A stretch of 34,990 nucleotides of DNA from Halanaeroarchaeum sp. HSR-CO (GCF_024972755.1 NZ_CP087725.1:1-34990); one strand, 5' to 3'; shown: positions 1 through 34,990, numbered from the stretch's first letter. The notes: a model not told the origin generated them from the letters alone. A program made the numbers and translations.

Positions 1-60
1 GTTAACTTGTTATATATTTAATATTTGAATTAAGCTCCATTACGGTTGTGGTTTACATAC
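1..60. other. AT-rich origin segment (possible unwinding element, left half)
   Basis: The first 45 bases are almost entirely A and T. The last 40 bases of the window are also AT-rich, so joining the two ends gives one AT-rich block bracketed by reverse-strand ORBs on one side and forward-strand ORBs on the other. Haloarchaeal origins have this layout: an AT-rich unwinding element between inverted ORBs beside an orc1/cdc6 gene. The AT content and the flanking repeats are seen; unwinding function and circularity are inferred. Confidence 0.5.
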
Positions 61-123
61 CACTACCATAACTGTTTTCCTTATTACTAGTGCTGAGCTC
101 AGTTGGGGTTGTACGGTTTTCCG

Positions 124-243
124 AAAGCTTCGGAAATAGTGGGGTGTGAGGGTTATATAAGAAATCGAGCTTCGGAAACGGCGGGGTGGGGTTTCTTTAT
201 GTGTTATGTAGCTTCGGACGCTTAGGAAACTAAGGAAGCGGTG
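124..243 (+). repeat. Origin recognition boxes (three forward ORB-like repeats)
   Basis: Two clear copies of an ORB-like element (core AGCTTCGGAAAYRGYGGGGT) lie at about 124-150 and 167-193. A degenerate copy with the same AGCTTCGGA start lies at about 209-243. The CGGAAAC core followed by a run of G matches the general form of haloarchaeal ORBs bound by Orc1/Cdc6. A TATATAAG box at 154-161 sits between the first two copies, so initiator binding would probably also affect orc1 transcription. Confidence 0.75.
154..161 (+). promoter_or_regulatory. TATA box of the orc1/cdc6 gene, embedded in the ORBs
   Basis: TATATAAG occurs between ORB copies one and two. Initiation about 25 bases downstream would give a leader of roughly 90 bases before the ATG at 277. 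GAGGAG at 264-270 could serve as a ribosome binding site. Position relative to the ORBs suggests autoregulation by the initiator, which is inferred. Confidence 0.45.
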
Positions 244-276
244 GTTTTATGCTGTTATGATAAGAGGAGACTTCAC

Positions 277-1533
277 ATGGGAATATTCCAACGGGATCGT
301 CAGGTGTTCGCTGACGCCGAACCTCTTGACGATTCGTATGAACCCGAGGATATTCGCGAACGGGATGAGGAACTCGAGAAATATCAGCGAGCTCTCCAAC
401 CCATCATTGACAACCGGCCGACGTCGAACATATTTCTATATGGGAAAACGGGTACTGGGAAGACCGTTGCCACGCAGTATATGCTGTCGCATCTGGAGAA
501 TGATGCAGCCCAGTACGACGACGTAGATCTCTCTACTGTCTGGGTTAGTTGTGAAAATCTCTCCTCATCCTACCAGGTCGCCGTCACTCTCGTAAACGAA
601 CTTCGGGGAAGTCAGGGCAAGGACCGTATCAGTACAACTGGCTACTCTCAGCAACGTGTCTTCGATATTCTCTATGAAGAACTGGATTCGTTCGGTGGGA
701 CCGTCGTGATTGTTCTCGACGAGATCGACAACATCGGCCACTCAGATGACATCCTCTATGGCCTCCCCCGGGCGCGATCGAATGGCTACGTTAGTGACGT
801 CCGTCCTGTGATTATCGGCATCAGCAACGACTTCCAATTCCGGGACAATCTTTCGCCGAAGGTGAAAGATACGCTCGCTGAAAAAGAGATTCTCTTTCCC
901 CCATACAACGCGAATCAGCTGCGCTCGATTCTCGAACCGCGAGCAGAGAAAGCGTTCCACGATGATGTCCTCGAGGGAGACGTGGTCCCGCTTTGCTCAG
1001 CATTTGCTGCCCAGGATACTGGCTCGGCCCGCCAAGCCATTCGATTACTTCGGGAGGCTGGCGAACTTGCGCAGGCAGCTGATTCAGAAACCGTGGCCGA
1101 GGCTCACGTCCGAGCCGCACAGGACGAACTCGAGAAGAACCAACTCTACGAAGGGATGCAAGAGCTCACAACACAGGGCCATGCCGTTCTAAGTGCGCTC
1201 GCGTATCACCAGGCGCTTGACCAAGTCCCGGTTCGTTCTCGCGATCTCTACGAACAGTATCTGAACATCTGCGACCGGCTCGACACCGATAGTGTAAGCG
1301 AACGGCGCGTCCGCGATCACCTCTCGGATATGAACATGCTGGGGTTGATCAGCGTCCATGAGCGAAACGAGGGAATATCCGCCGGCAGATATCACGAGTA
1401 CGAGCTTGACGTCCCATTGACAGCCGTTCTTGAGGTCCTTCTTTCGACGACGCGGTTTGAGGAATTCGGCAGCGTTATTCGATCAAAGGCTGAGGACAAT
1501 AACCTCTTGCAGTCGGATCTCACCGACTATTGA
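277..1533 (+). CDS. orc1/cdc6: Orc1/Cdc6-family replication initiator
   Basis: A 418-residue AAA+ ATPase of the archaeal Orc1/Cdc6 family, which binds ORBs and recruits the MCM helicase. Visible motifs: Walker A GKTGTGKT at residues 56-63 and Walker B VLDEID with the catalytic Asp-Glu at 148-149. A sensor/lid region follows (GSARQAIRLLREAGE, about 257-271), then a C-terminal winged helix (about 305-400) that would contact DNA. The length is typical of the family. The ATG at 277 was preferred over an in-frame GTG at 241 because GAGGAG lies just before it and family homology begins with GIFQRDRQVFADAEPL. The gene points away from the ORB set at 124-243, the usual origin arrangement, and another ORB copy follows the stop. 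No other initiator is recognisable in the window, so this is probably the replicon's own initiator. Confidence 0.93.
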   Translation: MGIFQRDRQVFADAEPLDDSYEPEDIRERDEELEKYQRALQPIIDNRPTSNIFLYGKTGTGKTVATQYMLSHLENDAAQYDDVDLSTVWVSCENLSSSYQVAVTLVNELRGSQGKDRISTTGYSQQRVFDILYEELDSFGGTVVIVLDEIDNIGHSDDILYGLPRARSNGYVSDVRPVIIGISNDFQFRDNLSPKVKDTLAEKEILFPPYNANQLRSILEPRAEKAFHDDVLEGDVVPLCSAFAAQDTGSARQAIRLLREAGELAQAADSETVAEAHVRAAQDELEKNQLYEGMQELTTQGHAVLSALAYHQALDQVPVRSRDLYEQYLNICDRLDTDSVSERRVRDHLSDMNMLGLISVHERNEGISAGRYHEYELDVPLTAVLEVLLSTTRFEEFGSVIRSKAEDNNLLQSDLTDY

Positions 1534-2055
1534 AGCTGGTCTCAGTATGCAGAGAGGGTGATCGTAGATCCTGAAGGCTCCGGAAACGGTGGAGGGTTTC
1601 CCCTACTGAAGAGAGTCGTTAGGATTGGCGGTCGATTCCGGTATTATACAGATAGAATCACTCACCACCTTTCCTATCATCCTACCACTCTAGTTTCTGA
1701 ATCGCATCTGAACGGTGCCACAATGGCCACAGACCCATCAATAATTCTTGTATTTCTTTCTTGTCTGCGTTTCTTGTCTGTCTTTCTTTTGTGGCTGTAT
1801 TCTATGTGGGGATGAGATTGAGAATAACTATATTATAGAAATAGAAGCCTCATAACCCTACATCTCCCCCTAGCAAACCAATGATGCCATTTATATTGGG
1901 AATATTGGGAATTTATAAGTGAATTTTATCCACCGTGTTCGGATCAATTGCACGGTGGCCGCCCAATCCATCTTCAAGGAATTCGAACTTACCGGACCCC
2001 CATCTCTCCACCACATATGTATTTGAGTGTGATGCCCATTGCATGACTCATTAGA
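1534..2055. other. Intergenic region with one ORB-like repeat
   Basis: No convincing gene. A forward ORB-like copy lies at about 1574-1603 (core GGCTCCGGAAACGGTGGAGG). It is nearly identical to the copy at 5955-5985 and to the reverse copy at 34834-34856. A short tandem of TTGGGAATA occurs near 1896-1912, and a TATA-like CATATGTATTT near 2013-2024 may be the promoter of the following gene. Open frames here are short and of low coding character. Confidence 0.55.
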
Positions 2056-5000
2056 ATGTCCGCAACGGGCACACAAACGGAATTTGACGTCTCTGAATTC
2101 GATACGTCCGTTTCAACAGAAGCGACTGATGCCGTCGTTCGAACGATCGACGAAAGCATCGCGAGGATACGGGAGCAAGTCGACGATAAAATCCTCGACG
2201 AGCTCTTCGAGATGGATCCAGGTCGCTACACGATGCGATCTGATTTTACCCGTGACCAACTCGATCCGGAACCATTTACGAAAAGTCGAGTCATCGAGCC
2301 GCTTTTACAGACGTTAGGATACGAAGACTACGGGTATGAAGCAGGGAGCTTCGCCGCTGAACGGGGTGAGCAAGCTGACTATGCGATTTCTCTTCGCGAT
2401 ATCGATAGCGTGGACTCCAGCCGTCTTTTGATCGAAGCCGAACCCATCAACAAAGTTCTCCAGGACCGTGGCCACGGCCTCGATCAAGTCAAGAGCTGGT
2501 TGAGTCAGCGCGAATTCGAATCCGATTTTGGATTCGCAACAGACGGCATTCGCTGGATTTTCGTGCGCTACGATCCCGACAGTTACAGCCACAATATTAT
2601 CGAATCAATCGATTTGCGACCCGTGTTTTCCGCTCTCTATGATAACGCCACAGGAGAACACAAACCGCCGGAAGACGTTCTCACCGAGGACGATATTCAG
2701 CTCGTTTCAAGACTCATTCGGACGTTTCAGTACGAGAATTTCGTCGCGATTATCGACGACGCTTCCGAGGTAATCAAACGCAAGCAGGAGGATATCACGG
2801 ACGACTTCTACGACGACTACATTCGGTTCGTGTTCGGCGTAGCAGACGATCCCGACGAGCGGCGCTCGCGGAGTCTCATTGGCGATGGTATCATTCCGCC
2901 CGAGGAAGCCGATGGCGATGCAGTCAGGCTGTTCGCCGTCGATTTAATGAATCGGCTTATCTTCATCAAGTTCCTCGAGGACAAACGAATCGTTCGACAG
3001 GACTTGCTCAGGCTTCTTAGGGATACGTACGAAGATGGCGTCTACCCGCAATCGCTCTACAAGACGTTTTTCGACCCGCTATTCTACGACGTGTTCAACG
3101 AGAAACCCGAGAGCCGGGATGAACAGGTCTCTTCTCTCGACGTCTATTCTGGTATTCCATACCTGAACGGCGGACTCTTCCGGCCAGAATTGAATGGTGG
3201 ATCCGGCCTCAGCGAGCGCACGTTCGATGTTCGGGACACCGTATTGAAATCGATCATCGATCTCCTCGAGAAGTACCGATTTTCCACGGAAGGTGGCCCT
3301 GCGGACATCGACCCAAGCGTCCTGGGAAACGTCTTCGAGAAAACCATCAACTATCTCACGACCGACCCAGGCGACCAGAACGCCGATCTCGGAGCGTACT
3401 ACACGCCGAAGGAGATCACACGATTCTCCGCCGAGGAAACGGTTCGCCCGGCGCTGAAAGAGCGGTTCGAGACTGTGCTTCGGGAAGAGAGGGGATGGCC
3501 CGAAGCTGAAATCCAGCAGTATGAGACGCTATACGAGTTGATTGACGGCCTGCCAGGGTCGGGTGATTTAATCACCGCACTCCTTTCCGAAATGGACGAT
3601 TTCTACGTGGTCGACCCTGGAATGGGGAGTGGCCACTTCCTCACGTCCGTCATCGAAGAAATCGTCAACGTGCGGCAGGCCCTCTACACCCAACAGGAGA
3701 CATACCCGAGCCGTCACCGTCTCAAGAAAACTACCGTCCAGAACAACATTTACGGAGTCGATATTATGGAGCCAGCCGTCGAGATCGGCAAGCTTCGTCT
3801 TTGGCTGTCCATCATCTCCGAACTGCGAGAAGGCGACCTCGAGGACCTCGACGTCGAAGAGATTGCGCTACCGAACATCACGTTCAACGTGCGCCAGGGC
3901 AACAGCCTCATTGGGTACGTCGGCTTTCCCGAGGAAACGGCGGATGGAGTCGCGACGTTCGAGCGGTGGTCAGAGGATAGCGTCCGGTCACGGTACGAGG
4001 ACGTCATCGAAGAAATCGAACTGTACGAAGAGACCAACGCCTTCCCCGAGAAGGCCGAACGCCACCGGCAGAAGGCTAAGGAACTGCTCACCACATACCG
4101 AGAAGAGTTGGATGATGAAATCCTTGCAGAATTCCGAGACACAGTACCGGAAGTGAGTGAAGGCGATTTAGATGAGTACACACCGTTCCACTGGGTACTC
4201 GAGTTTGCAGAAGTCTACGCCGAAGGTGGTTTCGACGTAATTATTGGCAATCCACCATGGGATCGTCTTCGGCCCACTCGAGACGATTTCTTTGCTCGCT
4301 ACGACAGCGAATTCATGTCCCTGCCGCCGGGCGAGAAGGACCAACGACAAGAAGCCCTCCTCGAGGACGATACCATTGCAGACGGGTGGAATGGATACCA
4401 ACACGAGATAGAAATCGTTTCTCAGTACTTCCATGAGCAGTACGAGATGCAAACGCCCACCATCGGAGGCACCACGCAGGGCACCGAAAACGATCTATCG
4501 GCTCTCTTCTTGGAGCGTGTATTCAGTCTCGCTAAAGACGGGGGATACGCTGCTCAAGTCCTTCCGGGCGCGATATTCAACGGTGCGTCAACGAAAGACC
4601 TCCGCACCCATCTTCTCGATGAAACGACTGTTCAAAAGCTGGTTACTTTTGAGAACCGAGGGATATTCCCCGAGATAGACACCCGATACAACTTCGGCGT
4701 AATCGCATTCAAAAACGAGGGGCGGACTGAGGACCTCCACGGGATCTTCCAACAGGTGGGAATGGACTCCCTGCAAGATTTCGACGACGTCGCGTTGACG
4801 ATACCACGCAGGGTTCTCCGGGAATACTCCCCTGAAGCTCGAATCTTCCCTTACTTGCAGTCACAGCAGGAAGTCGAAGTCCTCGACACCATCTTAGCCC
4901 ACCCGCCGATCAGTGATGATTCCCAGCGTAGGTGGTATGCAGAACCATATGCAGAACTACATCGGACAAGTGACACTGATCGTTTCGTAGAGGAGCCCTC

Positions 5001-5892
5001 AGAAGGAGACTATCCGGTATACGGGGGAAGCAACGTCTACCAGTTCAGCTACGACCCGTCGTTCGTCGATATCGAACCGCCCGAATTCTGGAGCGTGGGG
5101 GAAGACGTCAACCCAGACGCGAGCGCCAAGCGCCGAATCCGCGAGAAGAATTTGCGGCGGCTGAAGCGAGCTCTCTACGACGAATTCGACGGCTCCGGGT
5201 CACAAATCGGGTTTGTGAATGATCTACTGGAAAAACACCGAAGCGAGGAACTCACCGGGGAAGACGTCCTCCTGGATTCTACTGAATATCGGATCGTGTT
5301 CCGGGATGTGGCCAGAGCATCAGACGAACGAACAATCATCGCTTCCGTCATCCCAGACGGTATCGTGTGCACAAACACCCTTCACACGATCCGGCCATAT
5401 GAAATCAATCCAAGAGAGGAGCTTCTTTCTAGGTCCCCCCTTCATCCTGTCTATGACAGAATTTTCTCCGACGAATCACTATTCTTAGCCCTCGGGCTCC
5501 TCAACAGTATCCCCTTTGACTACCTGATGCGTACAAAAGTGGACACTCACATTGTGATGTATAAGTTCAAAGAGTCGCAGGTTCCCAATCTCACCGAAGG
5601 CGACGATTGGTTCGAGTACATCTGGCGGCGAGCAGCGCGTCTCAATTGCTATGGAGACGAATTCGAAGAGATGCGCGACCGCCTCGGCGGACTCTCACCA
5701 GCAACAGATCCCGACGAGCGCGAAGAAATCCAGGCCGAGCTCGACGCCGCCGCGTTTCACGCCTATGGACTCGGTCGACAACAGACGGAATTCATCCTCG
5801 ATGACTTCTATCAGGTACAGAATCCTCGTCGCATGACCGACGAGTATCTTGATCTCGTCCTCGAGAAGTACGTCCATCTAAGCGAAACGTAG
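2056..5892 (+). CDS. Type IIG restriction-modification enzyme, Eco57I/MmeI-like (fused endonuclease and adenine methyltransferase)
   Basis: A 1278-residue single-chain enzyme. The N-terminal part carries a PD-(D/E)xK-like nuclease signature: Asp at about 107 in QADYAISL, then LLIEAEPINK with Glu 127 and 129. The third site is Glu-Ala-Glu, not the usual E-x-K, which is worth checking for activity. The central part is an N6-adenine methyltransferase: SAM-binding motif I DPGMGSGHFL (about 518-530), DIMEPAVEIGKLRLW downstream, and catalytic NPPW at 732-735. The last 450 residues would be the target recognition domain and a helical tail. Such enzymes cut unmethylated foreign DNA and methylate self DNA from one polypeptide, so no separate specificity gene is needed and none is seen. 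The ATG at 2056 is the first in frame. An ORB-like repeat follows the stop. It could instead belong to a PglX-like branch, but no BREX partners are present. Confidence 0.85.
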   Translation: MSATGTQTEFDVSEFDTSVSTEATDAVVRTIDESIARIREQVDDKILDELFEMDPGRYTMRSDFTRDQLDPEPFTKSRVIEPLLQTLGYEDYGYEAGSFAAERGEQADYAISLRDIDSVDSSRLLIEAEPINKVLQDRGHGLDQVKSWLSQREFESDFGFATDGIRWIFVRYDPDSYSHNIIESIDLRPVFSALYDNATGEHKPPEDVLTEDDIQLVSRLIRTFQYENFVAIIDDASEVIKRKQEDITDDFYDDYIRFVFGVADDPDERRSRSLIGDGIIPPEEADGDAVRLFAVDLMNRLIFIKFLEDKRIVRQDLLRLLRDTYEDGVYPQSLYKTFFDPLFYDVFNEKPESRDEQVSSLDVYSGIPYLNGGLFRPELNGGSGLSERTFDVRDTVLKSIIDLLEKYRFSTEGGPADIDPSVLGNVFEKTINYLTTDPGDQNADLGAYYTPKEITRFSAEETVRPALKERFETVLREERGWPEAEIQQYETLYELIDGLPGSGDLITALLSEMDDFYVVDPGMGSGHFLTSVIEEIVNVRQALYTQQETYPSRHRLKKTTVQNNIYGVDIMEPAVEIGKLRLWLSIISELREGDLEDLDVEEIALPNITFNVRQGNSLIGYVGFPEETADGVATFERWSEDSVRSRYEDVIEEIELYEETNAFPEKAERHRQKAKELLTTYREELDDEILAEFRDTVPEVSEGDLDEYTPFHWVLEFAEVYAEGGFDVIIGNPPWDRLRPTRDDFFARYDSEFMSLPPGEKDQRQEALLEDDTIADGWNGYQHEIEIVSQYFHEQYEMQTPTIGGTTQGTENDLSALFLERVFSLAKDGGYAAQVLPGAIFNGASTKDLRTHLLDETTVQKLVTFENRGIFPEIDTRYNFGVIAFKNEGRTEDLHGIFQQVGMDSLQDFDDVALTIPRRVLREYSPEARIFPYLQSQQEVEVLDTILAHPPISDDSQRRWYAEPYAELHRTSDTDRFVEEPSEGDYPVYGGSNVYQFSYDPSFVDIEPPEFWSVGEDVNPDASAKRRIREKNLRRLKRALYDEFDGSGSQIGFVNDLLEKHRSEELTGEDVLLDSTEYRIVFRDVARASDERTIIASVIPDGIVCTNTLHTIRPYEINPREELLSRSPLHPVYDRIFSDESLFLALGLLNSIPFDYLMRTKVDTHIVMYKFKESQVPNLTEGDDWFEYIWRRAARLNCYGDEFEEMRDRLGGLSPATDPDEREEIQAELDAAAFHAYGLGRQQTEFILDDFYQVQNPRRMTDEYLDLVLEKYVHLSET

Positions 5893-6108
5893 CCATTCAC
5901 TCGTCGATCGGCGGTCGGACATCGCGAGCACGAAAATCAACCGATTTCAAGGCTGAAAGCTCCGGAAACGATGGAGGGTGTCCCCCAATAAAGGGAGTTG
6001 TTTTGGAACTTATGCTGGATAAATGAATGTGGATTCTAGAGGGCCCTACAAGGATCAATACCCCCACCCCACTGTTTCATGTGTTCAGGAAATTGTTCGG
6101 TGGCCGAC
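5893..6108. other. Intergenic region with an ORB-like repeat
   Basis: A forward copy at about 5955-5985 (AAAGCTCCGGAAACGATGGA then GGGTG) matches the ORB copies near both window ends. It lies more than 5 kb from the origin. No gene is supported here. Confidence 0.55.
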
Positions 6109-7014
6109 TTAGCGCTCCAGTGCCTCTCTTAGATCACTTCCAGGAGATCCAAAGATATCATCGAACTCATTGGGTTGGTCCTCTGCAAATGTTCGTAGTT
6201 TCTCTCTGGATGCAATTCCAAATTCGAGCGCTAGGTAATCCTTGGTCGCCGCTCCAATTCGTGGAAGCTCAGCGAGATCGTCTTCGTATTCCAGCTGATG
6301 CGCTTCCAACCACTCGTGAGCCTGTTCAAGGGCTTCATCGGGGGCTAACGACTCATCCGGTCCTGCTTCGACTGAGCGGCCTTTCCGATACCATGCGTTC
6401 CGCTCTGCTTCTGGCGCGTTGCACGCGATTGTAGTACTACCTTCCGGCGCTGGACTGATGGTGAGGTTGAATCGACCGGGAGAAACCCATCGAATCCGGT
6501 TTGAGGATGCCTCCACGAGGTCCCATCCTGTGAACGAGTCCTTTGGATTCAGAAGCTGTAGCGGGCCTGTATCACCGAATGTGCTTCCCGACGAGAACCC
6601 ATCGAGATAGTTCGTCGCTATACTGGAGACGATGTCGCGGTCCACACCGGTATCCCGCGAAATATCGACCGGATCTGCTGTCCCCAGAAGATCGTCGACC
6701 GTTGTGTAGCCTCCGTCGGCAAACCCCACGAGCCGGTCACGATTCATTAGGTCCTCGTGGTGCAGCTGGTCATCAATCCCGGTTTCTTTGAGGTGGTAAA
6801 GATACTCTTGGGCGACCGAGTCCTCGAAGCGGATTTTTCCACCTTCTATTTCGCTCGATTTGAGCGCTTCAATGAGTGTTGGGAAGGAGTATGAGGATTT
6901 GAATAGCGGATCCCATTCCTCCTCGTCATCGTCAAATACCTCCAGATCGGTTTCTGGTTCGAAGTAGATAGGCCGATTAGCGTAGGCAAATTCGAGAAGT
7001 GAGACTGATACCAT
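6109..7014 (-). CDS. Unknown protein with helix-hairpin-helix-like segments
   Basis: About 301 residues from the ATG at 7014. I do not recognise a named family. The C-terminus has a helix-hairpin-helix-like stretch (ELPRIGAATKDYLALEFG, followed by a helical segment), and the middle has a second such segment (TVDDLLGTADPVDISRDTGV). Both resemble the DNA-backbone-binding HhH repeats of repair proteins and topoisomerases. The open frame extends to 7320, but that would overlap the divergent gene at 7123. I chose 7014 because a TATA-like box (ATCTATTTAAT on this strand, 7043-7055) lies about 30 bases upstream, fitting a leaderless transcript; an ATG at 7086 is the alternative. The divergent neighbour is a CoiA-like nuclease, so a shared role in DNA processing or defence is plausible but inferred. 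Confidence 0.7.
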   Translation of the reverse strand: MVSVSLLEFAYANRPIYFEPETDLEVFDDDEEEWDPLFKSSYSFPTLIEALKSSEIEGGKIRFEDSVAQEYLYHLKETGIDDQLHHEDLMNRDRLVGFADGGYTTVDDLLGTADPVDISRDTGVDRDIVSSIATNYLDGFSSGSTFGDTGPLQLLNPKDSFTGWDLVEASSNRIRWVSPGRFNLTISPAPEGSTTIACNAPEAERNAWYRKGRSVEAGPDESLAPDEALEQAHEWLEAHQLEYEDDLAELPRIGAATKDYLALEFGIASREKLRTFAEDQPNEFDDIFGSPGSDLREALER

Positions 7015-7042
7015 TCTCACTGATGGCTGACTGACTCTCGGA

Positions 7043-7096
7043 TTAAATAGATATGCCTCTCTAGCGACCTCGCAATAGGGTATCATTCTATAGGTG
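7043..7096. promoter_or_regulatory. Divergent promoter pair
   Basis: A TATA-like element for the reverse-strand gene lies at 7043-7055 (plus strand ATTAAATAGAT). A second for the forward gene lies at about 7087-7095 (TTCTATAGG). Each is about 30 bases from its ATG (7014 and 7123), the spacing of haloarchaeal leaderless promoters. Both assignments are by eye. Confidence 0.45.
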
Positions 7097-7122
7097 GAGA
7101 GTGCTACCCTACAACAACTAGC

Positions 7123-8226
7123 ATGCCGTTCTTGGCCCTCTACGACGGTATCGAGGTCATTCCGAACCAGGTGCAGAAAGGGGATTTCCTCGAGTGCCCC
7201 AAGTGCGGCGATCAATTGAAAATTCGCGACTCGCATCGCCGTGAGGGGTCGTTTGTCGCGCGACATTTCTATCACGCTGCTGAAGAAGAGACCGACTGTG
7301 GCGGCGAATCTCCACCTCATTTGCGGATGAAATCGATTGCGTACTCGAAGCTCACGACAGAGTATCCTGACGCAACAATAGGGCTAGAGCAACCGCTCGC
7401 TGATCGGCGTGCTGATATCCTCGTTGAGTTTCCAAAGCCACGGTTCCCAGAGGGTCGTGGCATCGGTGTGGAGGTGCAGCACAAGCATGAAGACAAGGAC
7501 GTCGACACTGTTACGGCGGAGTATCTCGCTGAGGAGTATAGCGTTCTCTGGCTGGATCAGGAGGACTTCTCTGGATTCAACGTCGATCTCTCTGGCATCC
7601 TCTCGACGTGGCCTCACGCGGTGCAACACGACTTCAGCGACGGCTATCATGGCGTCATTCACTGGTTGCGACAACCGAAGCCAACAAATTTCTCGATAGA
7701 CGTTGTGCTCCCGCAAGAATATCTAGCTGAACACAGCGAGAGTCTCCGTCGGGCATGGGAGTACGGGAAGTTCGAACAAGGAGGAAAATCGGACTGGAAC
7801 GATCTCGGATTCTGGTGGTTGAGTGCCTCGTATAACCCGTACCAAAAGTGGATCAAACTAACCGAGGCGCCTGACGGGCGGACGATGCTTCAGCTGGGGA
7901 AGCAGGTCCGCGGTACTGAACAGGTTCTTGCACCGGTTCAGACTGGACACTCTCGGAATCGTGGTAAAGTACATAGCTTGGCTTATGAGGTCGACTCAAC
8001 AGATACCTCCGCTGGCGAGTGGGCAGATATCGAAAAGGCGTGGCTCGAAACCGGAGTACGAAGCACTTCAGTCATGCTCAAGCTTGTTGCCACCCCGAGT
8101 GGCGATCTCGCTCTTTCGTTGGGGAAGTACAAGGAGAATAGCGACGACGAGTTCATCACCGTCTCAACTGAGTTCAATCGTAACCTCAAAGAGAACCTCC
8201 ACCAGCTCGCTAACCTTCTGGGCTGA
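7123..8226 (+). CDS. CoiA-like nuclease (zinc-ribbon plus PD-(D/E)xK fold)
   Basis: A 367-residue protein resembling the competence protein CoiA family. An N-terminal zinc-ribbon-like region has C25-x-x-C28, HFYH at 48-51 and C59. It is followed by the family-like PPHLRMK segment (His 66) and a nuclease core with Asp 98 in RRADILVEF and E117-V-Q119 in IGVEVQHK; the E-x-Q form of the PD-(D/E)xK site is typical of CoiA. The remaining 200 residues are unassigned. In bacteria CoiA is needed for processing incoming DNA during transformation. On a haloarchaeal plasmid beside a restriction enzyme, a role in restriction or processing of foreign DNA is equally plausible. A TATA-like box at 7087-7095 supports the ATG at 7123. 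It diverges from the HhH-like gene. Confidence 0.75.
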   Translation: MPFLALYDGIEVIPNQVQKGDFLECPKCGDQLKIRDSHRREGSFVARHFYHAAEEETDCGGESPPHLRMKSIAYSKLTTEYPDATIGLEQPLADRRADILVEFPKPRFPEGRGIGVEVQHKHEDKDVDTVTAEYLAEEYSVLWLDQEDFSGFNVDLSGILSTWPHAVQHDFSDGYHGVIHWLRQPKPTNFSIDVVLPQEYLAEHSESLRRAWEYGKFEQGGKSDWNDLGFWWLSASYNPYQKWIKLTEAPDGRTMLQLGKQVRGTEQVLAPVQTGHSRNRGKVHSLAYEVDSTDTSAGEWADIEKAWLETGVRSTSVMLKLVATPSGDLALSLGKYKENSDDEFITVSTEFNRNLKENLHQLANLLG

Positions 8227-8241
8227 CTAGCGGGTGAACGC

Positions 8242-8476
8242 CCATCGGAAACGACACTCTCTCAAATCCATCGGAAACGACATTGTGTTCATTCTATTTA
8301 ATCTTCTCAAGGGATTCCATCTCCTAGAATCCATTCCCCGGATGCGAGATATACCGCGATATCCCTTTCCAAAAATCTACTTTTACTAATATCTGAAAAT
8401 ACGGTGGTGTATGGGGATTTCCCCACTGGAAATACCACTATCAAAATTTCCAACCCATCGGAAATACCACTCTCTC
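8242..8476 (+). repeat. Four dispersed direct repeats between convergent genes
   Basis: Copies at 8242-8263, 8268-8287, 8423-8442 and 8455-8476 share CCATCGGAAAYRMCACT followed by CTCTC in two of them. All are on the plus strand, as two pairs of tandem copies about 150 bases apart. The CGGAAAC core is shared with the ORBs but the G-run is absent. They fill the gap between the CoiA-like gene and the convergent gene at 8503. Function unknown. Confidence 0.6.
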
Positions 8477-8502
8477 GAAGAAGCCGTCCAATTACCCCTC
8501 CA

Positions 8503-9333
8503 TCAGTCACGGACTGTGAATTCGAGCTGAGTATTGATCTTTTTCAGGATAGTGCGGTAGTCTCCGTCTTGAAACCCAAATTCATCCATCAATGCTTGAT
8601 ATCGTTCCTTACTTCGCAATCGATCAAGTTCGACATCTCTCCCGTCTTTTAGCAACTCGAACTTTTCTTTCGCATCATACTCTTGGTATACTCTATCACA
8701 GAGGACCAAGGCGATCTTCTCAATTTTTCGCTGAGATCCAAACTCCTCAAATGACAGGTTCTTCATTACCTTTCGGACATGCCCTATCATGTAGTCTGGA
8801 AGATCCAATCTCTTCGCGACACTCTCAGTTCGATGGATTTTGAACTCGTGTGATTGCTGTTTCCTGTAATTCTGGTCGTAGCGACCTCTGTCCAAGCGCT
8901 GGAGCCTCTCCCATCGCCGATGAGTATATCGTATCGGTCGGTCGGCAGAATACCGATCCTCCAACCGTTCAACAGGGTCAAAGGTAGATCCGACATATGA
9001 GGCGTTCCGTCTCCTTCTCGCTGAAACGCTCGATTCGACGGAGCCATATACAGAGTTGACTTCCCCTCCATTCTCTCGACCGTCGATATCAGTGGCTTTC
9101 TGGGATTTATTATCCGTTATGTCGGATTGGTTTCCCCAATCGAGAAAGTACCCCTCTGGGATGTCTCTGCTACTAGAATCGACGATATCAGGTTCCTTAT
9201 CGATCTCTTCTCTTGGGTTGGTTGTCGGGGCAATGTTCGAAGCATAGGCCGCATGGAATGCGGTCGGTGAGCCACGTTCCTCTCCTTCAGAGGAATCCGC
9301 ATCCTCCGACATTGGAAAATCATCATTCTCCAT
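8503..9333 (-). CDS. Cyclin-fold-like protein resembling haloarchaeal 'RNA polymerase subunit epsilon'
   Basis: A 276-residue protein. The first 125 residues are acidic, serine-rich and probably disordered. The second half is a helical domain beginning RRWERLQRLDRGRYDQNYRK and continuing with SVAKRLDLPDYMIGHVRKVM. This resembles the TFB-like (cyclin-fold) proteins called RNA polymerase subunit epsilon in haloarchaea, so a transcription-associated role is possible. The match is from memory of the family and moderate. The ATG at 9333 opens the longest frame. A TATA-like GTATAAGT on this strand (about 9337-9344) lies too close to it and fits better with the in-frame ATG at 9312 as a leaderless start. 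The gene is divergent from the small membrane protein gene at 9412 and convergent with the CoiA-like gene across the repeat cluster. Confidence 0.7.
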   Translation of the reverse strand: MENDDFPMSEDADSSEGEERGSPTAFHAAYASNIAPTTNPREEIDKEPDIVDSSSRDIPEGYFLDWGNQSDITDNKSQKATDIDGRENGGEVNSVYGSVESSVSARRRRNASYVGSTFDPVERLEDRYSADRPIRYTHRRWERLQRLDRGRYDQNYRKQQSHEFKIHRTESVAKRLDLPDYMIGHVRKVMKNLSFEEFGSQRKIEKIALVLCDRVYQEYDAKEKFELLKDGRDVELDRLRSKERYQALMDEFGFQDGDYRTILKKINTQLEFTVRD

Positions 9334-9411
9334 CCTACTTATACATCAACCGTCTGCCGGCACTCTGCGCTCACTAGGCTGGGGTGCAGCGCACTTGCGC
9401 TCTCCACAGCC

Positions 9412-9717
9412 ATGATTAACGACAAATCACAGACCGTCCAGAGATATCGAGATAGGCTGAGACATCCCAGTCAACAAGTACGGATCATCGCTCTCAGTCT
9501 GCTGAAGATAGCCATTCTGGCGTACGATTTATCGAAGCTACTTATCGTTGGATTACAATACCAACTTATCCTCGCGATCGTGCTAACACAGATTGGGACG
9601 ACACCGTGGCTCTATACCGCTACGATAGTTCGAACTATACGAGGATATCCACGGAATCCTGTAACGGAGCTCACGGATGCAATCACATCCACGACCGATC
9701 TCACAGACTACCTCTAA
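9412..9717 (+). CDS. Small hypothetical membrane protein
   Basis: A 101-residue frame from the ATG at 9412. The centre (about residues 23-60) is rich in Leu, Ile and Ala and could hold one or two membrane segments; the flanks are charged and the tail is acidic (ELTDAITSTTDLTDYL). I do not recognise a family. There is no clear TATA box upstream, and the 78 bases separating it from the divergent gene are GC-rich. Its acidic tail and hydrophobic core argue for a real gene, but the evidence is thin. Confidence 0.45.
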   Translation: MINDKSQTVQRYRDRLRHPSQQVRIIALSLLKIAILAYDLSKLLIVGLQYQLILAIVLTQIGTTPWLYTATIVRTIRGYPRNPVTELTDAITSTTDLTDYL

Positions 9718-9747
9718 TTCACCGATCCTGACCCAATACTAATTATC

Positions 9748-9765
9748 CTGAATGGAACCTATATA
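9748..9765 (+). promoter_or_regulatory. TATA box for the gene at 9791
   Basis: CCTATATAAGTAG is a strong archaeal TATA element whose downstream edge is about 30 bases before the ATG at 9791, consistent with a leaderless transcript. Confidence 0.55.
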
Positions 9766-9790
9766 AGTAGAATGCGGGGCTCTACATCAT

Positions 9791-10348
9791 ATGGGACCCC
9801 CCAGGTTTCAAGTCTGGACCAGCCCCACACACTCTCAGCGGCCAGAATTTCAGGCATTTACCTTTCCAAATCAGTTCGCGACACCCGCTCAACCAGATCG
9901 GGACGGAAAGTCCGGAAGGGTCGCTACCTCACTGAAGCCTGGCCGGTCCGATTGGTCGGGTATGCCCAGTGATCCCCACCCCAGAGCCGCGTTCACCGAC
10001 GATCTCGTCGACGAGTTGGCCGATGTCTTCGTCAAGAACCGCGGCGTCGATCGAGACGTTGCCGAGACCTACGCCGAGACAGTCCTCCGTCGTGATCGGA
10101 AGATGCGCAAGTGGCTGGTCGGGCTGCGAGCGAACGCCGTTGAGGCTGTCTACCTCAACCTCTCACTCCAGCAGTACGAGGCGTACCGTGTTCACTCCGG
10201 AGAGTACTCACCGAAGGACCAGGCGCGAATCCGCGAGGACCTGACGGCGCTGCCTTCGGATTTTGTAACTGAACGGGGTGAGGAGTGGGCGTGGCTGCAT
10301 CCGCGAGTGCGGTGGGTGAATGAAGGGGTGGATTCTACGATCCAGTAA
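9791..10348 (+). CDS. Hypothetical protein, helical C-terminal domain
   Basis: A 185-residue frame. The first 57 residues are proline- and polar-rich and look unstructured. The rest, from MPSDPHPRAAFTDDLVDELA on, is an acidic helical domain (DVFVKNRGVDRDVAETYAET, and later WLVGLRANAVEAVYLNLSLQQYEAYR). No family is recognised. The upstream TATA box at 9748-9765 supports the start at 9791. An internal ATG at 9962 would give only the structured domain and is the main alternative. Its 3' end overlaps the convergent 56-residue gene by 14 bases. Confidence 0.65.
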   Translation: MGPPRFQVWTSPTHSQRPEFQAFTFPNQFATPAQPDRDGKSGRVATSLKPGRSDWSGMPSDPHPRAAFTDDLVDELADVFVKNRGVDRDVAETYAETVLRRDRKMRKWLVGLRANAVEAVYLNLSLQQYEAYRVHSGEYSPKDQARIREDLTALPSDFVTERGEEWAWLHPRVRWVNEGVDSTIQ

Positions 10349-10505
10349 CAGCGTTGAGTCCTGCCTCAACGACGCCAAGAGTGAACTGCCCTCCATTGAA
10401 TACGATGTCTGAGACAATAATTATCGCGAGAAAGGCGAGAAAACCGCCAGCGATTGTGACTTCTGGCTCGTTGTCGCCATCGGTGTCGATCTCTCCCTCA
10501 ACCAT
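10335..10505 (-). CDS. Short single-pass membrane protein (56 residues)
   Basis: A short gene with an acidic N-terminus (MVEGEIDTDGDNEPE), one clear membrane segment (ITIAGGFLAFLAIIIV-like, about residues 17-33) and a short tail. It is supported by an excellent Shine-Dalgarno match, GGAGGTGA on this strand at about 10516-10523, correctly spaced before the ATG at 10505. A TATA-like CATATTTAAT lies at about 10547-10558. It overlaps the 3' end of the convergent gene by 14 bases. Function unknown; small one-pass proteins of this kind are common on haloarchaeal plasmids and viruses. Confidence 0.65.
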   Translation of the reverse strand: MVEGEIDTDGDNEPEVTIAGGFLAFLAIIIVSDIVFNGGQFTLGVVEAGLNAVTGS

Positions 10506-10565
10506 CTATCGTTCTCACCTCCGTTAATTTGCCATACCAGTGATGGGATTAAATATGCCCGACAA

Positions 10566-10742
10566 ATGCACATAATCTTCACAGGATCTTTGTTTCCAGC
10601 GCGAGCGACGGAGTATGGCCTCGAAGACGAGATCGACGGCTTGCTCCGCTACCTCGATACGCACGAGGAGGTCGACGACCGCCTCCCGAAGTGGGACGGG
10701 CTTCAGGAACTGGCTGCTGACTACGAGGTACCACTGCCCTGA
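10566..10742 (+). pseudogene. Possible gene remnant (58 codons)
   Basis: The frame after an ATG at 10566 becomes strongly haloarchaeal in codon use and sequence (ATEYGLEDEIDGLLRYLDTH, later DDRLPKWDGLQELAADYEVPLP). This looks like the C-terminal end of a longer acidic protein, joined to unrelated upstream bases. There is no promoter or ribosome site at a sensible distance. I read it as a truncated remnant, though a genuine short gene cannot be excluded. Confidence 0.4.
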
Positions 10743-10806
10743 GATCGAACTTCGTCACCGGTCGTGGCGTCTGCCAGACGCAAAACTGAGTTGGCGACAT
10801 CATCAT

Positions 10807-11073
10807 CTATTTAACTAAATCCTTGAATGGCGAGGACATCGATTGAGATTCGCTTTCGATGTCGCTCAGAAGGTTCGCTTTCACCGACGGTTTCCAGAGA
10901 TTGCCCTGGTTGTTGATCCAGTCGTCCTCCTGGAGCTGATTGAGAACGCGGTAAATCGTTTGGCGAGAAGGCGGCTCAGATAGACCGCGCTGAATATCGG
11001 TCACTCGAAATTCCTTCCGGCGCAGCGCCAGCTCGATCGCCCGGCTCGCGACCGCCGCAGCCCGATGAGTCAT
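10807..11073 (-). CDS. Winged-helix DNA-binding protein
   Basis: An 88-residue protein from the ATG at 11073 (MTHRAAAVASRAIELALRRK). It is almost entirely one winged helix-turn-helix: the helix pair is FRVTDIQRGLSEPPSRQTIYRVLNQL, with the recognition helix at PPSRQTIYRVLNQL, and the wing is DDWINNQGNLWKPS. It is probably a transcriptional regulator of nearby genes. The frame continues upstream to a TTG at 11103, but the ATG gives the natural domain start. The gene stands alone, upstream of a gap of about 340 bases. Its target cannot be read from the sequence. Confidence 0.75.
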   Translation of the reverse strand: MTHRAAAVASRAIELALRRKEFRVTDIQRGLSEPPSRQTIYRVLNQLQEDDWINNQGNLWKPSVKANLLSDIESESQSMSSPFKDLVK

Positions 11074-11414
11074 AAACCACAGTACGGCGTCACCATGTTT
11101 CAATGTTGGACATCTCTGAACGTGTCGAAAACAAGTACGTTGTGTAATAAAGAGTTGTGTGGTGTCATACCTTTGACCAACGCCGCCTTACTGCGATTTG
11201 TCGAATCCACTCCGCATTAGTGTAGTAATGTACAGTAGGACTCGGATTCGGAATATGGTATAAAGGAAATTGTAAGATATATTGCCATTGGAATTCCACT
11301 CACCAAGGCCCTTGAGTTTCTATCTCCATTAAAAACGTCAGAAACTGACTTGTTACTAAGCCTCAACCTCAGTCTATCTGGAAAGCCACGTAGCTGCTGG
11401 TGTAATTGACACAA
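11074..11414. other. Intergenic region, no supported gene
   Basis: About 340 bases without convincing coding character. The plus strand has a 14-codon frame from 11103 (MLDISERVENKYVV) that may be the start of a lost gene. No clear hairpin or repeat was seen. Confidence 0.4.
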
Positions 11415-11606
11415 CTACCCTAGAAGGCTGGACGCTGTCTTCCCAACCGTCACGGCTAATCCGATGATGAAGGCAACGATCACGAGAGCCGGAAGCATGT
11501 TGATGTAACCACTTGGATCGATGCCAAACAGTGCTAGAATCACCGCTCCAAAGACAGCGATGATGACAATCGACGCGAAGATCTCGTATCCAAGTTCGGC
11601 CCCCAT
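11415..11606 (-). CDS. Small two-pass membrane protein
   Basis: A 63-residue, highly hydrophobic protein with two membrane segments (about residues 8-28 and 36-56) separated by a short FGIDPSGYIN turn. The start is supported by GAGGTGA on this strand at about 11612-11618. It lies 12 bases downstream of the winged-helix gene at 11619-12263 on the same strand, so the two are probably one transcript. The 2-TM hairpin shape resembles the small partner gene at 31343-31546. A holin-like or membrane-anchor role is possible but not shown. Confidence 0.7.
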   Translation of the reverse strand: MGAELGYEIFASIVIIAVFGAVILALFGIDPSGYINMLPALVIVAFIIGLAVTVGKTASSLLG

Positions 11607-11618
11607 CTTTTCACCTCT

Positions 11619-12263
11619 TCATGCGTTGATGAGGTTCATCGCCCGTTCAGACAGTTCGTACTGGTAAGGGTTCCGGATGAACCGGATGTCGTCGTACTCT
11701 CGTCCCTTCTCGACGGCTGAATCGAACTTGATGGCAGTCACCGCTGTGCCGAGTTTGCCGATTCGGTCTAAGACGTCCCCAGACCGAAGTTCATCCTCGA
11801 CGTCATCGTGGCCGACTTCAAGGGCTTCTGCTAATGTGTCTCGGAGAACCCGAGTACCACCCGGTCTTCCACCATCTGCTACGGCTGCTGTATCGTCGCT
11901 CTTGTCGGATGGATCGTTTGCTTGCAAATCCACAATCACACGTTCGATTTCCTCCACGACGAGTCTCTCTAGGTCTTCACCGTTGACGATTTCATCGCGA
12001 CGATCGTGAATGATGAGTGTCTCTGCCCCCTCAACCCACCGATGGACCAGATCAAGATCACGTAGGTGGCGAAGACACGTACTCACGTTGTGGTCTAGAT
12101 AACTACCGAAGAGATCCTCGAACTCTGAGCGGGTTCTCGATGCATCGTTGTCCGGTACTAATCCGTCCCGGAGCATACACCGGCTGAGCTTGATTACGTC
12201 TTCTGTACTGTCCGCATTTGGCGTGCCGTCACGGATTTCCTCCGCGAGGTCTGGGATGATCAT
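11619..12263 (-). CDS. Winged-helix regulator, paralogue of the gene at 14682
   Basis: A 214-residue protein. The N-terminal part is a winged-helix segment (RSEFEDLFGSYLDHNVSTCL then RHLRDLDLVHRW). The C-terminal half aligns by eye with the protein at 14682-15794: both have RRDxIxNGE, VEExIERxI, a DGGRPG or DDGQPG turn, then LADG or LRDT segments, and end with IRFIRNPYQYELSERAMNLI versus IIFRNPAYRYRLTEFGMSLA. They are therefore paralogues; this copy lacks the extra N-terminal winged helix. Such haloarchaeal proteins are presumed transcription regulators. The downstream partner, 12 bases away, is a two-pass membrane protein. Confidence 0.75.
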   Translation of the reverse strand: MIIPDLAEEIRDGTPNADSTEDVIKLSRCMLRDGLVPDNDASRTRSEFEDLFGSYLDHNVSTCLRHLRDLDLVHRWVEGAETLIIHDRRDEIVNGEDLERLVVEEIERVIVDLQANDPSDKSDDTAAVADGGRPGGTRVLRDTLAEALEVGHDDVEDELRSGDVLDRIGKLGTAVTAIKFDSAVEKGREYDDIRFIRNPYQYELSERAMNLINA

Positions 12264-12617
12264 GTCGCAGTGGGTGTCTAGTGGATGGGCTCAGTAGCCC
12301 CAAAACCCAGGCGTCCATCTACCACCGCAAATAATACATGGACAGACCCCTCACCTTGGCTTGGGCACTACCAACCAGCCCATATGGTCGTCCCCTGGCT
12401 GGTGTCTAATCTCACTCAACCGAGTCTGCTTGGTCGGCTACCTCGGTTGAGGGGATCCTCAGCTGGGGGAGCTGGCCTTTTTGAACGCGTAGCTGGGATG
12501 AGCCACGCGTGCAACGTTATTCAGAGCATCTTACCAACATATGGGATCGAGTTTCCCAAAAGCTTTTTGCGGTGATATGGGAACCGTTCTGAATACGGAA
12601 GGGAAACACCGTACGAT
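12264..12617. other. Intergenic region with inverted repeats
   Basis: No supported gene. CTCAACCGAG at 12415-12424 pairs with CTCGGTTGAG at 12442-12451 (17-base loop), and CCAGCC near 12375-12380 pairs with GGCTGG near 12397-12402. These may act as operators or leader structures between the two divergent winged-helix genes. A 96-codon frame here (from 12285) has poor haloarchaeal character. Confidence 0.45.
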
Positions 12618-13508
12618 ATGTCCAACTCGCGGGGCCCGTCACGTCATATTACACTTGCGCAGGTCCGTGGAGCGATGCGCGGTCTACATGACGCTAATGA
12701 ACTACCCGCCACGCCTCGTGAAATCACTGAGGCGCTAGACAAGGATACAACGCCCAAGACGGTCCGCAAGCGACTCAAAGAATTACGAACGGAGGGCGAG
12801 GTCACAAAACAGGAGTCTGGTCCAGGATATGTCTGGGATCTCGTTCCTGAAGAATTCGATGCAGATGCAGATCTCACCAATCAGATTGCGGGGGTACTGC
12901 AATCGGCTGAGTTAGAGGATATCCCAACAGAGCAAGCACGATGGATCGCTGAGTCACTACCCGCATCAGATTTCTCTGACGAAAAGAAGACGGATATAGT
13001 CGAGGCAACCGATCCAAGCTTACTGTCAGATGAGGAAATTCAGTCGATTCTTGAGTTAGCGAACCCACAAATCATTTCGGAAAATAAAGTAAAACAAATC
13101 ATCGAATCAACCGAGATAGATACCGAGATTTTTTCCGATGAAATTGCAGAGGAGATCGCTCGCGAACGTTATGGATATGTACGGTCCTTCTGGGCCCACT
13201 CTTATCGACTCGGAATCCGCTTGTTGGCAGGCGCCGGTGTGTCAACTGTTTTTGGGTTCATTATACTCCTCACTGCCTTCCAGCTCGGCCCTTACAATCT
13301 GCCGAGCATCGCTGGTGTTTCTCTGCCAGCAGTAGTTATTGAATCTCAATTTGTGGGGGCGATCGCATTCATATTCGGTCTGCTGTTTTTTGGATTGGGC
13401 CTCATTTATACAATTACCGGGGTCCTGGGCCTCAGATATTCATCCGTGGACGATCCACGACCTTGGGGCGACTTTGTCATGGGTTCTCTCAGAAAATTCA
13501 TAGATTAA
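12618..13508 (+). CDS. Membrane-anchored winged-helix protein
   Basis: A 296-residue protein with an N-terminal winged helix-turn-helix (about 10-75; PATPREITEALDKDTTPKTV then RKRLKELRTEGEV) and a long acidic helical linker (about 80-185) carrying repeated short helices of the form SDEEIQSILE. Two membrane segments follow (about 198-218 and 238-263; VSTVFGFIILLTAFQL and FVGAIAFIFGLLFFGLGLIY), then a short basic tail. A DNA-binding head tethered to the membrane suggests a one-component sensor that couples membrane state to transcription. The same architecture recurs in the unrelated gene at 30795-31346. The ATG at 12618 is the first in frame. Confidence 0.72.
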   Translation: MSNSRGPSRHITLAQVRGAMRGLHDANELPATPREITEALDKDTTPKTVRKRLKELRTEGEVTKQESGPGYVWDLVPEEFDADADLTNQIAGVLQSAELEDIPTEQARWIAESLPASDFSDEKKTDIVEATDPSLLSDEEIQSILELANPQIISENKVKQIIESTEIDTEIFSDEIAEEIARERYGYVRSFWAHSYRLGIRLLAGAGVSTVFGFIILLTAFQLGPYNLPSIAGVSLPAVVIESQFVGAIAFIFGLLFFGLGLIYTITGVLGLRYSSVDDPRPWGDFVMGSLRKFID

Positions 13509-13839
13509 GTATCCTCTCTATTTTTGGCGATTTCACAGGCACATATCCCCAATATTCTGTTCCACAATCAATATCCTCTCCGTTAGTAGATAGAGTTACT
13601 TCCGGCTTTGATCGGATAACAACTCCTTGCACCCCATATCTCTCTGAGGGCGGCCCAAAGCAAGGAGACGCGAACTTACGCGTCTTCTAAAGACCGGCTC
13701 TGACGACCCCCTCGAATACGGCCAGGACATCGCTGGTAAGGACGTAGACGCTCGCGAGGTATGCTATTTATCGACAAGGGGACTGTCTCAACTGGGGTGC
13801 ATGAGCAATCGCTGGTAACTAATCTCCCCCGTGAACTAC
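13509..13839. other. Intergenic region with a short hairpin and a possible gene remnant
   Basis: A small perfect hairpin (AGACGCG/CGCGTCT) spans 13666-13685. After it the plus strand is open in one frame through about 13820 with haloarchaeal-looking sequence (KTGSDDPLEYGQDIAGKDVD then ARE), which may be a decayed gene fragment. No start or promoter is visible. Confidence 0.35.
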
Positions 13840-14418
13840 TCACAGAAGCTCTTCGACGAGATTCTCAATCTGTTGTTCGTATTCTCGTGCCGTTTCCCAT
13901 TCGTAGAGCTGGTTGTAATACTCGAAGATCTCGAATACCCCGAAGGTCTGCATCCAGCTGTATTGCTTTTTCTCGCGCTCGGGTGAGTAGGTTCGTTTCA
14001 AGATGTGTGTTTTGTCGATATATGACCGCGACTCGATCAAGAGTCCATGTTCGATTAGTGCACCACCCTGATCGTGTTCACAGACACCGAGGATGTGGTG
14101 GGTGTCATCGGCGATGAGCTTGAATTTGAGAATAGGATGAAGGTTGAGATTGGTATCGGGGAGGAAATCGTCCATCCTGTAGGCGATGGCGTCATCACCC
14201 GTATTTCGATTAATGTGTTCCTTGAGCCGGTTAACCCGGTCGACGTCACCCTCGGCGAAACTTCCCAAAATAAAAAATCGGTTATCCGCTTCCGCGGCAA
14301 TATCTACCCAGTCGGCCCGAAAATGATTGAGTCCCTCGTACTCCTCCGGCGTTAACGCCCGATAGTGATGCCGTTTTGCTCGGGCCTTGAGGTCGCTCTC
14401 CGAGGAGCTGTCCGGCAT
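13840..14418 (-). CDS. Small protein resembling nucleoside deoxyribosyltransferase / TIR-type folds
   Basis: About 192 residues from the ATG at 14418. The core runs RFFILGSFAEGD, then LKEHINRNTGDDAIAYRMDD, then KLIADDTHHILGVCEHDQGG followed by ALIEHGLLIES and KTHILKR. This is the pattern of small Rossmann-like nucleotide-cleaving folds (deoxyribosyltransferase, TIR, SLOG): a hydrophobic strand, a strand ending ADDTHHILGV, and a conserved Glu in a G-x-L-I-E-H-G helix that would be catalytic. Such domains often act as NAD- or nucleotide-degrading effectors in defence. The fold call is inferred from the pattern only. A TATA-like TTTTACTT on this strand at about 14441-14449 supports the ATG at 14418. 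The gene diverges from the winged-helix gene at 14682. Confidence 0.6.
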   Translation of the reverse strand: MPDSSSESDLKARAKRHHYRALTPEEYEGLNHFRADWVDIAAEADNRFFILGSFAEGDVDRVNRLKEHINRNTGDDAIAYRMDDFLPDTNLNLHPILKFKLIADDTHHILGVCEHDQGGALIEHGLLIESRSYIDKTHILKRTYSPEREKKQYSWMQTFGVFEIFEYYNQLYEWETAREYEQQIENLVEELL

Positions 14419-14483
14419 TACCAATTTGTTCTCGCGCGCAAGTAAAACCTTTTCGACCGTAACGGTTTAGACCAATGTGGTCA

Positions 14484-14622
14484 TCGCCGAAGCATTTATA
14501 GCTTCGGCGATTATACGCTAGCGTGAAGGCAAACAATACAACCAAAACCGACCGATACCGGTCGGATAACCCATCCCTGGCCGGTATTTCGTTACTCCCA
14601 TCTTCCATCAAGGACGGGAGTA
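14484..14622 (+). promoter_or_regulatory. Three consecutive hairpins upstream of the winged-helix gene
   Basis: A perfect 10-bp palindrome (TCGCCGAAGC/GCTTCGGCGA, 14484-14510) has a TATA-like ATTTATA as its spacer. It is followed by CCGACCG/CGGTCGG (14548-14565, 4-base spacer) and TACTCCC/GGGAGTA (14593-14622). If the spacer is the TATA box, a protein binding the first palindrome would block initiation, and the other two hairpins would lie in a leader of about 155 bases before the ATG at 14682. Pairing is seen; function is inferred. Confidence 0.5.
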
Positions 14623-14681
14623 CGACAATCCAGCGGTAGCTACAGCAGGTGCCCAAGCGACTGTAGCTGTCAATCCTAACA

Positions 14682-15794
14682 ATGGCTCACAATACGACGC
14701 ATCGGAATCAACACGATACGACCGATGCTATCGACAGTACGATTGATAACCATCGACAGCGCCTAAACGTTGTTACGCAAGAGACCCGGTTCGTCCTAAT
14801 TCAGAACATCCTCTCTCATCCGCAGCAGCTTCCCACGCTCAAAGAACTTGACTACGTAAATCCAAGCAAAAGCAAGAGCACCATCCGCGAACATCTTGAG
14901 GTGTTGATTGAGCACGGGATCGTGGAGGAACGCACTCTTTCAAAGGACAAACGCAAGCGCGACCTCCCATGGCGCTTCTACGGCCTCACCGACGTCGGTC
15001 GTGACTTGTTGGAAGAAATAGGACTGCTTGGCGCTGAGGGCACGTTGCAGGATATGTACGTGATGCTGGAAACAACGGATGAAATTGAGAAGTATGTGCA
15101 AGCCCCTCGTCCAGGGGATGAGGGTGAAGACAATGAACTGATTGGAAGCGATGCGCTTGCCGCCTACATTCAAGACAAGAAGGCAAGCGCACACAGTGTT
15201 GCTGATCAGGTCTCTGTTGCTACTGCATTGTATGAGAACAGGATCGGGCCTGAGCATGAGGGGTTGACTCGAAACGAAATAGCGGAACGGCTAGCATTCG
15301 AGTACTCGTCGCGAACCGTGCTAAACCATCTTGTTGATATTGACCTCCTCGAAAAGTTCCAGCCACCCGGTCCGTCAACGTACGTCATCAGCGAACGAAG
15401 AGATCAGATCATTAACGGTGAGGTAGAGGAGACGGTTGAAGAAGAAATCGAGCGTCTCATCGACCATATGGTGACCCATATGGATGATCGGATTGTGCCG
15501 ATGGATGATGGACAGCCAGGGGACCGGGTAGTTCTTGCAGATGGTGTTGGTCGAACAATTCGATCAATCCTATCCGAAGAATTTGATATCTCTTCAGAGA
15601 GAGTTGAGTCCTATCTCCGGGAAGAAGATCGACTGGAAAAGCTGAATCAAGCTGTCGACGCGATTGAAAAGAGTGAGGACATAGACAAAGGGGATGACTA
15701 TGGACGAATTATCTTCCGAAACCCTGCCTACCGCTACCGACTCACCGAGTTTGGGATGTCATTAGCCGAGGATGGTGTGAGTTCGGGGGATTAG
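14682..15794 (+). CDS. Two-part winged-helix regulator, paralogue of the gene at 11619
   Basis: A 370-residue protein. Residues about 25-115 form a first winged-helix (LIQNILSHPQQLPTLKELDY then SKSTIREHLEVLIEHGIVEE, wing, YGLTDVGRDLLEEIGLL). Residues about 180-245 form a second (LTRNEIAERLAFEYSSRTVL then NHLVDIDLLEKF). The last 130 residues match the C-terminal half of the protein at 11619-12263. Double winged-helix haloarchaeal proteins of this kind are presumed repressors or activators. The promoter region holds palindromes that could be its operator. Its 3' end overlaps the end of the truncated gene on the opposite strand by 53 bases, which points to a recombination joint there. Confidence 0.8.
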   Translation: MAHNTTHRNQHDTTDAIDSTIDNHRQRLNVVTQETRFVLIQNILSHPQQLPTLKELDYVNPSKSKSTIREHLEVLIEHGIVEERTLSKDKRKRDLPWRFYGLTDVGRDLLEEIGLLGAEGTLQDMYVMLETTDEIEKYVQAPRPGDEGEDNELIGSDALAAYIQDKKASAHSVADQVSVATALYENRIGPEHEGLTRNEIAERLAFEYSSRTVLNHLVDIDLLEKFQPPGPSTYVISERRDQIINGEVEETVEEEIERLIDHMVTHMDDRIVPMDDGQPGDRVVLADGVGRTIRSILSEEFDISSERVESYLREEDRLEKLNQAVDAIEKSEDIDKGDDYGRIIFRNPAYRYRLTEFGMSLAEDGVSSGD

Positions 15795-16077
15795 CGAGCC
15801 CTTCTGTAGCAAGATCCGCTTTCTTTCCGGCTTCGATATGTGAATAGTGGTCGTAGGCCATCTCCTCCGGGTTGTCGGGGAGATCTGGGCCAACCGTTTG
15901 AATGCGCTCCTCGACGGCATCCCAGTCGAGACGGACGGCAATGTCTGTCCGCGCTCGACCCGGCCCTGTCGTCCGATACGGGTACTCGCAGAGGAAGTCG
16001 TGATTCGGATACACCGACCGGAGGTACCGCATCGCGGTCTCTGTCATCTCGGGGTGATCGTTCGCGAACACAGTCAT
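15742..16077 (-). pseudogene. Truncated gene downstream of the integrase
   Basis: A 111-codon frame beginning with an ATG that overlaps the integrase stop (ATGA), so it was translationally coupled. The first 90 residues look natural and include a GRARTDIAVRL stretch reminiscent of nuclease-like cores. The last 20 (after KKADLATEG) lose that character and run antisense into the gene at 14682-15794. I infer that the original 3' part was lost at a joint near 15790-15820. GC content also drops sharply there, going from the integrase side to the other. Confidence 0.55.
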
Positions 16078-17285
16078 CAGCTGAAAACGCCCTCGAGGGC
16101 GTTCCGCATCGCGCGGCGCCGGAGCTCGCGGCGCCGTTCCTCGTCGAGGTAGTTCTCCTGGACGACCGCAGCGCTGGCGCTTCCCTGGTCGCCGGCGATC
16201 TCCTCCAGGAGGTCGAGGACCTCAGCCTGCGCGCTCGAGTACGCCTGGTACCAGTAGCGCCGCCCCATCTTCGGAACGGGTAGATCGCCGTCGACGGTGA
16301 CATCGGCGCGGTCGGCGAGCGCTCGGAACCGGTTCCGCACGGTGTCGACGGCGATGTGGCCGGTCTCGCTGCGCGAGCTGGGGAAGACGTACCCGTTCCA
16401 GTCGTCGACGGCGAGGTCGTCCAGACGCGTGGCGAGCTCCTCGAGGCCGACGAGTAGCGCGACCGTCCCGGGGCCGTTCTTCCGGCCCTCGTCGAACTCG
16501 AGGTGGGGGTCATCCTCGTCGAGGACGAGCTGTCGGGCGTGGAGCGCGGCGACCTCGTTCGGGCGCAGTCCCCAGCCGGCGAGCGCCACGATCAAGAGGG
16601 CCTCCTCGCGAGACTCCGTGCACGCGTATAATGCACGCACATCGGCGGCTTCCAGCGCTTTAGGGTCACGGCTCTCTCGCGTCCAGCCGAAGGTGTTCGC
16701 GACGGCATCGACGGGGTTGAACTCGACGCGTCCACGGTCCTGCATCGCCTCGTACCACCGCGATAGGGTGTCTCGGTACCGGATGAGCGTCGAGTCGGAC
16801 AACTCCTCGTCCAGGACGTCGAAGGTCCCGAGGACCCGGTCGACCTCCTCGTGCTGTTCGCGAGCGCCGGCGGCTCCAGCGAGGAGATCGGCGCGGCCGT
16901 GGACATCGGCGTAGGTCTTGATCACGGTCGACAGTGCTGTCCGGTTGGCGTCGACGCTCGACGAGTCGAGCTTTCGGCGCTGCTCGAGGTCCCCAAGATA
17001 GTCTTCGACGGCCTCGCGGGTGTCTGCAGTGGCATCTTCGAGGGGCGAACCCTGGTGGTGACGCTGACGTGAAACGCCGCAGACGCGGGTGAGGAACTCG
17101 GAGACAGTCATATCGTGATGTTCCCTGAGCGCGTAGTCGAGGCCACGATAGCGTCTCGTGATGGTCGTCGCATCGACCTCGAATGGGTCGATTTCGTCCT
17201 CGCGAAGTTCCGCCGCGAGTTCGTCGAGATAGAGGTCGCGCAGTTCGTCCAGTGAGTGTTTGCTCCAGTGGCGGGTCTCAGGCAT
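16077..17285 (-). CDS. Tyrosine recombinase/integrase, haloarchaeal type
   Basis: A 402-residue protein with an N-terminal SAM-like core-binding region (about 90-200) and a C-terminal catalytic domain. The first catalytic arginine lies in GWGLRPNEVAALHARQL (about residue 242), the beta-hairpin lysine in GRKNGPG, the second basic cluster in PKMGRRYWYQAY, and the tyrosine nucleophile is probably in VVQENYLDEERRR. The usual H-x-x-R and H/W positions are altered, as in other haloarchaeal integrases of this branch. It would catalyse site-specific recombination for integration, resolution of dimers or inversion. GGAGGAAT on this strand at about 17291-17298 supports the ATG at 17285. The gene is visibly more GC-rich than its neighbours, a sign of separate origin. 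It overlaps the next gene by ATGA. No att site was identified. Confidence 0.85.
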   Translation of the reverse strand: MPETRHWSKHSLDELRDLYLDELAAELREDEIDPFEVDATTITRRYRGLDYALREHHDMTVSEFLTRVCGVSRQRHHQGSPLEDATADTREAVEDYLGDLEQRRKLDSSSVDANRTALSTVIKTYADVHGRADLLAGAAGAREQHEEVDRVLGTFDVLDEELSDSTLIRYRDTLSRWYEAMQDRGRVEFNPVDAVANTFGWTRESRDPKALEAADVRALYACTESREEALLIVALAGWGLRPNEVAALHARQLVLDEDDPHLEFDEGRKNGPGTVALLVGLEELATRLDDLAVDDWNGYVFPSSRSETGHIAVDTVRNRFRALADRADVTVDGDLPVPKMGRRYWYQAYSSAQAEVLDLLEEIAGDQGSASAAVVQENYLDEERRRELRRRAMRNALEGVFS

Positions 17286-17600
17286 CGTAGACGGATTCCT
17301 CCGGGTGTGACCGATTCTAAGGTGGTCGATTTCGATACTTTTTGTCTTCTTGCCAGCAACTTGAGTGTTTGTGTTAGTCTGGAATCTGTGTTTGGACTCT
17401 GGGAATTACGGAAATATCGCCGATTCACCGCAATATCCTTGTAAACCACATGCCGCGATATGGAACTCCGTCTCCCCCATGTGGTCTACAGTAGGTCCAG
17501 ATTCACTTGGTAGGTCAGGAGCTAAATGCCGACGACGATTGAGGGCTCAATGGGACACAAAATCATCTTGAGCGACTCTTGGACAGCCAAGAGGATCACA
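17286..17600. other. Intergenic region upstream of the integrase
   Basis: It carries the integrase ribosome binding site (17291-17298). I see no gene, no tRNA and no clear repeat in the rest. Confidence 0.4.
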
Positions 17601-17607
17601 CCTTTTA

Positions 17608-17790
17608 GCCAAACTGTTTAGCCTAATAGTTTAGTATAACTATATAGTCAAACAGAATAACTAAACAGTATAACCGCAGCACTCAGCCGGGTAGTTGGCA
17701 AAATAGGGCAGCACTATAGTATAACTGATTGGTTAAGACGTATAACCTAACGCTTTGACCAAACTTTATAACGAAACAGTTTGACTAAAA
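17608..17790. repeat. AT-rich repeat cluster upstream of parA (candidate centromere/operator)
   Basis: About 180 bases packed with degenerate short repeats built on TTTAGTATAAC, AAACAGTATAAC and AAACAGTTTGAC. They occur on both strands, for example at 17611-17621, 17625-17640, 17661-17675, 17713-17725 and 17772-17786. The cluster ends about five bases before the parA ATG. Plasmid partition loci often have such iterated sites next to parA, serving both as centromere and operator. Repeat structure is seen; the function is inferred. Confidence 0.6.
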
Positions 17791-17794
17791 TGCT

Positions 17795-18631
17795 ATGCTC
17801 ACATATACGGTGTACTCGGAGGCAGGTGGGGTTGGTAAGACCACCTTCGCCGCGAATTTAGCGGTTGCTGACGCCAACCACGGACGCGACGTCCTTGTGG
17901 TTGATCTAGATCCACAGGAGGGATCCCTATCTTACCTGATGGACGTCGCAGACGATCGGGGTGATCCGGAAGCCGACCACCTACCACGACATCTAATCGA
18001 CCGTCCACGGGGTGACTTTGAGGGGCTCATCAAACAGTCAGAAGGCGTCGATATTGTGCCAGGCCACAACCAACTCGAGAACCTCAGCACGCTTCTCAAT
18101 CGCCGGCAGCGGGAAGCCGAAGACTTTGGAGAGCGGTTCAACCCGAACAAGCAACTGCTCCGGGTCCTTCGCGAGAACGATGTCCAGGAAAAATATGATA
18201 CCGTGATCGTCGATCCGCCAGCGACCGCCGACCACAAGCTCTACAACGCCATTCACGCGACGAGGAACCTGCTCATCCCCTTCGAACCGAGCGGGAAGGG
18301 GCAACAGTCCGTCGAAGGTCTCGAAGACCTTGTGATCGGCCTTGAGGAGAATTTATCTATCAATGTAGGGGTGCTCGCTGTGGTACCAAACGAGTTCAAG
18401 AACACGAACGACCAGCAAGAGATGCTCGAGGAAATTCAACAACAGGGCTTCGACGTCCCTGTCGTGATCGGGGAGCGGAAGTCATTGTTCGAGGGATGTT
18501 GGCGACAACAGTGTTCCGCCTACCGATATCTCGAGGAGCACCGCGATCGGGAACGCGACTACGAACTAGAAACACTCGAACAGATCGATCAGCTCGCAAA
18601 GCATCTTCGCTCCACTGTGGAGGGAACATGA
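17795..18631 (+). CDS. parA: ParA-family partition ATPase
   Basis: A 278-residue ParA/Soj-type ATPase, probably for plasmid segregation. The Walker A segment is SEAGGVGKTT (residues 8-17), Walker A' is VLVVDLDPQEG, and Walker B is TVIVDPPATAD. The first lysine of the usual deviant Walker A (K-G-G-x-G-K-T) is an alanine here, while the second is kept; this may alter ATP-dependent dimerisation. The rest fits the family (LIPFEPSGKGQQSVEGL, then VVPNEFKNTNDQQEML). The ATG at 17795 directly follows the AT-rich repeat cluster. The next gene overlaps by ATGA, so the two form an operon. Confidence 0.88.
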   Translation: MLTYTVYSEAGGVGKTTFAANLAVADANHGRDVLVVDLDPQEGSLSYLMDVADDRGDPEADHLPRHLIDRPRGDFEGLIKQSEGVDIVPGHNQLENLSTLLNRRQREAEDFGERFNPNKQLLRVLRENDVQEKYDTVIVDPPATADHKLYNAIHATRNLLIPFEPSGKGQQSVEGLEDLVIGLEENLSINVGVLAVVPNEFKNTNDQQEMLEEIQQQGFDVPVVIGERKSLFEGCWRQQCSAYRYLEEHRDRERDYELETLEQIDQLAKHLRSTVEGT

Positions 18632-19008
18632 CAATGAAGTCAGGAACGGGGGACGACCCCTTTGCGGAAGACGAAACCGAAGAGCCCGACGACCAGAGTG
18701 TCGATCGGCGCGACGATCAGGACGACGTCGAGAGAAGTCTGGGTGATGTTGAGGAGACGACTGATTCCCGAACGTCGATACCGTATAAATTCCGCCGCGA
18801 TACGGTGAAAGAGGAACGTGGTCAGATTCAATTTTTCCTCAGAGATTTTGTACTCGAGATGGAGGACGATTTCGTCGACGATCTCGAGACCGAGTTAGGA
18901 GAGGATGTCTACGTGACCGATGCCCGGGAGGCAGCGATCATATTCGCCATGCGGAACCCCGATGAAGTGGCGGAAATCATGCGTGAGTGGGGATACGATT
19001 TCGAGTAG
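18628..19008 (+). CDS. Small partner of ParA (putative centromere-binding protein)
   Basis: A 126-residue protein starting at an ATG that overlaps the parA stop (ATGA). The first 50 residues are very acidic and probably disordered. The second half (YKFRRDTVKEERGQIQFFLR then DFVLEMEDDFVDDLETELGE and DVYVTDAREAAIIFAM) is compact and helical. By position and size it is the likely DNA-binding adaptor that recognises the repeats upstream of parA, as in other two-gene haloarchaeal par loci. No HTH or ribbon-helix-helix motif was certain by eye, so the role rests on context. Confidence 0.7.
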   Translation: MTMKSGTGDDPFAEDETEEPDDQSVDRRDDQDDVERSLGDVEETTDSRTSIPYKFRRDTVKEERGQIQFFLRDFVLEMEDDFVDDLETELGEDVYVTDAREAAIIFAMRNPDEVAEIMREWGYDFE

Positions 19009-19053
19009 CGAACTGGTACCTGATAGCAGCTCTGCAGCAATTGTAATGGTCAT

Positions 19054-19078
19054 GTGGAACATCCGTAGGATGTTCCAC
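19054..19078. terminator. Perfect hairpin after the par operon
   Basis: GTGGAACATCC and GGATGTTCCAC form a perfect 11-bp stem with a 3-base loop, 46 bases after the last par gene. It may be a terminator or a protein site. A similar hairpin follows at 19139-19163 and another at 31884-31910. Confidence 0.5.
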
Positions 19079-19138
19079 ACGTCGTTTATAAGCAGTCGGA
19101 GTTACCACCGTATCGATTCAGCTTTAATTTTCAGATCG

Positions 19139-19163
19139 TTCACCGACCCAAAGGGTCGGTGAA
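19139..19163. other. Second perfect hairpin, upstream of the MNT gene
   Basis: TTCACCGACCC and GGGTCGGTGAA form a perfect 11-bp stem with an AAA loop. It lies between the par operon and the promoter of the toxin-antitoxin pair, where it could be an operator or a processing/termination structure. Confidence 0.5.
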
Positions 19164-19238
19164 TGGAGAAATGATTGTGAGTTGTCGAGGGATAGAGAGA
19201 GGACTGCTGTGACCGAGTCAGAATATAAGTAAGACTCC

Positions 19239-19261
19239 CTATATACTTAAACTATAAGTAG
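19239..19261 (+). promoter_or_regulatory. Promoter of the MNT/HEPN pair
   Basis: TATACTTAAA and CTATAAGTA are both TATA-like, the second ending about 21 bases before the ATG at 19282 and about 33 before the ATG at 19294. Either start could be leaderless. Confidence 0.4.
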
Positions 19262-19281
19262 TTCAATCCATATTATAGCGC

Positions 19282-19977
19282 ATGCGTCGGAATATGAATG
19301 ATAAAACTGAGTCCGGAATCTCTATTTCCGTATCTATACCGGCTAAGAACACGGAATTATACGGAAGCAGAGTTACCGATGACATTCTGCTGTTTTTGTC
19401 TCGGAACCGATTTGAAGAATTCACACAGCGCGAGGTGGCTCGCCATCTCGACGAAGCCTCTGAAACCACCGTTCGTCGAGTCATAGCAACGTTGGCAGAG
19501 AACGAGCTTGTCACGGTAGAAGACGCGGGGAATAAGAAGTTAGTCCAAATCAACCGACAGCGTCTTTCCGTTTCTGATGACCCATTTCTCCAAATCCCCC
19601 AAGAGGAGTTCCAATGGCCAGTCAAAGTGGCCACACACGAGATAGAGGAGAGGTTGGATGGTGTTTCGGGGGTCGTCCTCTACGGGAGTGTTGCCAGGGG
19701 TGAAGCAGATCGACGCAGCGATATAGACCTCTGGGTGCTCGTGGACGAGGAACGAGCCGAACAGCAGCGGATGGCCAGTTACATCGAGGACGATCTAGAA
19801 GATAGAGAGTTTGACGGAGAGCGATATGATTTCCACATTGCGGTCGAATCGATTGAGTCCCTCCCAGCGTTCACAGAAGACATCAGTCGCATCGTTAGAT
19901 CCGGAATTCCCACCTCTAAAACTGAGAATTTCGAAACGCTGAGGAATCTGTTCGTTCACGGGGATCATAATGAGTGA
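19282..19977 (+). CDS. mntA: MNT-type nucleotidyltransferase antitoxin with N-terminal winged helix
   Basis: A 231-residue protein. Residues about 30-95 form a winged helix (FTQREVARHLDEASETTVRR, wing VTVEDAGNKKLVQI). Residues about 115-230 form a minimal nucleotidyltransferase (MNT): G135-S136 then D147-x-D149 in GSVARGEADRRSDIDL, the metal- and nucleotide-binding motif. In characterised HepT-MntA systems the MNT partner inactivates the HEPN toxin by adding AMP residues to it. The extra DNA-binding head suggests that this antitoxin also controls its own operon. It overlaps the HEPN gene by 8 bases. The ATG at 19294 (MNDKTESG) is an alternative start. Confidence 0.85.
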   Translation: MRRNMNDKTESGISISVSIPAKNTELYGSRVTDDILLFLSRNRFEEFTQREVARHLDEASETTVRRVIATLAENELVTVEDAGNKKLVQINRQRLSVSDDPFLQIPQEEFQWPVKVATHEIEERLDGVSGVVLYGSVARGEADRRSDIDLWVLVDEERAEQQRMASYIEDDLEDREFDGERYDFHIAVESIESLPAFTEDISRIVRSGIPTSKTENFETLRNLFVHGDHNE

Positions 19978-20470
19978 TCCTAGTTACGTGACTGCCCCTC
20001 TTGCCCGAGCCGAAGACGCTTTCGAGTACATTGGAAAGGGCAAACCAACGTTCGAAGATGGGATAGACCAGGACGAAGAGTGGACGACACAGCTCACAAA
20101 GGCTTGTAAGTACCTTGAGGCGTGCCGAACACTTCGGAGCCAAAACGGATTCAACGGGGCAGTGATCGAGCTCAGTTTTAGCGCGATCGAGCGCTCACTC
20201 GAAGGCTATCTTCTTCAAGATACTAAAGACAGCATTGCTGATTATCTTGATCACGAGTTCGTCTACGAACGAGCGGGTGCCAGAGGCCTCTTCACCCGGG
20301 ATACGGCACAGAAACTGAAGGAGTTGTACGGAACCAACCGGACAGAGCACTACTACGGGAAGCTAGCCCCGACCCAGGAGAAGGCGGACGCCATGTTCGA
20401 ACTTGCTGAAGGTGTCCATCAGCACGTCACTGACCAGATCAACAATAGTGGCGTGTGTCTCTGTGATTGA
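19970..20470 (+). CDS. hepT: HEPN-family protein, putative toxin partner
   Basis: A 166-residue helical protein overlapping the end of the MNT gene, the usual order of MNT-HEPN pairs being toxin and antitoxin side by side. The helix CKYLEACRTLRSQNGFNGAV and the later segment TNRTEHYYGKLAPTQEKADA are HEPN-like. The RNase motif of HEPN toxins is R-x4-6-H; here the site reads T122-N-R124-T-E-H127. The Arg is thus two residues closer to the His than usual and the expected first Arg is a Thr. The protein may be an altered toxin or have lost RNase activity. Two cysteines near the C-terminus (VCLCD) are unusual. Confidence 0.75.
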   Translation: MSDPSYVTAPLARAEDAFEYIGKGKPTFEDGIDQDEEWTTQLTKACKYLEACRTLRSQNGFNGAVIELSFSAIERSLEGYLLQDTKDSIADYLDHEFVYERAGARGLFTRDTAQKLKELYGTNRTEHYYGKLAPTQEKADAMFELAEGVHQHVTDQINNSGVCLCD

Positions 20471-20519
20471 TTAAGCGTCCTTGTTGATGTGACGATTTCT
20501 GCCCCTCATAGTGGAAGAC

Positions 20520-20693
20520 ATTGATTGTGGCATTTTTTAGACCCCATTCCTACCAGGCACCTCAAAGATTTGAGAGATGCCTGCGTGCTGAATGCAGCGC
20601 GCGAATTCAGCAACTGGAACAAGCAAAATCCCCCTCAAAATCTGTTATGGAGGAGATTTCTTACTGGACCTAGGGCGATCCGGCGAGTGGTTC
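20520..20693 (+). pseudogene. Possible gene remnant before the stressosome operon
   Basis: One plus-strand frame is open for about 55 codons with protein-like sequence (DPIPTRHLKDLRDACVLNAA then REFSNWNKQNPPQNLLWRRF) and a stop near 20693. There is no start or promoter. It looks like the end of a lost gene, perhaps from a mobile element, but I cannot name it. The rest of the gap between 20471 and 20763 holds a TATA-like AAATATTAATG near 20712. Confidence 0.3.
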
Positions 20694-20763
20694 CCTGATA
20701 CACCATGCACAAATATTAATGAAAACCAAGTGGTAATCAGACTGGAACACATTATATTTCCAT

Positions 20764-21540
20764 ATGGCGAAAAATTCCTCTCCCGAATTACTTGAAGAGG
20801 CAATCAACTCCTTTGGAGACCTCTTCTACGTATTCACCCCCGAGGGTGCGTTTGTCGAGTGGAACACTCAATTCACAAACGTCACCGGATACTCCGATGA
20901 GGAAATATCGGAATTGAATGTAACCGCTCTCGTCCCGGAATCTGAGCGCGAACGGTTGAATGAAGCACTCGATACGGTTTCCCGAGACTCAACAACGGTG
21001 ACAATTTCTACAGAACTCGAAACCAAGACGAAGGATCGTATCCCGTACGAATTCCAATTAGCCAAACTCGATAATTCGGACCGGAACGACAACGCAGTGG
21101 CAAGCATTGGTCGGGAAATCACTGATTCTGACCGAGAAGCGGTAAGTCAGTTGATGTCGTACCAATCGCAGGGACTCTCCGTCCCCATTGTTGAAATTTG
21201 GGACGGGATTTTGCTATCGACAGTTATTGGGAAGCTGAGCTCAGCTGAGGCAGAAATGTTCACAGATGCCCTGTTGGACCAAATTGCCGAAAAAGGGGCT
21301 TCAATTGCCATCATCGATATTACTGGTGCTGATTCGGTCGATACGCAGACCGCCCAACACCTCATCGACACGATTCATGCTGTCAAGCTGATGGGCGGCC
21401 AAACCATCATCACTGGGCTCAATCCAAACATCTCTCAAACGCTCGTAAAACTCGGAATCGCGTTCGACGTGGAGACCCGCTCATCGCTTCAGGACGGTCT
21501 CAAAACGGCACTCAAACTCCAGGAGGTAGCTTTCGACTGA
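20764..21540 (+). CDS. rsbR: RsbR-like stressosome sensor (PAS + STAS)
   Basis: A 258-residue protein with an N-terminal PAS domain (about 12-125; GDLFYVFTPEGAFVEWNTQF and a GREITD end) and a C-terminal STAS domain (about 140-255). In bacteria RsbR proteins form the stressosome shell with RsbS, and the sensory N-terminus sits on turrets. The STAS phosphosite region is preserved: T194 in DSVDTQTAQH and T226 in LNPNISQTLVKLG, at positions like those phosphorylated by RsbT in Bacillus. PAS rather than the globin-like sensor of Bacillus RsbRA suggests a different signal (redox, light or ligand). It overlaps rsbS by TGATG and begins a five-gene operon. Start: ATG 20764, in a weakly defined promoter region. 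Confidence 0.85.
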   Translation: MAKNSSPELLEEAINSFGDLFYVFTPEGAFVEWNTQFTNVTGYSDEEISELNVTALVPESERERLNEALDTVSRDSTTVTISTELETKTKDRIPYEFQLAKLDNSDRNDNAVASIGREITDSDREAVSQLMSYQSQGLSVPIVEIWDGILLSTVIGKLSSAEAEMFTDALLDQIAEKGASIAIIDITGADSVDTQTAQHLIDTIHAVKLMGGQTIITGLNPNISQTLVKLGIAFDVETRSSLQDGLKTALKLQEVAFD

Positions 21541-21908
21541 TGTTGCAAAACAGTGCCAATGTGGTTCGGATTTACGACATCCTGTTAGGAACCTTTCCCA
21601 ACAATCCCAGGGACCAAGCCATCGACGAGTTACAGGAGGCATTACTGGAGGAGATGGAAAAATCGCGGCCAGAGGGAGTCATATTGGACATATCCGGCGT
21701 TGAGTTAATGGACTCGTTTTTCGCTCGCCATATTTCCGAGACGGCGCAGTTAGTCGAGCTCATGGGGGGAAAAACGGTCATTGCAGGAATGCGACCTGAA
21801 GTTGCGATCACAGCTGCTGAACTTGGTTACGGACTCACTGAGGTCGAAACGGCCCGTTCAACTGACCAAGCACTAGAAATATTAGGTGTTAGTTGGGACT
21901 CAGAATGA
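21540..21908 (+). CDS. rsbS: RsbS-like single STAS-domain stressosome protein
   Basis: A 122-residue lone STAS domain. The phospho-acceptor serine is S59 in VELMDSFFARH, the same residue number as S59 of Bacillus RsbS, followed by the family-like LMGGKTVIAGMRPEVAITAA. In the known system RsbS and RsbR hold RsbT in the complex, and phosphorylation of RsbS by RsbT releases it. The gene starts at the last base of the rsbR stop and overlaps rsbT by ATGA, so the proteins are made from one message at matched levels. Confidence 0.88.
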   Translation: MLQNSANVVRIYDILLGTFPNNPRDQAIDELQEALLEEMEKSRPEGVILDISGVELMDSFFARHISETAQLVELMGGKTVIAGMRPEVAITAAELGYGLTEVETARSTDQALEILGVSWDSE

Positions 21909-22309
21909 ATGAACACTCTGGGCGTATCGAGATCGGTTCGGAGGATGATATCCTCAGGGCCCGTCATGCTGCCCGAAAAGTGGCAGAGGATATTGGCCTT
22001 GGAATGACCGATACCACTCGGATCGTGACGGCCGTTTCCGAACTCGCTAGGAATATCTATCTGTATGCAGGGGAGGGAACGATGGAATGGGAGCCGATTC
22101 CCGAACGGAATCGAAATGGACTCACATTCGTGTTCAGGGACGATGGACCGGGGATAGCCGACCCCAACGGAGCCCTCAAAGGTGAACACTCCACGTCGAA
22201 CGGGATGGGTCGTGGCTTGTCCGGCACACAGACGCTGATGGACGACATGGAAATTGAAACCGAAGTCGGTGAGGGTACCATCATAACAATCAGAAAGTGG
22301 GGACAATGA
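21905..22309 (+). CDS. rsbT: RsbT-like serine/threonine kinase (GHKL fold)
   Basis: A 134-residue protein. The N-box is TAVSELARNIYLYAG (Glu and Asn of E-L-A-R-N), the G1 box is FRDDGPGI, and the C-terminal G2 region is GMGRGLSGTQTLMDDMEIET ending in TIITIRKWG. This matches RsbT rather than RsbW-type anti-sigma kinases, which lack the R-N-I and the K-W ending. RsbT phosphorylates RsbR and RsbS and, once released, activates a downstream partner. The usual partner RsbU is not in the window. The ATG at 21905 overlaps the rsbS stop (ATGA); an upstream TTG at 21893 is less likely. Confidence 0.88.
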   Translation: MNEHSGRIEIGSEDDILRARHAARKVAEDIGLGMTDTTRIVTAVSELARNIYLYAGEGTMEWEPIPERNRNGLTFVFRDDGPGIADPNGALKGEHSTSNGMGRGLSGTQTLMDDMEIETEVGEGTIITIRKWGQ

Positions 22310-22950
22310 AACCAGGATCTACCCCCGATAACGAGCCAACCACGGTTGAGGACCACGAAATACCGAAACAAATTCCAGTCTCGATTGGAGCAGCAACAAG
22401 ACCCATATCGGAGGGTGAACCAAACGGTGATTCGTATATTTGCATTACTTGGAACGACACGACACTGGTCGGCGTCATGGACGGTCTCGGGCATGGGCTT
22501 CCCGCCAATCAGGCGTCAACCGCTGCACGTGATTACGTCGAGTCTCATGTAGAGTGCTCACTGGAGTCGATCTTTCGCGGGACAGACAGCGCTTGCAGTG
22601 GGACTCGTGGGGTCGTTATGGCGCTTGCCAAGTTTGATTGGTCGGCTGAAACGATTAGCTTTGCCCACGTTGGAAATATCAATGTGAAAGTCGCCGGACC
22701 CGAGTGGACCGGATTCATCGTCCGTCGCGGTGTCATCGGGGGAAACTATCCGGGGGCTAAAGTTGTCACTCGGGACTGGGACCTCTCTCATACATTCGTC
22801 TTGTACTCGGACGGGGTTTCTACAGGTTGGGAGTGGCAGGACATCCGTGAAGGGGAACAGGAAACGGCCAGTACGATAGCAAACCGCTTGCTCAACGAGT
22901 ATGGCAAATCCGACGATGATGCCACGGTTCTCGTCGTCACAAACCAATGA
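22306..22950 (+). CDS. rsbX: RsbX-like PP2C phosphatase
   Basis: A 214-residue PP2C-type phosphatase consisting of the catalytic domain alone, like RsbX. Metal-binding motifs: NGDSYI, VGVMDGLGHGLPAN and, near the end, LYSDGVSTGW and KSDDDATVLVV; HVGNINVKV is the conserved strand. RsbX removes the phosphates from RsbR and RsbS and so resets the stressosome. It overlaps rsbT by ATGA and the kinase gene by ATGA. The absence of an N-terminal RsbT-binding domain argues against RsbU. Confidence 0.87.
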   Translation: MKPGSTPDNEPTTVEDHEIPKQIPVSIGAATRPISEGEPNGDSYICITWNDTTLVGVMDGLGHGLPANQASTAARDYVESHVECSLESIFRGTDSACSGTRGVVMALAKFDWSAETISFAHVGNINVKVAGPEWTGFIVRRGVIGGNYPGAKVVTRDWDLSHTFVLYSDGVSTGWEWQDIREGEQETASTIANRLLNEYGKSDDDATVLVVTNQ

Positions 22951-25900
22951 CTGACCCAAACAAATCAAGCCCACCGGAGGCACCTGAACATGAGAAGACT
23001 GGGCGTAATCCCACATCGGACGAGCCTCCAACCCATCGGCTCTATGAGGTGATTGAAGATGGCGAGTTATCGTTGGAAGAAAAACAACGTCGGGTACTCG
23101 AACTGGTAAAAGAGTATCTTGGCGTCACAAATGGGTACATCCAAAGCCATTCAACCGATAGTACAACGGATGAAATACTGGTCAGTGTCGGAGACGATCC
23201 TAACTTATTCCCTGAAGGGGAAACATACGATCGTGACACTACCTATTGTCGGCGAACTGTGGACGAGAGGGCGCCTATAGCACTTTCAAACGTACCCGAG
23301 CAAGGTTGGGAGAACGACCCTGCCTATGTGGAACATGAGGTTGCATGTTATCTCGGAACTACCCTATTCAACCGGGGGAGTGTATACGGAACCATCTGTT
23401 TCGTTCAGCGAGAGCCACGAGATGCCGAGTTTTCTCCTGAGGAAACAATGCTTGTTGAACTGGCCGCCCGTCTTTTGGGTCGAAAAATCGAAGACACTCA
23501 ACACAAAAAGGTGATAGCTGAGAAAAAAGCCCTCCAAACGGAACTGGAGAAAACGACAAAAGGAACGCTCCAGCTCGCGTCGGAACTAGAGCAACGTTAT
23601 CAACGGCTCTTCGAAGGTGCCGTCGAAGGGATCTATAAGACCACCGAGGGACTTGGTAAGTATCGCTTGGCGAATGCAGCGTTCGCAGACCTGCTTGGAT
23701 ACGAAAGTGGTGATGCATTATGCGAAGCAATTGAGAGTATCAAAGAGGACGTGTTTGTAAATCCAACCAGATATGAAGAATATTCTGAAACCCTCCAAAA
23801 AGACAGAGAGATTGACCAGTTCGAGTATCAGATTCGAACCGCAGATGGCGAGAGACGGTGGGTTTCGGACAGTGTGAGAGTTATTACAGACGAGAAGGGT
23901 GCAATAAAAGGATACAGGGGCGGAGTCGTTGACATTACCGAGGACAAACAGCAAGAACGTGCCCTGAAACGGCAGACCAATCTTAGTATTGTCTTAAACC
24001 GGGTGCTTCGACACAATTTGCGAAATAAACTCTCTGTCATCAGGGGGTATACCCAGATGATGGCCGACCAACTGGGCGATGATCCCAGTGGGCTGAAGGC
24101 ACTGAATGCGATCGACGACCTCATCGCTTTGAGTGAAAAGGCCCGTGACCTTGACGAAATAATTTCTAACGATGCTGAACCCCGGCCAGCCGATATCCCG
24201 GACCTCATTGAGGGGGTCGTCACGCAGATGCGACGGGAGAATCCATCGGCGACTATCTCAATTGACAGAAAATGGGATGAAGAGATTACGGCCGAAGTGC
24301 GTCCGAGCTTCGAACGTGCCATCCGGGAACTCGTTGAAAATGCTGTCAAGCACAGCGGTGATGAACCGAGAGTCGAGGTAACAATCGAACCGGATCCCGA
24401 CGATGTCCAAATCCACATCACCGACAATGGAGACGGACTCGGTGAACAGGAGGTAAAGGTCCTTCAATCCGGGTCGGAAACGCCATTACTGCACGGTAGT
24501 GGACTGGGGCTGTGGCTGACACACTGGATCGTGACAAGCCAGGGTGGGTACATCAATGCCACCGCATCAAAAGAGGGATCGACGCTCTCGGTTTCAGTTC
24601 CTAGAACCCAGTCAGATGGGGATCAGAACCAATTGGCCGAAATGGTTAGAGCCCGTGATCGGTACAAATCTGTCTTCAAAGAAGCCGGCGATGGTATGAC
24701 GATCACTGATGATGAAGGACGAATTCTGGCTGTGAATAACGAGGCAGCTCGAATCTTTAGAGTGCCCCAACAGGAGCTGATCGGCCGGTCGATACAGGAA
24801 TTCCTTCCAGCCGATTTCGACTTCGAAGATGAATGGGGTGAAATCACTGCGTCCGACACCAAACGTGGAGAACTCCCGATCGCCAGTGCTGAAGGTGGCG
24901 TGAGATGTGTCGAGTATACGACAAAAGCCGATGTCGTCCCCGGTCAGCACCTCATCGTCAGTCGAGATGTCACTGAGCGTAACGAACGTGAACGGGAACT
25001 TAAGCGGATGCGAGACTATTTTGAAGAGGCCGAACGACTCGGGGGCCTTGGGGCCTGGGAAGTAGATGGTGAGGGAAACCTCAGGTGGACAGCGGGGACG
25101 CGAAACATCCACGAGGTAGATGAAGATTTCGAGCCAACGCTTTCGGCCGCAATCGAATTTTATCACAACGACGACCGGCAACAAATAGAGGAAGCCGTCA
25201 ACGACGCACGAACGGCTGGAAAACCGTTTGACATTGAAGCACGAATTATCACAGCCACAGGCGATATCCGATGGGTCCGAGCGAGTGGCGGGCCGATTGA
25301 CAGCGAGATGGTTCGTGGCTACATTCAAGACATCACCGAGCAGAAGGAGCGCGAACGGCAGGTGGTTGAGATGAAGGAACGATACCAATCGTTGTTGAAG
25401 TCGTCCCCGGACCCGGTAATTGTCGCAGATGGCGAGTCGGGCGAAATCATCGAAGTGAGTGACGCTGCCGAAGCATTGTTCAAGAGGTCAAGTGACGAAT
25501 TCAACGGTATGTATCAGTCTGACCTCCATCCACCGGACCAAGCCGAGGCTTACCGGGAACTGTTCGAGGAACACATCCAAAGTGGTGGAACCAAGCGGCG
25601 ACTTCCCGATGGATCGCCCATCGATATCGTCACCGCCGATGGGGAACATATCCCGGTCGAAATCAGCAGTGGTACGGTCGAACTTTCCGATGGTCCAGTC
25701 ACGTACGGTATCTTTCGGGATATCTCCGATCAAGTCGAACGGGAACGTCAGATCGAACAAGAGCGAGCGAAATTCCGGGGAGTCTTCGAGGATTCCCTCG
25801 ACGCGATGGTCATCGCCGGCGATGATGGCCGCTATATCGATGTGAACGAGAGGGCGATCGACTTGTTCGGGGTCCCTGAGGAGGAACTGCTTGGACAGTC

Positions 25901-26492
25901 GATTGCCGACTTTGCCCCAGAGGACTTCGACTTCGCCAAGGCATGGCAGGAATTTCAGGAATCGGAAAAAGAACGCGGAACATTCCCCCTCATCCGAGCC
26001 GATGGTGACGAGCGAATCGTGGAGTACGCTGCAACACGGGATATCGTCCCTGGCAAAAACCTACCAATATTGAGAGATATCACCGAGCGCGAGGAGCGCG
26101 AACGGGAGTTGGTGGAAAAGACCCGACAACTTGAAGCAATCGTCCAAAACACCGAAGAAGCGATCTACATCAAAGATACAGCGGGGTACTATCAGTTCAT
26201 CAACGATAGTGGTGCGGACGTGTTCGATATGTCGGTTGAGGAGATTATCGGCAAACATGACGAAGACCTCTTCGAGGCTGAAAGCGCAGCCGACATTCGT
26301 TCCGAGGACGAGAAGGTGATGGAATCCGGCGAGGCAGTACGGAAGGAGACGGTGCGGTACATTGAGGGCGAGAAACACGTCTTTCTCGATGCGAAATATC
26401 CGTACCGTGACGAGGATGGTGAGGTTATCGGATTGATCGGGATCAGTCCGGATATTACCGATCGCACAGAGCAGATAAGGGAACTCCGGTGA
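22947..26492 (+). CDS. GAF/multi-PAS histidine kinase, ends at an in-frame stop
   Basis: A 1181-residue protein. Order of domains: GAF-like (about 30-190); coiled coil; PAS (about 215-335); kinase core with phospho-acceptor His 356 in RVLRHNLRNKLSVIRGY, N-box ENAVKHS (Glu 464, Asn 465), DNGDGLG and GSGLGLWL (ends about 555). Four more PAS-type repeats follow to about 1175. Two of these are close copies of each other (SVFKEAGDGMTITDDEGRI and GVFEDSLDAMVIAGDDGRY), showing internal duplication. A kinase core in the middle with PAS domains after it is unusual. The stop at 26490 is followed in the same frame by a second stop at 26499 and then a complete kinase module. It is translationally coupled to rsbX and lacks a neighbouring response regulator. 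In Vibrio-type stressosome operons a histidine kinase also follows rsbX. Confidence 0.85.
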   Translation: MTDPNKSSPPEAPEHEKTGRNPTSDEPPTHRLYEVIEDGELSLEEKQRRVLELVKEYLGVTNGYIQSHSTDSTTDEILVSVGDDPNLFPEGETYDRDTTYCRRTVDERAPIALSNVPEQGWENDPAYVEHEVACYLGTTLFNRGSVYGTICFVQREPRDAEFSPEETMLVELAARLLGRKIEDTQHKKVIAEKKALQTELEKTTKGTLQLASELEQRYQRLFEGAVEGIYKTTEGLGKYRLANAAFADLLGYESGDALCEAIESIKEDVFVNPTRYEEYSETLQKDREIDQFEYQIRTADGERRWVSDSVRVITDEKGAIKGYRGGVVDITEDKQQERALKRQTNLSIVLNRVLRHNLRNKLSVIRGYTQMMADQLGDDPSGLKALNAIDDLIALSEKARDLDEIISNDAEPRPADIPDLIEGVVTQMRRENPSATISIDRKWDEEITAEVRPSFERAIRELVENAVKHSGDEPRVEVTIEPDPDDVQIHITDNGDGLGEQEVKVLQSGSETPLLHGSGLGLWLTHWIVTSQGGYINATASKEGSTLSVSVPRTQSDGDQNQLAEMVRARDRYKSVFKEAGDGMTITDDEGRILAVNNEAARIFRVPQQELIGRSIQEFLPADFDFEDEWGEITASDTKRGELPIASAEGGVRCVEYTTKADVVPGQHLIVSRDVTERNERERELKRMRDYFEEAERLGGLGAWEVDGEGNLRWTAGTRNIHEVDEDFEPTLSAAIEFYHNDDRQQIEEAVNDARTAGKPFDIEARIITATGDIRWVRASGGPIDSEMVRGYIQDITEQKERERQVVEMKERYQSLLKSSPDPVIVADGESGEIIEVSDAAEALFKRSSDEFNGMYQSDLHPPDQAEAYRELFEEHIQSGGTKRRLPDGSPIDIVTADGEHIPVEISSGTVELSDGPVTYGIFRDISDQVERERQIEQERAKFRGVFEDSLDAMVIAGDDGRYIDVNERAIDLFGVPEEELLGQSIADFAPEDFDFAKAWQEFQESEKERGTFPLIRADGDERIVEYAATRDIVPGKNLPILRDITEREERERELVEKTRQLEAIVQNTEEAIYIKDTAGYYQFINDSGADVFDMSVEEIIGKHDEDLFEAESAADIRSEDEKVMESGEAVRKETVRYIEGEKHVFLDAKYPYRDEDGEVIGLIGISPDITDRTEQIRELR

Positions 26493-26501
26493 CACATTTA
26501 G

Positions 26502-27113
26502 CGCCTCGACGAATTTGTCAGCGTGGTCTCCCATGACCTCCGAAACCCACTGAACGTTGCCCAAGGTCGGCTAGAACTCGTCCAAGAGCAAAATAACCAC
26601 GAACATCTCGACGCCGCAGCGGATGGGGTCGAACGCAGTCTTGAATTAATCGAGGATTTGTTAGCTCTCGCCAGAGGATGTCAAGAGGTTGGTAAGATGG
26701 AACCTGTGGAGGTGACTGAAATCGTCCAAACCTGTTGGGAGTCAGTTGAAACAGCCGATGCAACCGTTGTTGCCGATCTTGAGTCAACAATACAGGCTGA
26801 TCGAAGCCGGCTTCGCCAACTTCAGGAGAATTTGTTCCGCAATGCGATTGAAAATGGGGGCAGAGATGTGACTGTTCTCATTGGTTCACTGCCCGACGGG
26901 TTTTATGTGGAGGATGATGGCCCTGGAATCCCGGAGAAGGTGCGGGAAAATGTCATTGAGTCAGGCCACTCGGAAAGCCCCGAGAGAACTGGATTCGGAT
27001 TATACATCGTCCAGCAGATTGTGGAGGCCCACGGTTGGGACCTACGTAATTCCGAATGTTCCGAAGGTGGAGCCCGATTCGAATTTACGGGCGTTGAGTT
27101 CGCTGCTGAATAG
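26502..27113 (+). pseudogene. Detached histidine kinase module in the same frame as the preceding gene
   Basis: About 200 residues starting RLDEFVSVVSHDLRNPLNVA. They contain the phospho-acceptor His (H-D-L-R-N-P), the N-box NLFRNAIENGG, EDDGPGIPEKV and TGFGLYIVQQIVEAHGW, and so form a whole HisKA/HATPase unit. It lies in frame with the gene at 22947, separated by TGA (26490) and TAG (26499). The natural start of such modules is the E-R-L-D-E-F helix, which here begins immediately after the second stop, so it looks like a longer kinase split by two point mutations. A GTG at 26523 could start a separate protein, but it would cut the leading helix and no ribosome site is seen. If both stops were sense, the whole would be about 1388 residues with two kinase cores. 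Confidence 0.65.
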
Positions 27114-27668
27114 ATGGTCTATATTCAGCAAGGCAGTTTAGCCAATATCAGTTTCCAAATTAATTTCTAATGAGACGGAAAGTCTAACTATTAATGTCCC
27201 CCCTATAGGAAGCGGATCTGATAGACCCATCGAGGCAGTCTGGTGCCTTCTCCCCTCACCCATTTCCAAAATTGCAATCCAATCAGTTATTAGCCACCGG
27301 CCCGTAGGATTAACCGCACTACCAGGCGCGGCGAGGATTGCTGTGGTTTTCTCGCCGCCAACCTCACCTACCATAGCGGCAGGTCTGTGGGCTAGTTTTT
27401 GTATCATGGTGGCAAGGATGGTCCAATTCAGTCCCAAAATTCCTTCTGTGAATACCCCAACACTCCCTCCATCATAGTGGCAAGCTGTAGTACTAGTTTT
27501 GGCAATGATATCGGTAAAATATGAGCCGATTACAGTGCCAAAATCCCCCGGTAATTATTTATTTATCACCGTCACTCAATCATTCACTCACGCACCTCGA
27601 CGCCTGCTTGCGGTTTTTATCTCTGAGCGCGTGCAAAACTTTTAAGTGAAACTATCGCCTCTATACTA
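27114..27668. other. Long intergenic region with inverted and short direct repeats
   Basis: No gene supported. It holds the first arm of a perfect 23-bp inverted repeat (27314-27336) whose partner is at 27686-27708. It also has three short repeats of the form CATAGYGGCARG (27372-27382, 27405-27415, 27473-27483), two of them followed by CTAGTTTTKG. A TATA-like TTTTAAGTG lies at about 27640-27648. Confidence 0.5.
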
Positions 27669-27708
27669 ATAGGGTCTGAGACGACCCTCGCCGCGCCTGG
27701 TAGTGCGG
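27314..27708. repeat. Perfect 23-bp inverted repeat, arms 349 bases apart
   Basis: The arms 27314-27336 (starting CCGCACTACCAGG) and 27686-27708 (ending CCTGGTAGTGCGG) are exact reverse complements. Flanking bases do not match and no target duplication is seen, so a transposon is not proven. It could be an att- or recombinase-type pair, or remnants of a small element. Confidence 0.6.
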
Positions 27709-27898
27709 GTCCGGCATACCAAATCTACGCCCGTGAACGCGGAGCAACGCTCCGCTGGAGCCACGGCCGTACGCTGCCGGAAACGGCACCTGCTAGAGCG
27801 ATGGCGCTGGTTTCTGCCGGCGACCTAAGCTCTCTGCACAGCCGCTGCTCCACCACGGTCGGCCCGCTGTTCGAGGGTATATTCCGAACGTGATCATC
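27670..27898 (+). ncRNA. Possible structured RNA or leader before the ubiquitin-like operon
   Basis: Starting about 25 bases after a TATA-like box, this GC-rich stretch holds three perfect hairpins: AGGGTC/GACCCT (27671-27688), GCGGAGC/GCTCCGC (near 27739-27755) and TGCCG-GAAA-CGGCA, a GNRA-type tetraloop (near 27776-27789). It runs directly into the gene at 27899. One frame is also open from about 27627 to 27892 but has no start codon in front, so a decayed coding fragment is an alternative. I do not recognise the RNA family. Confidence 0.35.
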
Positions 27899-28504
27899 AT
27901 GTCACGCGAAAACACACCGGCCGACCAAGGTGAACAGTCAGTCAACTACGCAGTCGTCGAGTCCGCCATCCAGGACGCGCAGGACCACCTCGCAGATGCA
28001 GAGGAGGGAATCGACAACGCGTTCAACGACGACCTCGCCGACATTCGGCGGCGACTGAAGCAAATCGAGAACGCCGTAGACGAGAGTCAGGATGACGAGG
28101 AGTCACAGGCGCTCGGCATCGTGCCCGCACAGTTGGACTACATCCAGCGGGCCGTCGAAATTCTGCAAGAACAGACCGGTCACGACGTCCTGGACGACGT
28201 CGAGCGCAGCCTGGAAGCGGTGGAAGAGCACACCGAACGTTCCACCATCGAGAAGACCCGGTGGTTCGCAGAAGTCGATGGGAGCCCCGAGGTCTTCTCC
28301 GAAAAGGAGGTCCAAGCCCATCGGCTGAAGAAGGTGGGGGACATCAGCGGACAGAGCGAGAACTATACGCTCTACGCCGTCCCCACCCCGACGGCCTCTC
28401 CTGAAGACAAGATCGCCGAGTTCCCCGCAGATGACAACCGGGCAGACCTCGTCGATGTTGGACCTTACTTCCTCACCGAGAAGGCGGAAGGAGGGGTCGT
28501 GTAG
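27899..28504 (+). CDS. Ubiquitin-like protein with coiled-coil N-terminus
   Basis: About 201 residues from the ATG at 27899 (the GTG at 27890 is less likely). Residues 1-120 are acidic and helical with heptad-like repeats (DDLADIRRRLKQIENAVDES, then DVLDDVERSLEAVEEH). Residues about 123-201 look like a beta-grasp, ubiquitin-like domain of the prokaryotic multiubiquitin type (RWFAEVDGSPEVFSEKEV, YTLYAVPTP, VGPYFLTEKAEGGVV). The chain ends in Gly-Gly-Val-Val, so trimming of two residues by the JAB peptidase encoded downstream would expose a Gly-Gly tail for activation by E1. It is the first gene of a three-gene operon; the stop overlaps the next start (TAGTG). The fold call rests on pattern and context. 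Confidence 0.7.
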   Translation: MSRENTPADQGEQSVNYAVVESAIQDAQDHLADAEEGIDNAFNDDLADIRRRLKQIENAVDESQDDEESQALGIVPAQLDYIQRAVEILQEQTGHDVLDDVERSLEAVEEHTERSTIEKTRWFAEVDGSPEVFSEKEVQAHRLKKVGDISGQSENYTLYAVPTPTASPEDKIAEFPADDNRADLVDVGPYFLTEKAEGGVV

Positions 28505-28986
28505 TGGCGAACCGCTCTACCTGGGGCGTGTCCCCTGACGAGCTCAGCCGGGACTTTCTCGATGGGCTCGAAGCTCTCCAGGCCGCCGTCGAAGAACGCG
28601 TCCCTCCTGTGGACGAGGACGTTCGCCCCGTCACAAGGCACCGGGGGAACATCGTCGTGCAGCTCGGTGAGTGGCCCACTGGGAAATACGAACGTGTGGG
28701 CGTGGAGTACGTCCCATCCCAGGTGACTGTGTTCGTACAAATCCCGCCCCAGTTCCCAACTGGCGGTGGAAAGGGATTCATCACGTCACCTCCTCTCGAA
28801 CGTGCGGACCGGACCGGCCTCAACAACAACCCCTGGAACGACCAGCTGGCATCAGCCGTAGAGCGCGAGGTCGGTGATGGCGAGGTCAAGGCATACAGCC
28901 ACAACTGGACGAACACGTCCATGAACCAGCCCGAGGACATGGCGAAGTTCCTCGACGTCGCCGAAGAGTTCTTGAGTCGTGGGTGA
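28504..28986 (+). CDS. E2-fold (UBC-like) protein lacking cysteine
   Basis: A 160-residue protein that starts with GTG sharing a base with the upstream stop. The pattern VTVFVQIPPQFPTGGGKGFI then SPPL resembles the P-x-x-F/Y-P signature of prokaryotic E2-like proteins, and AYSHNWTNTSMNQPEDM would correspond to the region after the active site. There is no cysteine anywhere in the sequence, so it cannot form the usual thioester with a ubiquitin-like protein. It could be a pseudo-E2 scaffold, use another residue, or belong to an E2-like family that acts without a thiol. Position between a ubiquitin-like gene and a JAB-E1 gene supports the call. Confidence 0.7.
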   Translation: MANRSTWGVSPDELSRDFLDGLEALQAAVEERVPPVDEDVRPVTRHRGNIVVQLGEWPTGKYERVGVEYVPSQVTVFVQIPPQFPTGGGKGFITSPPLERADRTGLNNNPWNDQLASAVEREVGDGEVKAYSHNWTNTSMNQPEDMAKFLDVAEEFLSRG

Positions 28987-28990
28987 ACGG

Positions 28991-30643
28991 ATGAATTCGA
29001 CATCACTCATAGGGTCATCTGTTCACGAGAGCGACTACAGGGCCACCATTGACGACCATGAGCACCTGTTGGCGATGGATGCTGGGACGGCAGAGGAACT
29101 GGAACGTATTCTTTCCCCCGAGACTGGCCCGTTCCAAGAGTGGGGTGAGCGCGGCGCGATTTGCGTCATTGCACCTTCATCAGGGGCAAATCGGACCACA
29201 TACCTCGTTCGTGACGTCATCCAGCCCAGTGCTGATGATCTCCGACTCGAGGAGACGACGTTTGGACACGAGCTGATATTTGAGCCGGTGTACAAGCGAA
29301 GAGCACGACGCGAGGCGCTTGACAAACGCGGAACTGCCGGCCTCCTCTACGTCCATTCACATCCTGAGCGGGCAGAAGGAAAGTTCTCACCTGGCGATCT
29401 GGAGCACGATACAGCTCAGCTCTACCAGGAAGCGAAGCGGTTGGAAGACCCAGATGCACCCTTACTGGTGGCCGTGACCCATGATGGGGACGACCCATGG
29501 CAGGTGTGGCGGTATACCTACAGGAGAGCTCGAACGAAGGCCCAGCGTCGAAGCGACAAGTTCGGACCCGAATCCGTCCAACGAATTGCCATCACTGCAA
29601 TCCGTGTGGTGGGCGAGACCTTGGAAAAACGCCCAACAGCAGATGGCGAGCGAGTGCGTGGACCACCATCCCACCACGGGAGGTTGAGTGAGGAGCTGCA
29701 GGACTCAACGATTCGGCTCTGGGGACGATCGGGACAGAGGTTGTTTGCCGGTCTGCGTGTCGGGATCGTTGGGTGTGGCGGGGGAGGATCAATTCTCGCA
29801 GAAACGTTGGCACGGCTTGGGGTGGGCGAACTCGTACTGATCGACTTCGATCGCGTCGAACCGGGGAACGCGAACCGTCATCTCGGGGCCACACCGGCAG
29901 ACATTGAGAACCGCCGTGACAAGGTCGAAGTTTGTAAGCGGATCGCAGAGACGGCCGCGACTGCCCCCGATTTCGAGGCGCGTGCAGTCGTAGGCAGTGT
30001 TTTCGAGAATCAGTGGGGCGACTATGATGCCCTCGAAGACCTCCTCGACTGTGACGTGGTGATGAACGCGGCAGATCCAGACACCGCACGAGCAGTCGTA
30101 AGCCGGCTCTCGTACGCGCATATCATCCCGGCCATCGACGCTGGATCCACGTTACCATCTGAAAATGGAGAACTGACGTGGAAAGCGAGAGCAACTGTCG
30201 CTGTTTCGGGACCGGGGCATCCCTGCCTGAAGTGTAGTGGTCAGTGGAGTGATGGAGGGTTCGAGAATCACCGGACCCCCGAGGGGTACGAGGAACAAGG
30301 CTACTACGACGATGAAGAGCAGCAGGCGAACGATGATGAAGAGGTCAGACAACCCAGTTCGATGCCGACGAACTTGATCGCCATGGGACTCGCCTCACAG
30401 CGGTTCATTGGCCTCATCCAGGGTATCACACCCGACCTCAACGTTGGAAAGTTGAACTTCCGGCTTGCCTCGTGGGGCACCGATTGGAAAGAACTGGGCG
30501 ATAACAGGCTCCAGGAATGTCTAGACAGCTGTCGTCGTCCAGAAACGGGCATAGGCGATGGCGCAGACCTCAAGCGAGGGGAAGACTTCCACCTCCGCGA
30601 GGAGCGCAGAAGCGCCAGTACCGACACTGAAAATATCGGCTAA
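28991..30643 (+). CDS. JAB peptidase - E1 (ThiF) fusion
   Basis: About 550 residues from the ATG at 28991 (a GTG at 28979 would overlap the previous gene). The N-terminal JAB/JAMM metalloprotease has H122-x-H124 and S133-x-x-D136 in VHSHPERAEGKFSPGD. The C-terminal ThiF/E1 domain has the ATP-binding loop GCGGGGS (261-267), the strand VLIDFDRVEPGNANRH and a candidate active-site cysteine in GHPCLKC (C412, C415). E1 enzymes adenylate the C-terminus of a ubiquitin-like protein; JAB domains process or remove it. Having both in one chain matches prokaryotic conjugation operons, some of which (Bil, CBASS Cap2/Cap3) defend against phages. Downstream is a strong hairpin and the convergent membrane-anchored winged-helix genes. 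Confidence 0.87.
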   Translation: MNSTSLIGSSVHESDYRATIDDHEHLLAMDAGTAEELERILSPETGPFQEWGERGAICVIAPSSGANRTTYLVRDVIQPSADDLRLEETTFGHELIFEPVYKRRARREALDKRGTAGLLYVHSHPERAEGKFSPGDLEHDTAQLYQEAKRLEDPDAPLLVAVTHDGDDPWQVWRYTYRRARTKAQRRSDKFGPESVQRIAITAIRVVGETLEKRPTADGERVRGPPSHHGRLSEELQDSTIRLWGRSGQRLFAGLRVGIVGCGGGGSILAETLARLGVGELVLIDFDRVEPGNANRHLGATPADIENRRDKVEVCKRIAETAATAPDFEARAVVGSVFENQWGDYDALEDLLDCDVVMNAADPDTARAVVSRLSYAHIIPAIDAGSTLPSENGELTWKARATVAVSGPGHPCLKCSGQWSDGGFENHRTPEGYEEQGYYDDEEQQANDDEEVRQPSSMPTNLIAMGLASQRFIGLIQGITPDLNVGKLNFRLASWGTDWKELGDNRLQECLDSCRRPETGIGDGADLKRGEDFHLREERRSASTDTENIG

Positions 30644-30681
30644 AACTGATTCCGCCTTTTCTTGGTCAGTAGAGCAATATG

Positions 30682-30718
30682 TTTCGGCCTGGTGAGTCTG
30701 TCACCGAGTAGGCCGAAA
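30682..30718. terminator. Two-tier hairpin between convergent genes
   Basis: TTTCGGCCT (30682-30690) pairs with AGGCCGAAA (30710-30718), and directly inside it GGTGA pairs with TCACC around a GTCTG loop. It lies 40 bases after the JAB-E1 stop and is probably a terminator or RNA-stabilising structure. Confidence 0.5.
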
Positions 30719-30794
30719 ATGGCTCGTGGCTATGTCTGAAAACCAATCGATGACGGTAGTGAGGACGGTGTGTTTGGGAGTTTGAGATTTGACT

Positions 30795-31346
30795 TCATGC
30801 CCGCCGCTCAATGATCTGTTCTAACACAGTGAGACCCCACTTCAAAACACCACCTACAAAGAGATTCGCAAACCCCATCCCCGCCAGAATATATCCAAGA
30901 TAACCAGCAGTACTGGGGGTCAAAATTGCTAGATCGAGATGTGCAATATCAGCTGTCAGCGACATCATCAACAGCATGAAACCTGTCAACGCCAGCAAGC
31001 CACCGATTCGCAATACGGTAGTGCCGATGTCTCGACCTCCCTCAGATATACGAGCTGCCCAGTAGATATCAGGGTTGACCGGACGCTTTCGCTCTCCTTC
31101 AGGGAGATACCAAGCGAGGTTGCCGTTTTCAGGATCTCCGATGCGTTTTTTGCTCACCCTGTTTTTGTCTTCCAATCTCGGCAGGTACGTCTCACGGACG
31201 CTGTCCTCGCCCCTATCAACGGTGGGCGAATCGCTAATTTCTGTTGTGCCGACGAACCCAGCGTCGCTTCGTCGTATCACATTGAGAATCTCCTCCTCGA
31301 TACGCGATTCCTCACGGTCGAGCGAAATGTGATCTTGGATGCTCAT
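30795..31346 (-). CDS. Winged-helix protein with two membrane segments
   Basis: A 183-residue protein. Residues about 15-85 form a winged helix (EEEILNVIRRSDAGFVGTTE, TYLPRLEDKNRVSKKR, wing LAWYLPEGERKR). Two hydrophobic segments follow (about 108-130, VLRIGGLLALTGFMLLMM; about 142-165, GYLGYILAGMGFANLFVGGV). The same head-plus-2-TM layout is seen at 12618-13508, although the sequences are not clearly related. It is the second gene of a pair, overlapping the small membrane gene by ATGA. A membrane-tethered transcription regulator is the simplest reading. Confidence 0.72.
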   Translation of the reverse strand: MSIQDHISLDREESRIEEEILNVIRRSDAGFVGTTEISDSPTVDRGEDSVRETYLPRLEDKNRVSKKRIGDPENGNLAWYLPEGERKRPVNPDIYWAARISEGGRDIGTTVLRIGGLLALTGFMLLMMSLTADIAHLDLAILTPSTAGYLGYILAGMGFANLFVGGVLKWGLTVLEQIIERRA

Positions 31347-31546
31347 GATACCCGACTAGCGAGAGTACCGATGATTGTAGCCACGAGAGCCACTGCCAAC
31401 ACAATACCCAAGAGGATCATCAACACCCCAAAGGCGTTCAGATTATTGCTCACAGTGGGTTCCAACGAAGACCCCATGACAATTAGGATGAACCCAGCCG
31501 TCACGAGGGCGACGACACCCTCTACAGCTTCCCAGGCGTCGCTCAT
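31343..31546 (-). CDS. Small two-pass membrane protein, partner of the winged-helix gene
   Basis: A 67-residue protein with two membrane segments (about 9-28 and 40-62; VVALVTAGFILIVM and VLMILLGIVLAVALVATIIG). A GGAGGAAG ribosome site on this strand at about 31553-31560 supports the ATG at 31546. It overlaps the winged-helix gene by ATGA, so the two are made together and may form a membrane complex. Similar in size and shape to the protein at 11415-11606, which also lies next to a winged-helix gene. Confidence 0.72.
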   Translation of the reverse strand: MSDAWEAVEGVVALVTAGFILIVMGSSLEPTVSNNLNAFGVLMILLGIVLAVALVATIIGTLASRVS

Positions 31547-31953
31547 TTTGACTTCCTCCAGGGTATGTTACGCGAGTGAATCTCCTCTGCCTCTTTTCGA
31601 GAAGGGTGAATGGCGGACATCACGGTTCACACAATGATGAGAAGAAACAAAAAGCCCTGAGACCTTTCATATCTGCTCCGTCAGAGTCCGAGACTACGGA
31701 TTGGTACTTTTCACGCCGATTCCTCCTCGGTGTGAAGCGAGCTCAGTTCGGCCCAGGCCGAATGCCAGAATGCGTCGGGACGACGGTGTAGTGACAGGTG
31801 GGTTTGTTGAAGCCAGTTGATCATCGTTTCGCAAGGGCGAAATGACCGTCAAGCCACCAAGAGCCGATGAGAAATTTCTGTTGTTCCCCTAGTCCAATGG
31901 ACTAGGGGAACTAGCGGTAATTTATCGGTGGGTCACGGTCACCAAAATGCGGA
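31547..31953. other. Intergenic region with a perfect hairpin
   Basis: No supported gene. The frame at 31576-31791 is open but reads as low-quality coding. The main feature is the 12-bp hairpin at 31884-31910. A TTTCGC-AAGG-GCGAAA hairpin lies near 31828-31843. Confidence 0.45.
31884..31910. terminator. Perfect 12-bp hairpin with 3-base loop
   Basis: TTCCCCTAGTCC pairs perfectly with GGACTAGGGGAA around AAT. It lies 44 bases beyond the stop of the reverse-strand gene at 31954, a likely terminator position, and has the same long-stem, 3-base-loop design as the hairpins at 19054 and 19139. Confidence 0.5.
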
Positions 31954-32358
31954 TTACTGGAAGTATTCTAAGTACGAATCCGGATCCAAATCCAAATCGT
32001 ATTCACCGACCTCCCAGCCATCAGGCGTTTCGAAATCGTCCGCGTGGGAAAGCTCGCTATTCTCCTGCCAGTACTTCATTATCGAGTCAGCGGCACGCTC
32101 GAATCCACCCTGAGCTTCGTCCAATTCGTCGTATTTCTCATTATGGATCACTCTCCAGGCGTCGGACTCCCTCTCGAAAACGAAACCAAACCACCCTAGA
32201 GGACTTCGTGTACTCATCACAAACGAGATGACTATCTCCGCAGACCCACCCAATTCGAGTACTGACAAGGGCGTCGTGCCCTCGATCGCCTCGGATTGTT
32301 CTGGAAGATCTTCGACTTCGGAGACTGTCAAAGGCCGTCCTGGGAGCGAAGACAGCAT
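31954..32358 (-). CDS. Hypothetical protein, acidic
   Basis: A 134-residue protein that I do not recognise. It has a beta-rich looking centre (GSAEIVISFVMSTRSPLGWF then GFVFERESDAWRVIHNEKYD) and a very acidic tail (GWEVGEYDLDLDPDSYLEYF). Codon and amino-acid use are typically haloarchaeal. The ATG at 32358 is the first in frame. It is followed by a perfect hairpin at 31884-31910. The next gene upstream on this strand is about 260 bases away. Confidence 0.65.
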   Translation of the reverse strand: MLSSLPGRPLTVSEVEDLPEQSEAIEGTTPLSVLELGGSAEIVISFVMSTRSPLGWFGFVFERESDAWRVIHNEKYDELDEAQGGFERAADSIMKYWQENSELSHADDFETPDGWEVGEYDLDLDPDSYLEYFQ

Positions 32359-32620
32359 TAGGAGTGACTCCGAGCCCCATCCTCAAGAGCGATAGGGTAC
32401 AGAGAACCATCTACTTCATCACCTCGTCGAGGTAGCGGTCACGACGATCCGAGTACAAAATCAGGAAAAGGTCCATTAGAATATTAGAAAGTTCTAAGGG
32501 TGTGGTAGTAGTAGTAGAACATGAACGAGTAGGCCTGGAGGCAATGATCCCTCTTTGAAGGGGTATGAGGCTCCACCGCCTGCTCGAAGTTGCTAACAAC
32601 GACGAGAGATGTCTTTGGCC
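32359..32620. other. Intergenic region, possible gene remnant
   Basis: The reverse strand reads MDLFLILYSDRRDRYLDEVM in one frame near 32411-32476, perhaps the end of a lost gene. A short GTA tandem (GTAGTAGTAGTAG) lies near 32505-32517. No complete gene is supported. Confidence 0.35.
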
Positions 32621-33337
32621 CTAACTTCGCCCTTTAAACCGACTCTCGTGAATCGCATTTACGGCCGTTACACACTCACCAGTCCCCAGATTTCTTCGCC
32701 ATGAGTACGCCGCGAGGTCAGCAATCTGTATCCCAGGGGTTTGAGCACTGTCCCGTATCTGCAAGGTGATTGGCGCGGGAAGATCCTCTTGGAGAAGATC
32801 AATTCCTCGCTCGATTTTCTGGCGTGCCTGCTCCCAGGTATTCGCGTCCAGGACGACGACACACTCGTCGATAGACCCATCATCGAGCGAGTTCGGTTGT
32901 ACAAAGGGGCTTAGAATCGATGCGAGTGCAAGAGTCTGGAGGGAGACCGGCACCTGAAGTTCGCTTCCTAAGATGTCGCCCAGGGCCTCTCCTGCAAGAT
33001 CCTGATTGATGTCGTGAACACTGAAGCGAACGGAGAGATCCGGTGGCCACGGTGCGCCAGTGCCGTACACGGTGCTGTCATCTAGACTCACTTCTTTCAA
33101 ACTCGACAGCAGCAGGTTCAGGTGCTCTTCGCCCAGTTTTGAGCCCTTCAGCTCATCCCCAGGAGATAGACCAATTGATTCAAGCAGCGACCGAAGACGA
33201 CTCACCGTTGGTTTGAGAACACGTCTGAGACTACTTTCATGCGAAAGTGTCCACGCGCCAGCGAGAGAATATATCGAGTCGCGGCCAGGGACCCCACTCT
33301 CATCGACGAAGACGTAGAGGGTGTTTTTAGATCCCAT
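32621..33337 (-). CDS. DUF3800-family protein (RNase H-like fold)
   Basis: A 238-residue protein with the marks of DUF3800: an N-terminal YVFVDESGVPGRDSIYSLAG, a central DELKGSKLG, a VVVLDANTWEQARQKIERGI strand-helix, and near the end GIQIADLAAYSWRRNL. The acidic residues of DESG and QIADL are the predicted catalytic set of an RNase H-like nuclease. The family is frequent on plasmids, prophages and defence islands; its biochemical role is not settled. A TATA-like CTTTATGC on this strand (about 33366-33373) lies about 30 bases before the ATG at 33337, fitting a leaderless transcript. The promoter directly abuts the iteron block. Confidence 0.82.
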   Translation of the reverse strand: MGSKNTLYVFVDESGVPGRDSIYSLAGAWTLSHESSLRRVLKPTVSRLRSLLESIGLSPGDELKGSKLGEEHLNLLLSSLKEVSLDDSTVYGTGAPWPPDLSVRFSVHDINQDLAGEALGDILGSELQVPVSLQTLALASILSPFVQPNSLDDGSIDECVVVLDANTWEQARQKIERGIDLLQEDLPAPITLQIRDSAQTPGIQIADLAAYSWRRNLGTGECVTAVNAIHESRFKGRS

Positions 33338-33395
33338 CGAGTTGCCGAGATGTACAGAGGGGGTGCATAAAGAGTGTCCGACCCGGGTCTATCAA

Positions 33396-34128
33396 CCCTT
33401 TCCAAGATAATTGACGACACCCCCCGTGAGAAACGCCCAAACCCTTCCCAAAGGCTGAAAAACAGAACTCAGGAAACAAGGGGTGGTACAGAACTCAGGA
33501 AACAAGGGGTGGTACAGAACTCAGGAAACAAGGGGTGTAACCTTTCCATCTTCTTTAAGTGGGAGTTCACGACACCCCGTGTGTAACTTCCCACCCTCCG
33601 CAAAAAGGAGTTCGCGACACCCCCTCTGTATCCGGGTGCCCATATTTCTGCAAGAGAGTTGCGGACACCCCCTCTGTATCCGGGCTGTATATTCCTTCAC
33701 GGGAGTTGCGGACACCCCCCGTGTGTCAGAGGCAGAACCCACCCAATAGAATCCGAAATATATGACTTTCAGACCTCAATGCACCAATTTCCGATTCTGC
33801 GATATCTCAATCACCACCCTAATTAACCATCTATCTGAGTTGCGGACACCCCCTGTATGAGGAGCACTGAACCTTTCCAGAGGAGTTGCGGACACCCCCT
33901 GTATGAGGAGCACTGAACCTTTCCAGAATAATTGACGACACCCCCCGTGTGGGGGGACAATAAATGTGAATTGAGAAACCGCCTGAAACTCTGTTAAGAT
34001 GCTCAAAACGACCTTTCCAGGTATTCGGGATCGTGCCATGTCTAACGTTTTGACTTTCCATAGTAGTTCGCGACACCCCCGTTGGTCGGGAGATAACCCT
34101 TTCCAGAATGGCGGTTAACACACTCCCC
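33396..34128 (+). repeat. Iteron array, about ten same-strand copies
   Basis: Copies of a 16-18 base core, RGTTSSCGACACCCCC or AGTTGCGGACACCCC, lie at about 33396-33430, 33557-33587, 33604-33636, 33654-33685, 33700-33731, 33836-33880, 33881-33926, 33927-33954, 34058-34090 and a divergent one at 34098-34128. Several are joined by CCTTTCCAG. Copies six and seven are nearly identical over 45 bases. Spacing is irregular and all are in the same orientation. On the opposite strand the core reads GGGGTGTCSGC, reminiscent of the G-run of ORBs, so a replication initiator is a candidate ligand. Confidence 0.75.
33463..33541 (+). repeat. Triple tandem repeat, period 26
   Basis: Three consecutive units start at 33463, 33489 and 33515 with CAGAACTCAGGAAACAAGGG and then GTGGTA. 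The first two are identical and the third diverges only at its end. The GGAAACAAGGGGTG part is similar to the ORB core GGAAACGGTGGGGT. Confidence 0.8.
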
Positions 34129-34298
34129 TATTTCCGATGTTACCTCATTGGATAGGGCTTCTACAGACGGATATCGGCCTTTTGGATATTGGGATCGAGC
34201 ATCGGAAACGGAGGTGTGTTGGATAGTGCACAATGGGATACAGAGGATATCGGGGTCCAGTGAATAGAAAGACACCTCCTGCCTCTCTCACGATAGCC

Positions 34299-34625
34299 TC
34301 AGGGTTTACCCACATATTCTGATCTGAGCTTTCCTCCTTCGCGGTAGTACCGATACAAGTAGGGACCATGGAGTTCGCCATCCGCGCAGTGGCAGGTTTC
34401 ATCTCCGCACTTCCTCCCCTGCTTGACGATCGTTCCTTTCCCACTCGACTCTTGGTCAACAATCTCGCTGTCATCAGGGAGGTCGTCGTCGCCAATTTTT
34501 CGGTCACGATACTCGAGGAGTGCTGTGATATATTCACGAACGTCCTGGAGCGTTGCATCGTCCTGCTTTGGAAGTCCCTCGGCTAGATAATTCGGTAGAG
34601 TAGACGGTGGTTTTGGTTCAGCCAT
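34299..34625 (-). CDS. DUF6788-type haloarchaeal protein
   Basis: A 108-residue protein with the signature KCGDETCHCADGELHGPYLY then RYYREGGKLRSEYVGK, which I recognise from the DUF6788 proteins common in haloarchaea, plus an N-terminal helical segment (ATLQDVREYITALLEYRDRK). The cysteines and histidine of CGDETCHC could bind zinc. The family is of unknown function and often occurs on mobile replicons. The ATG at 34625 lies about 36 bases downstream of a TATA-like ACATTTAACAG (34661-34671) on this strand. The promoter is framed by CCTTGTGTAACA inverted sites, suggesting repression by a dimeric regulator. Confidence 0.82.
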   Translation of the reverse strand: MAEPKPPSTLPNYLAEGLPKQDDATLQDVREYITALLEYRDRKIGDDDLPDDSEIVDQESSGKGTIVKQGRKCGDETCHCADGELHGPYLYRYYREGGKLRSEYVGKP

Positions 34626-34632
34626 GGGCAGA

Positions 34633-34822
34633 CCTTGTGTAACAAACTACGGGACGGTATCTGTTAAATGTTACACAAGGCGCTCGATCACCTCAAGATA
34701 TCCGCATCACCAGCGAGCGAAGGTGGATGAAAGGAGAGGACGTTTCTCACTTGATGTCGCAGGAGTCGACTTGGAGTCTTGTGTAACAATCACGGTACAG
34801 AAACCTCCCACATTACACAAGG
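34633..34822. promoter_or_regulatory. Four inverted half-sites around the DUF6788 promoter
   Basis: CCTTGTGTAACA at 34633-34644 and its exact reverse complement at 34669-34680 surround a TATA-like box (34661-34671). A second, slightly shorter pair lies at 34778-34788 and 34812-34822. The distances between half-site centres are about 36 and 34 bases, so each pair sits on nearly the same face of the helix. They look like operators for a dimeric or looping regulator. Confidence 0.6.
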
Positions 34823-34833
34823 TGTGTGATCGA

Positions 34834-34910
34834 CCCTCCACCGTTTCCGGAGCTTTTCTGGGAGTGCAAAATCAGGAGACCCTCACCCCACTGTTTCCGG
34901 AGCTTTTCCT
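34834..34910 (-). repeat. Origin recognition boxes (two reverse copies)
   Basis: Reverse-strand copies at about 34834-34856 (AGCTCCGGAAACGGTGGAGG) and 34881-34910 (AGCTCCGGAAACAGTGGGGT) match the forward copies at 124-193, 1574-1603 and 5955-5985. Their orientation is opposite to those at the window start, as expected for the two arms of one origin. Confidence 0.75.
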
Positions 34911-34929
34911 AGAAGAAGGTAGGAGGGAT

Positions 34930-34990
34930 CTGGAAATCACCGTTTACCGCTACAATAATGATAGCTAGATTAAAATTAAATGTGTTGTCT
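34930..34990. other. AT-rich origin segment (right half)
   Basis: The final 60 bases are AT-rich (CTAGATTAAAATTAAATG) and join to the AT-rich start of the window if the molecule is circular. No gene is cut at the edge. Confidence 0.45.

Follow-up and report, generated by a model that had tools for sequence, protein, structure and literature searches.

The haloarchaeon Halanaeroarchaeum sp. HSR-CO carries a genuine RsbR-S-T-X operon (20764-22950), a plasmid-borne archaeal stressosome with an interrupted sensor kinase. The locus belongs to a kind of stressosome that was already known, of which it is a true archaeal representative with a variant output, and what is new here is a short helix that recurs in the gene after rsbX despite differing outputs, which are kinases or a GAF-BAT-HTH_10 regulator. 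We favour, as rather probable, the combined reading that this is a minimal haloarchaeal RsbRSTX stressosome cassette, derived from rsbRSTX-kinase-type bacteria and located on a plasmid-like replicon, in which free RsbT switches the kinase encoded by the next gene via the helix. For Vibrio and the majority of Gram-negative loci, it is an open question how a stressosome relays its signal without RsbU (PMC9237108), and the helix provides a concrete, short candidate answer that would apply to a large part of the rsbRSTX loci.

The rsbRSTX operon and its replicon

The window, that is, the whole stretch of DNA analysed here, has 34,990 bp and makes up the entire second contig of a genome of 2.79 Mb. 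The contig encodes Orc1/Cdc6 and ParA and hence behaves like a plasmid. The ends of the 34,990-bp contig share no terminal overlap that would indicate circularity. As the preliminary description of this DNA had reported, five overlapping ORFs follow the order RsbR, RsbS, RsbT, RsbX and kinase; they lie on the plus strand, and their junctions are formed by TGATG or ATGA overlaps of 1-4 bases.

The first gene, rsbR (20764..21540), encodes a 258-aa protein with PAS and STAS domains, recognized by Pfam and by phmmer searches of the PDB, in which T194 (21343-21345) and T226 (21439-21441) are both kept. It is followed by rsbS (21540..21908), coding for a lone STAS domain of 122 aa that retains S59 (21714-21716). 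All three phosphosites are invariant among the aligned homologues, which for S59 include B. subtilis. The GHKL serine/threonine kinase gene rsbT (21905..22309), whose start has been corrected to the ATG at 21905, overlaps rsbS by ATGA, and rsbX (22306..22950), coding for a PP2C/SpoIIE-type phosphatase, probably starts at the ATG at 22306 instead of the GTG at 22297 given earlier. In RsbT, a script check located the motifs SELARN (residue 44 on) and DDGPG (78 on), with N-box and G-box kept, and in RsbX the metal motifs DGLGHG (residue 62 on) and SDG (171 on), where RsbT residues are counted from 21908 and RsbX residues from 22297. The key residues listed in the preliminary description were thus all confirmed.

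Profile searches, which had been suggested as a check, recovered the PAS+STAS, STAS, GHKL kinase and SpoIIE families for RsbR, RsbS, RsbT and RsbX, respectively. PDB sequence searches, with scores far beyond chance, matched RsbS to B. subtilis RsbS (6jhk, E=3e-18), the STAS domain of RsbR to 7o0i (E=8e-21), with RsbR proteins as its best PDB matches, and RsbX to 3zt9 (E=2e-16) and to the RsbX structure 3w40 (E=1e-12); the PDB matches of RsbT were to SpoIIAB only. The features of a stressosome module are therefore present, namely an RsbR with sensor and STAS domain and two threonines, an RsbS STAS protein with its serine, RsbT and RsbX, and the STAS matches of the whole genome are confined to rsbR and rsbS. 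Against the two closest loci, RsbRSTX show dN/dS values of 0.09-0.25, that is, purifying selection. The RsbX of the window lacks the N-terminal GHKL domain found in most other haloarchaeal RsbX proteins. As a member of this family, the module would be predicted to assemble into a ~1.8-MDa particle with a STAS core and to release RsbT on phosphorylation.

RsbR, RsbS, RsbT, RsbX and the phosphosites are shared with the RsbRST-U-V-W-SigB-X systems of Bacillus and Listeria. In contrast to those systems, no RsbU, RsbV, RsbW or SigB was found among the scanned ORFs of the window, in agreement with the preliminary description, which had seen no RsbU, sigma factor or anti-sigma factor nearby, and the output kinase has no Pfam match to the RsbU_N domain.

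Relationship of RsbT and distribution of the module

Haloarchaeal RsbT proteins form one clade (SH-aLRT 88-92, node not starred) adjoining the bacterial RsbT proteins of rsbRSTX loci; the clade lies beside a Methylococcaceae sequence, inside the bacterial rsbRSTX group (support 91), and RsbT is far from RsbW in the trees. The placement of RsbT with anti-sigma-type kinases, which the preliminary description had named as a refutation, was thus looked for and not seen, and the stressosome reading proposed earlier stands. Transfer from bacteria to haloarchaea would be the simplest reading of these trees, which are built on a short gene and have moderate support. A single origin for all archaeal RsbT proteins was not supported, because those of non-haloarchaeal Halobacteriota mostly fall elsewhere among bacteria.

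Of 391 haloarchaeal genomes, 11, counting that of the window, have strong RsbT matches, which lie on chromosomes as well as on plasmids such as NZ_CP058531 of Halobaculum halophilum, and RsbT is present in 24 non-haloarchaeal Halobacteriota (393 genomes searched). A survey of haloarchaeal genomes, also suggested previously, showed rsbR-S-T-X plus an output in the same order in other members of the class. The novelty implied by the preliminary description was set too high: stressosome modules had been noted in 'some archaeal species' (PMC9237108, PMC10014275), so that the kind was already known, and many further Halobacteriota have an RsbT as well. Although the locus is less unprecedented than had been held, it yields a candidate for the missing link between the minimal stressosome and its target.

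The genes following rsbX differ among haloarchaeal loci. The window and its two closest loci (L033 and L034, two plasmid-borne copies in the same-family genome G001) have a giant multi-PAS kinase; L035 and L036 have a PAS kinase alone; L037 has a short PAS kinase with a REC-HalX response regulator, and L043 has, by sequence, this same two-gene arrangement. A GAF-PAS kinase, separated from rsbX by a gap, is present at L038 and L039, and L040-L042 encode a GAF-BAT-HTH_10 transcription regulator. Judging from the helix described below, haloarchaea appear to couple a bacterial sensor to archaeal outputs (REC-HalX, BAT-HTH_10) without a sigma factor. The plasmid of Halobaculum halophilum resembles the window in having an RsbT of the same lineage and a helix-PAS-HisKA kinase after rsbX, but the kinase is short and intact and is accompanied by a REC-HalX response regulator. 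The NZ_CP058531 locus is annotated as STAS, anti-sigma regulatory factor, ATP-binding protein and response regulator.

The interrupted sensor kinase

Up to its first stop, the sensor kinase (22947..26492, plus strand) comprises 1181 aa. According to ORF and Pfam analysis, its domains are arranged as GAF, linker helix, PAS, a HisKA-like H-box (RHNLRNKLSVIRGY), HATPase and several PAS domains. Two in-frame stops, TGA (26490-26492) and TAG (26499-26501), separated by CAC ATT, occupy 26490..26501 of the plus strand, where relatives read CAGCGACAAAATGAG or CAGCGGGAAAAAGAC. A C-terminal HisKA-HATPase module (26502..27113, plus strand) continues in the same frame and is joined to the kinase in L033 and L034, in which the protein is a single uninterrupted chain of 1572 or 1689 aa. 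The description of the operon as complete hence fails for the kinase, whose final HisKA-ATPase module is detached.

The sensory core could still be functional while the output decays, the double stop having removed the output kinase and a pseudogene being formed. Two stops lie inside four codons at a point where the relatives are open, and among all segments compared with L034 it is the detached part whose dN/dS is highest (0.27 versus 0.09-0.23 for the others). However, a value of 0.27 remains purifying, no further stops or frameshifts were seen in the five ORFs or the detached part, and the H-box with a full HATPase survives in the retained 1181-aa kinase. Moreover, the retained helix-PAS-HisKA-HATPase core, with a dN/dS of 0.17, matches the entire kinases of shorter loci. 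We therefore regard decay of the output as unlikely, if still a serious contender. Under the preferred reading of a cassette with a switchable kinase, output, if any, would proceed via the internal core, as the last HisKA-ATPase module is cut off by the stops. Matches to response regulators above the curated cut-off number ten in the genome, all of them chromosomal and none on the contig of the window, which bears out the earlier remark that no response regulator is nearby.

A linker helix in the gene after rsbX

The protein encoded behind rsbX contains, at 10 of the 12 haloarchaeal loci, a helix of the form E-L-x-x-T-N-[E/R]-G-x-x-A-L, which in haloarchaea reads E-L-x-x-T-N-E-G-x-x-A-L-x-x-E-L and lies N-terminal to the sensor or effector part. 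In the window the helix (ELEKTTKGTLQLASEL; 23520..23612, plus strand), a candidate RsbT-docking element, has diverged to T-T-K-G, as it has in G001, and is matched by the profile with E 1.6e-13, the model including close relatives of the window. It is absent from two Halonotius loci with RSTX. A 32-column model of the helix gave ten strong matches in 391 haloarchaeal genomes, mostly training sequences and all in the gene after rsbX, with the next match at E 4e-4; this class-wide search ruled out a general haloarchaeal signalling coil. Beyond the training set, the helix was found in 6 of the 24 other archaeal genomes with RsbT, each time after a GHKL-SpoIIE rsbX, and it is clear in Deinococcus (two), Sphingomonas and Variovorax plasmid loci and weak in Streptomyces. 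A tblastn search of 72,556 plasmids with a 44-residue query returned eight matches, every one of them located downstream of an RsbT match at a distance of no more than about 2.3 kb. The outputs bearing the helix are non-homologous and comprise kinases, hybrid kinases, a GAF-BAT-HTH_10 regulator and a SpoIIE-family phosphatase.

The bacterial minimal rsbRSTX loci with two-component output, such as those of Deinococcus radiodurans MP1, Variovorax and Sphingomonas, share with the window the gene order rsbR-S-T-X-kinase, have RsbT proteins in one supported clade with that of the window and encode outputs with a T-N-R-G helix. The window differs from them in that its RsbX lacks an N-terminal GHKL domain, its RsbR has a PAS sensor, its giant kinase has multiple PAS domains and a second HisKA module and is interrupted, and its host is archaeal. 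The resemblance to the Vibrio-type locus pointed out in the preliminary description holds in part. The Vibrio vulnificus system (RsbRSTX-VvD1-VvD2) likewise has RSTX followed by a sensor kinase and no sigma factor (PMC9237108). However, its RsbR has a globin domain in place of PAS, and a response regulator is adjacent, whereas the window has an interrupted kinase and no regulator on its replicon. The helix was not found in the kinase of the one Vibrio sp. locus searched. A published attempt failed to show binding between VvRsbT and VvD1 (PMC9237108), and the lack of the helix in the Vibrio-type locus is in line with this.

In B. subtilis, RsbU becomes active when RsbT orders the RsbU linker as a coiled coil, and T89-x-x-G92 of the linker touches RsbT (PMC12143880). 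No sequence homology of the helix to this linker was found: the HMM score is at most 1.4, and the RsbU proteins of Bacillales read EHQSLR without the G. A helix that precedes a dimeric effector and is kept only behind rsbX would fit an RsbU-linker-like role. By inference from the family, RsbR, with its PAS sensor, and RsbS would form a STAS scaffold holding RsbT, and upon a signal RsbT would phosphorylate T194 and T226 of RsbR and S59 of RsbS and then leave the scaffold, which RsbX would return to the resting state. With no RsbU, anti-sigma factor or sigma factor nearby, free RsbT might dock onto the T-N-x-G helix before the PAS-HisKA-ATPase core and alter the state of the kinase, such that phosphate is passed to a chromosome-encoded response regulator. 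Binding of RsbT to the helix, and thereby switching of the kinase, is the most likely of the mechanisms considered here. The conserved helix after rsbX lends real support to the earlier suggestion that RsbT could have the linked kinase as its new target, while the binding itself is hypothesized. The divergence to TTKG in the window, the absence from the two Halonotius loci, the lack of homology to the RsbU linker and the interruption of the kinase speak against this proposal, as does the negative binding result for VvRsbT and VvD1, although the helix is missing in Vibrio.

The helix might instead dock an extra GHKL domain, carried by RsbX or by the output protein itself, with RsbX-GHKL rather than RsbT acting as the messenger. 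A GHKL-SpoIIE RsbX is encoded in most helix-bearing loci, some outputs have a GHKL domain of their own ahead of the helix, and it is in loci with a GHKL-free RsbX that the helix has diverged. Yet in the window and both G001 loci the helix is kept in all three proteins although RsbX has no GHKL domain, for which reason RsbT is favoured over RsbX as the partner, and in Halonotius a GHKL-RsbX is present and the helix absent. We thus consider an RsbX messenger improbable. Signalling helices commonly precede kinase cores, and the helix could be a mere dimerization coil travelling with the locus, while RsbT transiently phosphorylates the kinase or another protein. Such transient phosphorylation by RsbT has been proposed for Vibrio (PMC9237108). 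A generic coil, however, would not be expected solely in the gene after rsbX across 391 genomes and 72,556 plasmids, nor before GAF-BAT and phosphatase outputs alike, and we consider this explanation improbable as well.

If RsbT is the partner, the T-N-[E/R]-G helix may be a portable RsbT receiver, by which any effector bearing it, be it a histidine kinase, hybrid kinase, archaeal GAF-BAT-HTH_10 regulator or PP2C phosphatase, becomes a stressosome output and one sensory machine is plugged into different bacterial and archaeal transcription systems. We put this generalization forward tentatively, as a possibility somewhat short of even. The helix could also be used as a genome marker of rsbRSTX targets.

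Palindromic boundaries of the locus

The locus is flanked by 27-bp palindromes of the form TGCTGAAT-N11-ATTCAGCA, one of the GCGC type on the left (20586..20612) and one of the GACC type on the right (27104..27130), the latter overlapping the stop codon of the kinase. DNA homology to L034 (on the G001:C3 relative) spans 20583-27117 and ends in or beside these palindromes, and homology to L033 has its right end at 27130. The leader (20508..20585, plus strand), together with the palindrome, matches the Halanaeroarchaeum sulfurireducens plasmid pHSR2-01 at about 82% over 109 bp, 5' of a PAS-domain gene. Mobility of the operon, proposed in the preliminary description, is supported by these boundaries, which offer a possible route for movement of the module among anaerobic haloarchaea. 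Literature searches on haloarchaeal stressosomes, on the T-N-R-G motif and on haloarchaeal palindromic cassettes, in which subscription papers were mostly outside coverage, each returned nothing on point.

Compared with a reversed-pattern control, such palindromes are far more frequent in many haloarchaea, and 114 of 194 genomes contain them with at most one mismatch; many form pairs at a distance of 67 bp, between which a 40-bp spacer is partly conserved. The segments they bound look like a cassette system: a 3.5-kb segment shared by a G001 plasmid and the G007 chromosome is 99% identical and has both ends at such palindromes, and further mobile gene cassettes of these archaea are likewise delimited by palindromes of this kind.

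Palindrome-bounded gene cassettes

In haloarchaea, 27-bp palindromes of the form TGCTGAAT-N11-ATTCAGCA stand between gene cassettes. In the window they are at 20586-20612 and 27104-27130, and they are also found at L033 and L034, the two plasmid-borne closest relatives of the stressosome locus, and at the loci L206, L208, L211 and L212. The palindromes frequently occur in pairs 67 bp apart, with a 40-bp spacer that is conserved in part. Allowing up to one mismatch, the palindrome is present in 114 of 194 genomes. A 3.5-kb cassette with palindromes at both ends is found on a plasmid (L208, 2683-6159) and, with 99% identity, on the chromosome of another genome (L212, 7069-10545). It is possible that these cassettes constitute a mobile-cassette system so far unrecognised.

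Other genes and modules in the window

Adjoining the stressosome leader on its upstream side, an MNT-like nucleotidyltransferase with a winged helix and, after it, an overlapping 166-aa partner, for which the family search gave no match, are encoded at 19282-20470 and are likely a HEPN-MNT-type toxin-antitoxin pair. The three-gene set at 27890-30643 looks like a defence operon of the ubiquitin-like conjugation type. It encodes a 554-aa E1-like ThiF/JAB protein that matched E1-E2 in PADLOC and, under the cut-off, the NCBIfam 6A-MBL cap2_3 model, a 160-aa protein without a match in the family search and a 204-aa protein with the C-terminal end EGGVV. Two divergent, partially overlapping ORFs of unassigned function (6094-8227) are a widely shared haloarchaeal plasmid module, with 86-87% identity in Halobellus, Halorubrum and Halobacterium plasmids. 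The window also contains an Eco57I/type IIG-like restriction-methylase of 1278 aa (2056-5892) and a high-GC island (16077-17285; 67% GC vs 52% for the contig) encoding a protein weakly matched by a XerA-type recombinase model.

Helix-bearing output proteins in other loci

The protein that carries the candidate RsbT-docking helix and is encoded next after rsbX is only 144-167 aa long in four other archaeal genomes (L165, 6231-6734; L166, 6396-6845; L171, 6154-6597; L172, 6138-6572). The L166 protein, the one of the four subjected to a domain scan, contains no known domain, and hence the short protein may be a stand-alone receiver. In one archaeon (L167, 6023-9784) and on one Sphingomonas plasmid (L182, 5977-7845), the output protein itself contains a GHKL domain ahead of the helix and is thus a natural GHKL-helix-kinase fusion.
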